A stretch of 64,000 nucleotides of DNA from Proteiniborus sp. MB09-C3 (GTDB lineage: Bacteria > Bacillota > Clostridia > Tissierellales > Proteiniboraceae). The notes below the pieces were generated by a model. The model did not search any database, was not told where the DNA came from, and saw nothing but the letters and a program-made list of their open reading frames with translations. Of the stretch, positions 1-64,000 are shown piece after piece. The stretch lies in the NCBI RefSeq assembly GCF_030263895.1, contig NZ_CP127161.1, positions 1,612,001 through 1,676,000 on the forward strand, given 5' to 3'. Numbering within the stretch: the stretch's first letter is position 1; each line of letters starts with the position of its first letter. Made by a program: the position numbers and the translations under genes.

Positions 1-1
1 T

Positions 2-1699
2 GTATGGGCACTCCGTGAATATCCTACAAGTACCAGTGAACAAGCAATCCTTCGTCATTTAGGAGAAAAGGATGGGGTTACCCTCAGAATCTATACAAGA
101 CAAGTAACTCCAAACGAAGAAAAGAAAATTATCCATAATGCAGCCAATAAAAACAGGATGAATACGGCGAATACAAATGATTTGCAGCAGACCGTAACAG
201 CAGAAAGCAACTTGCAAGATGTTGTTACCCTTGTTTCAACAATGCACAGAAACAGAGAGCCACTCCTTCATTGTGCTGTATATATTGAGCTTACTGCAAG
301 TGATTATGACAGCTTGAAACTGCTACAGACAGATGTATTAACAGAACTTGTGAGATCCAAATTAAATGTAGATAGGCTTATGCTACGACAACAGCAAGGC
401 TTTTTATGTGTTGGTCCAACAGCCAGAAATGTATTTGGTAGTCAATACGAAAGGGTACTCCCTGCATCCTCAGTAGCAAACCTATATCCTTTTAACTATT
501 CGGGTAAGACCGATAGCAATGGGTTTTATTTAGGAAGAGATAAGTTTGGTTCTAATATTCTCGTTGATTTTGATAAAAGAGATGATGATAAAACAAATCC
601 TTGTATCCTAATTCTCGGTAATTCAGGACAAGGTAAAAGCTATTTATTAAAGTTAATATTATGCAATATTTTAGAATCAGGAAAGAATGTCATATGCTTA
701 GATCCAGAGCATGAGTATGTGGAACTAGCAGAAAATATAGGTGGATGCTTTGTAGATTTAATGAGTGGAGAATATATGATAAATCCATTAGAACCAAAAA
801 CTTGGGATGAGGGTGGCAGTCCACAGGATAAAGATGCTCCTATTGCATTCAGACAAGCAACAAAGCTAAGTCAGCATATTAGTTTTTTAAAAGACTTCTT
901 TCATTGTTATAAAGACTTTGATGATAGGCATATTGATGTTATAGAAATTATGCTAGGAAAACTCTACACTAAATGGAACATCAGTGACAGTACAAATTTC
1001 AGCAAATTAGAATCTGTTGATTATCCTATTCTTTCAGACCTATATACATTAATAGAGGAAGAATATAAAGGCTATGATAAGGGAAAATATCAACTTTATA
1101 CAGTGGAATTATTACAGGAAATCCTGCTTGGACTTCATTCTATGTGCCAAGGGGCAGAAAGTAAATTTTTCAACGGACATACCAATATAACCTCCAATCG
1201 ATTTATTGTATTTGGTGTAAAAGGGTTATTACAGGCTAGTAAAAATGTAAAGAATGCATTGCTGTTTAATATATTATCCTTTATGTCAGATAAGCTACTT
1301 ACAGAAGGCAATACTGCAGCTGGAATTGATGAGCTGTATTTGTTCCTTACTAATCTTACAGCAATAGAATATATTCGTAATTTTATGAAGCGAGTGCGAA
1401 AGAAAGAATCAGCGGTAATACTTAGCAGTCAAAACCTTGAGGACTTCAATATTGAAGGCATTAAAGAGCTAACTAAACCGCTGTTTTCTATTCCAGCACA
1501 CGCTTTTTTATTTAACGCAGGTAATATTGATAAGCAGTTTTATATGGATACCTTACAGCTTGAAGAATCAGAATATAATCTTATTAAATTTCCACAGAGA
1601 GGGGTCTGCTTATATAAATGCGGTAACGAACGTTACAATTTGGCTGTACATGCTCCAGCATATAAAGAAAAGTTATTTGGAAAGGCAGGTGGAAGGTAG
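2..1699 (+). CDS. virB4: VirB4-type conjugation ATPase (5' end outside window)
   Basis: The reading frame is open to the first base, so this is the C-terminal part of a longer protein; the first in-frame ATG at 158 is internal. VirB4 ATPases sit at the cytoplasmic base of a type IV secretion channel and power conjugative transfer. A Walker A motif (GNSGQGKS) is coded near 618-641 and a Walker B-like IDELY near 1326, followed by the R-K-rich and SSQN segments usual in VirB4/TraC/TraE proteins. The stop codon overlaps the GTG of the next gene by one base, which suggests translational coupling. Family assignment is firm; the missing N-terminus cannot be judged. Confidence 0.93.
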   Translation, partial: VWALREYPTSTSEQAILRHLGEKDGVTLRIYTRQVTPNEEKKIIHNAANKNRMNTANTNDLQQTVTAESNLQDVVTLVSTMHRNREPLLHCAVYIELTASDYDSLKLLQTDVLTELVRSKLNVDRLMLRQQQGFLCVGPTARNVFGSQYERVLPASSVANLYPFNYSGKTDSNGFYLGRDKFGSNILVDFDKRDDDKTNPCILILGNSGQGKSYLLKLILCNILESGKNVICLDPEHEYVELAENIGGCFVDLMSGEYMINPLEPKTWDEGGSPQDKDAPIAFRQATKLSQHISFLKDFFHCYKDFDDRHIDVIEIMLGKLYTKWNISDSTNFSKLESVDYPILSDLYTLIEEEYKGYDKGKYQLYTVELLQEILLGLHSMCQGAESKFFNGHTNITSNRFIVFGVKGLLQASKNVKNALLFNILSFMSDKLLTEGNTAAGIDELYLFLTNLTAIEYIRNFMKRVRKKESAVILSSQNLEDFNIEGIKELTKPLFSIPAHAFLFNAGNIDKQFYMDTLQLEESEYNLIKFPQRGVCLYKCGNERYNLAVHAPAYKEKLFGKAGGR

Positions 1700-2211
1700 T
1701 GGCTATTGAAAGTGCAGAATGGGTAAAGAAACAAGAAAAAATTGAATCCTACCGAGACCAAAAGCAAGGCATTATAGATGATTTGAGGGTGTGCATCAGT
1801 TACACTCCAAACAGGGATAATGACTTGCTTTGTTTTATGGAACAGTATTTAAAAGCAGAAATAAAGAATAGGCCAAGATTATTGGAGCAGATAAAGTATT
1901 GCATTAATGGTGAACAATATGAAAATCCATTCCTAGCATATAACCATTATGATGAAAGACACATTGAAGAATTTGACCATATTTTTAATGAATATATTGA
2001 TAGGCTAAAACTATCTGGTGGAGAATCTACGCAAGTATCTAGAGTTATTGAAAGCACAATATTAAAGATAAACGAACTTCACGATATATGCCGTGGTCAG
2101 CTAATAGACTCTTGGAGAAATGAAAGACTTACAGAATATATTGTAACTGTTTCCCAATATGCAGGGTTACAAAATGCTAAGGACATCATCGAAGCAAAAA
2201 AGCTATGGTAA
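1699..2211 (+). CDS. Hypothetical conjugative-element protein (170 aa)
   Basis: I do not recognise a family. The GTG start at 1699 overlaps the VirB4 stop and the downstream gene starts 12 bases after its stop, so it lies inside the transfer operon. The protein is charged, mostly helical in appearance, has no signal peptide or membrane segment, and carries no obvious catalytic motif. Position alone suggests an accessory role in the conjugation apparatus or its regulation; this is inference. Confidence 0.7.
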   Translation: MAIESAEWVKKQEKIESYRDQKQGIIDDLRVCISYTPNRDNDLLCFMEQYLKAEIKNRPRLLEQIKYCINGEQYENPFLAYNHYDERHIEEFDHIFNEYIDRLKLSGGESTQVSRVIESTILKINELHDICRGQLIDSWRNERLTEYIVTVSQYAGLQNAKDIIEAKKLW

Positions 2212-2223
2212 GGTGGTGAGTAT

Positions 2224-2880
2224 GTGGACTTAAGAGATCAAAACTTTGGAATTGAAATTGAGATGACAGGCATAACAAGAAAGAGAGCAGCTGAAGTAGT
2301 TGCAGAATATTTCAATGAGATAGCTGAACATGAAGGTGGTGGTTATGACACTTATAGTGTAAGGGATAATGAAAATAGAAAGTGGAAGTTTGTAAGTGAC
2401 GGCAGTATTAGCTGTCAGAAAAAAGTGGGAAATAGAAAGCAAATAGCCGACAGAGAATACAGTGTTGAACTTGTTAGTCCCATTTGTAAGTGTGAAGATA
2501 TCGAAAAGATACAGGAGATGGTGCGAAAACTTAGAGAGGCTGGAGCATTTAGTAATAAGTCCTGTGGAATCCATATTCACATTAATGCGGCACCTTTTGA
2601 AGCATACCAATTAAGAAATCTTGTTAATATTGTAGCTGCAAAAGAGAATATGATATACAAGGCATTACAGGTGGATTCAGATAGGGAAAGACGGTATTGC
2701 AAAAAGATAAATACGGATTTTTTGGAGAAGTTAAATAAGCAGAAACCAAAAACAAAGAGTGGAATCCAAAAGTTATGGTACAAAGGTAGTGATGGCAGTC
2801 ATCAGCATTATCATGATAGTAGATACCATTGCTTGAATCTTCATTCTGTCTTTCAAAAGGGAACGATTGAGTTTCGAGCT
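2224..2880 (+). pseudogene. Amidoligase family protein, N-terminal part, disrupted
   Basis: This is the first about 219 codons of an amidoligase (Amidoligase_2 type, COOH-NH2 ligase fold). GTG start at 2224 follows the ribosome site AGGTGGTG. Family features visible are GIEIEMTG near residue 8 and CGIHIHIN near residue 116. The frame runs FRA and then enters the left inverted repeat of the recombinase-trio element, reaching a stop at 2890-2892. The rest of the gene continues at 6613 with RAFNGSLHAGK. Amidoligases and gamma-glutamylcyclotransferases are known partners in mobile elements and are thought to make and remove amide linkages. As it stands the gene is broken. Confidence 0.85.
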
Positions 2881-2903
2881 TATGTGCAGTAAAATATTAT
2901 GTT
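2878..2903 (+). repeat. Left terminal inverted repeat of RIT element
   Basis: These 26 bases are the exact reverse complement of 6562-6587. The match extends two more bases outward (CG) across one mismatch. The inner 14 bases (2890-2903) can also pair with 2955-2968, so the end could fold as a cruciform. Confidence 0.9.
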
Positions 2904-3062
2904 AGCAATAGAAATGAAATGTTGAAAATACAGTAGTTAAGGCCATTATTACTGAACATAATATTTTATCTATGTGGTATTACTTTGATAAATACTGGAA
3001 ATAATAACATTAGCTAAGTAAATCTTACTCCACATAATAATGTTAACCCGGGAGGTAATACC

Positions 3063-4481
3063 ATGTTAGAAAACTATTTTACAGATTCTCGTACAATTTA
3101 TAGACTATCAAACTGTGGAATCTTTGGGCAAAAGATGGAGGAATATGCTAAATATCTCCACGAGCAAGAGTTCTCACAAAATACCACGAGGGAATATCTT
3201 CGTGCAGCAGCACATCTTAGCCGATTTGCTTTATGGCAAGGCATTAATGATTTATCACTATTAAATGAGACTTTTGCCTGTCAATTTGTAAATGAACATC
3301 TCCCTAATTGTTCTTGTGAACGTCTAAACAAAGGGAAATACCATTCCACAATACGTGGTGTATGGCAAGTACTAAATTTTTTAAGTGAATCTAAGATAAT
3401 TCCATCACCAGTAGATTTAATTGAAAACAGCCTCATACCAAAGAATCCCCAACCTTTTAAACCCCTAAAACCTTATCCACCAATACAATCAGAATCAGGC
3501 AAGCCTACCCCACCCAGAACGGATATTGCAAGCCAAGCTGTAATTATGGGTAACTTACCTGAAAGTATGGGTGGCATAGTACTTCAATACGATGAGTACT
3601 TAGATAATTTATTCGGACTGTCTAAGAAAACTCGTGATGTCCATAGGCTAAAAGCAATGCTATTTCTTAAATGGATATACGAAGAACATGGCTCTGATTT
3701 CCAACTTTCATCCTTGGGTACAGAGGATATTTTAAAGTTTCAAGAGATGTGCAATGAATACGGTTACTCCAACGATTATCGTAAGACCATAACATCTTGT
3801 CTTCGTGGATTCCTACGTTTTTTACGTTGGGAACGAATAATACAAGATGATTTGACACCTGCAGTTTACAAACTAAAGGAATGGAAGTTAGCAAGTGTAC
3901 CTAAGCACATCCCATACGAAACAGCTATGTTGTTACTTTCTGCACCAGATAGGGAAACTGTAAAAGGAAAGCGAGATTATCTAACGCTTTTATTAATGCT
4001 ACAACTTGGTCTTAGGGCAAATGAAATAATACAAATTGAACTGAAAGATATTTCCCTAACAAAAGGTGAATTATTCATCCATAAGACAAAGACTCACAGG
4101 GGGCGTTGTTTACCAATTACAAATGAGATTGCTGAGGCCATTGTTGATTATTTGCGTGTTAGACCAGAAAGGCAACAATCTGAGTTAGTTCTTAGGACTG
4201 TAAGACCATATAATCCCCTTAAAAATTCATCTTCACTTGGAAGTGTTGTTCGCCAATATATAGAACAATTAGACCTTAAAGTACCATCATATGGAACCCA
4301 TCTTCTAAGGCATTCACTAGCAACACACCTAGTAAATAATGGGGCATCTTTCAAGGAAACAGCTGATATTCTTGGGCATACAAGTATTGAAACTACTGGT
4401 ATTTATGCAAAAGTTCAGATTGAACGTTTAAAAGATATCGCCCTACCATTTCCTTGTTGGGAGGAGGTGTGCGTTATATGA
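3063..4481 (+). CDS. Tyrosine recombinase, first of RIT trio
   Basis: Site-specific DNA recombinase of 472 residues. ATG at 3063 follows GGGAGG at about 3050. The long N-terminal half contains SAM-like core-binding segments; the C-terminal catalytic half shows the active-site set: Arg in GLRANE, His-x-x-Arg in LLRHS, His in LGHTS and the nucleophile Tyr in TGIYAK. It is longer than the usual 300-400 residues because two core-binding-like segments appear in tandem. Its stop overlaps the start of the next recombinase (ATGA at 4478-4481), as expected for the coordinated trio. Catalytically complete by inspection. Confidence 0.9.
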   Translation: MLENYFTDSRTIYRLSNCGIFGQKMEEYAKYLHEQEFSQNTTREYLRAAAHLSRFALWQGINDLSLLNETFACQFVNEHLPNCSCERLNKGKYHSTIRGVWQVLNFLSESKIIPSPVDLIENSLIPKNPQPFKPLKPYPPIQSESGKPTPPRTDIASQAVIMGNLPESMGGIVLQYDEYLDNLFGLSKKTRDVHRLKAMLFLKWIYEEHGSDFQLSSLGTEDILKFQEMCNEYGYSNDYRKTITSCLRGFLRFLRWERIIQDDLTPAVYKLKEWKLASVPKHIPYETAMLLLSAPDRETVKGKRDYLTLLLMLQLGLRANEIIQIELKDISLTKGELFIHKTKTHRGRCLPITNEIAEAIVDYLRVRPERQQSELVLRTVRPYNPLKNSSSLGSVVRQYIEQLDLKVPSYGTHLLRHSLATHLVNNGASFKETADILGHTSIETTGIYAKVQIERLKDIALPFPCWEEVCVI

Positions 4482-5422
4482 AAAGGGCACCTGATTTTAA
4501 CAGCTTTAATGCTGATAACCTATCTGAATATACTAAGTTTATGGTGGATAATGGCCGCTCCTTTCGTGTAGAAACCACTATTTTAAAAGAATTTGATCGT
4601 TTTCTACAATCCCTAGCAAGTACAGTTATTAATTCTGATACTGTTGAATCTTTCGTTTATAGCAAGATAGACCTTAGCAATAGCCAATATGAAAAACGAC
4701 ATCGTATAATACGTGGATTTTTAGATTACTATGCTATAAAAGGGACAGGGGAAAGTATTCCAACTCCTCCCAAACCACGTAGTCAAGGGCGTCATATACC
4801 GTATTTATATACAACCCCTGATATTGAAAAGGTCTTATCCTTAGCTGCTGATTTAAACCCTAAAGATTCAATAAGGTCACATAGTTTTCAAGCAATTATA
4901 GGACTTCTTTATTGTACAGGTATGCGTATCAGTGAAGTTCTAAGATTAGATATAAGTGATGTGGATTTGGAAAATGGTGTGTTGTTTATCCAAAACACTA
5001 AGTTTAAAAAATCAAGATATGTCCAAATACATCCAACAGCTGTTGAGGTTTTAAAGCGATACTTAAAGTTAAGAAATCATTATTCATCCAATCCCAAGAG
5101 TCAGGCATTCTTTTTAAGCACACGCAATGATAGACTGGCATATGGTACTTTTAATGCTACATTCCTTCAACTGGTACGTGAGGCTGGAGTCCGTACAGAA
5201 AACCGTAATTCCAGAACCCATGATCTTAGACACACCTTTGCAGTTAATCGCATGCTTAAATGGTATGAAGAAGATTCTGATTTTCACGAGCAACTCCCCG
5301 TGCTTTCAACATATATGGGTCATGCTCATTTTGAGGATACTACTTACTATTTAAATGCTAGTGCTGAGCTGATGGCAAAAGGCTCAAAGTCTTTTCAATT
5401 TGGAGGTAATGGCAATGAGTGA
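4478..5422 (+). CDS. Tyrosine recombinase, second of RIT trio
   Basis: Phage-integrase-type recombinase of about 314 residues. The ATG at 4478 is preceded by GAGGAGG and overlaps the previous stop as ATGA; the frame is open a little further upstream but that has no better start. Catalytic residues visible: Arg in CTGMRISE, HDLRH, GHAH and Tyr in DTTYYLNAS. Between the HxxR box and the last His there is an unusually long insert (LKWYEEDSDFHEQLP), a feature of this recombinase subtype. It overlaps the third recombinase gene by about 8 bases. Confidence 0.9.
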   Translation: MKRAPDFNSFNADNLSEYTKFMVDNGRSFRVETTILKEFDRFLQSLASTVINSDTVESFVYSKIDLSNSQYEKRHRIIRGFLDYYAIKGTGESIPTPPKPRSQGRHIPYLYTTPDIEKVLSLAADLNPKDSIRSHSFQAIIGLLYCTGMRISEVLRLDISDVDLENGVLFIQNTKFKKSRYVQIHPTAVEVLKRYLKLRNHYSSNPKSQAFFLSTRNDRLAYGTFNATFLQLVREAGVRTENRNSRTHDLRHTFAVNRMLKWYEEDSDFHEQLPVLSTYMGHAHFEDTTYYLNASAELMAKGSKSFQFGGNGNE

Positions 5423-6422
5423 AACTAAACCTATAAGTCTAGGAGAAATGCTGGAAAGCTTCTTTAACAAAAGATTAATTCAACAACAAAATGTATCACA
5501 AAATACAATCAATAGTTATCGGGATACATGGCGACTATTACTTCGTTATTTAGTATCTGAAAAAGAGATATCTATGACTCGATTATCCATTGATATGGTT
5601 ACGGCAGAGGTAATTCTTGATTTTCTAAATCATCTTGAAACACAACGGAAATGCAGTATAAATACACGAAATCAGCGTAGGGCTGCCATCCGTGCTTTTG
5701 CTAGCCATGTAATTTTATATGAACCAAAATATATGGCACAGTTTGAACGGGTTTTATCCATACCAGCAAAGAATTATGAGAAAAAAATGCTTGGTTATCT
5801 TACAGATGAAGAGATGGACTGTATCCTATCCACCTTTAATCGCAGTACCCCAGATGGATTCAGAAACTACGCTCTTTTCATGTTAATGTACAATGTTGGA
5901 GCCCGTGTTTCAGAGATAATATCAATTAAATGTAAGGATGTAGGTACAAATCAAATACTTATTCATGGAAAATCAAGTAAAGACCGTATCGTTCCAATCT
6001 GGCCAGAAACAGCAAAATTATTAAGTCAACTAATGGTTAATGAAAGCCTTGATCCAGATCAAAACCTTTTCTTGAATATGAAAAAGGAACCTTTAACTAG
6101 GAGTGGAATTTCTTATATATTGGCTACAGCTTCAATCAACGCAACAAAAAAATGCCCAACTTTACAGGGCAGAAAAATATCACCTCATACAATTAGGCAT
6201 ACAACTGCAATGCATTTACTCCAATCAGGTACTGATCTAAATCTTATCCGAATGTGGCTAGGACATGTTCATTTAGATACTACACATGGATATATTGAGG
6301 CAGATATTAAAATGAAACGGAAGACATTAGAAAACAGTGGAATTTCTAAGCCTGGTAAAGGTTATACCTGGAACCCGACAGATGAAGTTAAAGATTTTCT
6401 TAATACCCTTGGAATTAAGTGA
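5415..6422 (+). CDS. Tyrosine recombinase, third of RIT trio
   Basis: Recombinase of about 335 residues closest in look to XerC/XerD. ATG at 5415 has GGAGG at 5402-5406 at good spacing; an in-frame ATG at 5409 is too close. Active-site residues: Arg in GARVSE, SPHTIRH, GHVH and Tyr in HGYIEAD. The conserved trio order and the overlaps suggest the three proteins act together, each recognising part of the ends; this last point is inference from the family. Confidence 0.9.
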   Translation: MSETKPISLGEMLESFFNKRLIQQQNVSQNTINSYRDTWRLLLRYLVSEKEISMTRLSIDMVTAEVILDFLNHLETQRKCSINTRNQRRAAIRAFASHVILYEPKYMAQFERVLSIPAKNYEKKMLGYLTDEEMDCILSTFNRSTPDGFRNYALFMLMYNVGARVSEIISIKCKDVGTNQILIHGKSSKDRIVPIWPETAKLLSQLMVNESLDPDQNLFLNMKKEPLTRSGISYILATASINATKKCPTLQGRKISPHTIRHTTAMHLLQSGTDLNLIRMWLGHVHLDTTHGYIEADIKMKRKTLENSGISKPGKGYTWNPTDEVKDFLNTLGIK

Positions 6423-6561
6423 AGTATTATGTGCAGTAAATGTTATTTCTCTTGAGTACAATTAGCCATAGTTATTACAACAGAATAATTATAACTGGGA
6501 ATATTATGTTTAGTGATAAGTGGAGAATCCCTTTAGTTGTAGCAAATTCTCTAATTAACTG

Positions 6562-6587
6562 AACATAATATTTTACTGCACATAAGC
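6562..6587 (-). repeat. Right terminal inverted repeat of RIT element
   Basis: Exact 26-bp reverse complement of 2878-2903. It is followed by ACG and a second palindrome. Confidence 0.9.
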
Positions 6588-6617
6588 ACGATTATGCTTA
6601 GCTCAACATAATCGTGC
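6586..6617. repeat. Hairpin at right junction of RIT element
   Basis: GCACGATTATG (6586-6596) and CATAATCGTGC (6607-6617) form a perfect 11-bp stem with a 10-base loop. It overlaps the end of the right inverted repeat and runs into the first codons of the resumed amidoligase frame. It may be part of the element end or of the recombination site. Not a terminator: no T run follows. Confidence 0.75.
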
Positions 6618-7008
6618 CTTTAATGGTTCCCTTCATGCTGGGAAGATGAAAGCATATCTGCAATTTTGTATGGCTATTACAGCTCAAGCCTACAACCAAA
6701 GGTCAGCAAGTCCAATAAAGACTGTATCAGAAAATGAAAAATATACATTCAGAGTATGGCTATTAAGACTTGGTTTAATAGGAGATGAATTTAAAACAGC
6801 AAGGAAACATCTCCTTGACCATTTAGAAGGAAATATTGCATGGAAGTCACCTGAACAAGCAGAAGCACAGAAAGAAAGGTTAAGAAAAAAGAGAGAAGTT
6901 GAGCTTTCAGATTCACAAGAAGAAACAATAGAAACACAAAATAATGATATGGCAGTAGATGAGCAGGAGGAAGAATCTCCTGCTTTTACTATGTCTATGA
7001 ATCAGTAG
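6613..7008 (+). pseudogene. Amidoligase family protein, C-terminal part
   Basis: Starting at 6613 the frame reads RAFNGSLHAGKMKAYLQFC, the direct continuation of FRA that breaks off at 2880. The segment to 7008 is about 131 codons, with a helical stretch and an acidic Glu/Gln-rich tail. An ATG at 6646 could start a 120-residue product, but no ribosome site precedes it and it would lack the ligase core, so this is the severed end of the gene rather than a separate one. GGAGG before the next gene lies just after the stop. Confidence 0.8.
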
Positions 7009-7017
7009 GAGGTCAGG

Positions 7018-7545
7018 ATGAAAAATAATAAATCAAATGAGTCAGTATCAGAAATATTATATATTGCATATGGAAGTAATTTAAATCTATCACAGATGAA
7101 ACAACGATGCCCTACTGCAAGAGTCATTGGAGTATCAGAAATAAAGGATTATGAGCTTGTATTTCGTGGTTCAAGATATAGTTCAGTAGCAACTATTGAG
7201 CCATGTCAAGAAAGTAGCGTTCCCGTTTTGCTATGGGGAATCCAACCAGAAGATGAGAAATCACTAGATAGGTATGAAGGTTATCCTAATTTTTATGAAA
7301 AGGAAAACATGGAGATTGTGTTAAATGGTAGGACTGTTTCAGCAATGGTTTATGTTATGACACCTGGTCATGAACTCGGAATACCATCAGAACGTTACAA
7401 GATATCCATTGAAGATGGCTATATGGATGCAGGATTTGATGCAGATATTTTACAAAATGCAGTAGATAAAATTAAAGTTAAGATGGAGGATGAGATGAAT
7501 GATATAGGTGAACAAGAAAGCTTATTCGGGATGAAATGGTGGTGA
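7018..7545 (+). CDS. Gamma-glutamylcyclotransferase-like protein
   Basis: Protein of 175 residues of the AIG2/GGCT fold. Diagnostic motifs are AYGSN near residue 17 and the LDRYEGYP segment near residue 80, which holds the usual acidic catalytic position. Family members cleave gamma-glutamyl amides with cyclisation to oxoproline. It sits directly after the amidoligase and probably acted with it, removing or editing the amide bond that enzyme makes; with the amidoligase disrupted this protein may now be orphaned. ATG at 7018 has AGGAGGT in front. Confidence 0.85.
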   Translation: MKNNKSNESVSEILYIAYGSNLNLSQMKQRCPTARVIGVSEIKDYELVFRGSRYSSVATIEPCQESSVPVLLWGIQPEDEKSLDRYEGYPNFYEKENMEIVLNGRTVSAMVYVMTPGHELGIPSERYKISIEDGYMDAGFDADILQNAVDKIKVKMEDEMNDIGEQESLFGMKWW

Positions 7546-7551
7546 TAATAA

Positions 7552-8661
7552 ATGGCAGACCCTACAACCATAGGACTTATTGCAAAAGCAGCTATATCAG
7601 CATTATCAGATGAAAGACTGAGAAAAGGAATAGGATGGACTGTTGCTGCAATCCTATCTCCATTTATACTAATCATTGTTATTCTGTGTGGTTTGCTTTC
7701 AGGAACAGCAAATCATAACAATACTGCTATCCAATTATCCTTTCATGTGGGTACTATATCAGAAAATATTCCTGAAGAATATCGAGGTCAGATAGAAAAT
7801 ATGCGTAATAGTTTTACAATGCTTGATGAAAGAATAGAGGAAGTTAATGGTCAAATGGAAGATGGAGATAGTCTGGACTCAATAAGGGTTAAGGCTATTT
7901 TTTATTCTCTGTATTTCGCCTCTGACCAGCCATCTGGTGTAGACCAAGATAAATATATTGACTGCTTTGTCATTTATGAGGAAAGAACAAGAATCATAAT
8001 TGATGCAGACGGAAATGAAGTGGAAGAAACATATCTAGTAGCTATACCAATTGATACTCTCCCTGAAATCTATACAAATATTGAAACAAATATGGGAAAG
8101 GCAACTACTTATGAAGATATGGCCAATGCCAATGAAATTTATTACCGAATACAGTATGGAGTTCCAGCACCAAGTGAAGGAGATGGTTTTGGGGAATGGG
8201 GCGATTGGACACATAGCATTACTCCAGAAGAACTAGAGCAATTGTATCATGATTTGCCAGAGGGAGAGAATGGATCAGAGATAGTAAAGCTTGCCATGAC
8301 TAGACTTGGAGATTCCTATTCACAAGAAAGAAGAGGACAAGGAAATTATACGGATTGCAGTTATTTGACCATGTGGAGCTATAGGCAGATAGGAATAATA
8401 ATACCCGGAACAGCCGCAGAGCAAGGAAGATTTTGTGTTAATAATAATCTTACTGTTGCAAAATAAGATTTAGTTCCTGGAGATTTAGTTTTTTGGAGTC
8501 ATAAACCAAACGGTAGATTTATGAACATTACTCATGTAGGAGTCTATGCTGGAAATGGAAAAGTAATAGATGCTGCATACTCGAAAGGACAGGTGGTATA
8601 TCGAGATTTATTTGATTCAAACAAACAGGTTCTATATGGCAGACCGCATATTTTAAAATAA
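7552..8661 (+). pseudogene. NlpC/P60 cell-wall hydrolase with in-frame stop
   Basis: The frame encodes a membrane-anchored peptidoglycan hydrolase used to open the wall during conjugation. A hydrophobic segment at residues about 38-56 anchors it; the C-terminal NlpC/P60 (C40) domain has the nucleophile Cys in YTDCSY (about residue 269) and the His in THVGVY (about residue 328). A TAA codon at 8464-8466 lies between them, after AVAK and before DLVPGDLVFW, and the same frame then runs to a natural stop at 8659-8661. A single change from GAA would restore it. The truncated 304-residue product would lack the catalytic His, so loss of function is likely unless the stop is read through. Confidence 0.85.
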
Positions 8662-8673
8662 AAGGAGGTCTTT

Positions 8674-9252
8674 ATGTTAATTACAAAAGCAATATTTGAA
8701 AGAAAAATATCTGAATTTGATACACAAAATTGTGTCATTGAAGGCATTGCAATAATGAGTGAGGATGAGTTTGAAGAATTCAGTAACAATTTATTAGAGG
8801 ATAGGGACTTCATTATAGATAGAAAAGAAGAAATGTTTATAGATTCTATAGGACAGATCCATGGATTATTGGCACTTAATATGGAAAGCGGAGATGGAAT
8901 TTTAATTGACAGTCAAGGACATAAGTATGCAAGGTATACTGCATTTATGCCAAACATTAAGCCATATATTGAACAGCAGATTTCAATGGTTGCAGAACAG
9001 ATAATAAAGGAGGCAGCAGAAAATACTTCAAATGGTAGTTGGGCTATTTATTTTGATGAGATTGAAGAATCCCATGGAATAGTTATAAAAGAAAACAATG
9101 GTATTGGAACTTTACTCTTAGATGAACTAACAAGCAGAGATGAAATTGCAGAAATTGAAGTACTCGATGATTGCTTTGATATGACAATCTATCTCGACTA
9201 TTGTAATAATTTAGACGAAGAAATAAAACCAAGTCAAAACATGAATATGTAG
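8674..9252 (+). CDS. DUF6329-like conjugative-element protein
   Basis: A 192-residue acidic protein preceded by AAAGGAGGTC. I assign it to the DUF6329 group from its position and general look; function is unknown. No signal peptide, membrane segment or catalytic motif is seen. It begins a run of small acidic proteins (to 11427) that recur together in Clostridia conjugative elements, here with 10-60 base gaps, probably one operon. Confidence 0.7.
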   Translation: MLITKAIFERKISEFDTQNCVIEGIAIMSEDEFEEFSNNLLEDRDFIIDRKEEMFIDSIGQIHGLLALNMESGDGILIDSQGHKYARYTAFMPNIKPYIEQQISMVAEQIIKEAAENTSNGSWAIYFDEIEESHGIVIKENNGIGTLLLDELTSRDEIAEIEVLDDCFDMTIYLDYCNNLDEEIKPSQNMNM

Positions 9253-9264
9253 GAGGATGATTGA

Positions 9265-9645
9265 ATGGATAATATAGAAAAGACAATTCGTATCTTAAAG
9301 ATTGAACCACAAAACTTACCTTATGAAAAAGAAATAGCGAATGACTTGGAGGGTATTCAAGGAGAGATTGAAGGGTTATTTGAATGTATTTATTTAGATG
9401 ATAATTGTATTTTAGTATGTAATGAAGAAGGAAAATTAAATGGGATGGAATTAAATCGAAGGGTTGGTAATGACATCATTGCTGGTCCTTTTTTTATTGT
9501 AGGGGATAGTGAAGATGGAGAATTTGTTTCCTTAAGCGATGAGCAAATAGAAAAATACACACAAGAATTTGGTAAGATTCAAGAATTCACAGGTGAAGAA
9601 CCAGAGGCACAACCAAGGATGGAGTTTATAGGGTTTGATTTTTAG
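9265..9645 (+). CDS. DUF3846-like protein
   Basis: A 126-residue protein that starts at ATG 9265 after AGGAGGATG. The segment IRILKIEPQNLPYEKEI and the later NRRVGNDIIAGPFFIVGD are typical of DUF3846 proteins, which are common in mobile elements of Bacillota and have no established function. Lies 12 bases after the previous gene. Confidence 0.78.
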   Translation: MDNIEKTIRILKIEPQNLPYEKEIANDLEGIQGEIEGLFECIYLDDNCILVCNEEGKLNGMELNRRVGNDIIAGPFFIVGDSEDGEFVSLSDEQIEKYTQEFGKIQEFTGEEPEAQPRMEFIGFDF

Positions 9646-9742
9646 AATAAGATTATTAGTTTTTAAGCAGCACGCAGCAATGAAGGTAACTATAAAAAGC
9701 AGTCTGTTTCAATGAGAACAGCAAAAGTAAAGGGGAATGCAT

Positions 9743-10681
9743 ATGACATTTAATGAATATGTAGAAACAGTAAAAAGAGAAATTAAAGATTATTTACCAG
9801 AAGAATATAAAGATGTAAACCCAGAAATAAATAAGGTCAGAAAAAATAATGGAATGGAATTAACAGGACTTACTTTGCGTGGAGAAAGCAATATTTGCCC
9901 TAATATTTATCTGGATTCCTTTTATGATTTATATCAGGATGGTATGAAGACCAGTGATACTATGAGCAAGATTAGTGAGATTTTTCAAAGAGAAATAAAA
10001 AGATCGCCACAGTTTAATTTAGAAGACTTCACCTATAACAATATGAAAGATAATCTGTATTATACGGTCATTCATGCAGAGAAAAATGAAAAGTTGTTGC
10101 AAGATATTCCTCATCAAAGAAGAGAGGATTTAGCAATCGTGTATCGAATGCATTTGAATGTATCGGAAGAAGGGATAGGAAGTATTTTATTAAATAATGC
10201 ACATTTAAAACTTTGGGGTGTAGATCAGGGAGAGGTTCATACCCAAGCAGTAATGAATATGCCAAAGATATTGCCACCTACATTTGAAAATATGAATAAT
10301 ATTATTGCAGAGATGATGGGTGCAGATATAGAAGAATTTGAGGAAATGACAGGAGAAAATATAATGTGGGTACTTAGCAATGATAAAAAAATGCAAGGTG
10401 CAGCTTATATATTTGATGAAGAAGTAATGTCCTCTATCGCAGAGAAATTGGGTGGAGATTTTATTGTATTGCCATCCTCCCTCCACGAAGTAATCATATT
10501 AAAAGAAGAGGAAAATATGGATTTAGAATATATTCATGGAATGGTTTCAGAAGTAAATGAGAGCCAAGTAGAACCTGATGAAGTATTATCCGATGCAATT
10601 TATCGATATAGTTCTAAGGATAATAAGCTATCACTTATAGAGGAATTTGAACAGTCGCAAGATATGGAGATGAAAATGTAG
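9743..10681 (+). CDS. DUF5688-like protein
   Basis: About 312 residues. Two in-frame ATG codons occur (9737 and 9743); AAGGGG at 9730-9735 fits 9743 better. The pattern of a helical N-terminus, a central region about Arg/Glu exchange and an ILPPTFENMNN segment resembles DUF5688 proteins found in Clostridia elements. Function unknown. Acidic C-terminal tail ending in MEMKM, similar in style to the neighbouring proteins. Confidence 0.75.
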   Translation: MTFNEYVETVKREIKDYLPEEYKDVNPEINKVRKNNGMELTGLTLRGESNICPNIYLDSFYDLYQDGMKTSDTMSKISEIFQREIKRSPQFNLEDFTYNNMKDNLYYTVIHAEKNEKLLQDIPHQRREDLAIVYRMHLNVSEEGIGSILLNNAHLKLWGVDQGEVHTQAVMNMPKILPPTFENMNNIIAEMMGADIEEFEEMTGENIMWVLSNDKKMQGAAYIFDEEVMSSIAEKLGGDFIVLPSSLHEVIILKEEENMDLEYIHGMVSEVNESQVEPDEVLSDAIYRYSSKDNKLSLIEEFEQSQDMEMKM

Positions 10682-10703
10682 GTAGAAAAGGAGGAGTTAT
10701 AGG

Positions 10704-11102
10704 ATGAGTATATCAACGGAAAAAGCAACATTACAGGTAACTTTTCAAAAAGAAAAACTAGAAGCATTAAGGTTTTATATGAACGAAAAGGAACTGACTG
10801 TAGAAGGGGAATTGCAAAAACATATTAGTAGTATCTACGAGAAATACGTTCCATCAGCTACTAGAAGATATCTAGAGAGAAATGATAATGAGCAGGAAAA
10901 CCAGACGGAAATAACGGCACCTATTAGTAAAAGTTCATCAGAAGTTACTCCAAGAGCTACCTCTAATCGTGGCAGAAGAAGGACTGAAAGAGTGCAAAGT
11001 GAACAGGCAGAAGTTCCAACAGAAACTATAAATGCAGAAGAAATTGAAGAGTCTCAAGAGCAGACAGAGGATGGAAATCAGGGAATGGTCATGAGTATGT
11101 AG
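10704..11102 (+). CDS. DUF6103-like protein, copy 1
   Basis: A 132-residue protein after AGGAGTTATAGG. The N-terminal 60 residues (KEKLEALRFYMNEKEL, then YEKYVPSATRRYL) match the next gene's product in pattern, so the two are paralogues. The C-terminal half is low-complexity, rich in Ser, Thr, Glu and Gln, with an RGRRR cluster. Function unknown; likely a small DNA- or protein-binding accessory factor by its helical N-terminus, but that is inference. Confidence 0.72.
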   Translation: MSISTEKATLQVTFQKEKLEALRFYMNEKELTVEGELQKHISSIYEKYVPSATRRYLERNDNEQENQTEITAPISKSSSEVTPRATSNRGRRRTERVQSEQAEVPTETINAEEIEESQEQTEDGNQGMVMSM

Positions 11103-11172
11103 TGACTATTCCTTTTCTGTTTTTGCAATTGGATTTATTAAAAATTGAATAAAATGAAGGAGGCATGTTTGG

Positions 11173-11427
11173 ATGAAAAAAGATACTATTAGCGTAAGTC
11201 TTGAAGCTGAAAAGCTAAGAGCAATCAAGAAATATATGGAGAAGAAAGAGATTGATGTACAAGATGAACTAGCAGAACAGCTACAAAAGCTTTATGAGAA
11301 GCATGTGCCAGTCAATGTCAGAGAATATATTGATGAAAAGAATGAGGAAGAAAGTAGAGCTAAAACACCAAGGAAACCAACTAAAAATACTGGTGCAGCT
11401 ACTTCTACATCTACAACACAGGAATAA
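11173..11427 (+). CDS. DUF6103-like protein, copy 2
   Basis: An 84-residue paralogue of the preceding protein: KLRAIKKYMEKKEIDV and YEKHVPVNVREYI align with the same region of copy 1. It keeps only a short Thr/Ser-rich tail. ATG at 11173 with AGGAGG at 11158-11163. Tandem duplication of this gene type next to the origin of transfer region is consistent with a relaxosome-related role, which is not shown here. Confidence 0.7.
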   Translation: MKKDTISVSLEAEKLRAIKKYMEKKEIDVQDELAEQLQKLYEKHVPVNVREYIDEKNEEESRAKTPRKPTKNTGAATSTSTTQE

Positions 11428-11838
11428 AACCATTTTTGGGGCGATATTTGCCCCTGTGTGCGATTGTATGAACGAGAGTGGCACAAGTTATCCTTAAGGA
11501 AAGATAAAACGATTTGTGGGCGAATTTGCCCAGAGTTATGAATAGAGCAGATTAAGCCTTATGATACTTGGATTTTAGGAGAATATGAGCCTAAAAGGTA
11601 AGTGAACCCCCCTATTGATTTTGGTGCAGGATAAAGGAAGGTGGTCAAAAGATTCCACCTTCCAGTCACATCCCCCGGCAGTGCCGTGGGTTGAAAGAAT
11701 TAAAGTAGGTAGTCAAAAAACACGGTTTGTGTCTATCAAGGTGGTCAACATTTAGAATAAAACCCATAAAATAAGCACTTGTCAGTGTCATATAGAGGTG
11801 GTCAAGTTAAAAGAAGAGAAATTTGAGGTGAAGTTAAA
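11428..11838 (+). other. Candidate origin of transfer (oriT) region
   Basis: A 411-base gap with no gene, just upstream of the relaxosome genes. It holds short GC-rich hairpins GGGGC-7-GCCCC (11438-11454) and TGGGC-6-GCCCA (11517-11532), a 9-bp hairpin GGAAGGTGG/CCACCTTCC (11636-11663), and four copies of GGTGGTCAA or GGTAGTCAA in the same direction at 11640, 11708, 11740 and 11797. Direct repeats plus hairpins next to a ribbon-helix-helix gene and a relaxase gene are the usual layout of oriT. The nick site cannot be placed by eye. Confidence 0.6.
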
Positions 11839-12261
11839 GTGGCAGAATTAAAGAGTACATCAAAGAAACGGACAGCAGTATGGCTCTATCCTGATACAAT
11901 AGAAAAGATGGATAGCTTGCTTGAAGGAGATAATTGTAAAAGTCGAAGTGAGTTTATAGATAAGGCGTTGAACTTTTATATGGGATACCTTGTAAGTGAG
12001 GATACTACAGGATATCTATCAAAGATACTTATATCAGCCATGCAAGGAATAATGAAAGAAACAGAAAACAGAAATGCTAGCAATTTATTTCGTCTATCTG
12101 TTGAAATGAGTATGATGATGAATATACTTGCAGCTGGTTTAGAAATTAGTGATGAAGAACTTCGTAGTCTTCGAGGAAGGTGTGTTCAGCAGGTGAAAAA
12201 AACAAGAGGTAAAGTATCCATGGAGGAGGCGATAAAGTTCCAACAAGGAATTGGAGAGTGA
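11839..12261 (+). CDS. Ribbon-helix-helix relaxosome accessory protein
   Basis: A 140-residue protein starting at GTG 11839. Residues about 11-50 (KRTAVWLYPDTIEKMDSLL followed by SRSEFIDKALNFYM) have the beta-strand plus two-helix layout of CopG/MetJ-type DNA-binding proteins. Such proteins bind oriT and help the relaxase; the four GGTGGTCAA-type repeats immediately upstream are plausible binding sites and would also allow self-regulation. It ends 6 bases before the relaxase start, so the two are co-translated. Confidence 0.8.
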   Translation: MAELKSTSKKRTAVWLYPDTIEKMDSLLEGDNCKSRSEFIDKALNFYMGYLVSEDTTGYLSKILISAMQGIMKETENRNASNLFRLSVEMSMMMNILAAGLEISDEELRSLRGRCVQQVKKTRGKVSMEEAIKFQQGIGE

Positions 12262-12267
12262 TAATTT

Positions 12268-14937
12268 ATGCCAAGGCTTATTTTAAAGTGCCCATATCTA
12301 AAAGGTGGAGGCAAAAGAACATCAGCTCACCTTGAAAACTTGGTAAATTATATAGCTACTCGTGATGGAGTAGAAAAGATAAAAGTCGAAGATAAAAATC
12401 TTTCATCTACAATTAAGCAAGAGGAATTAATTGCTCAGATCATAAAAGAGTTCCCAAGTACTAAAAATCTGTTTGAGTATGAGGATTATATTAGTAATTC
12501 TACAATAGAAAATGCTTCTGAATTTATTGGGATAGCAATAGAACAAAATGTTGATAAGATTGGTAAAAGAAAAAATTATGTGGATTATATTGCAAATAGA
12601 CCAAGGGTAGAAAAAATGGGAAAGCATGGGCTGTTCACAGGCGGTGATGATACCCTGGTGCTTAGCAGAATAGCAGACAACGTTGCAAACCATACAGGAA
12701 ACATATGGACTCCGATTATATCACTTAGACGAGAAGATGCTGCAAGACTTGGTTTTGATAATGCTGAAAGCTGGCACAATATGCTTTCTTACTACACTAT
12801 AGATATAGCTGAATGTTTGAAAATAAAGCCTGAAAACTTTCAATGGTATGCAGCTTTTCATAATGAAGGGCATCATCCCCATGTTCATATGATTTGTTAC
12901 TCTACAGATCCTAAAGAGGGATACCTAACTAAAAAAGGTATAGAGAAAATGAAATCAGGATTTGTAAAAAATATCTTTGGTCAGGAACTAGAGGGAATTT
13001 ATATAGAGCAAAGTAAAAGAAGAGATGAGTTGAAACAAGAATCAAGGGAAGTATTAATCAAACTAATTACTGAGATGAAAAATGACACAATGCAGAATAG
13101 CAATATTGAAGAAAAGTTAATAAATCTTTCCGACCGTCTGAAATTTACTAATGGAAAAAAACAATATGGTTATTTACAGCCACAGCTTAAAGCAATGGTA
13201 GATGAGATTGTAGATGAGCTCGCAAAGGATGAAAAGATTAGTAAGGCATATGCTCTTTGGTATGAAATGCATAATGAAGTGCTTTATAATTACATGGGTA
13301 ATTTGCGTGAACCTCTTCCTTTATCACAGCAAAAAGAATTCAAGTCAATTAAAAATATGATTATTAGAGAGGCGGATAATTTCGATAAAGGAACTACTAC
13401 CTTTGAAGAAGTAACTGATGATAATACTGATATTACTGATGAAAGAATAGATAAAGCAATAGATGACATATTTATAAATGATACTGGATTTATTGAAATA
13501 GAAGGTTATACTCTAGATTTAGTTAGTGAAATAGAAGTTAATGATGATACCACTGAAGATGTTTACGTAAAATGGAGTGATGAATACAAAGAGGCTTGTG
13601 ATTTTTTATTTGGTACAGATGATATAGTTCAAGATTTAGAAAGAGCTTTTGAGATGTTTGTATTAGAAGCAAAAAATGGGAATGCTCTTGCCATGTTTGA
13701 TATTGGAAGAATGTTTGCAGACGGACTTGGTCGAGATATTGATATATCAAAAGCTTATGAGTGGTATCAAAAGGCTCTTGCAGCTTTTTATAAGGTTGAA
13801 GATAAAAAGACATGGAAATATACAGAATATCGTATAGGTAAAATGCAGTTACAAGGTCTTGGTACAGAAGAAAGCTATGAAGAGGCTTTCTATTGGTTCA
13901 CTTTATCAGCAGAACAAAAATATAAATTTGCCGAGTATTCTTTGGGTGGACTTTATTATAGGGGCCAAGGCGTAGAACAAAGCTATATAAAAGCTTTTAA
14001 TTTGTATTTAAGATCTGCAAAACAGGGTTTCCCATATGCTGATTTTGAAGTTGCAAAGATGTATAATGATGGAGTTGGAACCTATAAGAATGAAAAAGAA
14101 TCAAATAAATATTTTCATTCTGCATTCATCGGTTTTGAAAAGTTAGAAAAGCAAAGCAATGATGATAAAATACAATATAGACTTGGCTGGATGCTTCAAA
14201 ATGGGATTGGTACTGAAAAGGATATAGAGAGAGCAAAAAAGTACTATGAAAAGTCTGCAAAGCTAGGAAATTTATTTGCTTGTTACTCACTTGCAAAATT
14301 AATCCTTGCAGAAGAAAATCCAACTATAACAGAAATTAAGAAAGCAGTTGAATATTTATATCAGGCATCGACAAGTGGTAATCAATTTGCACAGTATTCT
14401 CTTGGCAAGCTTTATCTTAACGGAAAATATGTGGAGAAGGATATTTATAAAGTTGTAGGACTGTTTGAACTATCATCAGAACAGGGGAATGAGTATGCGG
14501 CATATCAGCTAGGCAAGTTATACCTTAAGGGGGAGGATATACATAAAGACATTTCGACAGCAATAAAATGGTTACTTATATCAGCAGAAAAAGGAAATCA
14601 ATATGCACAGTATTTATTGGGGAAATTATATTTAACGGGTGAAGGTGTACCAAAAAATAAAGAAGAGGCAATAGAATGGTTTACATTATCGGCAGATCAA
14701 GGAAATGAATACGCAAAGATTTTCCTTGAAAATATGGATAAATTTAAAGAACCATCTGCATGTCTTATGGTAACAAGAATGTTCCATCATATGAGTAAAA
14801 TATTTGAAGATAATATTCCTCTTAAATCATCAGGGGTAGGATTAAAGATAGATAGTAAGCTTATGAGGAAACTAAGAGAAAAGAAAGCAGCACAAGGGAA
14901 TAAGAGAGATGAACATGAACAGGGAATTATAATTTAA
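12268..14937 (+). CDS. MobP-type relaxase with Sel1-repeat C-terminus
   Basis: Relaxases nick one strand at oriT and pilot it into the recipient. The N-terminal domain has candidate catalytic tyrosines in the LVNYIATRDGV and YVDYIANRPRV segments (residues about 28 and 104) and the metal-binding histidines in NEGHHPHVHM (about residues 200-208). From about residue 460 to 830 there is a long series of Sel1-like (tetratricopeptide-like) repeats with the pattern A-x-Y-x-LGKLY and A-x-x-W, a protein-interaction solenoid. At 889 residues it is much longer than a relaxase domain alone. The repeat tail may dock the relaxase to the coupling protein or other factors; inference. Confidence 0.9.
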   Translation: MPRLILKCPYLKGGGKRTSAHLENLVNYIATRDGVEKIKVEDKNLSSTIKQEELIAQIIKEFPSTKNLFEYEDYISNSTIENASEFIGIAIEQNVDKIGKRKNYVDYIANRPRVEKMGKHGLFTGGDDTLVLSRIADNVANHTGNIWTPIISLRREDAARLGFDNAESWHNMLSYYTIDIAECLKIKPENFQWYAAFHNEGHHPHVHMICYSTDPKEGYLTKKGIEKMKSGFVKNIFGQELEGIYIEQSKRRDELKQESREVLIKLITEMKNDTMQNSNIEEKLINLSDRLKFTNGKKQYGYLQPQLKAMVDEIVDELAKDEKISKAYALWYEMHNEVLYNYMGNLREPLPLSQQKEFKSIKNMIIREADNFDKGTTTFEEVTDDNTDITDERIDKAIDDIFINDTGFIEIEGYTLDLVSEIEVNDDTTEDVYVKWSDEYKEACDFLFGTDDIVQDLERAFEMFVLEAKNGNALAMFDIGRMFADGLGRDIDISKAYEWYQKALAAFYKVEDKKTWKYTEYRIGKMQLQGLGTEESYEEAFYWFTLSAEQKYKFAEYSLGGLYYRGQGVEQSYIKAFNLYLRSAKQGFPYADFEVAKMYNDGVGTYKNEKESNKYFHSAFIGFEKLEKQSNDDKIQYRLGWMLQNGIGTEKDIERAKKYYEKSAKLGNLFACYSLAKLILAEENPTITEIKKAVEYLYQASTSGNQFAQYSLGKLYLNGKYVEKDIYKVVGLFELSSEQGNEYAAYQLGKLYLKGEDIHKDISTAIKWLLISAEKGNQYAQYLLGKLYLTGEGVPKNKEEAIEWFTLSADQGNEYAKIFLENMDKFKEPSACLMVTRMFHHMSKIFEDNIPLKSSGVGLKIDSKLMRKLREKKAAQGNKRDEHEQGIII

Positions 14938-15160
14938 AATTGAAATGTGCTTGTAAGAAAATTGTTGTTCAAAAAGATATCAAGCTATTATATAATTAAT
15001 ATAAATAGAATATTAGGATGTGGGAATTATTTATAAATAATCCGATGATTCGGAATTTGTATGAATAATTTTTAAGATAATATTTTTTATAAAAGGAGTA
15101 ACTAGTAAAAAGTTAAGGGTAATTTTGTAACTCAAACTGTAAAGGAGATCTAGTGTATAT

Positions 15161-16357
15161 ATGGATGAATTATTAATGAAAATATTATCATTAGATATAT
15201 ATCGCAATATAAGTTATTATACTAGTCATTTGATGCTTCCTCTATATAGACATTTCGGAGGAATGAAATGGAATGGAACTCAAAATTACCTCATACCGTT
15301 GGTAAATAAGACTAAAGAACTTATAGAAAAAAGCGGAATATCCCAAGAAACTATTCTTCACCATTTAGCGAATGATATTTCAAACCCATCTTATCTATTT
15401 GTGGCACAGGCTATCCTTGTCTATGCTGTTCCAATTAAATTAGATGATATACAAAGATATAAAATTGTTACAAAACAAATATCCCTACCTTCTAATATAT
15501 ACATTGATGATGAAATACTTGCCTGTGCCTTAGTTTGTTATGTATTAGATGAGAACAGATATAAGCAATGGGATTTTAATATAATTGTTCCAGAAGAAAA
15601 ATTTGTTTATCCAACCAATGACTATCATTTAACCAAAGTTAAAAATATTGATTTTCGTCAGAGTGGTTTCATTTTTGATAACAAATATTATCTTTATAAT
15701 ATATTTATTGATAGAAAGCCGCTCCGTGCTGGAGAGGCAGTTCCTGCAGTTTTTAAAATTATGCAAGATGGTGTTGATTTGAGCAAAGCAGATCTCTTTT
15801 TGCGATTAGATGAACGATTAGCAACCGATATTGATAAAGCAGATATTTGTCACTATGAATTTTCGGAAAAATTCTATGGACCATCATTTCTTTTTTCAAA
15901 AACAAGATTAGACAAGGCAAAGAACATTACTGTTCACTATAATCCTGAAACATATAATAAATTATTGATGGTTGTCAAGAAAGATTATGATACTATTCTT
16001 AATGAAGAGTTTTGGCACATTGAGGTAGAACAACTTCCATATATTGAAGAAACTTATAAATCCAAATATGTATTAATTACTTTTGTTCATGGTAAGTATT
16101 ACCCAAATAGAAAAGCCTTCAGACACATTGATTTTATAAAAAATGAGTATAGCACAGAAAAATATAAGCAAAAACATAATGGGTGTTCTAATGCAGATAT
16201 TTCTATTGACTACTACACCGAAACGAAGAACGAACATTATAAAATATGGTGTATAGAAAATATAGATATGAGTGAAGAGTTATGGTATAAACTCACGTTG
16301 GTTTCTTTAACATCACAATTTAAAAATTTATTTAATGAAATGCTGGAAAGAATATAA
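15161..16357 (+). CDS. Hypothetical protein (398 aa), element cargo
   Basis: I do not recognise this protein. ATG at 15161 follows AAGGAGATC at about 15142. It has no signal peptide, no clear membrane segment and no known catalytic motif; it is rich in aromatic residues and Lys. It is preceded by a 220-base gap and followed by a short ORF and a terminator, so it may be an independent unit inserted between relaxase and TOPRIM genes. That placement is where cargo genes often sit in these elements. Confidence 0.65.
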   Translation: MDELLMKILSLDIYRNISYYTSHLMLPLYRHFGGMKWNGTQNYLIPLVNKTKELIEKSGISQETILHHLANDISNPSYLFVAQAILVYAVPIKLDDIQRYKIVTKQISLPSNIYIDDEILACALVCYVLDENRYKQWDFNIIVPEEKFVYPTNDYHLTKVKNIDFRQSGFIFDNKYYLYNIFIDRKPLRAGEAVPAVFKIMQDGVDLSKADLFLRLDERLATDIDKADICHYEFSEKFYGPSFLFSKTRLDKAKNITVHYNPETYNKLLMVVKKDYDTILNEEFWHIEVEQLPYIEETYKSKYVLITFVHGKYYPNRKAFRHIDFIKNEYSTEKYKQKHNGCSNADISIDYYTETKNEHYKIWCIENIDMSEELWYKLTLVSLTSQFKNLFNEMLERI

Positions 16358-16440
16358 TGTTATTTAAATACCAACCAATTCATGATGAGCTAAACAAGAA
16401 TATGAAACAAGAATGGAAGGCTTGCCGCTTAAAAAAATAA
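16357..16440 (+). CDS. Possible small protein (27 aa)
   Basis: ATG at 16357 overlaps the stop of the previous gene (TAATG) and GGAAAG lies a suitable distance upstream. The 27 residues are basic and end CRLKK. It could be a coupled small protein or the remnant of a longer gene; the following terminator favours its being the last item of this unit. Confidence 0.3.
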   Translation: MLFKYQPIHDELNKNMKQEWKACRLKK

Positions 16441-16454
16441 ATTTATACAACAAT

Positions 16455-16486
16455 AACAGTCTTTCAAATGTAAAGGCTGTTTTTTA
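16455..16486 (+). terminator. Rho-independent terminator
   Basis: AACAG with TTT pairs with AAA and CTGTT around a short loop, followed by a run of six T. It ends the 15161-16440 unit. Confidence 0.65.
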
Positions 16487-16550
16487 TGCCAAAAATCATT
16501 AAATAAGGGTAGCTGATTAAAAATAAAAATCAGAAATACAAGGAGGGTTT

Positions 16551-17960
16551 ATGAGTACTTATATTCATTTTACAGAAGAACAAAAACAAAGAGCCAATTC
16601 AGTTGACCTTGTAGAGTTTTTACAAAGGCAAGGTGAGAAACTATTGCCATCAGGTAGAGAAAAAAGAATTGCAAGTAACCATAGTATTACAGTTAGAGGT
16701 AACGAATGGTACGATCATGCATTAGAGCAGGGAGGTCTTGCAATTGATTTTGTACAAAACTTTTATGGCTTATCTTTTCCAGAGGCAGTAACAAAGCTCA
16801 TTAGTGGTGAACAAGGTGAGTTATATAGTAAGGCAAAAGAAAGAAAGCAAATAAAACGAAAACCCTTTGTACTCCCACCGAAGAATTCAGATATGCGAAG
16901 GGTTTTTGCGTATCTCATTAAAAATCGTCATATTGATCGTGATGTGGTTAGTTTCTTCGCTAAACAAAAATTACTCTATGAAAGTTGTGAACAATCTGCA
17001 AACAAGACGAAAGAATATCATAACGCAGTATTTGTAGGTTATGATGAAAATGGAGTCCCTTGCCACGCTCACAAACGTGGAATCTATTCTAATGGTCAAA
17101 GTTTTAAAGGTAATGTTGAGAACAGTAATCCTTGTTATAGCTTTCATTACACAGGAACAAGTAATAGGTTTTATGTATTTGAAGCACCTATTGATATGAT
17201 GTCTTTCATTACAATAAATAAAAATACCAATTGGCAGGAACACAGTTATGTCGCATTGTGTGGAGTATCGGAACAAGCAATGCTTAAAATGCTTGAAAAT
17301 AATCCTAATTTAAATCATGTTATATTATGTTTAGACCATGACACAGCTGGGATTGAAGCAAGTGAAAAATTTCAGGATATACTTTCTAAGAAAGGAATTG
17401 AATGCAGTAGATTGCTTTCTAAATGCAAGGACTGGAATGAAGATATTAAAGAAAGCTTCAACCTCTCAGCAATTCCATCAGAGGAACACCCACAAGATAT
17501 TATTCGTGATGAAGTTTGCACTGAAATCAAAGAACATGTCTTAGAAGTAAGAAAGAATAATAATTCACATTCAAAACTAAATACCTTATTTAAAAAATGT
17601 AATACTGATGATACAGAGCAGATGGTTGAAAATTTAAAACAACTGTCTGCTCTTTCTTTATGCCTTGCATCCAATGAATACAGACAGATGGGCTATCCTT
17701 CAGAAACGGACAAATTGCTTACAGGATTACATGATGGATTCAAGGCATATGAAAATCGTAGTAAACTTAATAATCGCTTATTAGATATACAAAAAGAACT
17801 TGAGCAAATTGGAAAACAGCAGGGTGTTACTTGTGAAAATGAAAAGAAAGATATTGCTAGAAGATATGAAACTATTGCTAAACATTGCTTAAAGGCAATT
17901 ATTACTATTGTTTTGCAGCAACAAAAGCAAGAGCAAAAACAGTTAATGATGATGTCATAG
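16551..17960 (+). CDS. DUF3991 and TOPRIM domain protein (primase-like)
   Basis: Protein of 469 residues that starts after AAGGAGGGTTT. The N-terminal about 90 residues are a DUF3991-type zinc-less primase-associated domain (DLVEFLQRQG, then GGLAIDFVQNFYG). The TOPRIM core follows, with FEAPIDMMS near residue 210 and the acidic CLDHDTAG near residue 260, the metal-binding positions of DnaG-type primases and topoisomerases. Proteins of this type in conjugative elements are thought to prime or process the transferred strand. A Gln/Lys-rich helical tail ends it. It lies between relaxase and coupling protein genes. Confidence 0.85.
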   Translation: MSTYIHFTEEQKQRANSVDLVEFLQRQGEKLLPSGREKRIASNHSITVRGNEWYDHALEQGGLAIDFVQNFYGLSFPEAVTKLISGEQGELYSKAKERKQIKRKPFVLPPKNSDMRRVFAYLIKNRHIDRDVVSFFAKQKLLYESCEQSANKTKEYHNAVFVGYDENGVPCHAHKRGIYSNGQSFKGNVENSNPCYSFHYTGTSNRFYVFEAPIDMMSFITINKNTNWQEHSYVALCGVSEQAMLKMLENNPNLNHVILCLDHDTAGIEASEKFQDILSKKGIECSRLLSKCKDWNEDIKESFNLSAIPSEEHPQDIIRDEVCTEIKEHVLEVRKNNNSHSKLNTLFKKCNTDDTEQMVENLKQLSALSLCLASNEYRQMGYPSETDKLLTGLHDGFKAYENRSKLNNRLLDIQKELEQIGKQQGVTCENEKKDIARRYETIAKHCLKAIITIVLQQQKQEQKQLMMMS

Positions 17961-18018
17961 AAAACCACAGGATTGATTGATCTGTGCATAAAATATTTTG
18001 GGAATGGAGGTTAATTTA

Positions 18019-19866
18019 ATGCAATCACAGGTACTTTTATTGATAGGAGTTGGTTCCATAATGTTCTTAGTTATTGGTGGGTTGTCTTTACTTGCTCATT
18101 ATTATACCTTAAATGGAATCAAATCTAAAACAGTAGGTGATGGCCAACATGGAGTTGCTCGTTTCGCTACACAAAAGGAAATTATTAAAACATATGAGCA
18201 TATTCCTTTCAATGTATCACAATGGAGAAAGGGTAAGAATCTTCCACGTGATGAGAGTGGTAATTTGATACAGGGATTAGTGGTTGGATGTAAAGGAAAT
18301 AAAGGAGATATTGTAGGACTTGTAGATACAGGAGATGTTCACTGTCTTATGATTGGTGCAGCAGGAGTTGGTAAAACAGCCTTTTTTCTATATCCAAACC
18401 TAGAATATGCATGTGCAAGTGGGATGAGTTTTATAACCACTGATACAAAGGGAGATTTAGCTAGAAACTATGGAACGATAGCTAAAGAGAATTATGGATA
18501 TAAAGTTGCAGTTATTGATTTAAGAAATCCCACACGCAGTGATGGAAATAATCTTTTGCACTTAGTAAATAAATATATGGATGCATATCGAGAGAATAAC
18601 GATAATCTATCGGCAAGAGCTAAGGCAGAAAAATATGCAAAGATAATCTCTAAGACAATCATAAATTCAGGAGGTGACAGCTCAGCTTATGGGCAAAATG
18701 CATTCTTCTATGATGCGGCCGAAGGACTTCTGACAGCAGTTATTTTATTGGTAGCAGAATACTTGCCTCCTAGTGAAGAAGATGGAATTGTAACAGATAC
18801 AAGGCATATCATTAGTGTATTTAAATTGGTACAGGATTTAATGGCTCCAAGTAAGGTGAAAGGGAAAAGCCAGTTCCAATTATTAATGGATAAACTTCCA
18901 CCTGATCATAAAGCTAGATGGTTTGCTGGTGCTGCACTTAATTCAGCAGAGCAAGCAATGGCTTCTGTTCTTTCTACTGTACTATCAAGGCTCAATGCAT
19001 TTCTTGATTCTGAAATGGAGCAGATATTGTGTTTTGATACAACAATTGATGCGGAAACCTTCTGCTATGAAAAATCTGCAATATTTCTTATACTCCCGGA
19101 GGAAGATAATACAAAGTATTTCATGGTCAGTTTATTTTTGCAACAGTTTTATCGTGAGATGTTGACAGTAGCTGATGAAAACGGAGGCAAACTACCTAAT
19201 CGTGTGATGATATATGCAGATGAAATAGGAACAATACCCAAAATAGAATCCTTTGAAATGATGCTTAGTGCAGGGAGATCAAGAAGAATTTCTATTGTAC
19301 CAATCATTCAATCCTTTGCACAGCTTGATAAGAATTATGGGAAAGAAGGTAGTGAGATTATAACTGATAACTGTCAACTCACTATATTTGGAGGGTTTGC
19401 ACCAAATTCAGAAACAGCTCAGGTGTTATCTAAAGCACTTGGTAGTAGAACAGTTATGAGTGGAAGCATCAGCAGAGGGAAAAATGATCCCTCTCAAAGT
19501 TTACAGATGATTGAGCGACCTCTACTTACGGCAGATGAGTTAAAATCCTTGCCTAAAGGAAACTTTGTAATTATGAAAACAGGTGTACATCCAATGCAAA
19601 CAAAACTTCGATTATTTTTGGATTGGGGCATCACTTTTGACAAGCCATATGAGATGGAGGAAAAGTCCCATCGTAAGGTACGCTATGCCGACAAGCAGAC
19701 CTTAGAAGAAAATGTTATTAGTCAGTATATGACTGATGTAATAGACGAAGAAGGAACTACCGAATCCACTGCAAACAAACAAGGAGGCATACTTCATACT
19801 CCTACACATGAGCAAACTGGTGAAGGTAAAGTAGATTCGAAACGCAAATCAATACTCAGGACATAG
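18019..19866 (+). CDS. virD4: VirD4-type coupling protein
   Basis: Type IV coupling ATPase, linking the relaxosome to the secretion channel at the membrane. ATG at 18019 has GGAGG at 18006-18010; an earlier in-frame TTG is less likely. Residues about 5-27 form an N-terminal membrane segment, the Walker A motif GAAGVGKT is near residue 115, and the Walker B-like IYADEIGTIPK near residue 397. The TraG/VirD4 signature around LSAGRSRRISIVPIIQS follows. Length (615 residues) is normal for the family. Together with virB4 and the relaxase it shows an autonomous transfer system. Confidence 0.92.
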   Translation: MQSQVLLLIGVGSIMFLVIGGLSLLAHYYTLNGIKSKTVGDGQHGVARFATQKEIIKTYEHIPFNVSQWRKGKNLPRDESGNLIQGLVVGCKGNKGDIVGLVDTGDVHCLMIGAAGVGKTAFFLYPNLEYACASGMSFITTDTKGDLARNYGTIAKENYGYKVAVIDLRNPTRSDGNNLLHLVNKYMDAYRENNDNLSARAKAEKYAKIISKTIINSGGDSSAYGQNAFFYDAAEGLLTAVILLVAEYLPPSEEDGIVTDTRHIISVFKLVQDLMAPSKVKGKSQFQLLMDKLPPDHKARWFAGAALNSAEQAMASVLSTVLSRLNAFLDSEMEQILCFDTTIDAETFCYEKSAIFLILPEEDNTKYFMVSLFLQQFYREMLTVADENGGKLPNRVMIYADEIGTIPKIESFEMMLSAGRSRRISIVPIIQSFAQLDKNYGKEGSEIITDNCQLTIFGGFAPNSETAQVLSKALGSRTVMSGSISRGKNDPSQSLQMIERPLLTADELKSLPKGNFVIMKTGVHPMQTKLRLFLDWGITFDKPYEMEEKSHRKVRYADKQTLEENVISQYMTDVIDEEGTTESTANKQGGILHTPTHEQTGEGKVDSKRKSILRT

Positions 19867-19877
19867 GGGGTGTTTCA

Positions 19878-20138
19878 TTGAGCTTTTTTGGGAGGATTTA
19901 TAAAGAGGAACTTCCATCTCGTGCTAAGTGTGTATATATGTATTTGAAAGATAGATGTGATGCAAAGGGTGAGTGCTGGCCAGCCATTAATACCATTGCA
20001 AAAGACACATCAATGTCAAGGAGTACAGTGAAGAGAGCCATAGCCGATTTAATTCGTTGTGGCTTGCTTAGGAAAGAATCACGTTATAGGGAGAATGGAA
20101 GTAATTCCTCTAATAGATATTTTTTAAGCATAGAGTAA
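19878..20138 (+). CDS. Winged-helix HTH protein
   Basis: An 86-residue protein with TTG start after GGGGGTG. Residues about 20-70 form a winged helix (KGECWPAINTIAKDTSMSRS then VKRAIADLIRCGLL), the HTH_36 type seen in element regulators and replication-initiator N-termini. It starts 11 bases after virD4, so it belongs to the transfer operon and is closed by the strong terminator that follows. Likely a transcription regulator of the element. Confidence 0.8.
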   Translation: MSFFGRIYKEELPSRAKCVYMYLKDRCDAKGECWPAINTIAKDTSMSRSTVKRAIADLIRCGLLRKESRYRENGSNSSNRYFLSIE

Positions 20139-20166
20139 TTTTTAAATTAATTAATTATGGAGCATG

Positions 20167-20209
20167 AAAAAACACATATTTTACGCCAAGGGGAAAATAT
20201 GTGTTTTTT
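20167..20209 (+). terminator. Strong terminator ending the transfer operon
   Basis: A perfect 16-bp inverted repeat (20167-20182 with 20194-20209) with an 11-base loop. Because each arm ends in six A or T it can act in both directions. The remaining gap to 20450 contains only AT-rich sequence and the promoter listed separately. Confidence 0.88.
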
Positions 20210-20379
20210 GTGGACTGAGGTGAGGTTCATAGTGAACCAACCAGAAGGTCTCACTTTAAGAATATATTTAACATCAGAAAAAGAATAATAGATTCAAATA
20301 ATAAAAGTATATGAATGCATAAAGACAGGTTTTATTTATTTAATACTTGAATAAATGTTATAAATCATTTGTTGTTATG

Positions 20380-20408
20380 TTGAAAAATTCACGCAAGCGT
20401 GATAAAAT
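20380..20408 (+). promoter_or_regulatory. Promoter with palindromic operator for the R-M cassette
   Basis: TTGAAA (20380-20385) and TAAAAT (20403-20408) are 17 bases apart. The 14-base palindrome TCACGCAAGCGTGA (20389-20402) fills the spacer up to the -10 box. A repressor or controller bound here would block or regulate the promoter; the XRE protein encoded 42 bases downstream is the obvious candidate. Confidence 0.65.
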
Positions 20409-20450
20409 TATATAAAGCTATTTTCTTGGTAGATCAAGGAGGGTTATTAG

Positions 20451-20666
20451 ATGGCTATAAGCTATAAAAAGCTATTCCACTTGTTAATAGAAAAAGAAAT
20501 CACAAATGCGGATCTACAGAGACAAGCTGGTTTTTCCGCTAATATTATTACTCGACTTAAGCGAAACGGATATGTTTCACTGGAAACTATAGAAAGTATA
20601 TGCAGAACGCTTAATTGCAGTGTAGATGATATACTGGAGTTTATTCCAGATGAAGATAAGGAGTAA
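20451..20666 (+). CDS. XRE-family controller protein
   Basis: A 71-residue single-domain Cro/C1-type helix-turn-helix protein (NADLQRQAGFSANIITRLKR as the HTH, then LETIESICRTLNCSVDDIL). AGGAGGG precedes the ATG at 20451. It sits at the head of a restriction-modification-like cassette behind a promoter with a palindrome in its spacer, which matches the arrangement of autoregulating C proteins that time restriction after methylation. The role is inferred from layout. Confidence 0.85.
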   Translation: MAISYKKLFHLLIEKEITNADLQRQAGFSANIITRLKRNGYVSLETIESICRTLNCSVDDILEFIPDEDKE

Positions 20667-20709
20667 TTTGTATTTATCTGATTATAAAATTATACCAAGG
20701 AGGGATAGA

Positions 20710-21663
20710 GTGAAGTCAAATATTATTGTAGATATTATAGAAGAAGATGTTGTATCATATGGGCAATCACTGCTTAATATCCTCCTCAAAGATAGAACTA
20801 CAAATCAGAACATAATCTGGGCATCAAATGATTATTCTAAATTTGGAGATTTGTATAAAGCAGAATGTGAAATTAAGCCTCTCTTAATTACAAATTCTAA
20901 TGACAAAGTTATACAACCTAGAATAACTAAAACTTATAAAAAGCAAAATATCCGGACAAGAGAAAAGGCAGAAGTTTTTACCCCTTCATGGGTATGTAAT
21001 GAACAGAATAACCTTATAGATGAACAATGGTTTGGAAGAAAAGATGTATTTAATATACAAAAAAGCAAATCTTGGAAACCAACAAATAATAAAATACCTT
21101 TTACAGATGAAAAAGGGCGAACTTGGAAAGATTATGTTGATGCAAGAAGAATCGAAATTACATGTGGTGAGGCACCGTATTTGGTAAGTCGATATGATAC
21201 CGTTACTGGAGAAACAATTGAATTAGTGTCACGTATAGGGTTACTGGATCGCAAGATGCGGGTGATAAATGAAAATCTAGAGGATGAAGATGAATGGCAA
21301 AAATGGACTGAAAGAGCCTTTCAAAGTGTATATGGATATGAATATCAAGGAGACAATCTGCTTTTAGCACGTGAGAACCTTTTATATACTTACATTGAAA
21401 ATATGAAATATAAATTTGAGCGTTCCCCAAGTTTAATAGAATTGAAGAGAATAGCCACAATTATATCTTGGAATATATGGCAAATGGATGGAATTACATT
21501 TTCAGTACCATTATGTGATATGCGGTGCTGGTTCGAACAATTAACTCTGTTTGATAACTATGGTGATATTAACAATGAAATTGAACATAAATATTGCAAG
21601 ATTAAGGATTGGCGTTCAAGGATTATTATTGAGTATAGGTCATTAGTAGGAGGGGGAAAATAA
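20710..21663 (+). CDS. Methyltransferase-like subunit (restriction subunit M type)
   Basis: About 317 residues from GTG 20710, which has AAGGAGG at 20697-20703; the frame is open upstream but overlaps the controller gene. It has the N-terminal landmarks of gamma-type N6-adenine methylases: EVFTPSWV (region X-like, about residue 88), ITCGEAPYLVSRYD (SAM-binding motif I-like, about residue 158) and GYEYQGDNLLLAREN (motif II-like). It has no NPPY/F catalytic motif. That motif occurs at the C-terminus of the next protein, whose start overlaps this stop, so the two may form one split methylase. Confidence 0.75.
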   Translation: MKSNIIVDIIEEDVVSYGQSLLNILLKDRTTNQNIIWASNDYSKFGDLYKAECEIKPLLITNSNDKVIQPRITKTYKKQNIRTREKAEVFTPSWVCNEQNNLIDEQWFGRKDVFNIQKSKSWKPTNNKIPFTDEKGRTWKDYVDARRIEITCGEAPYLVSRYDTVTGETIELVSRIGLLDRKMRVINENLEDEDEWQKWTERAFQSVYGYEYQGDNLLLARENLLYTYIENMKYKFERSPSLIELKRIATIISWNIWQMDGITFSVPLCDMRCWFEQLTLFDNYGDINNEIEHKYCKIKDWRSRIIIEYRSLVGGGK

Positions 21664-24600
21664 TGGAGAAGTTATTTACATCATCATTCGAATATAAGCT
21701 GATATATATCTTTGAAATAAGGGATGAAACTCATAAGGGACTGTTAAAAATAGGTGATACTACTATCCAAACAGAAGAGTCTATTGATAATCTTCCTCCA
21801 AATTGCAAGGCATTAAATCAAGCTGCAAAAGCTCGCATTAAAGAATATACCAATACTGCAGGTGTGTCCTTCGAACTTTTACATACAGAACTTGCCGTTC
21901 GCACTGTAAAAGATAAGGGCAATATGCCTGTTTTAAAGGCATTTAGGGATTATCATGTACATAGAGTGCTTGAGAACTCTGGAATCAAGAAAAAACAGTT
22001 AAGGGATTCTACAAGTCGTGAGTGGTTTAAAATAGATATTAAAACGGCTCTAAAAGCAATAGAAGCAGTAAAAAAAGGACAATATAATCTTTCTAATGCT
22101 ATATCGGATCAATTCGTACCTATCGTATTTCGACCAGAGCAAGACGTAGCTATTGCTAAAACACTTAAGCAGTTTAAAAGTAGCAATAGGATGTTGTGGA
22201 ATGCTAAGATGCGTTTTGGAAAGACACTCTGTGCCCTTGAAGTTGTGCGCCAATCAAAATTCAAAAAAACTATTATTATTACACATAGACCTGTTGTAGA
22301 CAGCGGTTGGTACGAGGATTTCGGTAAAATATTTCAAGGTGTGGATGGTTATATTTATGGTTCAAAGAACAGTGGTTATACGGTTGATCAATTGCTAAAA
22401 ACAGATAAGAACTTTGTGTACTTTGCATCTATGCAAGACTTGAGGGGTTCTGATTTAGTTGGTGGTAAATTTGATAAGAACAGTGCTGTGTTTGATACTA
22501 CTTGGGACTTTGTCATAGTTGATGAAGCCCATGAAGGTACAACAACAGCACTAGGTAATGATGTTATAAAGAATATTGTCAAAGAAGAGAATGGATGTGA
22601 TACAAAGTTCCTTGCACTTTCTGGCACACCTTTCAATATTCTTGGAGATTATGATGAAAATATTTATACTTGGGACTACGTTATGGAGCAGAGTCGTAAG
22701 TATGAATGGGATAGTTTGCACTTTGGTGATTCAAATCCTTATGACGAATTACCTGAACTTAAGATTTTTACATATGACCTTGGTAAACTTATATCAGATA
22801 GTATTTATGTTGAGTTAGAAGATAAAGCATTTAATTTCCGTGAATTTTTTCGTGTATGGACTGGAGATATGAAATCTGACCGCAAACCTCTCCCAACGGG
22901 AATAGAAGCAGGAAGCTTTTTCCATGAAGATGATGTCTGGAGTTTTCTTAATCTTATTACTAAAGAAGATAAGAAAAGTCAGTATCCATATGCCACAGAA
23001 GAATATCGTAACTTGTTCAAGCATTCTTTATGGATGGTTCCGGGCGTAAAAGAAGCAAAAGCCTTGAGTAAAATGATGAAAAAACATTCTATTTTTGGTA
23101 GTGGAGCATTTGACATTGTAAATGTTGCAGGGGATGGAGATGAGGAAGAAAAATCTGAAGAGGCACTTAAAAAGGTTCGTAATGCCATTAATAGTGCAGG
23201 GGAAGATGGGTATACTATTACATTATCATGTGGCAAGTTAACCACAGGGGTTACTGTGCCAGAGTGGACGGCTGTATTTATGCTTTCAGGTTCTTTTTCC
23301 ACTTCTGCTGCAAATTATCTACAGACTATATTTCGTGTACAATCACCTTGTAATAAGAATGGAAAAATAAAACGCAACTGTTATGTATTTGATTTTGCAC
23401 CAGATAGAACGCTTAAAATGGTTGCTGAGTCCGTTGCAATATCAACAAAGGCGGGAAAAACAGATGAATCTGACAGGCGCATTATAGGAGAATTCTTAAA
23501 TTATTGCCCAGTTATTGCAGTTGACGGAACAGTTATGAAAAAATATGATACAAATAGGCTATTACAACAACTGAAACGTGCCTATGCTGAACGAGCAGTT
23601 CAAAACGGATTTGATGATAATAATCTATATAATGATGAGTTACTCAAACTTAATGAAATTGATTTAGAAAAATTTAAAAAACTAAAAGGAATTGTAGGCG
23701 CATCAAAAACAGCTCCTAAGTCTAATGATATAGATATCAATAATCAAGGATTTACTGATGAAGAATATGAAGAAGTCAAACGTATTGAGAAAAAACCGAA
23801 AAGAGAGCGTACTCCAGAAGAAGAAGAAAAGTTAAAGGAAATAGCCGAAAAAAATAAACAGGCTGCAAATGCACGGTCTATTCTTCGCAGTATTTCTATC
23901 CGTATGCCTTTACTTATTTATGGAGCAGATATAACTATAGATGAAGATATTACGATGGAAAAAATTGTTGATATAGTTGATGATTCTTCTTGGGATGAGT
24001 TTATGCCAAATGGTGTAAGCAAGGAAATATTTAAGGGGTTTATTAAATATTATGATCCTGAAATATTTGTAGCTGCAGGAAGAAAAATCCGTAATACCGT
24101 AAAAGGCGCAGATGAACTTCCGCCGACAGAGCGTGTACAAAAAATTGCACAAATCTTCTCTTGTTTTAAGAATCCAGATAAAGAAACAGTCTTAACCCCG
24201 TGGAGGGTAGTAAATATGCATATGAGCGACTGTTTGGGAGGCTATGACTTCTATGACGCAGAACACAATACGATAATTGAAGAGCCGAGATATATTGACC
24301 ATGGCAAAGTAACAGAAGATACTCTTGGCAACAAAGATGCTAAGATACTTGAAATTAATTCTAAGACAGGCCTTTATCCGCTCTATGTGGCATATAGCAT
24401 TTTCCGTAGAAAGTGTGTATCTTATTCAGAATATGAACTGACCGTTGAACAGGAAGGAAAGCTTTGGAATGAAACAGTTCAGCAGAATGTGTTTGTTATT
24501 TGTAAAACGCCTATGGCAAAATCTATTACAAAGCGTACCTTAGTCGGATTTAAAGATGTTCCTGTGAACTCACATTATTTTGACGATCTCATTAATATGA

Positions 24601-25661
24601 TGAAGAATAAGCCTAAACAATTTATTAATCGTGTTAAAAAACCAAGCTATTGGAAGATAGAGGGAGTGAAAGAAATGAAATTTGATGCAGTAGTAGGTAA
24701 TCCACCTTATCAAATTAGTGATGGTGGTTATGGTGATAGTGCTAAACCAATATATAATCTTTTTATAGAACAGGCAAAGGCACTTAATCCTAAGCACCTA
24801 TCTATGATTATTCCTGCAAGATGGTATTCGGGCGGAAAGGGATTAGACTCTTTTAGAAAAGAGATGTTAAATGATGACCAACTAAATGTTATTCATGACT
24901 TTCCAGAAACATCTGATTGTTTTTCAAATGTTAATATCCGTGGTGGTGTATGCTATTTTTTATGGTCTAAAGATAAGCATGATGATTGTACTATTTTTAA
25001 TCATCAAAACAATACAGTGGTAAGTGAATTAAAGCGACCTTTATTAGAAAAAGATGCAGAAACATTTATTAGGTACAATAAAGCAATAACTATATTAAGG
25101 AAGGTTCAAACTTTTGGGGAACCAACTATGGATAAGTTAGTAAGTTCAAGAAAACCTTTTGGTTTAGCCACAAACTTCACTGGTTTTTCTCTTTCAAAAA
25201 CTGAAGAGAAAAATATATACCTACATCGATTTGGGGAGAACGGATATATTTCTTTAAGTCAAGTTCCCAAAAACACAGAGTGGATTTACGATACAAAGAT
25301 ATTTGTACCATATGCAAGTCCTGGGGCGGATGATTACCCACATCTTGTATTATCTAAACCAATTGTTGCAGGGGTCAATACAGCTTGTACGGAAACGTAT
25401 TTAGTTATAGGTCCATTCGAGAATGAATTAACTGCTAAAAATGTTGCTGAATATATGAGAACAAAATTTTTCCGTTTTATGCTTATACTATTAAAGAGCG
25501 CACAACATATTACCCAAAAAGTATATGGTTTAGTTCCACAGCAAGATTTTACAAAAAAATGGAATGATGATATTTTATATGCTAAGTATGATATCACTGA
25601 CGATGAAATCACATTTATAAACACTCTTGTGAAAGATGTTGATTGGAATTTGAACGAGTAA
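21663..25661 (+). CDS. GIY-YIG-like, DEAD helicase and Eco57I-type methylase fusion
   Basis: A 1332-residue protein of several domains. The N-terminus (KLIYIFEIRD, GLLKIGDTT) resembles a T5orf172/GIY-YIG nuclease domain. A helicase core follows with AKMRFGKT (Walker A, about residue 181) and DEAH (about 287). A Lys/Glu-rich coiled region spans about 700-745. The C-terminus has NPPY (about residue 1013), motif IV of N6-adenine methylases, followed by a likely target-recognition region. Nuclease, ATPase and methylase elements in one chain suggest a restriction enzyme; motif I seems to be on the preceding subunit. Start overlaps the previous gene's stop. Confidence 0.82.
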   Translation: MEKLFTSSFEYKLIYIFEIRDETHKGLLKIGDTTIQTEESIDNLPPNCKALNQAAKARIKEYTNTAGVSFELLHTELAVRTVKDKGNMPVLKAFRDYHVHRVLENSGIKKKQLRDSTSREWFKIDIKTALKAIEAVKKGQYNLSNAISDQFVPIVFRPEQDVAIAKTLKQFKSSNRMLWNAKMRFGKTLCALEVVRQSKFKKTIIITHRPVVDSGWYEDFGKIFQGVDGYIYGSKNSGYTVDQLLKTDKNFVYFASMQDLRGSDLVGGKFDKNSAVFDTTWDFVIVDEAHEGTTTALGNDVIKNIVKEENGCDTKFLALSGTPFNILGDYDENIYTWDYVMEQSRKYEWDSLHFGDSNPYDELPELKIFTYDLGKLISDSIYVELEDKAFNFREFFRVWTGDMKSDRKPLPTGIEAGSFFHEDDVWSFLNLITKEDKKSQYPYATEEYRNLFKHSLWMVPGVKEAKALSKMMKKHSIFGSGAFDIVNVAGDGDEEEKSEEALKKVRNAINSAGEDGYTITLSCGKLTTGVTVPEWTAVFMLSGSFSTSAANYLQTIFRVQSPCNKNGKIKRNCYVFDFAPDRTLKMVAESVAISTKAGKTDESDRRIIGEFLNYCPVIAVDGTVMKKYDTNRLLQQLKRAYAERAVQNGFDDNNLYNDELLKLNEIDLEKFKKLKGIVGASKTAPKSNDIDINNQGFTDEEYEEVKRIEKKPKRERTPEEEEKLKEIAEKNKQAANARSILRSISIRMPLLIYGADITIDEDITMEKIVDIVDDSSWDEFMPNGVSKEIFKGFIKYYDPEIFVAAGRKIRNTVKGADELPPTERVQKIAQIFSCFKNPDKETVLTPWRVVNMHMSDCLGGYDFYDAEHNTIIEEPRYIDHGKVTEDTLGNKDAKILEINSKTGLYPLYVAYSIFRRKCVSYSEYELTVEQEGKLWNETVQQNVFVICKTPMAKSITKRTLVGFKDVPVNSHYFDDLINMMKNKPKQFINRVKKPSYWKIEGVKEMKFDAVVGNPPYQISDGGYGDSAKPIYNLFIEQAKALNPKHLSMIIPARWYSGGKGLDSFRKEMLNDDQLNVIHDFPETSDCFSNVNIRGGVCYFLWSKDKHDDCTIFNHQNNTVVSELKRPLLEKDAETFIRYNKAITILRKVQTFGEPTMDKLVSSRKPFGLATNFTGFSLSKTEEKNIYLHRFGENGYISLSQVPKNTEWIYDTKIFVPYASPGADDYPHLVLSKPIVAGVNTACTETYLVIGPFENELTAKNVAEYMRTKFFRFMLILLKSAQHITQKVYGLVPQQDFTKKWNDDILYAKYDITDDEITFINTLVKDVDWNLNE

Positions 25662-25751
25662 TTAATTTCTAAATAGATATACAAAGCTAGCTATTTGAAT
25701 TATATTGAAAGATAATAAAGGTCATGTATTAAAAGTAAATTACAAAATACT

Positions 25752-25790
25752 ATCCCTGTTCCAAAATGAATTATTGGGACAGGGATTTTT
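25752..25790 (+). terminator. Terminator after the large restriction gene
   Basis: ATCCCTGTTCCAA (25752-25764) pairs with TTGGGACAGGGAT (25774-25786) with one G-T pair, followed by TTTTT. It lies before the most likely start of the next gene. Confidence 0.8.
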
Positions 25791-25806
25791 AGAAAGGAAT
25801 TACAAG

Positions 25807-27570
25807 ATGTCAATCATTGAGCATAATCTTTTACCAAAGCAAAAGTCTAGAAAAAGCAACTTAAAAGTTAAGGTTGATTTATATGCTTATGCTACTGAAC
25901 TATATAATGAACTGTATTCTTTGGGAATCATTGATCGTATTAGTAGTATTCCCCAACTTGGTGTAATTAAGGTCCAAAAAAGTTTGAAGAAATCAAGATA
26001 TGATTACACTATTCTGCAATTGTATTTTCATCAATTAATAAAAAAAGAATTACAACCAACGTTGAAGTATACATATAATAATCCTGTAAAGGCAAAGGAA
26101 TTTGGTGAAAATATAAACTGTTTAGCTAAAAATGAAAGATTGACCGTAGGTGATATTTTACAGATACTATCGCTCGTTTATAGTATTGGACATTTTTATA
26201 ATACATTTACTGCATCGAGAGCTATTGTTATGCTTGCAAATGAAGACAATGCATTTTATAAAAAACTGGTCAACAATTCGCAAACTGAGCGTTTCCAGAA
26301 TACTGTGAAAAAAATTATCACAGAGCGTAATTATCAAAGGTTCCATCTTTTAAATTCTTTACTTGTACTGGAAAGATGTAATCAAAACAAGATATCTGTG
26401 CTATTGGCACAAGAAATTTTATATGCGTACATAAATAAAGATACAATTCCAATTGATAGCAAACTACATTATGTATTTGAGATTTTTCGCAACGTGAGGA
26501 GTGTTTCGTATATAGCATATGATTTACAAATAGCTAATACTCCTTTTACAATTGACTTATGGAATGATGATGCGATATTATTGCTGTTTCGAGAGCTTTT
26601 ATCAAATTATAATGATCAACAACCTGCTCATTATCTGATTAACTCAATCAGCAAATTACTTGATGATTCTGTCTATAACGAAAATTCCAGTGCAATATGT
26701 TATTATATAATTTCTAGAAAGATGGTTTCTTCTTTAAAAAGCAATAGAGATTTATATAAGATGGATTACTATATGGATTTATGGTGTAATACAGAAAGTA
26801 TTTTAAATATACAATATCGTCAATCCCGAGATTATTCAAATGAAGCCATTTTAAAATTAACATTTGATGCTATCGATAAGCAATTGTCGCAAGAATTATT
26901 AGATGAATTGGAGCATACTAATCATGTTAGGATTGGGTATTATGATCGACATTCAGGTGAAAGGACTGTTCTTGTATCGATAAAGAAAACCTGTACTAAT
27001 AAGCCTATCGTTGCGTTACGTATATTAAAATCAGTGATTAACATAATAAAAAATGTATCTGTTCACCAATCAAGCGATGTGAGATATCTTTTGGCTAGTA
27101 AGTTTTTTATCTTTTATTTATTTTTAGAGAATAGCATCGTAATAGAACCAACTATTGATAAAGATATTTGTGTTCTATGTACACGGGGAAGAAATAGTCG
27201 AATAACAGAAATAAAAAAATTGCTTGAGGCAGGTGGGGGAACAGAGGATGAACAACATGAAGTGAATTTTCTTGTAAATTGTTTGGAAATGGACAAAAAA
27301 AACGATACAACCATAACAATACCAGCTAGTATTTTAGTATATCGACAGGATTCTCCTGGAAAGAAGTTATGTGAGTTTGACGGAATGATTATCCATCCAA
27401 ACCGTAAATCAAGTCAGGTTATTCTAATGGAGGCAAAAAACACATCTACAACACCATCCTATGGTAAGAAATGTTTATGTGAAAAGTTAGATAAAATAGG
27501 GTATGTGTACAATAAGGATAGTATTGAAATAAAAGATTATGATGCACATTTGAGTTTGTCTGTTTATTGA
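25807..27570 (+). CDS. Putative PD-(D/E)XK nuclease, R-M cassette partner
   Basis: About 587 residues from ATG 25807; the frame is open back to a TTG at 25705, but a terminator lies in between, so the later start is preferred. Most of the protein is helical and unrecognised. Near the C-terminus EFDGMIIHP (about residue 522) and ILMEAKN (about 540) give the D...E-x-K pattern of PD-(D/E)XK nucleases. It could be the nuclease of the cassette or a separate defence gene. No homologue recognised by eye over the first 500 residues. Confidence 0.6.
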   Translation: MSIIEHNLLPKQKSRKSNLKVKVDLYAYATELYNELYSLGIIDRISSIPQLGVIKVQKSLKKSRYDYTILQLYFHQLIKKELQPTLKYTYNNPVKAKEFGENINCLAKNERLTVGDILQILSLVYSIGHFYNTFTASRAIVMLANEDNAFYKKLVNNSQTERFQNTVKKIITERNYQRFHLLNSLLVLERCNQNKISVLLAQEILYAYINKDTIPIDSKLHYVFEIFRNVRSVSYIAYDLQIANTPFTIDLWNDDAILLLFRELLSNYNDQQPAHYLINSISKLLDDSVYNENSSAICYYIISRKMVSSLKSNRDLYKMDYYMDLWCNTESILNIQYRQSRDYSNEAILKLTFDAIDKQLSQELLDELEHTNHVRIGYYDRHSGERTVLVSIKKTCTNKPIVALRILKSVINIIKNVSVHQSSDVRYLLASKFFIFYLFLENSIVIEPTIDKDICVLCTRGRNSRITEIKKLLEAGGGTEDEQHEVNFLVNCLEMDKKNDTTITIPASILVYRQDSPGKKLCEFDGMIIHPNRKSSQVILMEAKNTSTTPSYGKKCLCEKLDKIGYVYNKDSIEIKDYDAHLSLSVY

Positions 27571-27742
27571 TGTTACAATGCCGAATATAAATTAAAGTAT
27601 AACAGGATCTATGCTTCATCTTCTAAAAAAATCATTTTTAGGATGATAAGGTTCATTGAAGTTAAGACCACTTTAATTAGTTTTATACTTTAAATCTGGT
27701 TAGATTAATTTTTCTTTAACATATTGATATCATTTAAATAGT

Positions 27743-27770
27743 TTAATTCCCTCGAATTCGGGGGAATTAA
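27743..27770. repeat. Hairpin between convergent genes
   Basis: TTAATTCCC (27743-27751) and GGGAATTAA (27762-27770) form a 9-bp stem with a 10-base loop followed by A and T residues. The rest of 27571-27790 is AT-rich and shows one more weak stem near 27612-27642; no gene is seen. Confidence 0.5.
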
Positions 27771-27792
27771 AAATATGAAAATAGGATAATAA

Positions 27793-27832
27793 AAAGCTCC
27801 CACTGTTTAGAAAAATGAACGATAGGAGCTTT
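27793..27832 (-). terminator. Terminator for the ImmA/ImmR transcript
   Basis: Read on the minus strand, AAAGCTCC (27832-27825) pairs with GGAGCTTT (27800-27793) and is followed by TT and ATT. The stem begins at the stop codon of the minus-strand gene. Confidence 0.75.
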
Positions 27833-28349
27833 ATACTTTTATCTTCTTCAAAAAATCACCTTCAGGACGATAAGGTACATTAAAATCATACCCCATTTTA
27901 TTCATTTCCTGCATCTTTATCAGAAGCAGATTAATATGTGAATTTAACATGCTTGAAATCTGCACTATATCATAACCATCTCGAGCTAGAGCTAACACCT
28001 CATCATTGTCAATTAATAGATGAGAACCAAAGATATTGGCTTCGTATTCGGTAGTATTTTTCATATCGAAAAGCTCAAATTCCTTAAGACCATTACTGGC
28101 TAAATTTCTATGAAAAATATCATGACCGATTTCATGTGCTAATACCATCTGGCGCATGTGGTCATCTAAATTATTATTAATAAAGATTATACGTTGCTTC
28201 CAACGATAGGTATACATGCCAAGTAGGTCATCGTAATTCTCGTAATAAATTTTGATACCTAGTTCATTAGCAATCTGTCTGGTATCCCTTGTCCCTATAC
28301 GTTTGACAAGAGCATTTGCTTTCTTATATATTTTGAAAGAGTCAATCAA
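27831..28349 (-). CDS. immA: ImmA/IrrE-family metallopeptidase
   Basis: A 172-residue zinc peptidase with the motif HEIGHDIFH (HExxH plus a third His) near residue 91. In ICEBs1 and many phages such proteins cut a partner repressor and thereby switch on excision and transfer. The partner-like repressor gene lies directly upstream on the same strand, 72 bases away. The pair is therefore the likely induction switch of this element. Confidence 0.88.
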   Translation of the reverse strand: MIDSFKIYKKANALVKRIGTRDTRQIANELGIKIYYENYDDLLGMYTYRWKQRIIFINNNLDDHMRQMVLAHEIGHDIFHRNLASNGLKEFELFDMKNTTEYEANIFGSHLLIDNDEVLALARDGYDIVQISSMLNSHINLLLIKMQEMNKMGYDFNVPYRPEGDFLKKIKV

Positions 28350-28421
28350 AGCAGCACCCCCCTATAAACAATCTACTATTCCCCTGTGATTATAGTAAAA
28401 AAGTTGTACATTTAGTTGGAC

Positions 28422-28847
28422 TTAATTATTATTATTATCGTCATCTGTTCTATATTTTTTAGGAGTATACTTCTTGTTTTCCTCTTTGGCATCCCAATAA
28501 GCTTGTTGTAAGGAGCGCATAACAGCATCCTTATCTGCTTCTGATAATTCACCACCTGCAAATAATCCACCAATTTCAGCAACTAAGTCTTCAGCTTGTC
28601 TTGCACCACGATTGCCATATTTAGTTTTTGCCTTTGTGATAAATTCTTCATCTTCGGTCAAAAGATAATTAATATCGACATTAAAAAGTGTAGCTAATTT
28701 GGAATAAACTTCTCGTTTCTTTGGATAGCTGTTACTATTTTCGTAGCTAATAATTGTACGTAGTGAAACACCGATTTCTTTTGCCAAGTCAGTCTGGGTC
28801 ATATCTTTCCCTTTCCGTAAGTCTCTAAGTTTTTCTCCAAATCTCAT
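28422..28847 (-). CDS. immR: ImmR-like XRE repressor
   Basis: About 141 residues from the ATG at 28847 (minus strand), which has AAGGAGG at proper spacing; the frame extends a further 11 codons without a good ribosome site. The N-terminal 60 residues are a Cro/C1 helix-turn-helix (KDMTQTDLAKEIGVSLRT). A helical linker follows, then a tail of Lys, Asp and Asn. Paired with an ImmA peptidase, it is expected to repress the divergent promoter at 28897 and to be removed by proteolysis on induction. Confidence 0.88.
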   Translation of the reverse strand: MRFGEKLRDLRKGKDMTQTDLAKEIGVSLRTIISYENSNSYPKKREVYSKLATLFNVDINYLLTEDEEFITKAKTKYGNRGARQAEDLVAEIGGLFAGGELSEADKDAVMRSLQQAYWDAKEENKKYTPKKYRTDDDNNNN

Positions 28848-28896
28848 AATATCCTCCTTGAATATGAAGTTATATTTCATAAAACATATTTTACTA

Positions 28897-28990
28897 TTGA
28901 CATATGATGGTTATCTTCATATAATATAAATGTGAAGAATAACTACACATACTATAGTACATAAATCTTCACATTTTGTCAATAGTCAAT
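28897..28990. promoter_or_regulatory. Divergent promoters and operator of ImmR switch
   Basis: On the plus strand TTGACA (28897-28902) is 17 bases from TATAAT (28920-28925). On the minus strand TTGACA (about 28983-28978) is 17 bases from TACTAT. Between them TGTGAAGA (28931-28938) and TCTTCACA (28966-28973) form an inverted repeat, and related half-sites (ATGAAG, CTTCAT) occur on the left. This is the expected layout of a lytic/lysogenic-type switch. Confidence 0.72.
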
Positions 28991-29053
28991 AAAAATATGG
29001 GGTGGGGAATATAACATGTAAATAGAATACCCCTAAAACAACGGAGGTATGGG

Positions 29054-29635
29054 ATGAGACTTACAAGAAACATGAAGAATATTTCAAAGATGTATGAGGG
29101 TATGAACCTTGATGAGGAACAGGTTTTTCATAAATCAAAACTTGTTCTTGCTATATACAGGGATGTAGTATGGAGAACCATTCAAGAAGCTAATTATGTA
29201 AGGGAAGCATGTGAGTCATATTATAGCAATGAGCTTGCTACAGCTTTAACATATTTAAATGATTTTGCACCTACTGAAAAGAAGGACAAGTTTAGTGATA
29301 AAGTTTCCTGTATTTTTGAGACTAAATGGATGATAGATCTTGTAGATACAGCAATGATTAAAATTTATAATTATCATACAAATGGAAAGCTGTATCATGA
29401 AATATTGTCAAAATGCTATATTACAGCATATCCAATGACAGAAACAGAAATACTGGAATATCTTTCTATAGAGCGGACAAGTTTCTATACAAAAAAGAAA
29501 GAGGCAATAAAACTATTTGGAATTGCACTTTGGGGATATTCTCTTCCCAAATATCAAGCTATATTTAATGGGACAAGTACTATAGAAGAAAATGAGTTAC
29601 TATATTTCTTTGAAGAAAAGCAAAATGCGTACTAA
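29054..29635 (+). CDS. Element regulator-like protein (193 aa)
   Basis: First gene right of the divergent switch, start ATG 29054 after GGAGG. The C-terminal third (MTETEILEYLSIERTSFYTKKKEAIKLFG) looks like a helix-turn-helix and the overall helical layout recalls ArpU-like or sigma-like regulators of phages and elements. I do not recognise a precise family. Expressed from the ImmR-controlled promoter, it would be an early product after induction and may activate later genes; inference. Confidence 0.65.
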   Translation: MRLTRNMKNISKMYEGMNLDEEQVFHKSKLVLAIYRDVVWRTIQEANYVREACESYYSNELATALTYLNDFAPTEKKDKFSDKVSCIFETKWMIDLVDTAMIKIYNYHTNGKLYHEILSKCYITAYPMTETEILEYLSIERTSFYTKKKEAIKLFGIALWGYSLPKYQAIFNGTSTIEENELLYFFEEKQNAY

Positions 29636-29811
29636 GTGTGAACTAAAGTTGAACTAGATACGAACCATCTACGTACTGACTTTGAATTGTCAATAGCCTA
29701 TACTCTGTATTATGGGGAAGTAATGGCCTAAAATAAAATAACAATCAAGAACCTCGGCATTTATGTCGGGGTTATTTTTATGCCCATTTCTCCAAATATA
29801 TGGTGCTGAAG

Positions 29812-29850
29812 AAGCCTGGAATAACAAATTAATGTTGTTCCGGGCTTTTT
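29812..29850 (+). terminator. Rho-independent terminator
   Basis: AAGCCTGGAATAACA (29812-29826) pairs with TGTTGTTCCGGGCTT (29833-29847) apart from one G-T pair, and a T run follows. A weaker hairpin AACCTCG/CGGGGTT with TATTTTT lies just before (29750-29778). Confidence 0.85.
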
Positions 29851-29916
29851 CTTTACCCAAAAACAGGGGGAAACATGGAACAGCCAAAGTCTAGCTTACA
29901 TACTAAATGCCGTTCT

Positions 29917-29966
29917 CCTCCTTTTTCTGATGATTACATTCATTTTTAAAAATCAGAAAACGGAGG
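29917..29966 (+). promoter_or_regulatory. Inverted repeat that can mask the ribosome site of the sigma-like gene
   Basis: CCTCCTTTTTCTGAT (29917-29931) can pair with ATCAGAAAACGGAGG (29952-29966), with one bulged base, around a 20-base loop. The second arm contains CGGAGG, the ribosome site of the gene at 29974. Folding would hide it. Confidence 0.6.
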
Positions 29967-29973
29967 AATTAAA

Positions 29974-30447
29974 ATGGGTTTTAATTATAGCAAAGAAAAA
30001 TTTATCTTTGATAGAGAATGGGAGAAATTACGTGAGCAATACCAAAAAGTTGGAATGAGTGAGAAAGCAATACAGGAACTATATGAATTCGATTGGAGCT
30101 GGTTTCGCATGAGAAGAAACTACGAAAATCGTGTACAAGCTATACCAGAAGAAAATATAGATGATCAAAATGCAGAAACACGCTCTAATCTGTTTCAAAG
30201 GTTTACATCACTATCCACAAGTTTTGATGAAATGGAGCTTTCAGGAAGGTACGCTTGGATAGATACTATTTCTGATGATGCACTTTCTAAAAAACTAAGA
30301 GATTTAAGTGATGATGAATTAGAGCTTTTAACTTTATTGGCTTTAGAAGGTTATACGCAGCGTGAAATTGCAAGGAAATTGCACTGTTCACAAAATGCCA
30401 TATCCAAAAGATTAATCAAAATAAAAAGAATATTAAAAGAAAAATAA
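29974..30447 (+). CDS. Sigma-70 region 4-like protein
   Basis: A 157-residue protein whose last 55 residues (LSDDELELLTLLALEGYTQREIARKLHCSQNAISKRL) are a sigma-70 region 4 helix-turn-helix. The N-terminal part lacks region 2, so it is a sigma-like regulator rather than a full sigma factor. Genes of this type lie just before the recombinase genes in many Clostridia elements and probably control them. The ribosome site GGAGG at 29962-29966 can be masked by an upstream repeat. Confidence 0.8.
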   Translation: MGFNYSKEKFIFDREWEKLREQYQKVGMSEKAIQELYEFDWSWFRMRRNYENRVQAIPEENIDDQNAETRSNLFQRFTSLSTSFDEMELSGRYAWIDTISDDALSKKLRDLSDDELELLTLLALEGYTQREIARKLHCSQNAISKRLIKIKRILKEK

Positions 30448-30469
30448 AATATTTTCAAAAATGGTTGTC

Positions 30470-30512
30470 AAAAAGGTCTTCTCGTTGCCTACACATTGAG
30501 GGGATCTTTTTT
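30470..30512 (+). terminator. Terminator after sigma-like gene
   Basis: AAAAAGGTCTTCTC (from 30470) pairs with GAGGGGATCTTTTTT (to 30512) using several G-T pairs around a 14-base loop, ending in a T run. Confidence 0.7.
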
Positions 30513-31020
30513 ATTCCCTGTCTTGTACTTTGAAAACTAAATATCCGATTGCATAAATACGTTAGCTGATGAGCCAGAAATGGAAAAGCGACAATGGAGG
30601 ATGCGCCAAGACCACCTGTAAGAACAGATATTTTAATCTCTGTTTTTATTAAAGTCGGCAAAATAAGGTGAAAAGCGATACCCATCCGTCCCAAGAAACA
30701 ATCTATGGTAGATTGTTCGCAATAACCTCATCAGCCTATAATGATACTTCTGCCCAGCCACAGACATCGCAATGGGGGCAGCCAGCGGAGATCCCGGTGG
30801 AGGTGAGAGTCCTATGATGCAATAACTGCTAAAGCAGTTATAACCAATTGCAGTTTATGTAATCGCCCTATAAGTCTTGCTTGCAAGGCTTTGTGTGTTG
30901 GGGAAGGTAGTGTCTAAGTACAACACAAATTCTTAATATTAGAAGCAATGGGGATCGCTTGAAATAGACAAGAGTCTATTTATAAGTTTTTTATTTAAAA
31001 TGGCGGTCCCTATTTTTGTG
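30513..31020 (+). ncRNA. Candidate structured RNA upstream of the recombinases
   Basis: About 500 bases without a credible gene but with many clean stems: ACAATCTA/TAGATTGT (30698-30716), TAACTGCT/AGCAGTTA with a 2-base loop (30823-30840), AAGTCTTGC/GCAAGGCTT (30872-30891), TGTGTTG/CAACACA (30894-30927), AAATAGAC/GTCTATTT (30962-30981). The last sits inside a 12-bp helix (30948-30959 with 31002-31013) followed by TTTTT, so the stretch ends like a terminated transcript. It is richer in G and C than its surroundings. I cannot assign it to a known RNA family. Confidence 0.5.
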
Positions 31021-31085
31021 ATATTAAGCAGATGAAAAATACTTACATAAACAATAATAAAATTTACATGAATGGAGGAATGGTG

Positions 31086-31247
31086 ATGACAAAAGAGCAA
31101 ACAGCGAAAGAAGTAGAATATAAAATGGCTTTAAAACTACTGAAAATCTTACTTTCTAGAGGAATTATAACGGATGAAGAATATGCAAAAATTGATGAAT
31201 TAAACCGTCAGACCTTTTCTCCACAACTTGCAAAAGTATATGTGTAA
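31086..31247 (+). CDS. SHOCT-like small protein
   Basis: A 53-residue protein if started at ATG 31086, which has GGAGG at 31074-31078; upstream in-frame ATGs are less well placed. The core ALKLLKILLSRGIITDEEYAKI is a SHOCT-type short helical domain, often found at protein ends or alone in mobile elements. Function unknown. It lies 82 bases before the first recombinase and is probably co-transcribed with it. Confidence 0.75.
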   Translation: MTKEQTAKEVEYKMALKLLKILLSRGIITDEEYAKIDELNRQTFSPQLAKVYV

Positions 31248-31328
31248 TAACACTAGCTATATTTGAATTCTTGTGATAATGTGTGTTGCTAACAGGAACT
31301 AAAGTTCTAAAGGAAAGGAGGAAAAACC

Positions 31329-32918
31329 ATGGCAAAGAAAGTAAGAAAAATAGAACCTGTAAAGCAAAAGGTTATTTTAGAATTACAACCTAAAAAACGA
31401 GTTTGTGCCTACTGCAGAGTAAGTACTGATTCAAGAGAACAACAGAATTCCTTTTCTGCACAAGTAGAATATTACAAGACTTTTATCGGAAAAAGAGATG
31501 ACTGGGAATACACAGGAATCTACGCTGATGAAGCCAAAAGTGGTACGCAAGTAAAAAAACGTGATGAATTTCTACGGATGATAAAAGACTGTGAAGACGG
31601 CAAAATTGATATGATCATTACAAAATCCGTCACAAGGTTTGCTAGAAATACAGTAGACAGTATTGAGGCTATCAGAAAGCTAAAAGCACTTGGTATCGGG
31701 GTATATTTTGAGAAAGAACATATTAATACCCTATCAGAAAAAAGTGAGCAGATGATTACCATACTAAGCTCCCTTGCACAAGGAGAGGCAGAAAGCATCT
31801 CCACTAATAACAAATGGGCAGTTAAAAAGAGATTTCAAGATGGAACATTTAAGCTTAGTGATCCTGCTTATGGATATACCAAGGATGAAGATGGAAATCT
31901 CATAATAAAAGAAGATGAAGCAAAGATTGTCCGTAGAATTTTTCATGAATATCTAAATGGCAAAGGCTCGTATATAATAGCAAGGTATTTAAATGACGAT
32001 AATGTCCCAACCATACGCTCAGCAGAAGAATGGCAGGACAGTGTAGTAAAAGAAATCTTACAAAATTCCATCTACGAGGGAGACTTATTATTACAAAAGA
32101 CATATACAACTGAGGTACTTCCCTTTGAAAGAAAATCAAATAAAGGGGAACTGCCTCAGTATTTTATTGAAAACAATCACGAACCCATTATTACAAGAAA
32201 AGAAGGGCAGATGGTCCGAGAAATTTATGAATATCGAAGAAATCAAATGGGAGTAGATGATAGTGGAAAATACCAAAACAGATATGAATTTAGCAGCAAA
32301 ATCATCTGCAAGGAATGTGGTAGCACCTTTAGGAGACAAAAGATTTATATCGGTAAACCGTATGAAAAAATTCAGTGGTGCTGTGTCCAGCATATAAGGA
32401 ATATAAGTAAATGCAGCATGAAAGCTGTAAGGGAGGATATTATAAAAGAAACCTTCCTAACCATGTGGAATAAACTTATAAGTAATTATACAGATATCCT
32501 TTATCCACTACTTGAATCCTTGAAGAATTTAAGAACGGATCATGAGCAGGAAGAAGAAATTAAAAAACTAAATAATAGAATTATGGAATTAACAGAGCAG
32601 AGTCATATCCTTAGTAGAGTCGTATCGAAAGGGTATATTGACTCTGCTATTTTTATAGAAAGACAAAATGCTCTGACTGTAGAACTTGAAGCTATTAAGA
32701 AAATGAGGAATCAATGCCTTGATAATAACGGTTATGAAAAAGAAATCATAGGAACAGCAAGGCTACTAGAAATCATAAGGTATAACCCAGAGATTATAGA
32801 AGAGTATGACGAAAACCTATTTCTCCATACAGTGGAAAATATTATTATCGGTGAAAATTATGAGATTACCTTCAAGCTAATTAATAATCTGGAGCTGACA
32901 GAGTATTATGGAAAGTGA
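31329..32918 (+). CDS. Large serine recombinase 1
   Basis: A 529-residue resolvase/invertase-type recombinase with AAAGGAGG before ATG 31329. The catalytic Ser is residue 32 in YCRVSTD; the N-terminal domain also shows KSVTRFARNTVD. The central recombinase domain (EAKIVRRIFHEYLNGKGS) and a zinc ribbon (CKECGSTFRR ... C) are followed by a coiled-coil segment near 400-450. Such enzymes integrate and excise elements in one step. It overlaps the following gene and starts a three-gene recombinase set. Confidence 0.92.
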   Translation: MAKKVRKIEPVKQKVILELQPKKRVCAYCRVSTDSREQQNSFSAQVEYYKTFIGKRDDWEYTGIYADEAKSGTQVKKRDEFLRMIKDCEDGKIDMIITKSVTRFARNTVDSIEAIRKLKALGIGVYFEKEHINTLSEKSEQMITILSSLAQGEAESISTNNKWAVKKRFQDGTFKLSDPAYGYTKDEDGNLIIKEDEAKIVRRIFHEYLNGKGSYIIARYLNDDNVPTIRSAEEWQDSVVKEILQNSIYEGDLLLQKTYTTEVLPFERKSNKGELPQYFIENNHEPIITRKEGQMVREIYEYRRNQMGVDDSGKYQNRYEFSSKIICKECGSTFRRQKIYIGKPYEKIQWCCVQHIRNISKCSMKAVREDIIKETFLTMWNKLISNYTDILYPLLESLKNLRTDHEQEEEIKKLNNRIMELTEQSHILSRVVSKGYIDSAIFIERQNALTVELEAIKKMRNQCLDNNGYEKEIIGTARLLEIIRYNPEIIEEYDENLFLHTVENIIIGENYEITFKLINNLELTEYYGK

Positions 32919-33849
32919 GGTGAGGTGGATGATGCAAAGGCATATGCCACTTGGCTATAAGATAGTAGATGGAAAAGTAATAATTGATGAAGAAAAGGTA
33001 GATGTGATTAAAAAGATATTTGAGGAGTACCATAAAGGATCATCCTTACATGCCATAGCAAAAGAACTTACAAACGCAGGATTTTTAAATGCTAATAACA
33101 AACCTAATTGGAATCATGGCTCCGTAGGAAAGATACTTCAAAATATTAAGTACGTAGGGGATGACTTTTATCCTCAGATGATAGATAAGGAAACCTTTGA
33201 ATCTGTACAGAAAAGAAGAAAGAAAAAAGAGCAAGAACTAGGAAGAACCCTGCAACCTAATAGCATGAAAAATCAAAGTTTATATAGCAATAAATTAGTG
33301 TGTGGAGAATGTGGTGATGTTTACCGCAAATACATTGAACATGCTGGCAGACCATCTGAGAAGAGCAACTGGAAGTGTAAGAGGTACATCTACCAAAATA
33401 GAGTACACTGTAGAAATTTATTTTTAACTGAAAAAGATATAGAAGATACATTTTTGTCAGCAATCAATAAAATCTTATCAAGAAAGTGGATGCTAGATAA
33501 AGGTAGGAAAAAAGAACCTCCAAGGATCACCTTAGAAATTAGAAGGCTGGAAGAACGAATCAAAGAGCTAGAGTACGAAGAGCATTTCTCATCAAAGGAA
33601 TTATCAGAGCTAATCTTTAAAAGGGCAAAGGCATATTATAGCATCGCTAAAATAGATGATTATGATTATAACACTGAAAAAATAAAAAAATTACTGGCTG
33701 AGAAAGAACAGCTAACAGAGTTTGATGAAGATATATCTATAAACATAATAAATCAGATAGTTATTTATAAAGATGGAAGAATCCTAGTAGAATTTATCAA
33801 TGGCATAACTATGGAGGAGGATCATGAGAAAATAAGAGAGGATGAATGA
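32908..33849 (+). CDS. Recombinase-like protein 2 lacking the catalytic domain
   Basis: Up to 313 residues; the most likely start is one of the ATGs at 32929/32932 behind AGGTGG. It begins directly with the recombinase domain (DVIKKIFEEYHKGSSLHAIAKEL, then NWNHGSVGKILQNIKYVGD) and has the zinc ribbon CGECGDVYRK and a C-terminal coiled coil, but no N-terminal serine catalytic domain. The frame is intact and the gene is tightly coupled to its neighbours, so this looks like an evolved non-catalytic partner, perhaps a directionality or DNA-binding subunit, rather than decay. The role is inference. Confidence 0.85.
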   Translation: MESEVRWMMQRHMPLGYKIVDGKVIIDEEKVDVIKKIFEEYHKGSSLHAIAKELTNAGFLNANNKPNWNHGSVGKILQNIKYVGDDFYPQMIDKETFESVQKRRKKKEQELGRTLQPNSMKNQSLYSNKLVCGECGDVYRKYIEHAGRPSEKSNWKCKRYIYQNRVHCRNLFLTEKDIEDTFLSAINKILSRKWMLDKGRKKEPPRITLEIRRLEERIKELEYEEHFSSKELSELIFKRAKAYYSIAKIDDYDYNTEKIKKLLAEKEQLTEFDEDISINIINQIVIYKDGRILVEFINGITMEEDHEKIREDE

Positions 33850-33850
33850 A

Positions 33851-35509
33851 ATGGCAGTAGCAGTAGCAAAAAAGAATGTAGCATTTATACCAGCACAGAC
33901 AATATATGACAAGAATGTAAGGGTGGAGCTAAAAACCCTAAGAGTAGCAGCTTACTGTAGAGTTAGTACCACCTTAGAACAACAGGAGGGCAGTTATGAG
34001 GCTCAGATATCCTACTACACAGAGAAAATTAAAAGCAACCCAAATTGGAAGAGTGCAGGGATTTATGCAGATGATGGAAAGTCAGCCACTAATACAAAAA
34101 AGCGTGATGATTTTAATGCTATGATTGATGACTGTATGGCTGGGAAAATAGACATGGTCATAACAAAATCAGTCAGCAGATTTGCAAGAAATACAGTAGA
34201 CTCGCTCCAGACCATCAGAAAACTTAAAGAAAAGAATATAGCCATATTTTTTGAAAAAGAAGGTGTGAATACCCTAGAAAGTACAGGAGAATTACTGATT
34301 ACCATCTTAAGCAGTCAAGCACAAGAAGAAAGCAGAAACCTAAGTGAAAATACAAAATGGGGTTTAACAAGAAGATATGAAAATGGAATTGTCAGCATCA
34401 ATCATAAGAAGTTTATGGGATATACCAAAGATGAAAATGGTGAACTAGTCATAGTACCTGAACAAGCAGAAATAGTGAGACGAATTTTCAGAATGTATTT
34501 AGAAGGAAGTAGTATAGGGGAGATTATAAAAGCTCTGGAGGCAGATAAAATCAAAACTGTCACAGGAAAGGAAACATGGCATCCTGGTGTAATAGAAAAA
34601 ATGTTAGTCAATGAAAAGTATATGGGAGATGCCCTAATGCAGAAAACCTACACCGTAGACTTCCTAACAAAGAAACGAGTGAAGAATAACGGAATCGTAC
34701 CTCAGTATTATATAGAAGATAATCACGAGGCTATCATACCAAAGGAATTATTTTATAAGGTACAGGAAGAAAAGGCTAGAAGAGCCAGCTTGAATAAAGC
34801 GGCAGTTACAAGAAAGGCAAATAAGCTAAAAAAAGAAAAGAGCAAATTCAGCTCCAAATATGCATTAACAGAAATTTTAGTATGTGCCGAATGTGGACAT
34901 CCATACCGTAGGCAGACATGGTCAAAATATGGACAAAAAAGCGCAGTATGGCGATGTGAGAACAGGCTAAAGAATGGGGCAAAGGCATCTTGCAAGCACT
35001 CGCCTACCTTAAAAGAAGAACCACTACATAATGCCATTATGACAGCTATTAATAATGTAGTAGAAAACAATGGAGATTTTATAGGAGCTTTCAGAGAAAA
35101 TGTCATCAGAGTCATCGGCGGATACTCAACCAAAGATATCCCTACAGAATATGACGAACAGATTGAATCCCTGCAAAAGGAGATGCTAGCCTTAATCGAA
35201 GAAAACGCAAAACAAGGAGCTGTAGCAGAAGATTTTGATAATGAGTACAAAAGAATATCAGAGAAGATAAACGAGCTTAAACAGGCGAAATTAAAGCTTG
35301 TAAGGGAGAAGAAACAGGCTGAGAACTATAAACAGAAACTAACGGAAATGGACACTACCCTAAAGACTGTAAGACCACAGGTAAGAGAGTTTGATGAAGA
35401 CTTAGTCAGAAGATTAATAAACACCATCAAAGTGAATAAGGGAGAGAGACTGGAGATACAGTTTGAATCAGGCATAGTGATGGAGCAGATGGTAGATTAT
35501 TATGATTAA
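33851..35509 (+). CDS. Large serine recombinase 3
   Basis: About 552 residues from ATG 33851 (GAGAGG at a suitable distance; ATG 33842 is too close). Catalytic Ser is residue 39 in YCRVSTT, with KSVSRFARNTVD further on. Recombinase domain, zinc ribbon (CAECGHPYRR ... C) and a long coiled coil (about 430-500) follow in order. It is the last gene of the trio and is followed by a terminator. With recombinase 1 it offers two complete active sites for excision or integration of the element. Confidence 0.92.
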   Translation: MAVAVAKKNVAFIPAQTIYDKNVRVELKTLRVAAYCRVSTTLEQQEGSYEAQISYYTEKIKSNPNWKSAGIYADDGKSATNTKKRDDFNAMIDDCMAGKIDMVITKSVSRFARNTVDSLQTIRKLKEKNIAIFFEKEGVNTLESTGELLITILSSQAQEESRNLSENTKWGLTRRYENGIVSINHKKFMGYTKDENGELVIVPEQAEIVRRIFRMYLEGSSIGEIIKALEADKIKTVTGKETWHPGVIEKMLVNEKYMGDALMQKTYTVDFLTKKRVKNNGIVPQYYIEDNHEAIIPKELFYKVQEEKARRASLNKAAVTRKANKLKKEKSKFSSKYALTEILVCAECGHPYRRQTWSKYGQKSAVWRCENRLKNGAKASCKHSPTLKEEPLHNAIMTAINNVVENNGDFIGAFRENVIRVIGGYSTKDIPTEYDEQIESLQKEMLALIEENAKQGAVAEDFDNEYKRISEKINELKQAKLKLVREKKQAENYKQKLTEMDTTLKTVRPQVREFDEDLVRRLINTIKVNKGERLEIQFESGIVMEQMVDYYD

Positions 35510-35582
35510 AAATAACAGGGGCAGTAGCTAGGATACATAAAGGAGTTACTGCTCTAATAATAACAAGAATCTGGTAAGACTA

Positions 35583-35612
35583 AAATCCTCAGAAAATGCT
35601 GAGGGTTTTATT
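35583..35612 (+). terminator. Terminator after recombinase trio
   Basis: AAAATCCTCAG pairs with CTGAGGGTTTT around AAAATG, followed by ATT. A second imperfect stem, GCAGTAGCT/AGTTACTGC, lies just upstream (35521-35552). Confidence 0.8.
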
Positions 35613-35692
35613 GTTGGCAGATTAACATTTAAATAAACATGTAAACGTGATAGCTACCGTAGTAGCAGCTTATATGAAAGGGGTACATAAAA

Positions 35693-36082
35693 ATGAATAG
35701 AGAAGAATTGTATGAAATGATGGATGAGAAACTCGGATATGCCTATGTTTATGAAAAAGGAAATGGTGGGAAGCATACGGACTATATGTTTAATATGACT
35801 CCAGAAAACATCGCAAACTTTATTGGTAAGCATGCTTATACTGCAGATAAAGTTGTTTTGACTGATATGTGTGATAGATTGATTGTGGAATCCATCTATG
35901 GTGGATTTATTATGAATTGTCCAAACCAAGAGTTTTGCCGAAATATTATTTTTTATCTAGACCCTATACAAATGGGTGAAGTGGATCCGAAAGAATTCAC
36001 AGTGGTGACCAGAGAAAAGATGCAAGCACTTTGGGATGCTGAAGAAGCATCTGTTATGCAAGCTGAGTTTAGAATGTTGTAG
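35693..36082 (+). CDS. Hypothetical protein (129 aa)
   Basis: Starts at ATG 35693 after AAAGGGG. A soluble, acidic protein with no recognised motif. It lies alone between the recombinase terminator and the defence genes, so it could be the last gene of the element or the first of the neighbouring island. Confidence 0.65.
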   Translation: MNREELYEMMDEKLGYAYVYEKGNGGKHTDYMFNMTPENIANFIGKHAYTADKVVLTDMCDRLIVESIYGGFIMNCPNQEFCRNIIFYLDPIQMGEVDPKEFTVVTREKMQALWDAEEASVMQAEFRML

Positions 36083-36151
36083 GATTAAATAATTCCTAGT
36101 ATTTGGTCATTTCTACTTGCGAAAATCTTCTCACAGGGGTACAATTGATAT

Positions 36152-36163
36152 AACAACGTTGTT
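36152..36163. promoter_or_regulatory. Palindrome upstream of DUF1413/Hachiman genes
   Basis: AACAACGTTGTT is a perfect 12-base palindrome, with partial symmetry continuing outward (GATATA/TGATAT). It lies 30 bases before the DUF1413-like start, where an operator would be expected. Confidence 0.5.
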
Positions 36164-36193
36164 GATATTGTTATTCTTGTGGGAGGTAAGATA

Positions 36194-36427
36194 ATGCCAA
36201 CTGTGAATGAATTATTAGATAAAGCAAAAGGTGAGTTATCAAATCTATTACATGGAGAAGTATTCCTTTTACGTGATCTGTTCAAGGGTTACGAATGGAA
36301 TCGGATTTCTCGGAGTGATCGATTGCTACTTGGCACCTTATTTCTCAATTATATTAAATCAGATAATCTATGTGTTGTTCCGATTGAAAAAACATCGTCA
36401 GGGCAACAGAGATATGCAAAAAAATGA
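36194..36427 (+). CDS. DUF1413-like small protein
   Basis: A 77-residue protein from ATG 36194, with GGGAGG at 36181-36186. The segment FLLRDLFKGYEWNRIS followed by RLLLGTLFLNYI is typical of DUF1413. Such proteins are found beside defence and mobile genes; the fold suggests nucleic-acid binding but no function is established. It is followed 21 bases later by hamA and may regulate it; the palindrome upstream supports a regulatory role. Inference. Confidence 0.7.
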   Translation: MPTVNELLDKAKGELSNLLHGEVFLLRDLFKGYEWNRISRSDRLLLGTLFLNYIKSDNLCVVPIEKTSSGQQRYAKK

Positions 36428-36448
36428 TTATATAAGGAGAATTGTGCC

Positions 36449-37360
36449 ATGTTAAAAGAAGAAATAGTAAGAAGACTCACTAATAATGACTCTTTGTTTA
36501 ATAAAATGCATATCATCAGGCAAAAATTTGACATAATACCTGAGCAAAATGAACACATTGGGACGTGTATTAAATATCTCGATATATCAGAGATGCGAAA
36601 AGAGTTTATTAATGATCTGGTGGATACAATAGTCGACTGGGTATATTCTTCGGAAAAATATGAACAACTAGTAAAGGTATTTGTGGATAAAGGGAAATCA
36701 ACTGCATCTGCTAACTCAGAGATAATAAGAAAAGCGCATCAAAAGTTCCGTAAAGGAACTGAAAAGGACTTGTTAATACAAGGCCAATTTGGAGAACTGT
36801 TGTTATTTAACTTCATCCAGAAGCATTTTGAAGCTGTTCCTCTCTTAAGAAAAATGAAGATTACTACATCGTCAAAACACGAAAGATTTGGTGCTGATGC
36901 AATTCATTATAAAATTGATAACGACAAAAACATTATTATCTTAGGTGAAGCAAAAACATATACAAGTGATTATAAATTTAATGAGGCATTCCAGGTGGCA
37001 TTAGATAGCATATTGGATACTTATCAAAAACATAGAGAAGAATTGAATTTATATATTCATGAGGACTTTCTAGATAGTGAAATGAATGAGGTTGCAGAGT
37101 CATATTTAGAAGGAACAATGGAAAATGTAGAAATTCATTTGGTTAGCATCATAACATATAATGAGACTAAGAAAATTAATATAACCTCGCAAGATATGAT
37201 ACACGAGCAAATAGAAACAATTATTAAAGAGAGATTCAAGAAATTTGATAACGATAAAATTGATGTGAAGTCAAATCCAATCTTGAGTCGAATAACGTAT
37301 ATAGTATTTCCTGTTTGGGAGCTGGAGCAGTTAGCAAGAATACTCCAAGATTACTTGTAA
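36449..37360 (+). CDS. hamA: Hachiman defence nuclease HamA
   Basis: A 303-residue protein of the DUF1837/HamA type. The C-terminal domain has QGQFGELLLFNFI, then GADAIHY (about residue 149) and ILGEAKTY (about 165), which form the PD-(D/E)XK-like D...E-x-K nuclease site. Hachiman protects against phages; HamA is the nuclease held by and released from the helicase HamB when it meets damaged or unusual DNA. AAGGAG precedes ATG 36449. The helicase gene follows after only a few bases. Confidence 0.85.
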   Translation: MLKEEIVRRLTNNDSLFNKMHIIRQKFDIIPEQNEHIGTCIKYLDISEMRKEFINDLVDTIVDWVYSSEKYEQLVKVFVDKGKSTASANSEIIRKAHQKFRKGTEKDLLIQGQFGELLLFNFIQKHFEAVPLLRKMKITTSSKHERFGADAIHYKIDNDKNIIILGEAKTYTSDYKFNEAFQVALDSILDTYQKHREELNLYIHEDFLDSEMNEVAESYLEGTMENVEIHLVSIITYNETKKINITSQDMIHEQIETIIKERFKKFDNDKIDVKSNPILSRITYIVFPVWELEQLARILQDYL

Positions 37361-37378
37361 ACTTTGGGAGAGATAAAG

Positions 37379-39928
37379 ATGGATGAGTTGATACAATCGG
37401 TTTTAGATAAATGGCTTGAAATAGAATACTATCATGTGGCTAATAAAGCTGGATTTATTAATGAAAAAAGAGTCATAAAAGGAAGTTATAAGCTAATTCT
37501 GGATACTATAAGGTGTTTAGATTATTTAACGACTGTTAAAAATGATTACCCTTCCAATTATGTTATAACGGTAATTGCCTTAATGTGGGAACATGTTGAT
37601 CGAAATGAGTATGATATACGAAATTTTGTTCTTAAGATACTAACTCGTATAGGGTATCCAACATCTGCAATTATTATTGATGATGAATTTGATATTAGTG
37701 AAGGCAAATTTTTCAGACCAAATAGTATAATTGATATGTTGACATTAACACTGCAACATCAAAAAAATGAAATTACTATAATGGAACATGTTTTTTTACT
37801 TACTGACTTTCAAATAGAGATTTGGAAGGGATTAAATGAGGAAAAGTTGATTGGAATCTCAGCGCCAACCTCTGCAGGTAAATCATTTGTAATTCTGTTA
37901 AACACTATTTCAAAAATTATCTCAGAAAATATTGATGTAGTCTATATTATTCCGACCCTTAGTTTACTTAACCAAGTAACAGAAGATTATAACAAGATGT
38001 TAAAAAAATTGGGCGTAAAAAACTACAAAATTGTGAATAGTTTCAATCCAAATGTAAGTAATGATTACAAGACCATATATGTACTTACTCAAGAGAAAGC
38101 ATTGGCGGCTTTTTCTAATGAAAAAACCGCATTTTCAAAAAAAATGATATTGGTGGCTGATGAAATACAAAATATAGAAAGAATACAAGTGGATTCCGAT
38201 TTGCGTTCTAAAATACTGTATGATACATTGATCGAATTTCGAAACAAGAAAAATGTTGAACAAATAATAATTTCTGGACCGAGAATAGAGGAAATTGATA
38301 CATTAGGGCATAGATTATTTGGGAAAAAGGCTCATGATATAACAACGACAATAAGCCCTGTTTTAAATTTAACATATAGTATAAAGAAGGTCGATGAACG
38401 CTTCTATTTTAAACAGTATTGCGCTATTAAAGATACTTCCTACTCGCGACTTATAAATAATCCAAGTCAAATCGCTGGATATGGTAATAAACAATATTCA
38501 AGTGAGTACATGGACTACCTATTTGCTTTTATCCAAAAAATTGGTTTACAAGATCAAAACATTATTTTTGCACCGACATCAAAGAAAGCAAAAGAAATTG
38601 CATGTTTTCTTTCAGATAAGTCGAGTGATAAATCAAAGGATTTAAATGATCTCATAGAATATTATAGAGATAGTATAAATGAGAATTACGCAATGTGCAT
38701 AACTCTTGAAAAGGGAATTGCATATCATCATGGGAAACTTCCTATGCATGTAAGGAGAACGATAGAAAAGGCTATTTCGGACAAGCTAATACAAAATGTT
38801 GTATGTACAACTACGCTGATGCAAGGCGTTAATATGCCTGCACAAAATGTAATAATTAGAAATCCGCATTTATATACAAGAAAGAAAGCTGGATCTACGG
38901 AATTATCTTCATATGAAATGGCTAATTTACGAGGACGAGCTGGAAGATTATTAAAAGACTTCATTGGACGTACTTATGTATTAGATGAAAGTGGCTTTGA
39001 AGGTTTAGATGAATACAATCAGTTTGATTTGTTTGAGGATACAAGTGTTGAATTGCCTGTTGGATATGGGGATAAATATGAAGAATATAAAAATGAAGTG
39101 AATGAAGTTCTGAGTAAGAACGAAAGTGTAAATGCCGGCATGAATAAATATGGTTATTTAGTTTCTTATATTAGACAAACTGTACTTCGTTATGGTAAAA
39201 ATGCAATAACTAGAATGAATGAAGTAGGGATAAGTCTTACAAAGGAACAAGTTGCTGCAATCATTAATAAAATGAGCAGTATAAGTGTCCCTAAAGAAAT
39301 ATGTTTAAAGAACAGGTATTGGGATCCAATTGTGCTTGATAATATCTACACAGAGTTTAAATCAAAAAAGTTGCCAATTACACCTGTTGAAAGAGGAGCT
39401 AAAACTCGACTAAACGAAATGCTAAAATTTCTTCGTGATAACCATTCGACAACTCACATGTATAACAGATATGTACCAGAGGTGTATAGAGAAGGGATAG
39501 GTAGATCGATATTATGTAGCACATGTATGGATTGGTCATGTGAGAAACCTTTATCAGAAATTTTATCAGGTGAGAGATATTCTGGAGAGAATGCAACTGA
39601 AAATATAGATAATATGATTGATACATTGCAAAAAGTTGTTTCGTTCAACATCCCCCTCTTGTTAAAACCTATATTTGATATATTCGGGAATGAAAGTATT
39701 TTCCTTTTGTGCATGCAAGCTGGTGCTTATAAGGCGTTTACGAGAAGGATGATAGAAATGGGAGTACCTAGAGAAACTTCAATATATCTGGCGGAAAAGC
39801 TACTGAATAAATATACTCCAAATGTGAAAGCAGAAGATGACATTGAATCAATAATTAAGAACGTGATAAAGAAAAATTTTTCGTCTTTGCCATATTGGAT
39901 TCAAGTACAATTAGAATTTATGATTTAA
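37379..39928 (+). CDS. hamB: Hachiman defence helicase HamB
   Basis: Superfamily 2 helicase of about 849 residues (start at ATG 37379, GGGAGAG in front; the frame extends to a TTG at 37364). Motif I is APTSAGKSF (about residue 162), motif II DEIQ, and the C-terminal helicase domain shows TTTLMQGVNMPAQ and ANLRGRAGRL, as in Ski2/Hel308-like proteins. The C-terminal 250 residues are helical. Order and spacing with hamA fit a Hachiman operon. Confidence 0.88.
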   Translation: MDELIQSVLDKWLEIEYYHVANKAGFINEKRVIKGSYKLILDTIRCLDYLTTVKNDYPSNYVITVIALMWEHVDRNEYDIRNFVLKILTRIGYPTSAIIIDDEFDISEGKFFRPNSIIDMLTLTLQHQKNEITIMEHVFLLTDFQIEIWKGLNEEKLIGISAPTSAGKSFVILLNTISKIISENIDVVYIIPTLSLLNQVTEDYNKMLKKLGVKNYKIVNSFNPNVSNDYKTIYVLTQEKALAAFSNEKTAFSKKMILVADEIQNIERIQVDSDLRSKILYDTLIEFRNKKNVEQIIISGPRIEEIDTLGHRLFGKKAHDITTTISPVLNLTYSIKKVDERFYFKQYCAIKDTSYSRLINNPSQIAGYGNKQYSSEYMDYLFAFIQKIGLQDQNIIFAPTSKKAKEIACFLSDKSSDKSKDLNDLIEYYRDSINENYAMCITLEKGIAYHHGKLPMHVRRTIEKAISDKLIQNVVCTTTLMQGVNMPAQNVIIRNPHLYTRKKAGSTELSSYEMANLRGRAGRLLKDFIGRTYVLDESGFEGLDEYNQFDLFEDTSVELPVGYGDKYEEYKNEVNEVLSKNESVNAGMNKYGYLVSYIRQTVLRYGKNAITRMNEVGISLTKEQVAAIINKMSSISVPKEICLKNRYWDPIVLDNIYTEFKSKKLPITPVERGAKTRLNEMLKFLRDNHSTTHMYNRYVPEVYREGIGRSILCSTCMDWSCEKPLSEILSGERYSGENATENIDNMIDTLQKVVSFNIPLLLKPIFDIFGNESIFLLCMQAGAYKAFTRRMIEMGVPRETSIYLAEKLLNKYTPNVKAEDDIESIIKNVIKKNFSSLPYWIQVQLEFMI

Positions 39929-40038
39929 ACTAGACTGTAAAGTATTATGTTGGAAAGATTCAATGCCATAATCGACAAATGTTGGTTTTCAAAACACGGT
40001 ATTTGATTATAAGGGAACAATAAGTAGGGGGAATTCTT

Positions 40039-41160
40039 ATGGATGTAGACGAATATAGGAACATGATTAACTTGTTATCAGGCATACCACTTCTAAATGG
40101 AAAGTATTGCTTCTATTATGATGAAACTGGTAACGTTCGAAAATTTAGATTAACTGAGAATGGAGTTAATGCTGAAGAAGGCATTGATAATGACTTCGTA
40201 CTTGGAGGAGTTTTATACAAGGGTGATGATCCTCCGTGTGATTTAGACTTATTATATGACGAGTTAAAAATTAATGTGGCGGAAATCAAGTTTAAGACTT
40301 TAGCTGGTAGGGGATCTGATTTCTGGGCAGCAATAGGAAAGAAGCCAATTCATCAATTTCTTACATGGCTAGAAAACAGTGGACTCTATGTCCATTACGC
40401 GACTATAAATAATATTTATTATTCCATAGTAGACATGGTAGACTCACTATTTGTTACCCAGCCACAGTTCGACTTTGGACCAGAGTGGGTACATAGTTTG
40501 AAGGCAAGCTGGCATAGATTTGTCGTAGCTCATCTAGATGAAATTCTAACTATATTTCACAGGTACGATTATCCAAGCTTAGCGAAAGATGAAATTAAAG
40601 ATTTTTGCTTTGAACTTAGTGATTTCATTCAGAACTACGATGTAGACGATTTCTATTTGGAAAATTTCAGGCAGTTGCTGAAAACTAATGGCAGAAGAGG
40701 GGAACTGTTTTTCATTGAAGATAATAAGCCAGGTTTACTTGTTGAGGAATACTCAAGTTTAAGAACTGGTCGATGCGCATTATATAAAGATGCTATGCAT
40801 TATTTTGATGAAGAAGCAGAGGCTGAATCGGCATTAGAGTTTATGCCGTTCACTATGAATGGTGGGAAACTAAATAATTATCAATTCATTGATTCCAAGA
40901 CAGAACGATTAATCCAGATTTCTGATGTTTGGGTAGGTCTGCTAGGAAAGCTGTTTTTTACGCTAGATGAATCAACACCTAGCATGATTATGAGTAAAAT
41001 GAAATTGCTTAATACAGAACAGAAAGATTGTATCCGGATAATTAATTCATTAATTGACAGAGCTGAAAGCCTTCACATAGCATTAATTCAGAATGTTAAT
41101 AGCATTGAGATGGTACAACATAGAGGATCACTATTAGCGTTGATGGGTGAGTTGGTGTGA
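40039..41160 (+). CDS. DUF3800-like protein
   Basis: A 373-residue protein with ribosome site AGTAGGGGG before ATG 40039. Near the N-terminus CFYYDETGN (about residue 23-31) and near the C-terminus IQISDVWVGLLGK (about 290) match the two acidic ends of the DUF3800 fold, which is related to RNase H. DUF3800 proteins are frequent in defence islands, and some are toxin-like nucleases. It is longer than the typical 250 residues owing to a central helical insert. Paired with the next gene 53 bases on. Confidence 0.72.
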   Translation: MDVDEYRNMINLLSGIPLLNGKYCFYYDETGNVRKFRLTENGVNAEEGIDNDFVLGGVLYKGDDPPCDLDLLYDELKINVAEIKFKTLAGRGSDFWAAIGKKPIHQFLTWLENSGLYVHYATINNIYYSIVDMVDSLFVTQPQFDFGPEWVHSLKASWHRFVVAHLDEILTIFHRYDYPSLAKDEIKDFCFELSDFIQNYDVDDFYLENFRQLLKTNGRRGELFFIEDNKPGLLVEEYSSLRTGRCALYKDAMHYFDEEAEAESALEFMPFTMNGGKLNNYQFIDSKTERLIQISDVWVGLLGKLFFTLDESTPSMIMSKMKLLNTEQKDCIRIINSLIDRAESLHIALIQNVNSIEMVQHRGSLLALMGELV

Positions 41161-41213
41161 CCAGTCCATGTTGAAGCAATAGCGGGAAATGGTAGTAAAT
41201 TGGAGGGGTGTAA

Positions 41214-42326
41214 TTGAAAAAGGAATATATGTTATCCGATGCGAAGTTCATCTATTCTAAGAATGAGTTAGGGTATCAGGAAGTTTTGGATGATTTTAAA
41301 AACGCTGAAGAAATTCTTATTGTTACTTACAATATTTCTGAAAAACAGTTACTTCTCATTAAAAAACTGGCTGATGCACCTTCAGAAACAAAGATAAGTA
41401 TATTTACAAATATTCCTTCGCGTTGGGATATATATTATAAAGATACTTATAGAAATGCTGCAAGAAAGAAAATAGATATTTATTTAACTAAGCTGAAACC
41501 AGATAGCATTGGAGAGAAAGTTAGTGTTTTCTTTAACTTTGACAATCATGGTAAAATAGTAATGACAAATAATGTGGTATATGTAGGTTCTGCAAATTAT
41601 TCTGAGGAAAGCAAGAATAACAGTGAATTTGGAATTATTAGTCGAGACCCAGATTATATTACATTCTTGAAAGAAGAGATAACGAAAGAACTAGAGAAGG
41701 CATCAACACCATATTTTGAATATGATTACCTTCCGTTGCTACTGGAAGTTAAAATGCATTTATCAAATTTATTCGCTCTTAAAGTAGAATTATTTGATCA
41801 GGTTTACTCTTATTACGACGATTTAGACGGAAAAGGGTATTTCTTTAATGACACAGAAGAAAGATTAAGCCAAATAACAATTGATAATATTATTGTAGAG
41901 TTAGATAAATGCTCAAGACTCTTTAACACCATTTATGATGTAGCTGACCAATTAACTGATGATAGTATCCTAGATGAATTAAATGAATACTATGAAAATC
42001 TGGAATCTTTTGAGAATCAATTTGAGGATGTATCTGGTAATGAAGGAGTATATGAATTAGCTTGTTTTGATTCGTCAGAAAGGGCTAATCAGATAATTCA
42101 AGATGAGTATAGCGCAGAAGCATATGATGAATATTTAGAGGGTTATGTTCAAAAGGCAATGGATAGTGTTTATGAAGAATTTCAAGATTTATGTCAAGAA
42201 GCAAAAGCCGAATTAGATAACATGCTTAAGATAATTGATGACTATTTAGATTTATCTAAAAAAGCATTAGACGAATTCGAAGAGTTAGAGTTTAGAAAAA
42301 CAAATGACAATATCGACAACACTTAA
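41214..42326 (+). CDS. Phospholipase D-like protein with coiled-coil tail
   Basis: A 370-residue protein with TTG start at 41214 behind GGAGGGG. Residues about 110-135 (NHGKIVM ... GSANYSEES ... SEFG) form one HxK-type PLD active site; with a single copy per chain it probably acts as a dimer, as in nuclease-type PLD enzymes. The C-terminal half is acidic and helical, likely coiled coil. Likely target is nucleic acid rather than lipid, given the defence-island context; inference. A terminator follows directly, so this and the DUF3800 gene end a unit. Confidence 0.78.
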   Translation: MKKEYMLSDAKFIYSKNELGYQEVLDDFKNAEEILIVTYNISEKQLLLIKKLADAPSETKISIFTNIPSRWDIYYKDTYRNAARKKIDIYLTKLKPDSIGEKVSVFFNFDNHGKIVMTNNVVYVGSANYSEESKNNSEFGIISRDPDYITFLKEEITKELEKASTPYFEYDYLPLLLEVKMHLSNLFALKVELFDQVYSYYDDLDGKGYFFNDTEERLSQITIDNIIVELDKCSRLFNTIYDVADQLTDDSILDELNEYYENLESFENQFEDVSGNEGVYELACFDSSERANQIIQDEYSAEAYDEYLEGYVQKAMDSVYEEFQDLCQEAKAELDNMLKIIDDYLDLSKKALDEFEELEFRKTNDNIDNT

Positions 42327-42333
42327 TATAAAA

Positions 42334-42365
42334 AAGGTTGCCTGATCTCATGGTTCAGGCAACCT
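42334..42365 (+). terminator. Terminator after PLD-like gene
   Basis: AAGGTTGCCTGA (42334-42345) pairs with TCAGGCAACCTT (42354-42365), a perfect 12-bp stem with an A run before it. It could act in both directions. Confidence 0.82.
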
Positions 42366-42582
42366 TCAAAATCATGGAAAAACTTTTTATCATTTCAATT
42401 GAATAATTGTTCTGAGTAAAGCTCTCAAACCACAGCAAGTTTGAAAGTTTTATTGTGCACAATTTTTACTAACTGGTAAAGTTGTAGCAGCACTATGGTA
42501 TGCCGAATAAATTTGATGTTCTTTTAATCCTAAAAGAGTGGCGTCGGGTTTTCAAAAAAATCGGATTGTAGTTATACGTATT

Positions 42583-42684
42583 CGAGAAATATACCTTTCC
42601 GCCAAGGGGGTGCCAGATGCTTACGACATCATTATTGTACTCTCAAGGCATGTGGAGACCATTTGCTTGATGTCTAAGAAATAA
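42583..42684 (+). pseudogene. Remnant ending like the 3' end of rlmD/rumA
   Basis: An open stretch of 33 codons ends in SRHVETICLMSKK and a stop. The tail HVETVVLLSKK is the usual C-terminus of 23S rRNA uracil methyltransferases of the RlmD/RumA group, whose gene 3' end is a known landing site for integrative elements. Only the last dozen codons (from CATGTGGAGAC at 42649) resemble that family, which is what an attachment-site remnant would leave. Confidence 0.45.
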
Positions 42685-42750
42685 AGCTCTGGAAGCATTG
42701 AAAATACTGGGGTTCATAAAATGATATTAAATCTGTCTACTCGACCTAAG

Positions 42751-42792
42751 CCCTCGATATGTGTACGTGGAAACATATCGAGGGTATATTTT
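42751..42792 (+). terminator. Hairpin with T run
   Basis: CCCTCGATATGT (42751-42762) and ACATATCGAGGG (42773-42784) form a perfect 12-bp stem with a 10-base loop, followed by TATATTTTT. No intact gene lies upstream, so it probably terminated a lost one. Confidence 0.75.
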
Positions 42793-43001
42793 TGTGGTAA
42801 AAATGAGTCTAAAATTAGGAAGGGTTGAGTGGACAGAATAGATAAATTAGTAGGGTTGAGGAGACAGGATGGATGTAATAGTAAGCGAATGAAATAAAAT
42901 AAGTTTTATTATGAAATATTAGAAGACTAAGAATATGTATTTTGAAAATAAAAGTCATCACACGTAAAAACATTTTAGAAAACACAGTGTTATTTTTAAG
43001 A

Positions 43002-43058
43002 TAGTACAAAAAAGGTGTTGACAAGAGATGGATGTTTATATAAAATATAATTGTACTA
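43002..43058 (+). promoter_or_regulatory. Promoter of type I R-M operon with flanking inverted repeat
   Basis: TTGACA (43018-43023) is 17 bases from TAAAAT (43041-43046). TAGTACA (43002-43008) and TGTACTA (43052-43058) flank it as an inverted repeat, possible operator halves on both sides of the promoter. Confidence 0.6.
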
Positions 43059-43081
43059 ATTAAAAAATAACAGCATAGGAG

Positions 43082-43693
43082 GTGTGGTTTATTAAAATTG
43101 TAAAACTAGGAGATATATCGAGTATTACAACAGGTCAAGTAATTAAAAGAAAAGAAGCTCGACCAGGTGATGTGGATGCAATTCAATATCGTATTCTTAC
43201 TTTAAAGAGCTTTGATGAAGACGGTTTTCTAGTGAAAGAAGAAATTGATTCCTTTAAAGCAAGTGAAGAAATTGAAAGTAAATATATTACTTCAAAAGGT
43301 GATATTGTTGTTCGACTCAGTATGCCTTTTACATCAATTACAATAGATGAAGAAAGTGAAGGGATATTGATACCATCTCTTTTCGTAGCAATAAGAGTTA
43401 ATTGTAATGATATTTTACCATCTTATTTAAGCTTGTATCTCAATAGCAATAAAATGAAGAAGCAATATATTAAAGAAGCAAGAGGTTCAGCAATTCAAAT
43501 ACTTAAAACATCTGCTTTCAAGGAATTTGAGATTATGATACCGGATATGAGTATACAGGAACAAGCTGTGACTCTTAATGAATTGCTGATGAGAGAAAAA
43601 AGATTACTTCAATTATTAATTAAAGAAAACAATAAAAGAAATCAAATCATATTTGATAATATGATTACTGGAGGTTTAAATCATGGAGATTAA
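43082..43693 (+). CDS. hsdS: Half-size type I specificity (S) protein
   Basis: About 200 residues with one target-recognition domain and one conserved helical region (ending KRNQIIFDNMITGGL), against two of each in a full S subunit. The frame opens at GTG 43082, but that codon overlaps AGGAGG (43077-43082), so true initiation may be at ATT 43091 (KIVKLGDISS). Half S proteins can dimerise to a symmetric specificity unit. It precedes hsdM, with 11 bases of overlap, in an operon that also carries a full-length S gene. Confidence 0.75.
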   Translation: MWFIKIVKLGDISSITTGQVIKRKEARPGDVDAIQYRILTLKSFDEDGFLVKEEIDSFKASEEIESKYITSKGDIVVRLSMPFTSITIDEESEGILIPSLFVAIRVNCNDILPSYLSLYLNSNKMKKQYIKEARGSAIQILKTSAFKEFEIMIPDMSIQEQAVTLNELLMREKRLLQLLIKENNKRNQIIFDNMITGGLNHGD

Positions 43694-45212
43694 AGTGCTA
43701 ACTCAGGAAGAAATAAATGGAACACTATGGAGAGCGTGTGATACATTTAGAGGTAAAATAGATTCAGCTATCTATAAGGACTACATTTTAGTTATGCTCT
43801 TTATAAAGTACGTTAGTGATATATATAAAGAACGTAGGCAAGAAATGATGGAAAAGTATAATAATGATGTAGAAATGGTTGAAAGACAAATGCGTTATGA
43901 GAGATTTGTTTTGAATGAAAGATCTACATTTGATTATATTTATGATAAAAGAAACCAGCCAAACATTGGTGAAATCATTAATATAGCCTTAGAGCAAGTG
44001 GAAGAAGAGAACAAGACAAAGTTAAGAGGTGTGTTTAAAAATATAGACTTTAATTCAGAAGCTGTTCTTGGTAGTACAAAAGAGCGAAATACAATGCTGA
44101 AAAATTTACTTGAGGACTTTAAAGACCTTGACCTTAGACCATCAAGGCTCAAAGGTGATGATATTATAGGAAACGCCTATGAATATTTGATAGGACATTT
44201 TGCTTCAGATGCTGGAAAAAAGGGTGGAGAGTTCTTTACCCCGGCTGAGGTTTCAGAGCTTTTAGCAAGATTAGTAAAGCCTCAAGAAAATGATAGAATC
44301 TATGACCCTACTTGTGGCTCTGGATCATTATTGATTAAAGCATTTAATAAAGTTCCTAATGGGAAAGCTCAAATCTATGGACAAGAAAGAAACGGTCAAA
44401 CGCATTCACTTTGTCGTATGAATATGTTCTTGCATAATATTGATGATGCGAAAATCGAATGGGGTGATACATTAGCTAATCCGAAGCATTTAGAAAACGA
44501 TAAGTTGATGAAATTTCAAGTTGTTGTAGCAAATCCTCCCTTCTCCCTTGATAAATGGGCGTCAGGCTTTGCAGGGGAGGGTAATGATAAGAATTTCAAT
44601 ATGGAAGCATCACTAGATCCATATAATCGCTTTTCTTGGGGAGTACCACCAAAATCAAAAGGAGATTATGCGTTCGTTCTTCATATGCTTCATTCATTAG
44701 CGGAAGGTGGAAGGATGGGTGTCGTATTGCCACATGGTGTATTATTTAGAGGAGCTAGTGAAGGAAAGATTAGGAAGAAAATTATCGATATGAATCTTTT
44801 AGATGCTGTGATTGGACTTCCTGCAAATCTATTCTACGGTACTGGTATTCCTGCATGTATCTTAGTGTTTAAGCAGAACAGGGATAGAAAAGATATTTTA
44901 TTTATAGATGCATCTGGTGATGAGTACTATGATAAAGGTAAAAATCAGAACAAACTACGCGAAGAAGATATTCAGCGTATTATTGACGCTTACGAAAAAT
45001 ATGAAAATATTGAAAAGTTTGCATATGTAGCATCAATAGATGAAGTAAAAGAGAACGATTATAACCTTAACATACCAAGGTATGTTGATACTTTTGAAGA
45101 AGAAGAATTAGTGGATATAGAAAAGGTTGCCAAGAGCATAGCAGACATCAAGGAAGAATTAGCTGAAGTGGAAGCACAGTTAGCTAAGTATCTTCACGAA
45201 CTTGGTTTTTAA
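43683..45212 (+). CDS. hsdM: Type I restriction-modification methylase subunit HsdM
   Basis: A 509-residue N6-adenine methyltransferase. The N-terminal helical HsdM domain is followed by KKGGEFFTPAEVSELL, the SAM-binding motif DPTCGSGSL (about residue 209) and the catalytic NPPF (about 284). Length is normal. It methylates the host recognition site together with S, and is needed for restriction with R. ATG 43683 overlaps the preceding S-like gene; the full S gene follows after 12 bases. Confidence 0.95.
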   Translation: MEIKVLTQEEINGTLWRACDTFRGKIDSAIYKDYILVMLFIKYVSDIYKERRQEMMEKYNNDVEMVERQMRYERFVLNERSTFDYIYDKRNQPNIGEIINIALEQVEEENKTKLRGVFKNIDFNSEAVLGSTKERNTMLKNLLEDFKDLDLRPSRLKGDDIIGNAYEYLIGHFASDAGKKGGEFFTPAEVSELLARLVKPQENDRIYDPTCGSGSLLIKAFNKVPNGKAQIYGQERNGQTHSLCRMNMFLHNIDDAKIEWGDTLANPKHLENDKLMKFQVVVANPPFSLDKWASGFAGEGNDKNFNMEASLDPYNRFSWGVPPKSKGDYAFVLHMLHSLAEGGRMGVVLPHGVLFRGASEGKIRKKIIDMNLLDAVIGLPANLFYGTGIPACILVFKQNRDRKDILFIDASGDEYYDKGKNQNKLREEDIQRIIDAYEKYENIEKFAYVASIDEVKENDYNLNIPRYVDTFEEEELVDIEKVAKSIADIKEELAEVEAQLAKYLHELGF

Positions 45213-45224
45213 GGGGGAAATAGC

Positions 45225-46493
45225 GTGAGAGATTATTTAACAAACTATCAAATGATATTACGTGGAGATACTCCTAAAGGTTTTATAAAAGATGATTTCT
45301 GGATTATACCATCTGATTGGGAAAAAACTAAGATGAAAGATATTTTGGAAGAAAGAAAAGAGTATACAACGGATCAAGATACTTACCCATTATTTAGTTT
45401 AACAATTGAAAAAGGGGTTGTAGAAAAAACTGACAGATACGAAAGACAGTATTTGGTAACTAAAGATGGTGATAATTATAAAGTAGTATATGAAAATGAT
45501 TTTGTTTATAATCCAATGAATATTAGATTTGGTGCTGTAGCATTGCATAAGTTAAGATATCCAGTATCTGTTTCAGCATATTATAATACGTTCTATATAA
45601 AAAACGGTTATAATCCCAGATTTATCGAATATTTTTTACAGTCATTTAGAATGTTACACTTTTATAACAATTATGCAGAAGGATCATTAATTGAAAAAAG
45701 GAGACTTCATTATAGTGTGCTTTTGGAGTATAGTTTTAGCTTCCCTCCAATATTTGAGCAAAATAGAATTATTGAAATTCTTTCAACGTGGGACAAAGCT
45801 ATCGAATTGAAAGAAAAGCTAATCGATGAAAAGAAAAAACAAAAGGCGGGGCTGATGCAAAAATTACTTACTGGAAATGTGAGATTTACTGGATTTAATG
45901 ATGCATGGGAAGAAGTGAAGTTTGGCAAGGTATTCAAGTTTTTAAATAAAGAACGTGTTAGTGAGCCGCAGAATTATAAGTTGCTAACTGTAAAACTCCA
46001 TTTAAAAGGTATTGAAGCAACTGAAAAATATCCAAATGACACAAAGAATGGTAGGCCATATTATTTGAGAGAACCAAATGAAATATTAATTGGACGCCAG
46101 AATTATCATAACGGTGGAATAGGAATTGTACCAAGTAATATGAAAAATTACATTGCATCAAATGCAATAAGTAGTTTAACAACAATTAAAGGTGATTTAA
46201 TGTTTTTATTTTACTATATTTCAAATGTTGACTTTTATAAAAGGGTCGGACATATGATAGGTGGTACAGGACAAAAGGAAATATCTGAAACAACTATGAA
46301 AAATCTGGTTTTACGTATTCCTAAATCATTAGAGGAGCAGAAAAAAATTGGAGAAGTTCTTAAAACAGCCGATAATGAAATAGATTTATTAGAAAAAGAA
46401 CTAGAAAGTCTAAAGCAACAAAAGAAAGGCTTAATGCAACTTCTATTAACAGGCATAATAAGAGTGAATACCCAAGAAAATGAAAAGAGGTGA
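45225..46493 (+). CDS. hsdS: Type I specificity subunit HsdS
   Basis: A 422-residue S protein with two target-recognition domains and two conserved helical spacers (KKQKAGLMQKLLTG near 210 and LKQQKKGLMQLLLTG near 400). It determines the bipartite DNA sequence recognised by the complex. GTG start at 45225 after AGGGGGAAA. The stop overlaps the region used as ribosome site by hsdR. Confidence 0.93.
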   Translation: MRDYLTNYQMILRGDTPKGFIKDDFWIIPSDWEKTKMKDILEERKEYTTDQDTYPLFSLTIEKGVVEKTDRYERQYLVTKDGDNYKVVYENDFVYNPMNIRFGAVALHKLRYPVSVSAYYNTFYIKNGYNPRFIEYFLQSFRMLHFYNNYAEGSLIEKRRLHYSVLLEYSFSFPPIFEQNRIIEILSTWDKAIELKEKLIDEKKKQKAGLMQKLLTGNVRFTGFNDAWEEVKFGKVFKFLNKERVSEPQNYKLLTVKLHLKGIEATEKYPNDTKNGRPYYLREPNEILIGRQNYHNGGIGIVPSNMKNYIASNAISSLTTIKGDLMFLFYYISNVDFYKRVGHMIGGTGQKEISETTMKNLVLRIPKSLEEQKKIGEVLKTADNEIDLLEKELESLKQQKKGLMQLLLTGIIRVNTQENEKR

Positions 46494-46497
46494 TACT

Positions 46498-49400
46498 GTG
46501 CGTAGAGCGGAAGCATACGATGAAATGAACATATCTCAAATCCCTGCTTTGGAGGTATTAAATAAAATAGGGTATACCATCATTTCGCCCGAAAAAGCAG
46601 AGCAGATGCGAGGGAATCTGTATAATGTTGTTCTTAAAGATATTTTGTACGAACGATTAACAGCCATTAATAGCTTTGATTTTAAGGGTTGCACATATAA
46701 GTTTTCAGAAAAGAATATTCAGCAGGCAATACTTGATATTGAAGAAGCGTTAACAGATGGTTTAATTAAAACCAATGAGAAGATTTATGACTCATTAATT
46801 TTAGGCCGGAGCTATCCAGAAAGTCTTTCTGAAATGGATGGTACGAAGTCCTTTAATCTGAACTATATTGATTGGGAAAATCCTGAGAACAATGTTTTCC
46901 ATGTGGTGGAAGAATTTTCGGTGGAACGAGAGGATGGACAAGGTACTGTACGTCCTGACATTGTTACTTTTATTAACGGCATTCCATTTGGGGTGATTGA
47001 ATGTAAGAAAGCAAGTATCTCTATCTCTCAGGGAATTAGCCAAATGCTTAGAAATCAGGGAAAAGAATATATTCCACAGCTATTCAAATTTGTTCAGATT
47101 GTCATGGTTACAAACAAGAATGAAACCCAGTATGCCACTACTGGAACACCTAAAAAGTTTTGGTCATTATGGAAAGAAGATAAGGAGTCTATTGAGTATA
47201 AGTGGTTTGAAGAAACACTAGCAGAGACTGTTACTTGTAGAATACCAACGGTGCAGGATAAAAATATTATTTCCCTGTTTCATCCAAAAAGAGTTATAGA
47301 AATTATACGTTTTTTCACATTGTATGATAAAAATATAAAAAAGATAGCAAGATACCAACAGTATTTCGCTATCAAAGAAATCATTAGAACCATTGTAGAA
47401 ACCGATAGGAATGGTAACCGCCAATCAGGTGTTATTTGGCATACTCAAGGTTCAGGTAAGTCCCTAACTATGGTGATGCTTTCAAGGTACATTTTATCTC
47501 AGTTTGCTGATATTCATCCCCAGGTGTTGGTCATTACAGACCGAATCGAACTAGATAGCCAGATACATCAAACCTTTAATCATTCGAGACTGAGAGCCGA
47601 AAGAGCCATAAGCGGGAGGCATCTTGTAGAGCTGATTAACAATAACGGAGCAGATATTATTACATCTTTGGTACATAAGTTTGATACTGCTTCAAAGCAT
47701 CAGAAACCTGTAAAGTCAAAAAATATATTTGTATTAATTGATGAATCTCATAGGACCCAATATGGAGAACTAAATATCAAAATGAAGAAAGTATTCCCGA
47801 ATGCCTGTTATTTAGGGTTTACAGGTACACCTTTGATGAAAAAAGATAAGAGTACCATGAAGAAGTTCGGTGGACGTATGATTCACAAGTACACTATTAA
47901 AGATGGTGTTGAAGATGGTGCCATTGTGCCACTGCTCTACGAAGGAAGACTTGTTGAACAGACAGTAAATCGGAATGCTATTGATAAGCGTATTGAAATG
48001 ATTACGAGGAATTTGGCTGAGAAGCAAGCAGAAGAACTTAAAAAGAAGTGGAGTAAATTTGAAGCAATTGCTTCATCAGAACAGCGTATTCGTTTGATTG
48101 CAGATGATATCTACGTACATTATACAAAATTTTATAAAGATACCTTTGCAAAAGCAATGCTAGCCACAGCATCAAAATTTGATGCCATTCGTTACAAAGA
48201 GTCCTTTGATGAATATGGAGATTTAAAAACAGCTATTGTTATTTCACCGCCAGATCAACGGGAAGGGTATGACGAGGTTGATGAAGAACCAAAAGATCGT
48301 GTTCTCAAATTTTGGAATAAGATGATGGAAGCCTACAGTGATCCACAAAAATATGAAGACCACATCAAGAGTGAATTTATTGATGGTGATGAATTAGAAA
48401 TTTTGATTGTAGTCGATAAGCTTTTAACTGGTTTTGACGCTCCTAGGGCATCTATTCTCTATGTTGATAAACCGATGAAAGAGCATACTTTGTTGCAGGC
48501 TATAGCACGTGTGAACAGGCTCTATGAAGGAAAGGATTTTGGGTTAATAGTAGATTATAGAGGACTTATTCAAGAACTGGATTCAGCTATGAGAACCTAT
48601 TCAGGTGCGGGTCTTGAAAACTTTGATGGAAAAGATCTTGAAGGTGCACTAGTTGATGTCATTAGTATAGTAGGAAAACTAAGAGAATCCTATTCAAATG
48701 TTGTGGCCATATTCAAAGGAATCAAAAACAAACAGGATAAGGAAGAGTACGAACTGTTGCTAGGTGATGAAGCCCTTCGAAATGACTTCTATAATCAGTT
48801 AAGTAACTTCGGAAAATACTTAGGTATAGCTCTTGAGTCAGAGCATGTCTATAATGCCATAGGTGAAGATGATATCAAGCTTTATAAACGTGAGTTTAAG
48901 TTTTATCAAGAACTTAGAGCTTCTGTAAAGCTTAGATATTCTGACACCATTGATCATAAAGAGTATGAGGCTAAGATGAGAAATCTGATGGATACCTATA
49001 TTGCTGCGGAAGATATCATTCAGATAACGGCACCAGTGGATATCCTGAATGAAAAAGAGTTCGAAGATGAGTTGATGCGTTTGGGTTCGCCAAGAGCTAA
49101 AGCAGATGCAATTCGTACAAGAATGACAAAACGCATCAGTGAAAAGTGGGATGAGAATCCAGCTTATTATAAGAAATTCTCCGAACGTATTGAAGAAATC
49201 ATAGAGCAGTATAAGGAGAAAAGAATCTCTGAATTAGAATACCTAGAAAAAATGCGAAATGTTATGAATGATTTTAGAAAGGGGTATTCAGGTACAACTT
49301 ACCCAGAGAAAATCAAACATAATATCCATGCTCAAGCCTTTTATGGTGTGGTTAAAGAAGTGCTTGAAGATGAAAGGTATTATGAAGCAGGAGTTACAGA

Positions 49401-49653
49401 GTTAGTGGCAGAAGATGGCCCTATCTACAACTATGAAGGTATTTTAGCCGATATTGCAATGGAAGTTGACGTGATTATTGAAAGGCATTGTAAGGTGGAT
49501 TGGCACGATAATCCAGATGTTCATAAGAAAATTTCTCAGGAGATAGATGAACTTTTGTATCTAGTCAAGAAAAAGCATTTTCCTAAAATGACCTTTGATC
49601 AGATAGATACAATGATTGAAAATATTAAAACTGTGGCCCTAAGAAGGTACTAG
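46498..49653 (+). CDS. hsdR: Type I restriction subunit HsdR
   Basis: A protein of about 1051 residues from GTG 46498, which has AGAGGTG in front; an in-frame ATG at 46480 lies inside hsdS. The N-terminal nuclease domain has RPDIVTF and VIECKK (about residue 167; D...E-x-K). The translocase motor shows GSGKS (Walker A, about 316), DESH (about 415) and GFTGTPLM. HsdR moves DNA and cuts at a distance from unmethylated sites. Length and domain order are normal. Confidence 0.95.
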   Translation: MRRAEAYDEMNISQIPALEVLNKIGYTIISPEKAEQMRGNLYNVVLKDILYERLTAINSFDFKGCTYKFSEKNIQQAILDIEEALTDGLIKTNEKIYDSLILGRSYPESLSEMDGTKSFNLNYIDWENPENNVFHVVEEFSVEREDGQGTVRPDIVTFINGIPFGVIECKKASISISQGISQMLRNQGKEYIPQLFKFVQIVMVTNKNETQYATTGTPKKFWSLWKEDKESIEYKWFEETLAETVTCRIPTVQDKNIISLFHPKRVIEIIRFFTLYDKNIKKIARYQQYFAIKEIIRTIVETDRNGNRQSGVIWHTQGSGKSLTMVMLSRYILSQFADIHPQVLVITDRIELDSQIHQTFNHSRLRAERAISGRHLVELINNNGADIITSLVHKFDTASKHQKPVKSKNIFVLIDESHRTQYGELNIKMKKVFPNACYLGFTGTPLMKKDKSTMKKFGGRMIHKYTIKDGVEDGAIVPLLYEGRLVEQTVNRNAIDKRIEMITRNLAEKQAEELKKKWSKFEAIASSEQRIRLIADDIYVHYTKFYKDTFAKAMLATASKFDAIRYKESFDEYGDLKTAIVISPPDQREGYDEVDEEPKDRVLKFWNKMMEAYSDPQKYEDHIKSEFIDGDELEILIVVDKLLTGFDAPRASILYVDKPMKEHTLLQAIARVNRLYEGKDFGLIVDYRGLIQELDSAMRTYSGAGLENFDGKDLEGALVDVISIVGKLRESYSNVVAIFKGIKNKQDKEEYELLLGDEALRNDFYNQLSNFGKYLGIALESEHVYNAIGEDDIKLYKREFKFYQELRASVKLRYSDTIDHKEYEAKMRNLMDTYIAAEDIIQITAPVDILNEKEFEDELMRLGSPRAKADAIRTRMTKRISEKWDENPAYYKKFSERIEEIIEQYKEKRISELEYLEKMRNVMNDFRKGYSGTTYPEKIKHNIHAQAFYGVVKEVLEDERYYEAGVTELVAEDGPIYNYEGILADIAMEVDVIIERHCKVDWHDNPDVHKKISQEIDELLYLVKKKHFPKMTFDQIDTMIENIKTVALRRY

Positions 49654-49662
49654 GCGGTGACT

Positions 49663-50388
49663 ATGGAAAAACACAAAATCACCTATAGAGGAAAAATTAT
49701 AGAATTTGATTTGCAACGGAAAAATGTAAAAAATATAAATTTGAGTGTCAGGCCAGATATGAGTATTATTGTTTCAGCCAGCGATAAAGTTCCTATTGAA
49801 TATATCCTTAGTTTTGTAAAATCTAAGGCTCATTGGATTATAACAAATGTAGGTTACTTCAAAGATGTTCAGTCAGAACATATTGCAGATAAAGAATATT
49901 TGAGCGGTGAAACATTTAAGTATCTGGGTAAGCAATATCGCCTAAAAGTCGAAGAAAGCGATAAAATTGAAGGTGTTAAATACTATAGAGGCTATCTCTA
50001 TCTATCTGTGAATGATAAGCATAACTACACCAGAAAAGAAAAATTGATTAATAATTGGTATAGAGAAAAAGCACATGAAAAATTCAATGAAAGCCTCCAA
50101 AGAATGTATCAATATTTAGAAAAGTACGGTATTGACAAACCAGTAATCCAAATAAGGAAAATGAAAGCTAGATGGGGTTCATGTATCCCTGAAAAACAAC
50201 TTATACTACTTAATAGTGAATTGATAAAAGCACCTAAGCTATGTATTGATTATGTTGTTCTTCATGAATTAATTCATTTCAAGTATAGGAACCATGATTC
50301 AAATTTCTATGATTTTATGACATCTTTGATGCCAGATTGGAAGCAACGAAAAAAAATATTGGATGATGAAGTTGTAAGAGAGTTATAG
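49663..50388 (+). CDS. YgjP/SprT-like metallopeptidase
   Basis: About 241 residues from ATG 49663 (GTG 49657 also in frame). The C-terminal half has RWGSC and the zinc motif HELIHF (about residue 201) with a later H-D pair, as in YgjP/WLM (DUF45) proteins. These genes are often the last member of type I R-M operons, and this one starts 9 bases after hsdR. A role in proteolytic control of the restriction complex has been suggested for the association but cannot be read from sequence. Confidence 0.85.
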   Translation: MEKHKITYRGKIIEFDLQRKNVKNINLSVRPDMSIIVSASDKVPIEYILSFVKSKAHWIITNVGYFKDVQSEHIADKEYLSGETFKYLGKQYRLKVEESDKIEGVKYYRGYLYLSVNDKHNYTRKEKLINNWYREKAHEKFNESLQRMYQYLEKYGIDKPVIQIRKMKARWGSCIPEKQLILLNSELIKAPKLCIDYVVLHELIHFKYRNHDSNFYDFMTSLMPDWKQRKKILDDEVVREL

Positions 50389-50432
50389 TAACGAATGTTA
50401 TAGCATTACCAAAATTTATAATACGAAAAAAG

Positions 50433-50461
50433 CCCCATAGATGTTGGTAGCAACTATGGGG
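50433..50461 (-). terminator. Hairpin, T run on minus strand
   Basis: CCCCATAG (50433-50440) and CTATGGGG (50454-50461) form an 8-bp stem; read on the minus strand it is followed by CTTTTTT. On the plus strand it could still weaken transcription after the R-M operon. Confidence 0.6.
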
Positions 50462-50617
50462 ACTGATAAGCATAGCCTATCTTAATTCATAATCATCTTA
50501 TCATATTGTAGGTGAAGAAATCAATAATTACTTGGCTTGCGAATTCGTATTATCAAATGGTGAGTTTGAGGAAATGTTGAATTAAACAATTCACAATAAA
50601 ATGAAAGGGTGTATAAG

Positions 50618-51547
50618 ATGATTATTAAACAAAAAAGGATAAGAAACTTATCTAAGTTAAAAGTATTAGAAACAGGTTCACGTTTTAGAGTCGGAGTAGT
50701 GGATGTAGAAAAAAGAATTAAAGAAATGAAGGAGATTGGTTTCACAAACGAATTGAAAATAGGAGAAACAATTCTACCCGACATAATTGGACCAGCTACG
50801 AGGAGAAATGCCGAGGGGGATTATATATTATTAAGAGATAAACCCAAGGAGCAGCATTCAAGAATGATTGAATGGACATATAAACAGTGGGCAGGTAGAG
50901 GAGAAACAAGAGAAGTAACTGAATCTACATCGATTTCATATGAAAGATTTCAGAGACAGGTCATACCTCCAACTGGTATTGAATTTACAATTGTTAGCAA
51001 TGGAAAGTCTAAAAATCTTGTATCTCCTGTATTTGTTATGGATGAAACAAAAAGAAATGAAATTATTTCGGCTGTCAATGTTATTCTAGAAATATTCGGG
51101 GAATGTGAAATTTTTGACTCTACTAATAATCCAATACTACCACCAAAAGTTATAAGACTCAATTGGGAGCTATTACCCAAGGGGAAATTCCCATGGGAGA
51201 AACAAAAGGAAAGATTGGAACCTTATTTTAAGAGAGCAATAGGTACAAATAGAGCTGTTATTGAAAAGAGAATAGAAACCATTAATGAGTATTCACCTGA
51301 TTTTACTGCTATTGGCACAGGAGGCTTTGGTGGTTATATTGTTCACGGTTTTGAAGATTTGAACATGTACATTTTGGAGAGTGTAAAAGTGAATAATGCT
51401 ACTTATGTTTTAAGAAATGATTGGGAAAGCATTTCACAGCTAACAAAAGCTGAAATACTAAATAATGATTTACATGAGACTCGTATAGTCCATAATAAGA
51501 ATTGGTATAAAAATCTGAATCATCTATTTGATAAAAATTTATCCTAA
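50618..51547 (+). CDS. Unknown protein, first gene of NTase/DUF6602 cassette
   Basis: About 309 residues from ATG 50618, with AAAGGG upstream. I cannot assign a family. The C-terminal about 70 residues (GFGGYIVHGF, ILESVKVNNATYVL, then RIVHNKNWYKNL) look like a compact conserved domain and recall C-terminal domains seen in other uncharacterised defence-island proteins. No catalytic motif, signal peptide or membrane segment. It is in one direction with the nucleotidyltransferase gene 96 bases downstream. Confidence 0.65.
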   Translation: MIIKQKRIRNLSKLKVLETGSRFRVGVVDVEKRIKEMKEIGFTNELKIGETILPDIIGPATRRNAEGDYILLRDKPKEQHSRMIEWTYKQWAGRGETREVTESTSISYERFQRQVIPPTGIEFTIVSNGKSKNLVSPVFVMDETKRNEIISAVNVILEIFGECEIFDSTNNPILPPKVIRLNWELLPKGKFPWEKQKERLEPYFKRAIGTNRAVIEKRIETINEYSPDFTAIGTGGFGGYIVHGFEDLNMYILESVKVNNATYVLRNDWESISQLTKAEILNNDLHETRIVHNKNWYKNLNHLFDKNLS

Positions 51548-51640
51548 GCTGACAAGAGATTACTTAGATGGATTGATAAATTTAATCGTTACATATTGAA
51601 TGTACGAATAAAGTTGAACTTTAAGATTAATAGGGGTGAA

Positions 51641-52411
51641 ATGATGACTTCTGATGAATATGTTAGAAGGATTATTGCTAAATATAAAGTACCTAATGAG
51701 GTTGATGCTCTGACACAGTGTTTTGTAGTCAATCCTTTAATAAATATGATAAAAGAATGGGCAGGTGATTGCCTTAATGATATTCAAATATCTGGATCAA
51801 GAGCAAAAGGAACTGCTATAAATATTAGTTCGGATTTAGATTTATTTGTTTCGCTAAAATCAACTACTAATAATACTTTAAAGGAGATCTATGATTCTCT
51901 ATTTAGCTATATTAGCAGCAGTAAGGGTATTAATTGTAGAAAACAAAATGTTTCTATAGGAATAAATTACGGTGGGCATAGTATTGACCTGGTTCCTGGG
52001 AAGAAGCATGTTGGTAATACAAATGACCATAGTTTATATAGAAACAAGAAAAATACTTGGACACAAACCAACATACACAAGCATATATCGATAGTAAAAA
52101 ACTCTGGAAGGCTTGAGGAAATCATCCTATTAAAAATATGGAGAAAGTTGCACAATTTAGATTTTCCCTCTATTTACTTGGAGTTAGTGACAATAGAAGC
52201 TTTGAGATATAAAAATAAGAATCAGCCAGCTGCAAACTTCTTATCAACCTTGGATTACCTTAAAGATAATTTTGTTGATAAAATTATCAAAGATCCTGCT
52301 AATACAAACAATGTAATATCAGATGATTTGTATAAATATGAAAAAGAGGATATAGCTAAGAAAGCTAAAGAGAGTAGAAATGAAGAGTACTGGGAGAAGA
52401 TTATTTGGTAA
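51641..52411 (+). CDS. CD-NTase-like nucleotidyltransferase
   Basis: About 256 residues; ATG ATG at 51641/51644 follows AGGGGTGA, while the frame opens earlier at TTG 51596. The polymerase-beta-like core is clear: GSRAKGT (about residue 50), then SDLDLF giving the DxD pair (about 63-65) and a third Asp in HSIDLVPG (about 113). The following helical domain resembles the OAS/CD-NTase group, whose bacterial members make cyclic oligonucleotide signals in CBASS defence. No CBASS effector of a known class is beside it. The next gene starts 16 bases later. Confidence 0.78.
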   Translation: MMTSDEYVRRIIAKYKVPNEVDALTQCFVVNPLINMIKEWAGDCLNDIQISGSRAKGTAINISSDLDLFVSLKSTTNNTLKEIYDSLFSYISSSKGINCRKQNVSIGINYGGHSIDLVPGKKHVGNTNDHSLYRNKKNTWTQTNIHKHISIVKNSGRLEEIILLKIWRKLHNLDFPSIYLELVTIEALRYKNKNQPAANFLSTLDYLKDNFVDKIIKDPANTNNVISDDLYKYEKEDIAKKAKESRNEEYWEKIIW

Positions 52412-52427
52412 ACAGGGGGGTAGTGAT

Positions 52428-53156
52428 ATGGGACAAATTGATATTAAAAGTCTTTTCTATTCTTTACAGACCCAGATGTGTGCTAAGTTGTCGACCAATA
52501 GGCAACACATACAGCATCCTGGCATAAAAGGTGATTCATCCGAATTAAATTGGATTGAATGGCTAAAAACTTATTTACCGAAAAGATATAGCGTAGATAA
52601 AGCTTTTATAATTGATTGCGACGGAAATATGAGTGATCAAATTGATGTAGTTATTTACGACCAACAATATTCACCTTTTGTATTCAATCAGGATAATGCT
52701 TATTATATTCCTGCCGAGAGCGTTTATGCTATATTTGAAGTTAAGCAAGAAATTAATAAAGAAAATATCATCTATGCTGGTGATAAAACAAAAAGTGTAC
52801 GCTCTTTAAAAAGGACATCAACAGCAATCCCGCATGCCGGTGGATATTATGCTCCAAAGCCACACAATAAGATTCTTTCGGGAATATTAACGTTATCAAG
52901 TGTTTGGAATCCGCCTCTAGGGAAAAGCTTTGAAGAAGCTATATATAGCTTAGAGGATGAAAGTAAACTAGATATTGGATGTATCTTAGCAGAAGGTTCA
53001 TTCTTGGCAGATTATAAAAATGATGTTTTGATGAAAAGCACAGAGGAAGAATCATTGATTTTTTTCTTTCTAAAATTATTAATAGAGCTACAAAGTTTGG
53101 GTACTACACCTGCGATTGATATTAATTGTTATGGAAGTGCATTGGATTCTATATAA
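52428..53156 (+). CDS. DUF6602-like predicted nuclease
   Basis: About 242 residues from ATG 52428, preceded by GGGGGG. The N-terminal half has WIEWLKTYLPKRY, then SDQIDVVIYD (about residue 68-78) and AIFEVKQE (about 101-107), giving the D...E-x-K arrangement of a PD-(D/E)XK nuclease. Proteins of this kind are annotated as DUF6602. In this cassette it is the likely effector, with the upstream nucleotidyltransferase as sensor or signal maker. A terminator ends the cassette 65 bases further. Confidence 0.68.
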   Translation: MGQIDIKSLFYSLQTQMCAKLSTNRQHIQHPGIKGDSSELNWIEWLKTYLPKRYSVDKAFIIDCDGNMSDQIDVVIYDQQYSPFVFNQDNAYYIPAESVYAIFEVKQEINKENIIYAGDKTKSVRSLKRTSTAIPHAGGYYAPKPHNKILSGILTLSSVWNPPLGKSFEEAIYSLEDESKLDIGCILAEGSFLADYKNDVLMKSTEEESLIFFFLKLLIELQSLGTTPAIDINCYGSALDSI

Positions 53157-53220
53157 TTTTTGTATATCATCGTATAGTAGAAGAAAAGATGCCTTACTAA
53201 TATAAAAGCTATAATTTATA

Positions 53221-53241
53221 ACACCCTTATTGGGTGTTTTT
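53221..53241 (+). terminator. Terminator of NTase/DUF6602 cassette
   Basis: ACACCC, a TTATT loop and GGGTGT followed by TTTT. Compact and typical. Confidence 0.85.
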
Positions 53242-53356
53242 GAATTTATGAAATAATCAACAATGCATTCTCATAAAGGAGGTGGCGCTTATGCTTGTGC
53301 TAGATTAAATTGTAGATGTTATAAAATACTCAATACAACCAGAGGAGGAAATCAAA

Positions 53357-54829
53357 ATGATCGGTATCGAGCAATATCAAAAAATCCAGGAATACAAAGC
53401 ACTTGGACTTGCCCAGACCAAAACTGCTAAAGCGCTGGGGATCACCTATACTTCTGTCAGTAAATACTGGAATATGAGTAAAGAGGATTATGCTAGGGAA
53501 GCTGAAAAGGAAAGGTACCACATGGATAACTACCGTCAGTACATACTGGAACAGTTGAAAATATGCCCACAAATCCGAGATACCAATATTTATCTTAAAT
53601 TAATTGAAGCCTTTCCTGATTTACAAGTTAAACGAGCTACTTTCTATCGCTACATGAAAGCTTTAAGGGAACAGCATGGGTATCAGCATACCAGTAAGCG
53701 GAAAATCTCGCCACGTGAAGTCTCGCCACCAGGATATGAAGCTCAGGCTGATTTTGGTCAATATAAACTTAAAGATATGTATGGAAGAATTGTAAGGGTA
53801 TATTTCTTTTGTATGGTTTTGAGTTATAGCAGAATGAAATTTGTTTGCTTTTCACCGGATCCCTTCACGACCGAAACAGCCATTAAAGCTCATAACTATA
53901 CATTTCAATATTTTGGAGGAAGACCACAGACAATTCTATATGATCTTGATAGGGTCTATGTGGTTAGCGAAAATCTAGGTAATATTATACTTGTACCGGC
54001 CTTTGAAGAATATGTAAAGCGTATCGGCTACAGTGTTTCATTATGCAGGCCAAGAGATCCTCAGAGTAAAGGTAAGGTAGAAGAGGTCATTGGATATGTT
54101 AAGCAAAGTTTTCTGGAGGGGAGGGTATATACCGGAATTGACAGTCTTAACAGTGCAGCTCTTGCATGGTTGGATAGAGAAGGCAACGGGAGAGTTCATA
54201 CTGTGACTAGAAAAGTGCCACGAGAAATGTTTATTGAAGAACAAAAACAGCTTTTTCATGTTAAACCATATTCAGAGGTATCAAGTACTGTAGCATCCTT
54301 TGATTCCAATGGAGTGGTCAGCTATAAAGGGAATCGTTATCAGATTGATGTCGGTGTGATGGATGCACATCAACGCATACGTATAGAGGATGATGGTGAA
54401 ATACTTCTATTTTATGATACTGATACTAATGAATTATTAGCTAAGTATCCAGTAACAGAAGGTACTGGACAGATATTCAAACCTGAAGGAAATAATAACA
54501 GAAACAGGGTCTCTCATGCTCTTATAAAACAATATTTTGCAGAGCATGAAATCGCTCAGGAATTTATACAGCGGATGGAACAGGAACAACCAAAATATTT
54601 TAATAGCCATTGCATTCGCTTAAATCGCATGACGAAGTTTTATTCGATGGAGCAAATGCTTGATGGGGTAAGATATTGCATTGAAACTGAACGCTGCAAT
54701 GCCTATGAACTTTTGGCCTACATGATGTATAAGCATGGTGAGCAGATAGCGAAGAAGTTCTTACCAAATCAGCAGTATTTCAACCATCTGACACGTAGCA
54801 AGGAGATAAGGAGGGAAATCGATGGCTGA
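53357..54829 (+). CDS. istA: IS21-family transposase IstA
   Basis: A 490-residue DDE transposase after AGAGGAGG. An N-terminal helix-turn-helix (LAQTKTAKALGITYTSVSKY) binds the IS ends. The integrase core carries Asp in QADFGQY, Asp in ILYDLDRV and Glu in KGKVEEVIG. Length is normal for IstA. It overlaps istB by 8 bases. The frame is intact, so the element may still be active. Confidence 0.93.
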   Translation: MIGIEQYQKIQEYKALGLAQTKTAKALGITYTSVSKYWNMSKEDYAREAEKERYHMDNYRQYILEQLKICPQIRDTNIYLKLIEAFPDLQVKRATFYRYMKALREQHGYQHTSKRKISPREVSPPGYEAQADFGQYKLKDMYGRIVRVYFFCMVLSYSRMKFVCFSPDPFTTETAIKAHNYTFQYFGGRPQTILYDLDRVYVVSENLGNIILVPAFEEYVKRIGYSVSLCRPRDPQSKGKVEEVIGYVKQSFLEGRVYTGIDSLNSAALAWLDREGNGRVHTVTRKVPREMFIEEQKQLFHVKPYSEVSSTVASFDSNGVVSYKGNRYQIDVGVMDAHQRIRIEDDGEILLFYDTDTNELLAKYPVTEGTGQIFKPEGNNNRNRVSHALIKQYFAEHEIAQEFIQRMEQEQPKYFNSHCIRLNRMTKFYSMEQMLDGVRYCIETERCNAYELLAYMMYKHGEQIAKKFLPNQQYFNHLTRSKEIRREIDG

Positions 54830-55508
54830 TATAACTGAAATCCGCGAGTTGGCTAAGAAGCTAAATCTATGGAATATTTCCAGGGGATATATTGATTTGA
54901 ATGATGAGAAACTGTCCAATCTAGATTATCTTCAGATGATATTACAAAAAGAACTAGAGATACGAGCCAGACAAAAACAGATCAAGCTAAGAAGGGCAAG
55001 CAAACTTCCCAACAAGGTATTTGAATTATCGAATTTAAACAAAGGTTTGGAATGGCAAATTAAACAATTATCCCATCTGACATGGCTTAATGAAGAACAA
55101 AACGTTATTCTGCTTGGTAAATGCGGGACAGGCAAAACTAGTCTTGCAGTTCATCTTGGAGAAACAGCGATCGGTAATGGACATAAAACTTACTATGCAT
55201 CCATTGATACTTTTGTATCTATTGTAGAGAACAAAGATATAAACCCAAAAGCAGGAGCAACCTTCTCATATATGCGGGAGTGCGACTTGATTATTATTGA
55301 TGATGTTTTTTATCTAGAACCAACCAGGTCAGAGTTGCAGGCTTTTTATCGAGCAGTTACTTTTCTTAATGAAACAAGAAGTATCATTTTTATTACCAAT
55401 CGAGAAATATCTACATGGTTAGATGTAGTGGAAGACAAACATCTTTGTCAGACTCTGTTAGATAGAATAACAGCCAATTGTCAGATCATTCGCTTGACCG
55501 ACAGATAA
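54822..55508 (+). CDS. istB: IS21-family ATPase IstB
   Basis: A 228-residue AAA+ ATPase of the DnaC-like IstB group, with AAGGAGG upstream of ATG 54822. Walker A is GKCGTGKTS (about residue 104) and Walker B LIIIDDVFY (about 158). IstB helps IstA choose and capture the target. Full length. Confidence 0.93.
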   Translation: MADITEIRELAKKLNLWNISRGYIDLNDEKLSNLDYLQMILQKELEIRARQKQIKLRRASKLPNKVFELSNLNKGLEWQIKQLSHLTWLNEEQNVILLGKCGTGKTSLAVHLGETAIGNGHKTYYASIDTFVSIVENKDINPKAGATFSYMRECDLIIIDDVFYLEPTRSELQAFYRAVTFLNETRSIIFITNREISTWLDVVEDKHLCQTLLDRITANCQIIRLTDR

Positions 55509-55592
55509 ATTAAAATACTCACCTCTTTTCTAGAAAAGGGTTAATACTCAAATTTGAAAACTATGCCGATTAACGGTTTTATATAGATGCAA

Positions 55593-55636
55593 AAAATCTC
55601 ACGAAATCCTAAGATTAGCTTAACTTTTGAGATTTT
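55593..55636. repeat. Inverted repeat next to IS21 right side
   Basis: AAAATCTCA (55593-55601) and TGAGATTTT (55628-55636) are exact inverted copies with 26 bases between. It could be an end of an older element or part of a recombination site. Confidence 0.45.
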
Positions 55637-55639
55637 CTG

Positions 55640-55728
55640 CAGTTTCTGGGGTAGGGGGGTCTAAATCTCCACCACTTTTTGCCCCGGAAACGGGCGTGGG
55701 GCAACGCGTGAAAATTCGCGGTTTCAAA
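55640..55728. other. GC-rich junction segment
   Basis: About 90 bases of strikingly higher GC between the IS and the recombinase fragment, with TTGCCCC (55678-55684) and GGGGCAA (55698-55704) able to pair. It is unlike both neighbours in composition. The frame that continues upstream from the recombinase fragment through this segment does not look like protein of that family. It may be an element end or phage-derived DNA. Confidence 0.45.
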
Positions 55729-56292
55729 CGGTGCGGCGATATTTACCGACGGGTACATTGGAATAACCGAGGTTACAAGTCAATCGTTTGGAGATGCGTT
55801 AGTCGATTGGAGGAGAAGGACTCTGAATGCACTGCCCCTACCATAAATGAGGAAACATTGCAGAATGCAGTTGTTAAGGCTATAAACGAACTTTTGGTCA
55901 ACAAAGAACCCTTCCTCCAGACGCTACAGAAAAATATAGCTACTATATTTAATGAAGAAAATGATAATGCCACCGATGATATTGATGGTAAATTGGAAGA
56001 ATTACAGCAACAGCTTCTTATACAAGCAAAGTCCAAGAATGACTATGATGATGTGGCTGATGAAATTTACCGCCTTCGAGAATTAAAGCAAAATGCACTA
56101 GTTGAAAATGCAGAGCGAGAAGGAAAAAGGCAACGAATCGCTGAAATGACTGATTTCTTGAATGAGCAATCCTGCGAGTTAGAGGAGTATGATGAGCAAT
56201 TAGTAAGGTGGCTTATTGAAAGGGTTACGGTGCATGATGACAGAATTGAGGTGGAATTTAAGTCAAGTATTGAAATAGATATAGAAAATTAG
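55729..56292 (+). pseudogene. Serine recombinase, C-terminal fragment
   Basis: From RCGDIYRR at 55729 the frame matches the zinc ribbon, coiled coil and end of large serine recombinases, for example the pattern VWRC, ETLQNAVVKAIN, and EEYDEQLVRWLIERV, and aligns with the same regions of the protein at 33851-35509. The first zinc-binding Cys and everything before it are missing. It is a paralogue and not a copy of the three recombinases in this window, so another integrative element once occupied or used this place. Confidence 0.85.
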
Positions 56293-56516
56293 ATATAAGA
56301 CTTGCCGCTGATTAAGGGTAACAGCTCTTGATTGGCGGCTTTTCGTTTTTATAATGCTTATGTCATACAGGAAATTGAAAAAACTTAACGGCAAGTTGCA
56401 CAAGTTACTATTTTTATAAAATACTGTCTATTGGATAATTCTGCATTCATATGGTCTACGGAGCGTGGATTATATTTTGAGATACATTGTTTTATACTAG
56501 AGTCGAGGTGAAAATG

Positions 56517-56861
56517 ATGGATACAAAAAGAAAAAAAGAGCTTTTAGAAGCCTATAAAAACAGACATCCTGAAATGGGAGTAATATCTTACCGTTGTAAA
56601 GAAACTGGCGAGGTATTTTTGGGTATCTCCAAAGATACAAAATCAGGCTTTAACAGCAATAATATGAAATTGGCAGCCAACTGGCATCCTAATAAACGAT
56701 TACAAGAACTCTGGAATAAATATGGCTCGGAAGGCTTTGAACTATCAGTTATTAAAGTGTTAAAGTATGATGACCCACATGAAGATCATACAGCAAAATT
56801 AGAAAGTTTGAGAGAACAGTGTCTCGCTGCTGATCCAAATGCAAGGAGGATATGGCGATGA
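56517..56861 (+). CDS. GIY-YIG-like nuclease family protein
   Basis: A 114-residue protein from ATG 56517, GAGGTG upstream. MGVISYRCKETGEVFLGISKD near residues 18-38 and LQELWNKYGSEGFELSVIKVL resemble the small GIY-YIG-type proteins of Bacillota; the Tyr-rich first motif is degenerate. Its stop overlaps the start of the next gene as ATGA, so the two are translated together. Possible nuclease or DNA-binding role only. Confidence 0.7.
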   Translation: MDTKRKKELLEAYKNRHPEMGVISYRCKETGEVFLGISKDTKSGFNSNNMKLAANWHPNKRLQELWNKYGSEGFELSVIKVLKYDDPHEDHTAKLESLREQCLAADPNARRIWR

Positions 56862-57322
56862 ATGAAAAAGTTGTTATGGTGTCAAATGATTATGACCGTA
56901 TAGATGGCAGAAATGCTTATCAATCTGACATCAAACGTTTAACGCTAGGTGCGCCTATGCTGGAAGAAAATAAAAAAATGCAGATTGCCGCACAGATTTG
57001 GAAAAATGATAAAGATGGTGAATTGATTTTGGCCCAGGAGCTACCTATCCATCAAATATTTGATTTGATGATTTTTTTGTCCAGGACATTGCTTTACTTC
57101 AAGGAGGCTTACCGACTCCCCCTTTTATATGACCCGGAAAAACCCACAGCGGAACGAGTTGGAGTACAAGGTGGGATATTACCAGTAGAAGTGTGTGTAG
57201 ACAATCAAAATATCAATGAGGACATCAAAGCATTTGCCCAAAGTTTAAATGATTTAGGAGAAATAATTGGAGAACGTCAACGAGTGCTTAGCCGCATACT
57301 AGAAGAGTTGGAGTGTTACTAA
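56858..57322 (+). CDS. DUF6530-like protein
   Basis: A 154-residue protein; ATG 56858 has AGGAGGA at 56844-56850 and overlaps the previous stop. VVSNDYDRIDGRNAYQSDIKRLTLG-type N-terminus and the ELPIHQIFDLMIFL segment are my basis for the DUF6530 assignment. No catalytic motif known. It lies between a GIY-YIG-like gene and an AAA/VWA gene with minimal gaps, so the three form an operon. Confidence 0.65.
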   Translation: MNEKVVMVSNDYDRIDGRNAYQSDIKRLTLGAPMLEENKKMQIAAQIWKNDKDGELILAQELPIHQIFDLMIFLSRTLLYFKEAYRLPLLYDPEKPTAERVGVQGGILPVEVCVDNQNINEDIKAFAQSLNDLGEIIGERQRVLSRILEELECY

Positions 57323-57324
57323 CA

Positions 57325-59364
57325 ATGAAAAAGACTTGTATTTTGTCACCGGACAGGCAGCTGACTGAAGAGGAACAGTCGCTTGTCTGGAAAAAGCCGC
57401 CTTCACATATTGAAAGTGAAGCAGAAAAACGAATATATGAAGAGATCGTACGAAATTGGAATCGCGGTGAAATGAAAATTAGCACCATTTTGCTGGAAGG
57501 GGATGCTGGTTCGGGAAAAACCCAGATTGCCAAAGCTTTATCTGCTGATTTTAACCTGCCTTATACGAAAGTAACCTGTTTTGCAGATATGGATAAATCC
57601 GATGTCCTGGGTTCGATTCTTCCGGTGCTGTCAGAAGAAGATGGTCATTCTGATAAGGTTGAATATCGCTATTATCCTTCTGAGATTGTTCGTGCATATG
57701 AAAATGGATGGCTCTTGGAGATTCAGGAACCGACAGTGATTCGGGATGCTGCTGTTTTAATGGCGCTAAATTCCGCATTAGAACCAGATGGCAGTCTAAA
57801 CTTGCCAACTCGTATCGCGCATCGTCACCCTGATTTTATTGCGGTTATCACAACAAACCGCGGTTACAATGGCTTCCGGCCCTTAAATGAAGCTTTGCGA
57901 GATCGAGTGCAGCATGCAGAAAAACTAGATTTACCGCCTAAAGAAGTGATGATGGAGCGGGTTAAAGCTAAGACCGGTTATGAATCTGAACCTGTACTAT
58001 CTCTTTTAGCTGAAACGATTATGGTGCTGGATGAGACAGCCCGCGCCAATGCCATTAAAGGTGTAGCCGGTATGCGTTCCTATATCTTTTGGGTGGATGC
58101 CGTTCAAAGTGGTGCCTCAATCCAAAAAAGTTTATATTATAAGGTGTTATACAAAATCACGACCGATCCGCAGGAACTTGTTATTTTAGAGCAGGCACTG
58201 GCTAGTCATGGCTTGACAGAAAAGCTTGAGGAAATGGATCACATATGTCAATCGCAAAAAGACGGAGAAAATCCTGAAGTAATGGAACTTAATATTTCCG
58301 AAAACGGAGAATTCTCTGCCAAGACAGATCAAGCTGATAAAAATGCAGTGCGTCTGAGAAAATCAGAAGACAGTGAGGGGCATTCTGATACGAGCAGTGA
58401 TGAAAATACTGATATTTCAAGCAATGATAATGGGGAAAATGGCACTCCATTCTATCATGAGCTCGATAAATCAGATACAACCGAATTACAAAAAAAAGAA
58501 TTTCGTAAACAGTTGAACAGGGAAGCACGGCAAAGTGTTCAAGGAAGTGTCCATGAAGATATTAAGCTGATTGTCCATCGTCCGGAAGTTACCTACCAGA
58601 ACAGGGAAGAGTATAACCGTATGATGACAACTTTGATGCCAGTTATTCGGGAATTAATCAGAAAAACAAATCCTCTGTTGGAGCATGAATTATCTGCTGA
58701 ATTCGCGAAATCGAGGTTGTATGGCACAAAATTTTGCGCGGATCAGGTTGCCACTATGGATTTTCGCACATTTGCCCGCAAGCGTCCGCCTGAGGAAGAA
58801 CCCTCTATTGCGGTTGCTCTCAGGATTGATGAATCGGCTTCGATGTCAGCCTTTGGCCGATTAGAATCTGCAAAGCAAGCTGCTGTTGCCTTGTATGAAT
58901 TTTGCACAAGATGCGGTATTCCAATCATGGTCTACGGGGATACAGCAGACCGCTCCAAGCTGGAGCAAATGTCTGTCTATTCCTATGTAGACTTTGAAAG
59001 CAAAGATGCAAATGAAAAATATGCTCTTATGAACATTCAGGCTCGCAGCAACAATCGGGATGGTATGGCATTGCGCATTATTTCCGATAGATTGCTTTAT
59101 GCGCCCCAAAAATCCAAATTAATAATCAGCATCAGTGACGGGCAGCCTAAGGCTATGCCTGATTATTCAGGTGAAAAGGCAGCGTATGATATGAAAGATA
59201 CTTTGCAGGAATTTAGGCGAAAAGGCATCCAGTTCCTAGCTGCAGCTATTGGACAGGATAAGGAGGCTATCCGAGAACTTTACGGTGCTGAAAACACACT
59301 GGATATAACCGATTTGAAGCAGCTTCCAGCAAGATTGGTACAAGTAATCGCAAGGTTCATGTAG
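57325..59364 (+). CDS. MoxR-type AAA ATPase fused to a VWA domain
   Basis: About 679 residues from ATG 57325. The N-terminal AAA domain has GDAGSGKTQ (Walker A, about residue 59), then GSLNLPTRIAHRHPDF and TTNRGYNGFRPLNEALRDR (sensor and Arg region). An acidic Ser/Asp-rich linker spans about 340-390. The C-terminal VWA domain has the metal-ion site DESASMSAFG (about residue 502) with later Asp in DGMAL and SDGQP. Usually these are separate proteins, as in NorQ/NorD or CbbQ/CbbO, acting as metal-enzyme activases or chaperones. Here they are joined. Confidence 0.85.
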   Translation: MKKTCILSPDRQLTEEEQSLVWKKPPSHIESEAEKRIYEEIVRNWNRGEMKISTILLEGDAGSGKTQIAKALSADFNLPYTKVTCFADMDKSDVLGSILPVLSEEDGHSDKVEYRYYPSEIVRAYENGWLLEIQEPTVIRDAAVLMALNSALEPDGSLNLPTRIAHRHPDFIAVITTNRGYNGFRPLNEALRDRVQHAEKLDLPPKEVMMERVKAKTGYESEPVLSLLAETIMVLDETARANAIKGVAGMRSYIFWVDAVQSGASIQKSLYYKVLYKITTDPQELVILEQALASHGLTEKLEEMDHICQSQKDGENPEVMELNISENGEFSAKTDQADKNAVRLRKSEDSEGHSDTSSDENTDISSNDNGENGTPFYHELDKSDTTELQKKEFRKQLNREARQSVQGSVHEDIKLIVHRPEVTYQNREEYNRMMTTLMPVIRELIRKTNPLLEHELSAEFAKSRLYGTKFCADQVATMDFRTFARKRPPEEEPSIAVALRIDESASMSAFGRLESAKQAAVALYEFCTRCGIPIMVYGDTADRSKLEQMSVYSYVDFESKDANEKYALMNIQARSNNRDGMALRIISDRLLYAPQKSKLIISISDGQPKAMPDYSGEKAAYDMKDTLQEFRRKGIQFLAAAIGQDKEAIRELYGAENTLDITDLKQLPARLVQVIARFM

Positions 59365-59397
59365 TATGATATACTAAGCAGAAATGGAGGTGGTGGC

Positions 59398-59976
59398 ATG
59401 GATTGTGTGAAAATAGGCAATTTAATTGCCAAGCTACGAAAGGAAAAAAACCTTACCCAGAGAAATATTGCAGATGCACTGGGTATTCAAAATAAAACTG
59501 TTTCAAAATGGGAATGTGGTTTAGGATGTCCTGACCTATCGCTGTGGCCAGAACTATCTACTATTTTGGGTGTTGATATGAAACAGATGATGGAGGGTGA
59601 AATCACATCAAATAAGCCGGATAGCGGCAATATTGATAAAGTACGTTTTTACGTCTGTCCTTCCTGTGGAAATATTTTGGTGAGCACAGGAAGTGCCTCT
59701 ATCTTCTGCTGCGGAAGAAAGTTAGAACGTATCTTGCCTACTGTTGCAACTATTGCACCAAAAATCACGGTAGAGGAAATAGATACTGATTACTTTGTCA
59801 CATTTGACCATCCAATGACCAAAGATCATTATCTTTCTTTTGTGGCCTATGTTAAAAGTGACAGAGTATTTCTAAATCGCTTGTACCCAGAACAAAGTCC
59901 AACTTGTAGGTTTCCTATAACTACCGGTGGCAAACTATTTGTTTATTGTATTAAGCATGGCTTATCGGTATATTAG
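59398..59976 (+). CDS. HTH regulator fused to desulfoferrodoxin-like domain
   Basis: A 192-residue protein after GGAGGTGG. Residues about 5-60 are an XRE helix-turn-helix (LTQRNIADALGIQNKTVSKW). Next comes a desulforedoxin-like four-Cys site (CPSCG ... FCCG). The C-terminal part has FDHPMTKDHYLSF and YCIKHGL, which carry His and Cys positions equal to the iron ligands of superoxide reductase. It may be a regulator that senses superoxide or redox state through iron. It lies 33 bases after the AAA/VWA gene and may belong to the same unit. Confidence 0.8.
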   Translation: MDCVKIGNLIAKLRKEKNLTQRNIADALGIQNKTVSKWECGLGCPDLSLWPELSTILGVDMKQMMEGEITSNKPDSGNIDKVRFYVCPSCGNILVSTGSASIFCCGRKLERILPTVATIAPKITVEEIDTDYFVTFDHPMTKDHYLSFVAYVKSDRVFLNRLYPEQSPTCRFPITTGGKLFVYCIKHGLSVY

Positions 59977-60059
59977 GTAATCTATAATTAAATCAATATT
60001 ATCTTCCTGGGATGTATATGTTTGTTGTACTGTCCGTGGCTTTTTTTCAATTTTAAACG

Positions 60060-60088
60060 TTGTTTAATACAACTTATTGTGTTAAAAT
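60060..60088 (+). promoter_or_regulatory. Promoter of mef operon
   Basis: TTGTTT (60060-60065) and TAAAAT (60083-60088) with a 17-base spacer, 41 bases before the leader peptide start. The bases from 59977 to here show no gene. Confidence 0.6.
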
Positions 60089-60128
60089 ATATGTTGATAC
60101 AAATAAGAGTTTAGGAGGAACCGAAACT

Positions 60129-60155
60129 ATGACAGCCTCAATGCGTTTAAGATAA
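60129..60155 (+). CDS. Leader peptide MTASMRLR of macrolide attenuator
   Basis: An eight-codon ORF with AGGAGG at 60113-60118. The peptide MTASMRLR is the one known upstream of mef(A)/mef(E) genes, where a macrolide-stalled ribosome on it prevents transcription termination ahead of the efflux gene. Its presence, together with downstream terminator hairpins, shows how the operon is induced. Confidence 0.85.
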   Translation: MTASMRLR

Positions 60156-60163
60156 GCTGGCAA

Positions 60164-60202
60164 TAAAAAAAGCAGAATCTATCCCCGATGATAGGCTTTT
60201 TT
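60164..60202 (+). terminator. Attenuator terminator 1
   Basis: AAAAAAAGC and GCTTTTTT are separated by CTATC and GATAG, giving a stem of about 13 bp with a T run, just after the leader peptide. Confidence 0.75.
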
Positions 60203-60316
60203 GTTGTGCTTATTTATACGATATTGAGCATTCATTAGTTACGGTGAGATATAGACCATTTAACTATAGTCTTATTTAACTATGTCTTTAATATGAATGT
60301 TTCCAAATTGTATGTA

Positions 60317-60359
60317 TGCAGACCAAAAGCCACATTGTGGATTTAGGCCTGCATTTTTT
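60317..60359 (+). terminator. Attenuator terminator 2
   Basis: TGCAGACC (60317-60324) pairs with GGCCTGCA (60346-60353) with one mismatch, enclosing the small hairpin CCACATTGTGG (60330-60340), and is followed by TTTTTTA, 62 bases before mef. The bases between the two terminators are AT-rich with no gene. Confidence 0.7.
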
Positions 60360-60421
60360 ATTGCCTAGAATGCTATTCAAAATAGAAATTCAAGCAAAAT
60401 AATATGCAGGAGATAATATAA

Positions 60422-61639
60422 ATGGAAAAATACAACAATTGGAAACTTAAGTTTTATACAATATGGGCAGGGCAGGCAGTATCATTAATCACTAGTGCCA
60501 TCCTGCAAATGGCGATCATTTTTTACCTTACAGAGAAAACAGGATCTGCGATGGTCTTGTCTATGGCTTCACTAGTAGGTTTTTTACCCTATGCGGTCTT
60601 TGGACCAGCCATTGGTGTATTAGTGGATCGTCATGATAGGAAGAAGATAATGATTGGTGCTGATTTAATTATCGCAGCAGCTGGGGCCGTGCTAGCTATT
60701 GTTGCATTGTATATGGAGTTACCTATCTGGATGGTTATGGTAGTATTGTTTATCCGCAGTGTTGGAACAGCTTTTCATACCCCTGCTCTCAATGCGGTTA
60801 CGCCACTTTTAGTACCAGAAGAACAGCTTACGAAATGTGCAGGCTATAGTCAGTCTTTGCAGTCTATAAGCTATATTGCTAGTCCGGCGGTTGCAGCACT
60901 CTTATACTCCGTTTGGGAACTAAATGCTATTATTGCCATCGATGTATTGGGTGCTGTGATTGCATCTATTACGGTAGCAATTGTACGTATTCCTAAGCTG
61001 GGTGATCAAGTGCAAAGTTTGAAACCAAATTTCATAAGAGAAATGAAAGAAGGAATGGCTGTACTACGGCAAAATAAAGGATTATTTGCTTTATTACTCG
61101 TTGGAACATTATATATGTTTGTTTATATGCCCATAAATGCATTATATCCTTTAATCACTATGGAATATTTTAATGGTACACCGATGCATATTTCTATTAC
61201 GGAGATTGCTTATGCCTCTGGTATGTTGATAGGGGGTCTATTATTAGGGTTATTTGGGAATTACCAAAAGCGAATCTTATTAATAACGGCATCAATTTTT
61301 ATGATGGGGATAAGCTTAACCATTTCAGGATTACTTCCTCAAAGTGGATTTTTCATATTTGTAGTCTGCTGTGCAATAATGGGGCTTTCGGTTCCGTTTT
61401 ACAGCGGTGTGCAAACAGCTCTTTTTCAGGAGAAAATTAAGCCTGAATATTTAGGACGTGTATTTTCTTTAACTGGAAGTATCATGTCTCTTGCTATGCC
61501 AATTGGGTTAATTCTTTCTGGATTCTTTGCAGATAGAATCGGTATAAACCATTGGTTTTTAATATCAGGTATTTTAATCATTTGCATTGCAATATTTTGC
61601 CCAATGATAACTGAGATTAGAAAATTAGATGCAAAATAA
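60422..61639 (+). CDS. mef: Macrolide efflux MFS transporter, Mef(A) family
   Basis: A 405-residue major facilitator protein with twelve membrane segments; length and sequence agree closely with Mef(A)/Mef(E), for example LKFYTIWAGQAVSL at the start, VDRHDRKK in the first cytoplasmic loop and GRVFSLTGSIMSLAMP near the end. It exports 14- and 15-membered macrolides. The leader peptide attenuator upstream makes induction by macrolides likely. The usual downstream partner msr(D), an ABC-F protein, is absent; instead a nucleotidyltransferase, an acetyltransferase and an HD protein follow. Some substitutions against my memory of Mef(A) suggest a variant allele. Confidence 0.92.
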   Translation: MEKYNNWKLKFYTIWAGQAVSLITSAILQMAIIFYLTEKTGSAMVLSMASLVGFLPYAVFGPAIGVLVDRHDRKKIMIGADLIIAAAGAVLAIVALYMELPIWMVMVVLFIRSVGTAFHTPALNAVTPLLVPEEQLTKCAGYSQSLQSISYIASPAVAALLYSVWELNAIIAIDVLGAVIASITVAIVRIPKLGDQVQSLKPNFIREMKEGMAVLRQNKGLFALLLVGTLYMFVYMPINALYPLITMEYFNGTPMHISITEIAYASGMLIGGLLLGLFGNYQKRILLITASIFMMGISLTISGLLPQSGFFIFVVCCAIMGLSVPFYSGVQTALFQEKIKPEYLGRVFSLTGSIMSLAMPIGLILSGFFADRIGINHWFLISGILIICIAIFCPMITEIRKLDAK

Positions 61640-61658
61640 AATAAAGGAGTGTGTTCGT

Positions 61659-62498
61659 ATGATAGATAATATTATTCAATCAGTGACAGAAAAATTATCC
61701 TCTTTGCCTTATATAGAAGGCATCGTATTAGGGGGTTCCCGTGCAAGAGGTACCCATACAGAGGATTCTGATATAGATATCGGAATCTATTACAAATCAG
61801 AATCATTTGACATTACAGCGATTAATCAAATTGCTACAGAGTTGGATGATGAGAATAGAAATAACCTTGTTGTACCTCCCGGAGCGTGGGGTGATTGGAT
61901 TAATGGCGGCGGATGGTTAGTTATAAATGGGTATCATGTTGACTTGATTTTACGTGATATAAAACGGGTGGAACAAATAATCAAAGATACGGAGCAAGGA
62001 ATTGTTACTGCTAATTATCAGACGGGGCATCCCCATGGATATATAAGTGCTATGTATCGAGGAGAATTAGCGATTAGCAAAATACTATATGCTAAGAATG
62101 AAAGCTTATGCGAATTAAAAAAGCAGGCAGAACGTTATCCAACCGCTTTGCAGAAGGGATTAACTGAATTTTTTATGTTTGAGGCAGGTTTCTCTTTAAT
62201 GTTTGCTGAGAACAATATTGATAAAGACGATGTATCCTATGTTTGTGGACATTGCTTTCGAAGCATATCTTCCCTTAATCAAGTCTTGTTTGCAATAAAT
62301 AAAGAATACTGTATAAATGAAAAAAAGGCTGTTAAGATGATTGAAGGTTTTAAGATCAAGCCAAGCGATTACAAGGAAAGGGTCGATAAGGTTATTTCCT
62401 TAATATCAACTGATGTAGATTGTACAAGAAAAGGAATAGAGATTCTTCAAAGACTAGTAAATGAGGTTAAATACCTGAAAGGAGACCATGTTCAATGA
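61659..62498 (+). CDS. MNT-type nucleotidyltransferase
   Basis: A 279-residue protein from ATG 61659 with AAGGAG at 61643. The N-terminal nucleotidyltransferase site is GGSRARGTHTEDSDIDIGI (about residues 24-42), with a third Asp in HVDLIL (about 100). The rest is helical. The position between mef and a Vat-like gene suggests it may modify a drug such as an aminoglycoside or lincosamide, but the sequence is not one I recognise as a proven resistance enzyme. Its stop overlaps the next start by four bases. Confidence 0.78.
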   Translation: MIDNIIQSVTEKLSSLPYIEGIVLGGSRARGTHTEDSDIDIGIYYKSESFDITAINQIATELDDENRNNLVVPPGAWGDWINGGGWLVINGYHVDLILRDIKRVEQIIKDTEQGIVTANYQTGHPHGYISAMYRGELAISKILYAKNESLCELKKQAERYPTALQKGLTEFFMFEAGFSLMFAENNIDKDDVSYVCGHCFRSISSLNQVLFAINKEYCINEKKAVKMIEGFKIKPSDYKERVDKVISLISTDVDCTRKGIEILQRLVNEVKYLKGDHVQ

Positions 62499-63130
62499 CT
62501 GGACCAGATAAGAAAAAACTTTATCCTAACGAGAATATAAAGAGCGTTTGCTATATAAGTAATTTGCCTAAACGCCCTAATGTAGAAATTGGCGAATATA
62601 CTTATTATAGTGATAACAAAAAGTCACCTGAGAAATTTTATGATAATATTGAGCATCATTATGAATTTCTGGGGGATAAACTGATAATAGGTAAGTTCTG
62701 TGCGATTGCAGAGGGTGTTAAGTTTATTATGAATGGAGCAAACCATAGAATGGATGGAATTACAACCTATCCCTTTAATATCTTTGGCTGTGGATGGGAA
62801 AAGGTTACTCCTACAATAGAACAACTTCCTTTTAAGGGAGATACTGTGATTGGTAATGATGTGTGGATAGGTCAAAATGTAACCATTATGCCAGGCGTTG
62901 TAATTGGTGATGGTGCGATTATTGCCGCTAATTCAACAGTAGTGAAAAGTGTTGAGCCATATACAATATATGGTGGGAATCCAGCTAAGTTTATCAAAAA
63001 ACGCTTTAGTGACGAAAAGATTGAATTCTTGCTAAAGCTTCAATGGTGGAATTGGAGCGAAGAGGAAATATTTAATAATCTTGAAGAGCTAACATCAGAT
63101 GTGGGATTAGAACAATTAATGGGAAAATAG
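62495..63130 (+). CDS. Vat/CatB-family xenobiotic acetyltransferase
   Basis: A 211-residue left-handed beta-helix acetyltransferase. The catalytic His lies in MNGANHRMDG (about residue 88) and hexapeptide repeats GNDVWIGQNVTIMPGVVIGDGAII and YGGNPAKFIKKRF match the family. Members inactivate streptogramin A (Vat) or chloramphenicol (CatB); the YHYEFLGDKLIIGKFC region looks more like Vat. Substrate is not certain. ATG overlaps the preceding stop (ATGA). Confidence 0.87.
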   Translation: MTGPDKKKLYPNENIKSVCYISNLPKRPNVEIGEYTYYSDNKKSPEKFYDNIEHHYEFLGDKLIIGKFCAIAEGVKFIMNGANHRMDGITTYPFNIFGCGWEKVTPTIEQLPFKGDTVIGNDVWIGQNVTIMPGVVIGDGAIIAANSTVVKSVEPYTIYGGNPAKFIKKRFSDEKIEFLLKLQWWNWSEEEIFNNLEELTSDVGLEQLMGK

Positions 63131-63142
63131 GAGGGGCAATCA

Positions 63143-63637
63143 ATGTATATGGAAAAAATTATTAAAGAGATGAAAGAAATCTTCAAAGAAATTCCTTTTG
63201 GAATTGACCATACTCTCAAGGTTTTACAAAATGCAGAAGAGATAATGAAAGGTGAAAATGTTGAAGCAGAAGAAAAAGAATTAATTAGTATTGTTGCTAT
63301 ACTACATGATATTGGTGCTGTTGAAGCACAAAAAAAGTATGGTTCAATAGATGGATCCTATCAGGAGATAGAGGGACCAACAGTAGCAAAAGATATATTA
63401 AAAAAAGTAGAATATGACAAAAATATTGATCGAATATGCTTTATAATAGGTAACCATCACACTCCTTCTAAAATTGATGGCCCTGATTTTCAGATACAAT
63501 GGGAAGCAGATTTGCTTGAGAACTTAACGGTTATGGATAAAGAAAAGGAACAGCAAAAAATAAAAAGATGTATAGATGAGAATTTTAAAACGTCTACAGG
63601 AAAAAAGATAGCTTATGAACGTTTTATCATAGGTTAA
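63143..63637 (+). CDS. HD-domain phosphohydrolase-like protein
   Basis: A 164-residue protein after GGAGGGG. The HD signature reads FGIDHTLKV, then AILHDIGAVE (about residue 55), NHHTPSK (about 112) and WEADLLENL (about 128), the metal-binding set of small HD hydrolases. It is the last gene of the mef operon, 12 bases after the acetyltransferase. Substrate unknown. Confidence 0.82.
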   Translation: MYMEKIIKEMKEIFKEIPFGIDHTLKVLQNAEEIMKGENVEAEEKELISIVAILHDIGAVEAQKKYGSIDGSYQEIEGPTVAKDILKKVEYDKNIDRICFIIGNHHTPSKIDGPDFQIQWEADLLENLTVMDKEKEQQKIKRCIDENFKTSTGKKIAYERFIIG

Positions 63638-63645
63638 AATTTTGC

Positions 63646-63717
63646 TATACAGATGTGCATGATGTAAAACTATTGTGTGAGGGATTTAATATTCCTGTTC
63701 CGAGTGAATACAAGTAA
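63646..63717 (+). other. Possible 3' remnant of a gene
   Basis: Twenty-three codons reading TDVHDVKLLCEGFNIPVPSEYK before a stop look protein-like but have no start. It may be the tail of a deleted gene. The rest of the gap (63718-63985) shows no gene and no clear terminator. Confidence 0.25.
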
Positions 63718-63985
63718 CCAACAGATTCCGGTTTATATGAAAGAGCGCATTAAGTTTAATTGTGAAGTGTAATGGATATGTTCCCGTCTACCGATAGTCC
63801 CAAAAACACAGTAGATATGTTTCTGAGAACGGACATACACAAATGACATTCATTCTATCCTCTCAAGCCATTGCGAGGTGGTCTGCCTGTTGTCAAAAAA
63901 ATAGTGTTGTGATTCTTGTATAATAGATTATTAATTGAGTAGAGATTTGTAAAGAGAGATAAATTCAAACTTGTGGAGGAGAGAT

Positions 63986-64000
63986 ATGATGCCAAGGGCA
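63986..64000 (+). CDS. Start of a gene cut by the window end
   Basis: ATG ATG with GGAGGAG in front begins a frame reading MMPRA at the last bases. Too short to identify; MPRxA is common at the N-terminus of small transposases and of relaxases. Confidence 0.45.

Follow-up and report, generated by a model that had tools for sequence, protein, structure and literature searches.

The window, a 64,000-nucleotide stretch of the genome of Proteiniborus sp. MB09-C3, harbors an amidoligase gene interrupted by a recombinase-in-trio (RIT) element. The ORF at 2224–2892 was identified as Amidoligase_2 (Pfam PF12224, E = 7e-73) by profile search. The N-terminal part of the gene (2224–2873, + strand) runs up to …GTIEF, where intact homologues read on as EFRAFNG; the frame breaks off after …GTIEFR, and a frame reading RAFNGSLHAGK picks up from 6613. 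Based on reconstruction of the empty site and on intact homologues, the C-terminal part (6618–7008, + strand; …FNGSLHAGK…) starts from the Ala codon, and the insertion point corresponds to the codons EFR|AFNG of the gene. The surroundings of the amidoligase gene form an ICE-like region.

Joining of the window flanks without 2880–6611 and without one 6-mer yielded HSVFQKGTIEFRAFNGSLHAGKMKAYL. The intact amidoligase homologues L008 (81% identity), L009 (76%), and L010 (66%) were found to carry EFRAFNG uninterrupted; the two nearest of them, L008 and L009, read GAATTTCGTGCCTTTAA at the insertion site, and neither the RIT nor its palindrome (see below) was present in the intact homologues. The initial annotation had placed the loss of the amidoligase frame at FRA and its return as RAFNGSLHAGK at 6613, had attributed the split to a RIT, and had proposed alignment with uninterrupted amidoligases as a check; the ORF, the PF12224 match, the joined flanks, and the empty site EFRAFNG in all three homologues bear this out. 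The 6-mers at the two ends of the element were TCGAGC and TCGTGC, and a perfect target duplication was absent.

Recombinase Genes and Ends of the Element

The element carries three tyrosine recombinase genes on the + strand, namely, ritA (3063–4481, 472 aa), ritB (4478–5422), and ritC (5415–6422, 335 aa), assigned as A, B, and C with profiles built from annotated RITs. ritB overlaps ritA by 4 bp and ritC overlaps ritB by 8 bp, and each gene showed a PF00589 match with E about 1e-30. In the alignment of RIT relatives, the catalytic sets R318/K343/H413/R416/H439/Y448 of RitA and R164/K186/H258/R261/H284/Y293 of RitC were invariant, and the catalytic residues of RitB were complete on reading by eye. 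The three overlapping genes with complete catalytic residues that had been described earlier are therefore substantiated. The AF2 model of RitA (mean pLDDT 76) predicted two core-binding-type helical bundles (19–109 and 167–256) ahead of the catalytic domain, and that of RitC (mean pLDDT 86.5) predicted an extra C-terminal helix (323–331) beyond the tyrosine helix. The predicted architecture is in agreement with that reported for RIT families, in which RitA has two sequential core-binding domains and RitC an additional C-terminal helix (PMC8138268). The window RIT is present as a single copy in its own 3.88-Mb genome, and a DNA search of plasmids with it gave no match.

The terminal inverted repeats are perfect over 26 bp (2878–2903/6562–6587), as previously noted, and extend to 30 bp with one mismatch, a length not attributable to chance. 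Relative to intact sites, the left junction reads TTGAGTT-TCGAGC-TTATGTGCAG…, in which the 6-bp overlap TCGAGC (2874–2879, + strand) probably consists of the target's own bases. It is followed by the left terminal repeat (2880–2903, + strand), which contains the motif copies TTATGTGCAG (2880–2889) and TTATGTTAGC (2897–2906), the second starting 17 bp further inward. The same repeat lies inverted at the right end (6562–6585, − strand), where the junction reads …CTGCACATAA-GCACGA-TTATGCTTAGCTCAACATAA-TCGTGC-CTTTAATGG. Beyond the right terminal repeat, this sequence thus has a 6-bp spacer, the inner overlap O1 (GCACGA, reverse complement TCGTGC; 6586–6591), then a 20-bp palindrome, PAL (TTATGCTTAGCTCAACATAA; 6592–6611), and then a second 6-bp spacer, the right-junction overlap TCGTGC (6612–6617, + strand), before the gene resumes. 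PAL is absent from the intact genes, and the window PAL is the sole copy in its genome. PAL with its flanking 6-bp spacers belongs to the RIT element, which spans 2880–6611 (3732 bp, palindrome included). The initial annotation was right in placing a RIT in the amidoligase gene; its right end at the terminal repeat was wrong, the palindrome beyond that repeat having been missed, and there is no simple target duplication.

Relatives of the Window Element and Occurrence of the Palindrome

The sole RitA relative found in the genome collection (89% protein identity) is on a Desulfitobacteriaceae MAG contig, L006. It belongs to an 87%-identical RIT placed at the same codon of the same amidoligase gene in the opposite orientation. 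In L006, PAL lies at the ritA end, so that with respect to the amidoligase it again occupies the C-terminal side, as in the window. A contig of the viral collection, L037, supplied two further junctions, both of them amidoligase C-halves with a PAL, one in a divergent amidoligase gene recognized by translating the reverse strand by eye; the contig may reflect a rearrangement or a misassembly. All three further junctions of the subfamily (L006 and both L037 ends) hence lie in amidoligase genes and not between unrelated genes, the arrangement that the initial annotation had named as evidence against an insertion. The PAL sequences are not the same among the window, L006, and L037, and the test of PAL orientation described below is therefore weak for the window itself.

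To what extent the palindrome is general was evaluated in a plasmid sample of 13 loci, comprising 12 RIT copies (Phaeobacter, Dinoroseobacter, and Pseudosulfitobacter) and one nested Aromatoleum locus, and in a genome sample of 40 regions around RitC relatives, picked by RitC similarity from genomes of the window's phylum. A preliminary background test, in which the motif was defined permissively, gave matches in 20% of windows and was replaced by a stricter criterion, i.e., a 20-bp palindrome exactly 6 bp outside the terminal repeat sharing at least 7 of 10 motif bases. It was satisfied by 36 of the 47 RITs with both ends in hand (Bacillota and Proteobacteria), many copies within one RIT family not being independent of each other, as against 38 of 4700 shuffled end zones; it was also satisfied by 6 of 196 windows inside rit genes. 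Inclusion of weaker motif matches raised the number to 42/47, the six extra cases coming from Dinoroseobacter and Pseudosulfitobacter. No PAL was found at the RIT loci L053, L068, L088, L101, and L099 (weak). PAL was nearly always present at one end only, its commonest form being TTATGnnAAG-CTTnnCATAA, and the terminal repeats were found to open with the same motif, usually as two copies in direct order.

L037 and L090 each lie between two target halves with a PAL on each, and L101, without PAL, lies between two inverted copies of one flank, which by eye is the N-half of an IstB Walker A gene. These arrangements are those expected of the reciprocal products of recombination between two oppositely oriented RITs. 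Genome G655 contained four RITs and four PALs; the equal counts indicate that no scars were left behind there.

Target Genes and Six-Base Overlaps

The target genes, called by Pfam and motif (some IstA cases and L104 by motif only), belong mostly to other mobile elements, and the insertions are at codons of conserved motifs. Besides EFR|AFNG in the window and L006, amidoligase is entered at CG|IHIH (L083/L084). Other targets are the HExxH of ArdC-type zincins (L047–L052), AAA_34/strawberry-notch proteins (two sites), and the KGxxE of IstA-type rve/Mu-C transposases (L066, L076, L080, L082, L089, and L094–L097). IstB is entered at Walker A (L071, L075, L098, L100, and L104) or at Walker B (L093, L102, and L103), and the group II intron RT at PQGG (L069, L070, and L091). 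The LRHSYATH motif of a tyrosine recombinase (L079) and an ArdA-family gene (L085) are single cases. Insertions into IstB Walker A, into IstB Walker B, and into the intron RT, and most of those into IstA, each grouped together in the RitC tree. Target choice thus looks like a heritable RIT property and is probably set by the recombinases, since the division into main target classes mirrors the phylogeny of the recombinases.

The search criterion itself sets the distance between terminal repeat and PAL at 6 bp; for the outer spacer, the rebuilt reading frames speak for a length of 6 bp. Within a copy, the two outer 6-mers differed by 1.1 bases on average, as compared with 4.2 when shuffled among copies, and the three 6-mers (two outer and one inner) were all identical in 17/38 copies. 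Several copies (L069–L071 and Dinoroseobacter) carry three different 6-mers, and overlap identity is therefore not strictly required. The PAL-side 6-mer was constant while the other varied with the target in 4/4 Pseudosulfitobacter copies and in Phaeobacter L047/L051/L052; in L071 the Walker-A-coding bases are kept on the opposite side, and L045/L046 and L049 showed ambiguous patterns. The 6-mer pattern is reminiscent of the 6-bp footprint described for strand-biased circularizing elements (SEs) and Tn554 (PMC10214605).

Side of the Palindrome and Orientation of the Element

Empty sites were rebuilt and the RIT copies were then grouped by target motif. The automatically chosen ORF of the empty site was wrong in strand or frame for L037, L050, L084, L087, and L099, and no clear target emerged from it for L073, L086, and L090; for these loci it was replaced by reading by eye, or the locus was omitted. 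Four of the grouped copies were assigned by eye, L050 and L084 because of the strand of the chosen ORF and L100 and L104 because of a poorly defined far end. The side of PAL was constant per target site in 36 copies at nine sites, with RIT orientation split 18:18. In four families with an asymmetric PAL and near-identical copies in both orientations (Phaeobacter, G655, G514, and G628), the PAL, read in the orientation of the RIT, was letter-identical at either end. Phaeobacter L047 and L048 are 99.97% identical over 3460 bp, and a 28-bp block is shifted from one end to the other.

Since the side of PAL is set by the target while the orientation of an asymmetric PAL is fixed to the RIT, the copies appear to be circular permutations of one circle whose joint has two inverted core sites. 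This points to a circle with the joint TIR_R-O1-PAL-O2-TIR_L, opened at O1 or at O2. The window joint, when rebuilt, forms a palindrome of 80 bp in which 38 of 40 pairs match. The circle-joint pattern was found in none of 398 genomes (assembled sequence), and its three matches among viral contigs were none of them a circle.

Discussion

The window feature is a genuine RIT, having the gene order and overlaps, catalytic residues, terminal repeats, and length of this group. With RIT elements as a group (treated by Van Houdt et al., 2012, PMC3414803, and by Ricker et al., 2013), the window element shares the gene order A-B-C, 4–8 bp overlaps, a length of about 3.5 kb, terminal inverted repeats, a palindrome near one end, and insertion in genes of other mobile elements. 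The palindrome beside the inverted repeat was mentioned in PMC3414803, where the features were judged not to fit the usual site patterns; what goes beyond that description here is the switching of the palindrome between ends with orientation, the 6-bp spacers, and the target-fixed side. Ricker et al. (2013) may already have described part of the structure of the ends. In a table from 2023, RIT target specificity and movement are listed as not tested.

Empty sites and multiple copies suggest that RITs are mobile, and it is quite likely that the element is inserted by site-specific recombination as a circle with two inverted cores; the circle itself, the sequence in which strands are exchanged, and the binding of the recombinases are inferred. 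The mobile form would be a circle in which O1 and O2 act as 6-bp overlaps, often one 6-mer in inverted orientation. PAL is a 20-bp inverted dimer of the ∼10-bp motif TTATGnnnAG, which also opens each terminal repeat. As PAL and the terminal repeats share this motif, inverted motifs stand on both sides of each overlap, as in an ordinary tyrosine-recombinase core site; the circle would carry two such cores in opposite directions. Integration would proceed when either core is exchanged with a 6-bp sequence resembling it in the conserved target motif, the polarity of the overlap determining which side of the target receives PAL and the choice of O1 or O2 determining the orientation of the element.

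A variant of this model, in which the joint folds on one strand or the element leaves by copy-out, with replication finishing the integration, is possible but appreciably less likely. In CTXphi and integrons, a palindromic site folds on one strand, and the self-complementarity of the window joint (38/40) would suit such a route. Copy-out has been proposed for SEs and Tn554, and the 6-bp pattern of SEs is similar (PMC10214605), in that target bases stay at one end while the opposite end has the carried bases; multicopy RITs within one genome also suggest that the donor is retained. However, several copies do without complementarity between O1 and O2, and nothing in the sequence requires this route, the end products being the same as those of the favored model.

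In-place inversion is improbable. If the left core recombined with the inner core O1, the two being properly placed as inverted sites, the three genes would flip while PAL stays put, and both orientations with a constant PAL side would likewise result. It predicts a PAL orientation fixed to the target, whereas in the four families with an asymmetric PAL the orientation is fixed to the RIT. More improbable still is that PAL is an older hairpin or scar in the target and that RITs merely insert beside palindromes; the fixed side of PAL would agree with this, but intact amidoligases are without PAL, the PAL sequence follows RIT family and orientation, and no solo PAL was found in G655 or in the genome of the window. 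The palindrome as part of the target was rejected on the grounds of the intact homologues and the PAL orientation. The simple model of the initial annotation, with ends at the 26-bp inverted repeats and a short target duplication, can practically be set aside: the repeats are real and CGAGC/CGTGC resembles an imperfect 5-bp duplication, but the 26 bp outside the right repeat (6586–6611, O1 and PAL), which intact genes lack and which are found again in most RITs, are left unexplained, and both L006 and the survey contradict the model.

The favored integration of a circle with two cores may be likened to known systems. The Tn916 circle carries a 6-bp heterologous overlap (coupling sequence), and the folded attP of CTXphi has two inverted core sites in one joint. 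RITs differ from these in their proteins, in the lack of an excisionase gene within the element, and in having targets at codons of conserved motifs. SEs, GInts, and Tn554 work like RITs, with cooperating tyrosine recombinases, site-specific insertion, and exchange of a 6-bp footprint; they carry in addition a fourth or third, non-recombinase gene (Srap/GinD/TnpC) that the window RIT is without, and a switching palindrome is not described for them, as far as the accessible parts of PMC10214605 and PMC5385486 go. Assignment of the window element to the Tn554 family (tnpA-tnpB-tnpC with a non-recombinase TnpC) was rejected, as all three genes match PF00589 and there is no fourth gene; assignment to SEs or GInts (four genes including Tfp/GinC and Srap/GinD) was likewise rejected, only three genes being present.

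On a wider view, for which the chances seem evenly balanced, RITs would constitute a class of tyrosine-recombinase transposons with a palindromic double-core joint and insertion in either orientation. Each lineage would be specialized to the codons of one conserved motif (IstB Walker A or B, IstA KGxxE, intron RT PQGG, ArdC HExxH, or amidoligase) and would disable, as a parasite, other mobile elements, the three recombinases serving the arms of the terminal repeat, the palindrome, and the target. What makes the finding valuable is the light that the comparison sheds on RIT insertion and targets: it yields exact RIT ends, a target rule, and a predicted joint that PCR can be directed at. With insertions in IS21, group II intron, plasmid, and ICE genes, RITs would be parasites of other mobile elements and would be a source of natural recombinases with distinct, short targets derived from protein motifs.

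Genomic surroundings of the RIT element

The region around the recombinase-in-trio (RIT) element (window 1-36000) looks like an integrative conjugative element, its genes including those for a VirB4-type ATPase, a MobL relaxase with Sel1 repeats (12268-14937), a coupling protein (17998-19866) and two large serine recombinases (31329-32918 and 33842-35509). The window also harbors two restriction genes: one (21663-25661) encodes an Eco57I-type methylase fused with a ResIII helicase, the other (46480-49653) the R subunit of a type I restriction system. A second pair of RitB/RitC-like recombinases, without RitA, is present in the same genome (L092, G000:C1:2938400-2948000), adjoining IS21 istA/istB and IS66-like and IS110-like genes.

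Cargo-bearing and possibly rearranged RITs

Three of the compared loci carry a RIT flanked by two target-gene halves in inverted arrangement. The halves are both C-terminal, with the 20-bp palindrome PAL at each, in L037 (a viral-collection contig; whole locus) and L090 (3603-7115, reverse strand), and both N-terminal, with PAL absent, in L101 (1-3760). Recombination between oppositely oriented RITs appears to have produced these arrangements as its reciprocal products. In one RIT family (L073, L111 and L112), a phage portal gene adjoins the element, and the flank past PAL is itself similar to the element's TTATGnnnAG motif.

The Dinoroseobacter RIT copies (L045 and L046) are ∼6.3 kb long, with a gene annotated as a DEAD/DEAH-helicase between ritC and the right repeat; RITs are therefore able to carry cargo.

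What the first reader, a model, noticed from the sequence alone, without database searches (positions are those of the whole stretch)
20710..25661. Restriction enzyme with a methylase split over two proteins
The SAM-binding motif I-like ITCGEAPYLVSRYD and the region-X-like EVFTPSWV are on a 317-residue protein, while the catalytic NPPY is at the C-terminus of a 1332-residue protein that also has a GIY-YIG-like N-terminus and a DEAD helicase. Genes overlap. If the two halves build one active site, this is an unusual restriction-modification design, possibly a separate class.
Basis: partly seen in the sequence, partly recalled or inferred. Interest (0 to 1): 0.72.

Follow-up and report, generated by a model that had tools for sequence, protein, structure and literature searches.

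The report
Restriction system with a split methylase
Two overlapping bacterial genes encode a phage-defence enzyme whose DNA-methylating site is shared between two proteins; the design belongs to a little-described but already named family (DrdVI-like "split methylases"), and the new detail is that the large protein also carries a worn-out copy of the missing half.

Summary
The 317-aa protein (20710-21663) carries methylase motifs X, I, II and III and no catalytic motif. The 1332-aa protein (21663-25661) carries a GIY-YIG domain, an SF2 helicase and, from residue 1013, NPPY plus a target-recognition part. Relatives show the same two methylase halves as one ~650-aa chain, as separate genes, and in phages without the nuclease/helicase. 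AlphaFold2 folds a natural fusion confidently as one CamA/TaqI-like methylase. So the two halves very probably make one N6-adenine methylase.

It is not a new class. REBASE authors already describe "split methylase" systems: DrdVI (M1-2.DrdVI, GCAGCC, cloned) and MaeIV (GCACY, cloned). The window's NPPY half is 44% identical to M2.DrdVI and its helicase 33% identical to DrdVI. The window is a variant: M2 is fused to the nuclease-helicase, and M1 has a non-canonical motif I (CGEAPY).

In all 52 family copies examined, the first G of GxG is lysine, and none has the motif II acid; the small subunits keep both motifs. It also folds with NPPY in silico, so which half partners NPPY, and when, is open.

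The parts
20451..20666 (+). 71-aa Cro/C1-type HTH regulator (likely controller protein of the system)
   Evidence: Pfam HTH_26 E 4.9e-19; an HTH gene also sits just upstream of the small subunit in phage PTm1 and an E. faecium plasmid
20710..21663 (+). Small subunit (M1 / 'A'), 317 aa: SAM-binding N-half of a gamma-class N6-adenine methylase
   Evidence: PADLOC MTase_II PDLC03390 E 5.2e-119; 27-sequence alignment; profile match to a canonical single-chain methylase E 4.8e-16
20968..20991 (+). Motif X, AEVFTPSW
   Evidence: A, E, V, T, P and W invariant in the 27-sequence alignment
21154..21183 (+). Motif I, EITCGEAPYL, aligned with EPSAGEGSFL of a canonical relative
21331..21378 (+). Motif II, YGYEYQGDNLLLAREN
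21472..21492 (+). Motif III, NIWQMDG
21663..25661 (+). Large subunit, 1332 aa: GIY-YIG nuclease + SF2 helicase + pseudo N-half + catalytic/recognition half of the methylase (R fused to M2)
21702..22070 (+). T5orf172 / GIY-YIG nuclease domain (aa 14-136)
   Evidence: Pfam PF10544, above its cut-off
22083..23762 (+). DEAD/ResIII SF2 helicase (aa ~141-700); 33% identical to the DrdVI helicase
   Evidence: Pfam PF04851 E 3.6e-13; BLAST E 6e-70 to DrdVI R
24168..24674 (+). Pseudo N-half of a methylase (aa 836-1004): X LTPWRVV, motif I* EINSKTG with K901 in place of the first Gly, motif II* VFVICKT without the acid
   Evidence: K in 52 of 52 family copies, G in 17 of 17 ordinary HsdM-type controls; folds with the NPPY half
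24675..25658 (+). Catalytic + target-recognition half (M2 core, aa 1005-1332), NPPY at 24699-24710; 44% identical to M2.DrdVI
   Evidence: PDLC03375 MTase_II E 9.4e-62; BLAST E 6.6e-99 to M2.DrdVI; swapped as a unit between close relatives

Best explanation
This is an ATP-dependent restriction-modification system of the DrdVI-like 'split methylase' family. The small protein (M1) holds the SAM-binding half of an N6-adenine methylase (motifs X, I, II, III). The last ~330 residues of the large protein hold the catalytic half (NPPY) and the target-recognition part. The two halves meet at the strand 1/strand 4 border of one Rossmann fold and together methylate adenine at an asymmetric site. At unmethylated sites the SF2 helicase of the large protein translocates and its GIY-YIG domain cuts. 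The large protein's own N-half is a decayed copy (lysine in the SAM loop, no motif II acid) that belongs to the restriction side. Shown by sequence comparison and models: the split, the fusions, the decay. Inferred: complex formation in this organism, adenine as target (from DrdVI/MaeIV), translocation and cleavage.
For: Natural fusions of the two halves in one 591-728-aa chain. Three-gene versions with the halves split between motifs III and IV. A canonical bridge (L063: GEVFTP, EPSAGEGSFL, YGIE, QGDTL, GNPPY in one chain) that ties the small protein's motifs to a normal methylase. Phage PTm1 keeps the small subunit and the NPPY half, and phage FNU4 a fusion, with no nuclease/helicase gene detected nearby. 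AlphaFold2 of a natural fusion: pLDDT 88.8, pTM 0.82, matching CamA with SAH or sinefungin over residues 61-633 (Z about 20, 409-411 residues, rmsd 6.4-6.8). Homology to DrdVI, whose M1-2 genes were cloned and matched to GCAGCC m6A (PMC6430315); M1-M2.MaeIV gave GCACY m6A (PMC10113651). SAM motifs intact in the small subunits, degenerate in the large ones. In 199 related genomes small subunit (16) and nuclease/helicase (17) share 14 genomes.
Against: No complex could be predicted here. The large protein's pseudo-half plus NPPY half also fold confidently as a complete methylase (pLDDT 88.0, pTM 0.84, CamA Z 21.1), so fold prediction does not decide which N-half sits on NPPY. The window's small subunit has no direct BLAST match to M1.DrdVI; the link runs through bridging sequences. 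No activity has been measured for the window's own proteins.
Confidence: 0.83

Rival explanations
1. The large protein alone is the methylase: it binds SAM through EINSKTG, and the small protein is an accessory or regulatory homologue.
For: X, I-like and NPPY occur in order in the large protein; Pfam Eco57I covers it end to end; AlphaFold2 folds that region as a full CamA-like methylase.
Against: Lysine replaces the first Gly of GxG in 52 of 52 copies, against G in 17 of 17 ordinary controls, and the motif II acid is absent in all 52. When the nuclease/helicase protein is separate, it ends after this pseudo-half and the NPPY half is on another protein, often fused to the small subunit. Phages that lack the nuclease/helicase keep the small subunit.
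Confidence: 0.07
2. Partner exchange: the NPPY/recognition half pairs either with the SAM-loaded small subunit (modification) or with the lysine-bearing pseudo-half of the nuclease/helicase protein (restriction or site readout).
For: Both pairings give confident complete folds; the pseudo-half is kept on the nuclease/helicase protein or on M2 in every intact locus with a nuclease/helicase examined; its lysine is as invariant as motif X.
Against: No direct evidence for exchange; in natural fusions of the small subunit with the NPPY half the exchange would have to displace a covalently linked half.
Confidence: 0.15
3. The locus is a decayed, inactive system on a mobile element.
For: Broken relatives exist: a truncated copy in a genome of the same genus (L086), frameshifted copies (L061, L089), an IS-interrupted one (L056).
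Against: Both window genes are full length with all motifs intact and a good ribosome-binding site.
Confidence: 0.06

Closest known systems
DrdVI (Deinococcus wulumuqiensis 479, plasmid pDrdVI; M1-2.DrdVI, GCAGCC, m6A, listed as Type IIG)
   Same: M1 with X, I, II, III and no NPPY; M2 with a lysine-bearing pseudo-half and NPPY; GIY-YIG + helicase protein; NPPY half 43.6% and helicase 32.7% identical to the window (PMC6430315)
   Different: Three separate genes; M1.DrdVI has canonical EPACGSGNFL. In the window M2 is fused to the nuclease-helicase and M1 has EITCGEAPY plus extra invariant segments (SRYD, RIG.LDRK).
MaeIV (Methanococcus aeolicus; M1-M2.MaeIV, GCACY, m6A)
   Different: Archaeal; sequence not compared here
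Plasmid systems of Lactococcus lactis CV56 (pCV56A) and Enterococcus faecium, annotated 'N-6 DNA methylase' / 'restriction endonuclease' + 'Eco57I restriction-modification methylase'
   Same: Small subunit plus a nuclease-helicase-pseudo-half-NPPY fusion of ~1400-1450 aa, the window's architecture
   Different: Lactococcus CV56 and one E. faecium type have a canonical M1 motif I; the E. faecium K195-6b type has the CGEGPY form
Type ISP enzymes LlaGI / LlaBIII
   Same: Nuclease, SF2 translocase, coupler, methylase and recognition part in one chain; the methylase fold matches (Z 16.5-17.4)
   Different: One polypeptide with its own methylase and a different nuclease (from general knowledge); the window's large protein lacks intact SAM motifs
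DnmA-YeeB-YeeC (B. subtilis; Vibrio crassostreae)
   Same: Adenine methylase + SF2 helicase + T5orf172/GIY-YIG gene cluster (PMC9973331)
   Different: Methylase is one MmeI-like chain; helicase and nuclease are separate genes
M.AquI and M.EcoHK31I
   Same: Natural methylases made of two polypeptides (PMC3404938)
   Different: Cytosine-5 methylases split at a different place, without a decayed second copy of the half

Membership tests
DrdVI-like split-methylase R-M systems | Small M1 with SAM motifs X, I, II (III) and no NPPY | tested here: met
   motif I is a variant (CGEAPY)
DrdVI-like split-methylase R-M systems | NPPY + recognition half on another polypeptide, homologous to M2.DrdVI | tested here: met
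   43.6% identity, E 6.6e-99
DrdVI-like split-methylase R-M systems | Translocase fused to a GIY-YIG endonuclease | tested here: met
   Pfam T5orf172 + ResIII; helicase 32.7% identical to DrdVI R, E 6e-70
DrdVI-like split-methylase R-M systems | Direct sequence homology of the small subunit to M1.DrdVI | tested here: inconclusive
   No direct BLAST hit; linked through Lactococcus M1 (E 2e-5) and the canonical L063 chain (hhalign E 4.8e-16)
DrdVI-like split-methylase R-M systems | m6A methylation needing both M1 and M2 | not testable with these tools
   Published statements cover M1-2.DrdVI and M1-M2.MaeIV cloned together (PMC6430315, PMC10113651); single-subunit controls were not found
Type ISP (LlaGI/LlaBIII) | Single chain with a complete methylase (intact SAM motif) | tested here: not met
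   SAM motif of the large chain is EINSKTG and the motif II acid is lost
Type ISP (LlaGI/LlaBIII) | Mrr/PD-(D/E)XK nuclease at the N-terminus | tested here: not met
   N-terminal domain is T5orf172/GIY-YIG
Classical single-chain Eco57I-type IIG | Restriction and complete methylase in one polypeptide | tested here: not met
   SAM-binding half is on the small protein
Split C5 methylases (M.AquI, M.EcoHK31I) | Cytosine-5 methylase motifs | tested here: not met
   NPPY / Eco57I domain
DnmA-YeeB-YeeC | Single-chain MmeI-like methylase with separate helicase and T5orf172 genes | tested here: not met
   Methylase in two proteins, helicase and nuclease fused; homology to DnmA itself was not tested

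The most novel reading that the evidence does not exclude
The catalytic/recognition half swaps partners inside one Rossmann fold: with the SAM-loaded small subunit it methylates, with the lysine-bearing pseudo-half on the nuclease/helicase protein it reads the site and licenses translocation and cleavage. Modification and restriction would then be mutually exclusive states set by which N-half is docked.
Probability: 0.15. Interest if true: 0.8.

Novelty: new variant of a known kind. Interest (0 to 1): 0.45.

Why it matters
Split adenine methylases of the DrdVI type appear in print only in short passages of methylome papers; I found no mechanism or structure (the library searched holds open-licence papers only). 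The comparison here explains the design: an intact SAM half on a small subunit, a decayed copy with an invariant lysine beside the catalytic half or on the nuclease/helicase protein, and a catalytic/recognition half exchanged as a cassette. That gives direct tests of how restriction and modification are coupled, and a signature (KxG in motif I, no motif II acid) by which such proteins can be told from ordinary methylases.

Tried and rejected
Sequence searches of PDB found no relative for either protein; profile A2 gave only sub-threshold matches, two of them to methylases in the right register (LlaBIII, DrdV). Literature searches for 'split methyltransferase' plus NPPY, for GIY-YIG + type ISP, and for 'encoded by two genes' found no description of this design; the prior art came from the plasmid name pDrdVI. 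BceSIV was checked and not pursued. Phylum-wide search with the PADLOC model matched only 6 of 398 genomes, three of them only weakly. The methionine at the start of the NPPY half in 22 of 26 nuclease/helicase fusions looked like a relic start codon, but M2.DrdVI has it too, so it may be structural.

Full report
WHAT IS THERE. The window holds a 71-aa HTH gene (20451-20666), a small gene (GTG 20710, stop 21663, 317 aa) and a large gene (ATG 21663, stop 25661, 1332 aa) that overlap by one base. The small protein has no Pfam or NCBIfam match of note but matches the PADLOC 'type II methyltransferase' model PDLC03390 at E 5e-119. The large protein matches T5orf172 (GIY-YIG), ResIII, and Eco57I in Pfam, and the PADLOC models REase_MTase_IIG (PDLC03626) and MTase_II (PDLC03375). 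The system sits in what looks like an integrative conjugative element (by reading of neighbouring ORFs).

MOTIFS. In 27 small subunits, motif X (AEV.TP.W), motif I (E..CGE.P), motif II (Y..E.QGD....AR) and motif III (N..QM.G) are invariant or nearly so, together with lineage-specific SRYD and RIG.LDRK. A bridging relative, L063/L052, is a 591-aa single-chain methylase with textbook motifs (GEVFTP, EPSAGEGSFL, YGIEFLEDNLAVAR, QGDTL, GNPPY). Its N-half aligns with the small subunit (hhalign E 4.8e-16), and its C-half with the NPPY part of the large protein. So the small protein is the SAM half of a gamma-class adenine methylase, cut off between motifs III and IV.

ARCHITECTURES. Across the fetched loci the same parts are arranged in different ways: small; nuclease-helicase-pseudo-half-NPPY (window type); small-NPPY fused; nuclease-helicase-pseudo-half; all three separate; and canonical M1; pseudo-half-NPPY (M2); nuclease-helicase (DrdVI type). 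L088 pairs a canonical small subunit (LEPSAGEGIFL) with a nuclease-helicase-pseudo-half-NPPY fusion. Tenacibaculum phage PTm1 has small subunit and NPPY half only, and Fusobacterium phage FNU4 a fusion only; no nuclease/helicase gene was detected in either stretch. In 199 related genomes, small subunit (16 genomes) and nuclease/helicase (17) co-occur in 14; the exceptions include a cut contig, a weak hit, a truncated copy, a pseudogene and a system with the canonical small subunit.

THE SECOND, DECAYED HALF. Before NPPY the large protein has LTPWRVV (X) and EINSKTGLYPL (I-like), then VFVICKT where motif II should be. In nuclease/helicase proteins without NPPY, the chain ends with this segment. 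In the first 27-sequence alignment the only invariant columns are T, P and V of motif X and K and G of motif I. Over 52 distinct copies, including M2.DrdVI (DPCTKSGVF), the residue at the first G of GxG is K in all, and none has an acid at the motif II position. The small subunits have G there in every case that could be read, and the acid as well. In 17 ordinary HsdM-type methylases from related genomes it is G in all. So exactly one N-half in each system keeps the SAM motifs, and it is the small subunit (or, in the fused forms, its equivalent).

STRUCTURE. AlphaFold2 of a natural small-NPPY fusion (L021, 649 aa, 42 rows): pLDDT 88.8, pTM 0.82. The best solved matches are CamA with SAH or sinefungin (Z 20.1-20.4, 409-411 residues aligned, rmsd 6.4-6.8), then MmeI, BrxX, LlaGI, TaqI; the CamA alignment spans residues 61-633, that is both halves. 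The window's pseudo-half plus NPPY half also folds well (pLDDT 88.0, pTM 0.84; CamA Z 21.1). Hence the fold does not tell which N-half is docked on NPPY in the cell; motif integrity and gene arrangements do the arguing. A model of the two chains together could not be made.

CASSETTE EXCHANGE. Between the window and L019 the large proteins are 89% identical in the 80 residues before the NPPY core and 30% identical in the 80 residues after GNPPYQ. With L046 the drop is from 84% to 59% and then below 40% further on. The catalytic/recognition half is therefore exchanged as a unit, as expected if it sets the target sequence.

WHAT IS KNOWN. DrdVI of Deinococcus wulumuqiensis 479 is listed as M1-2.DrdVI, GCAGCC, 6mA, IIG, with methylase genes cloned and motifs matched in E. 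coli (PMC6430315). [quoted passage not shown] The pDrdVI genes read here show the same parts; the window's NPPY half is 43.6% identical to M2.DrdVI (E 6.6e-99) and its helicase 32.7% identical (E 6e-70). PADLOC already holds models that match the small subunit and the large protein, so such proteins are in the libraries. The window system is thus a variant of a known kind: M2 fused to the nuclease-helicase, and a variant SAM motif.

MECHANISM AND LIMITS. Most likely: the small subunit plus the NPPY half methylate adenine at an asymmetric site; unmethylated sites trigger helicase translocation and GIY-YIG cleavage. The pseudo-half probably belongs to the restriction side, since phages that keep only modification genes lack it. 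Its exact job is unknown; partner exchange is the boldest reading not excluded. Complex formation, target, and cleavage are inferred from DrdVI/MaeIV and from domain content, not measured.

Noticed in passing
window 25705-27570 (+): 621-aa protein of unknown family 43 nt downstream of the large subunit. It is present next to the same system in L046 (80% identical) and a fragment follows the truncated copy in L086. By eye its C-terminus (CEFDGMIIHPNRKSSQVILMEAKN) resembles a PD-(D/E)XK nuclease motif; no significant Pfam, NCBIfam or PADLOC match.
   Followed up: partly
L129 10831-14127: Beyond the nuclease/helicase-NPPY fusion lie two more NPPY/recognition halves without a nuclease/helicase, one inverted, with a 33-bp inverted repeat (97%) at the GNPPYQ-coding start: looks like silent, invertible specificity cassettes.
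   Followed up: partly
L133, L135, L138, L139, L143, L145 and others: Viral contigs with a lone small subunit and no detectable NPPY half in the record held (records may be fragments). Could be decoys, anti-restriction factors, or partners of host halves. In L141's contig a divergent NPPY half lies about 8 kb away.
   Followed up: partly
window 43683-49653 (+): A second R-M locus, apparently Type I: an N6_Mtase (HsdM-like, PF02384 E 2e-112) followed by 422-aa and 1057-aa ORFs of the size of HsdS and HsdR.
   Followed up: no
L044: A MAG contig labelled Dysgonamonadaceae (Bacteroidota) is 98-100% identical to the window's system: recent transfer or mis-binning.
   Followed up: no
L086 8187-11048: A genome of the same genus carries an N-terminally truncated copy of the large protein without any small subunit nearby: a relic.
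   Followed up: partly
L056 6908-13780 (B. longum plasmid): An IS256 transposase gene lies between the small subunit and the NPPY half, in which no NPPY is found: a broken system on a plasmid.
   Followed up: no
window 17998-19866 and 31329-32918: A type IV coupling-protein-like ATPase and a large serine recombinase (by sequence reading) flank the region, consistent with an integrative conjugative element carrying the R-M genes as cargo.
   Followed up: no

Follow-up and report, generated by a model that had tools for sequence, protein, structure and literature searches.

Predicted two-gene CBASS with NucC adjoins an independent, ZorC-like gene in a defence island of Proteiniborus sp. MB09-C3

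We find that three neighbouring genes in a defence island of Proteiniborus sp. MB09-C3 most probably belong to two separate units, a reading to which we assign a probability of roughly 0.85: genes 2 and 3 would form a type I-like CBASS and gene 1 would be an independent, ZorC-like cargo gene. The sequence analysed is a 64,000-nt stretch of contig NZ_CP127161.1 (the window), and all coordinates are window positions. Its plus strand carries gene 1 (50618-51547; 309 aa), gene 2 (51641-52411; 256 aa), predicted to encode a CD-NTase (CBASS oligonucleotide cyclase), and gene 3 (52428-53156; 242 aa), predicted to encode the endonuclease NucC, with intergenic gaps of 93 and 16 bases. A first-pass annotation of this DNA had correctly described three genes with short gaps and had proposed them as a single cassette and a candidate for an undescribed defence system. 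The latter proposal falls on both conditions that the annotation had set for its refutation: PADLOC already lists the cyclase cluster of gene 2 and, as NucC, the effector of gene 3, and the genes are mostly found apart.

The surroundings of the three genes are a defence island, as the annotation had also held. PADLOC recognises a type I restriction-modification (R-M) set (43683-49653) upstream of gene 1, and Hachiman HamA/HamB (36449-39928; HamA model PDLC00157, E = 7.6e-120; HamB model PDLC00177, 1133 bits) likewise upstream. A YgjP-like gene (49657-50388) ends 229 bases before gene 1, and the next gene downstream of gene 3 belongs to an IS21-type element whose IstB lies below the model cut-off (150.7 of 200 bits). 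The terminator that the genes were said to share is borne out in part: a terminator-like stem-loop with a T tail does lie 3' of gene 3 on the plus strand (53220-53238), but what speaks for it is its position, because the pattern scan gave a count at chance level (1 found, 1.3 expected). Pattern scanning found no terminator between genes 1 and 2, and a promoter scan was uninformative (9 found, 16.5 expected). An inverted repeat at about 50434-50463, CCCCATAG...CTATGGGG, was spotted by eye in the interval separating the YgjP-like gene from gene 1; its minus-strand side carries a T run, and it is missing from the pattern scan output. Three consecutive ORFs, all large and serine recombinase-like as read from translations only, precede the defence genes (31329-35509).

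By sequence, gene 3 is a full-length NucC with a predicted PD-(D/E)XK active site and cA3 pocket. The absence of any known CBASS effector reported at first pass is thus contradicted both by PADLOC, in which the best match is the CBASS effector model "Endonuclease (NucC)" (PDLC00745, E = 6.2e-104), and by solved structures: phmmer against the PDB retrieves NucC entries 6q1h (E = 1.1e-64) and 6p7o from Escherichia coli (E = 3.8e-64), followed by the Vibrio (E = 1.2e-51) and Serratia (E = 8.8e-51) proteins. Residues 5-239 align with 6p7o gaplessly in the printed alignment, and R53, D73, Y81, E104, K106, and T226 are identical between the two proteins. These six residues, to which Lau et al. 2020 reportedly assign roles in catalysis and cA3 binding, are present in the window and in all eight linked relatives. 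The DUF6602-like character given to gene 3 in the annotation is also upheld (Pfam, E = 1.5e-35). We rejected a reading of gene 3 as an unexplained DUF6602 nuclease in view of the solved NucC matches; DUF6602 is a family name and no rival to them.

Gene 2 is identified as a CBASS cyclase, a CD-NTase with a GS motif and catalytic Asp residues, by the PADLOC cyclase model PDLC00803 (residues 2-256, E = 5.8e-93) and by its motifs. These comprise SGSR, with G52-S53 preceded by S51, the lid residues T143 and H148, and D65, D67, and D116, in agreement with the nucleotidyltransferase with three catalytic Asp described previously. Matches to SMODS and to NCBIfam CBASS cyclase models fall below cut-offs, and solved CD-NTases are distant (best 9sa4, E = 1.1e-5). 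PMC13424991 links cA3 synthesis in clades C and D to a Ser or Thr before GS together with a Thr at Lid 1 and a His at Lid 2, and PMC8682760 describes cA3 as the activator of NucC. At these positions, each of the eight NucC-linked cyclase relatives shares S51, T143, and H148 with gene 2. The product of gene 2 is thus most likely cyclic tri-AMP (3'3'3'-cAAA, cA3), which is a prediction from residues that carries the rule beyond the clades C and D for which it is stated.

The pairing of the two genes recurs well beyond the window. Relatives of gene 2 were found in 24 plasmid records, of which 10 were read; together with genome loci L053 and L054 these make the 12 relatives examined, a weak partial match (G301/L026, E = 7.7e-4) being left out. 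In 8 of the 12 (L027-L031 and L034-L036), the gene immediately after the cyclase encodes NucC; all eight are on plasmids, from Paenibacillus, Cupriavidus, Paracoccus, Sinorhizobium, Ensifer, Rhizobium (two), and Caballeronia. These plasmid pairs, that of Paenibacillus rhizovicinus among them, have the same two genes in the same order as the window, with gaps from an overlap to about 66 bases and cyclases 42-66 % identical to gene 2; unlike the window, they have no gene 1 and have other neighbours. NucC is absent beside the relatives in L032 and L033 (plasmid) and in L053 and L054 (genome). Two of these NucC-less cyclases are altered: that of L032 (Calothrix) has C51, E65, and N116, with Glu and Asn at two catalytic Asp positions, and that of L033 (Deinococcus) has A53, with Ala for the Ser of GS.

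A type I CBASS consists of a cyclase and an effector with no ancillary genes, as defined in PMC9122588. Genes 2 and 3 fit this definition: NucC, the effector, stands 16 bases downstream of the cyclase, neither gene 1 nor the YgjP-like gene before it has a CBASS ancillary match in PADLOC, and the pair occurs without gene 1 in eight relatives. The resemblance to CBASS logic, a signal maker plus an effector, that had been drawn for the cassette therefore holds for genes 2 and 3, which would be CBASS itself, and leaves gene 1 outside the unit. Type III CBASS with NucC (the E. coli MS115-1 type, as on the Thauera and Proteus plasmid loci L064 and L065) has the same NucC family, about 46-51 % identical in plasmid matches, and, like the window, places it in one operon with a CD-NTase. 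In L064 and L065, however, the order is cyclase, Cap7 (HORMA), Cap6 (TRIP13), and nucC, with HTH and ImmA genes upstream, whereas in the window a shorter cyclase is followed directly by NucC, without Cap7, Cap6, HTH, or ImmA genes. Type III was rejected for the window locus, Cap7 and Cap6 being absent among its ORFs.

The CBASS reading of genes 2 and 3 is based on homology, conserved catalytic residues, and repeated two-gene linkage, and what follows is inferred by analogy with published NucC and CBASS work. Upon phage infection, the CD-NTase would make a cyclic trinucleotide, most likely 3'3'3'-cAAA, which would bind NucC trimers and cause them to pair into hexamers. The hexamers would cut double-stranded DNA, and cell and phage DNA would be destroyed before the phage matures, i.e., by abortive infection.

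Gene 1 is of a different kind. It was described as unrecognised in the first-pass annotation, and sequence searches against Pfam, PADLOC, NCBIfam, PHROGs, and the PDB return no family match for it. Structure prediction, which the annotation had suggested, gives an AF2 model with two domains, an N-terminal one (about residues 1-175) and a C-terminal one (about 181-309), and the model of the latter has ZorC, 8r68, as its top PDB match. Profile comparison with a shuffle control, to which this match lends support though weak alone, indicates that the C-terminal half (residues 175-309 as modelled; 51140-51544, plus strand) corresponds to the EH-signature domain of ZorC, a Zorya effector. The PADLOC ZorC model matches 2 of 13 gene-1 relatives weakly (E = 0.0023 and 0.0025), both at the C-terminal end. 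For profile comparison we assembled five ZorC proteins, each adjoining ZorB and ZorD matches (ZorD of L062 at 2e-5); their profile finds the solved ZorC 8r68 (E = 9.1e-12), and a further search for ZorC on plasmids gave two partial matches. An hhalign comparison of gene 1 (25 sequences) with ZorC scores 45.3 (probability 75, P = 2.5e-5); the best of 200 column-shuffled controls reaches 21.4 and the reversed control 16.3. Smaller alignments give P = 1.3e-4 and 1.2e-4. Four residues of the gene-1 domain, E254, R289, H292, and W296, are invariant in alignments A1, A3, and A6, and hhalign pairs E254 and H292 with the Glu and His that are invariant in the five ZorC proteins and W296 with the invariant ZorC Trp; the pattern R...E...(N)A.Y...RxxH...W is common to both.

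The domain model (pLDDT 88.2, pTM 0.83) is supporting. Foldseek against the PDB ranks 8r68 first, at values non-significant alone (E = 0.33, probability 0.60), as does VIA, at a Z of 6.3 (113 aligned, 3.5 A) that is under the level of 8 and tied with the unrelated 3imo_A (5.8). By itself such a match would prove nothing; its rank adds weight because the protein that tops 350,542 chains is the one that sequence had indicated. Pfam EH_Signature (PF15611) matches none of the 13 gene-1 relatives, window included, at E <= 1, nor L009 and L019 at E <= 10. For the full-length model, ZorC is absent among the best 50 matches listed, Foldseek gives no match at E <= 0.001 in the PDB or BFVD, and the best VIA match, UvrA/UvrB, covers the N-terminal half only (Z = 6.4, under the level of 8). 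For the C-terminal topology, a RelE-like reading made by eye was dropped once the ZorC match appeared. Compared with type I Zorya ZorC (8r68; PF15611), with which it shares a C-terminal domain with invariant Glu and His, gene 1 differs in its unrelated-looking N-terminal half, in falling below the Pfam model, and in having no ZorB or ZorD match in 27 stretches from outside the species. Type I Zorya has ZorA, ZorB, ZorC, and ZorD together, whereas searches for ZorB and ZorD in the window found neither; a single ZorB query of the window's own genome, run with no positive control in that genome, was empty.

Gene 1 is independent of genes 2 and 3, a mobile cargo gene and no part of the CBASS unit. 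Using tblastn we retrieved its relatives from 20 plasmid records and a single phage record; a profile search finds the gene in 4 of 398 phylum genomes, own genome included, and a viral collection has it at 9 places; four single-protein scans of viral contigs gave nothing new. Outside the species we count 27 places: 11 on plasmids (11 of the 20 records were read), 1 phage, L003, 9 from the viral collection, and 5 genomes, with duplicates (L041, L042, L006, L007, and L021-L023) counted once and L002, L004, and the window's own loci left out. The stretches are 2.3-18 kb long, L045 being cut inside the gene. The conserved co-occurrence of the three genes, proposed as a check at first pass, was searched for, and the genes lie mostly apart: gene 1 stands beside 0 of the 12 gene-2 relatives examined, and genes 2, 3, ZorB, or ZorD stand beside gene 1 at 0 of the 27 places (tblastn E <= 1e-4, stretch read). 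The single three-gene system was rejected on these counts and on the disjoint accessions of the 20 gene-1 and 24 gene-2 plasmid records. We therefore consider it very improbable that gene 1 is a new regulatory or sensor ancillary component of CBASS, taking the place that HORMA/TRIP13 have in type III. Such a role would suit the common strand, the 93-base gap, and the lack of a terminator seen between genes 1 and 2, as well as a trio kept in three records (the window, L002, and L004). However, the order of gene 1, gene 2, and gene 3 is confined to these three, and L002 and L004 are not independent of the window because they are near-identical to it; among the 398 phylum genomes, gene 2 is found in 4, own genome and one weak partial match included, and both genes only in the window's own. 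As a side observation, the cyclase of L004 (CALLZZ010000396.1, 313-3746) is split after about codon 62 by an insert of roughly 2.6 kb with two ORFs resembling an IS21-type pair; its NucC is intact.

The neighbours of gene 1 bear on two further explanations. PADLOC confirms defence neighbours at 5 of the 27 places, namely Gabija (L010, L017, and L049), Avs4 (L048), and a single-chain restriction-methylation enzyme downstream of the gene-1 relative with a 17-base gap (L014), and annotation or reading adds restriction genes at 6 more; the resulting 11 of 27 is a raw, uncontrolled count. R-M type genes lie near gene 1 in the window and L014 (by PADLOC), in L003, L038, L051, and L052 (by translations), and in L018 and L012 (by annotation), which would suit an accessory gene of the neighbouring type I R-M system. 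We regard this as quite unlikely, since the order varies (gene 1 precedes the R-M genes in L051 and follows them in the window and in L052), the types of R-M are not the same, and 16 of the 27 places have no recognised defence neighbour in the stretch read, with 4 more having Gabija or Avs4; the adjacency would be explained because both kinds of gene favour defence islands. Presence on small plasmids and viral-collection contigs could instead mark gene 1 as serving plasmids and prophages, in counter-defence or in element maintenance. This is unlikely, though less so than an R-M accessory role: the neighbours of gene 1 include Gabija, Avs4, and R-M genes, its chromosomal island also holds Hachiman and type I R-M, the C-terminal domain is similar to that of a defence effector, and mobile carriage is not decisive, as prophages and plasmids carry defence genes too. 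On viral contig L037 (2842-5918), about 0.6 kb separates a gene-1 relative (57 %) from two upstream ORFs that by eye appear ATPase-like and STAS-like.

Gene 1 is most likely a stand-alone defence, or defence-interacting, protein that would act on DNA as ZorC is thought to. According to PMC12904381, PMC12409349, PMC12939059, and PMC11890865, ZorC is an effector that ZorAB recruits and that then binds and degrades phage DNA together with the helicase ZorD. If gene 1 works in this way, the sensing must come from its N-terminal half or from a neighbouring system, because neither ZorB nor ZorD is nearby. More tentatively, and with some doubt on our side, gene 1 may found an undescribed single-gene defence family in which an EH-signature effector of the ZorC type, no longer tied to the ZorAB motor and joined to its own N-terminal sensor domain, has spread on plasmids and prophages across many phyla. 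Searches of open-licence literature returned a single paper, on a magnetotactic bacterium, for the EH-signature domain and the PADLOC paper for stand-alone ZorC.

The supposed new cassette is thus a CBASS that a defence database recognises, which removes a false candidate. As a compact CBASS with NucC and without HORMA/TRIP13, the pair in the window is useful for asking how a cyclase without these helpers senses phage. The cassette is ordinary, and the lead is the detached, ZorC-like gene-1 family: if it is indeed a detached ZorC module, the EH-signature domain could be studied in one soluble protein of 309 aa, without a membrane motor.
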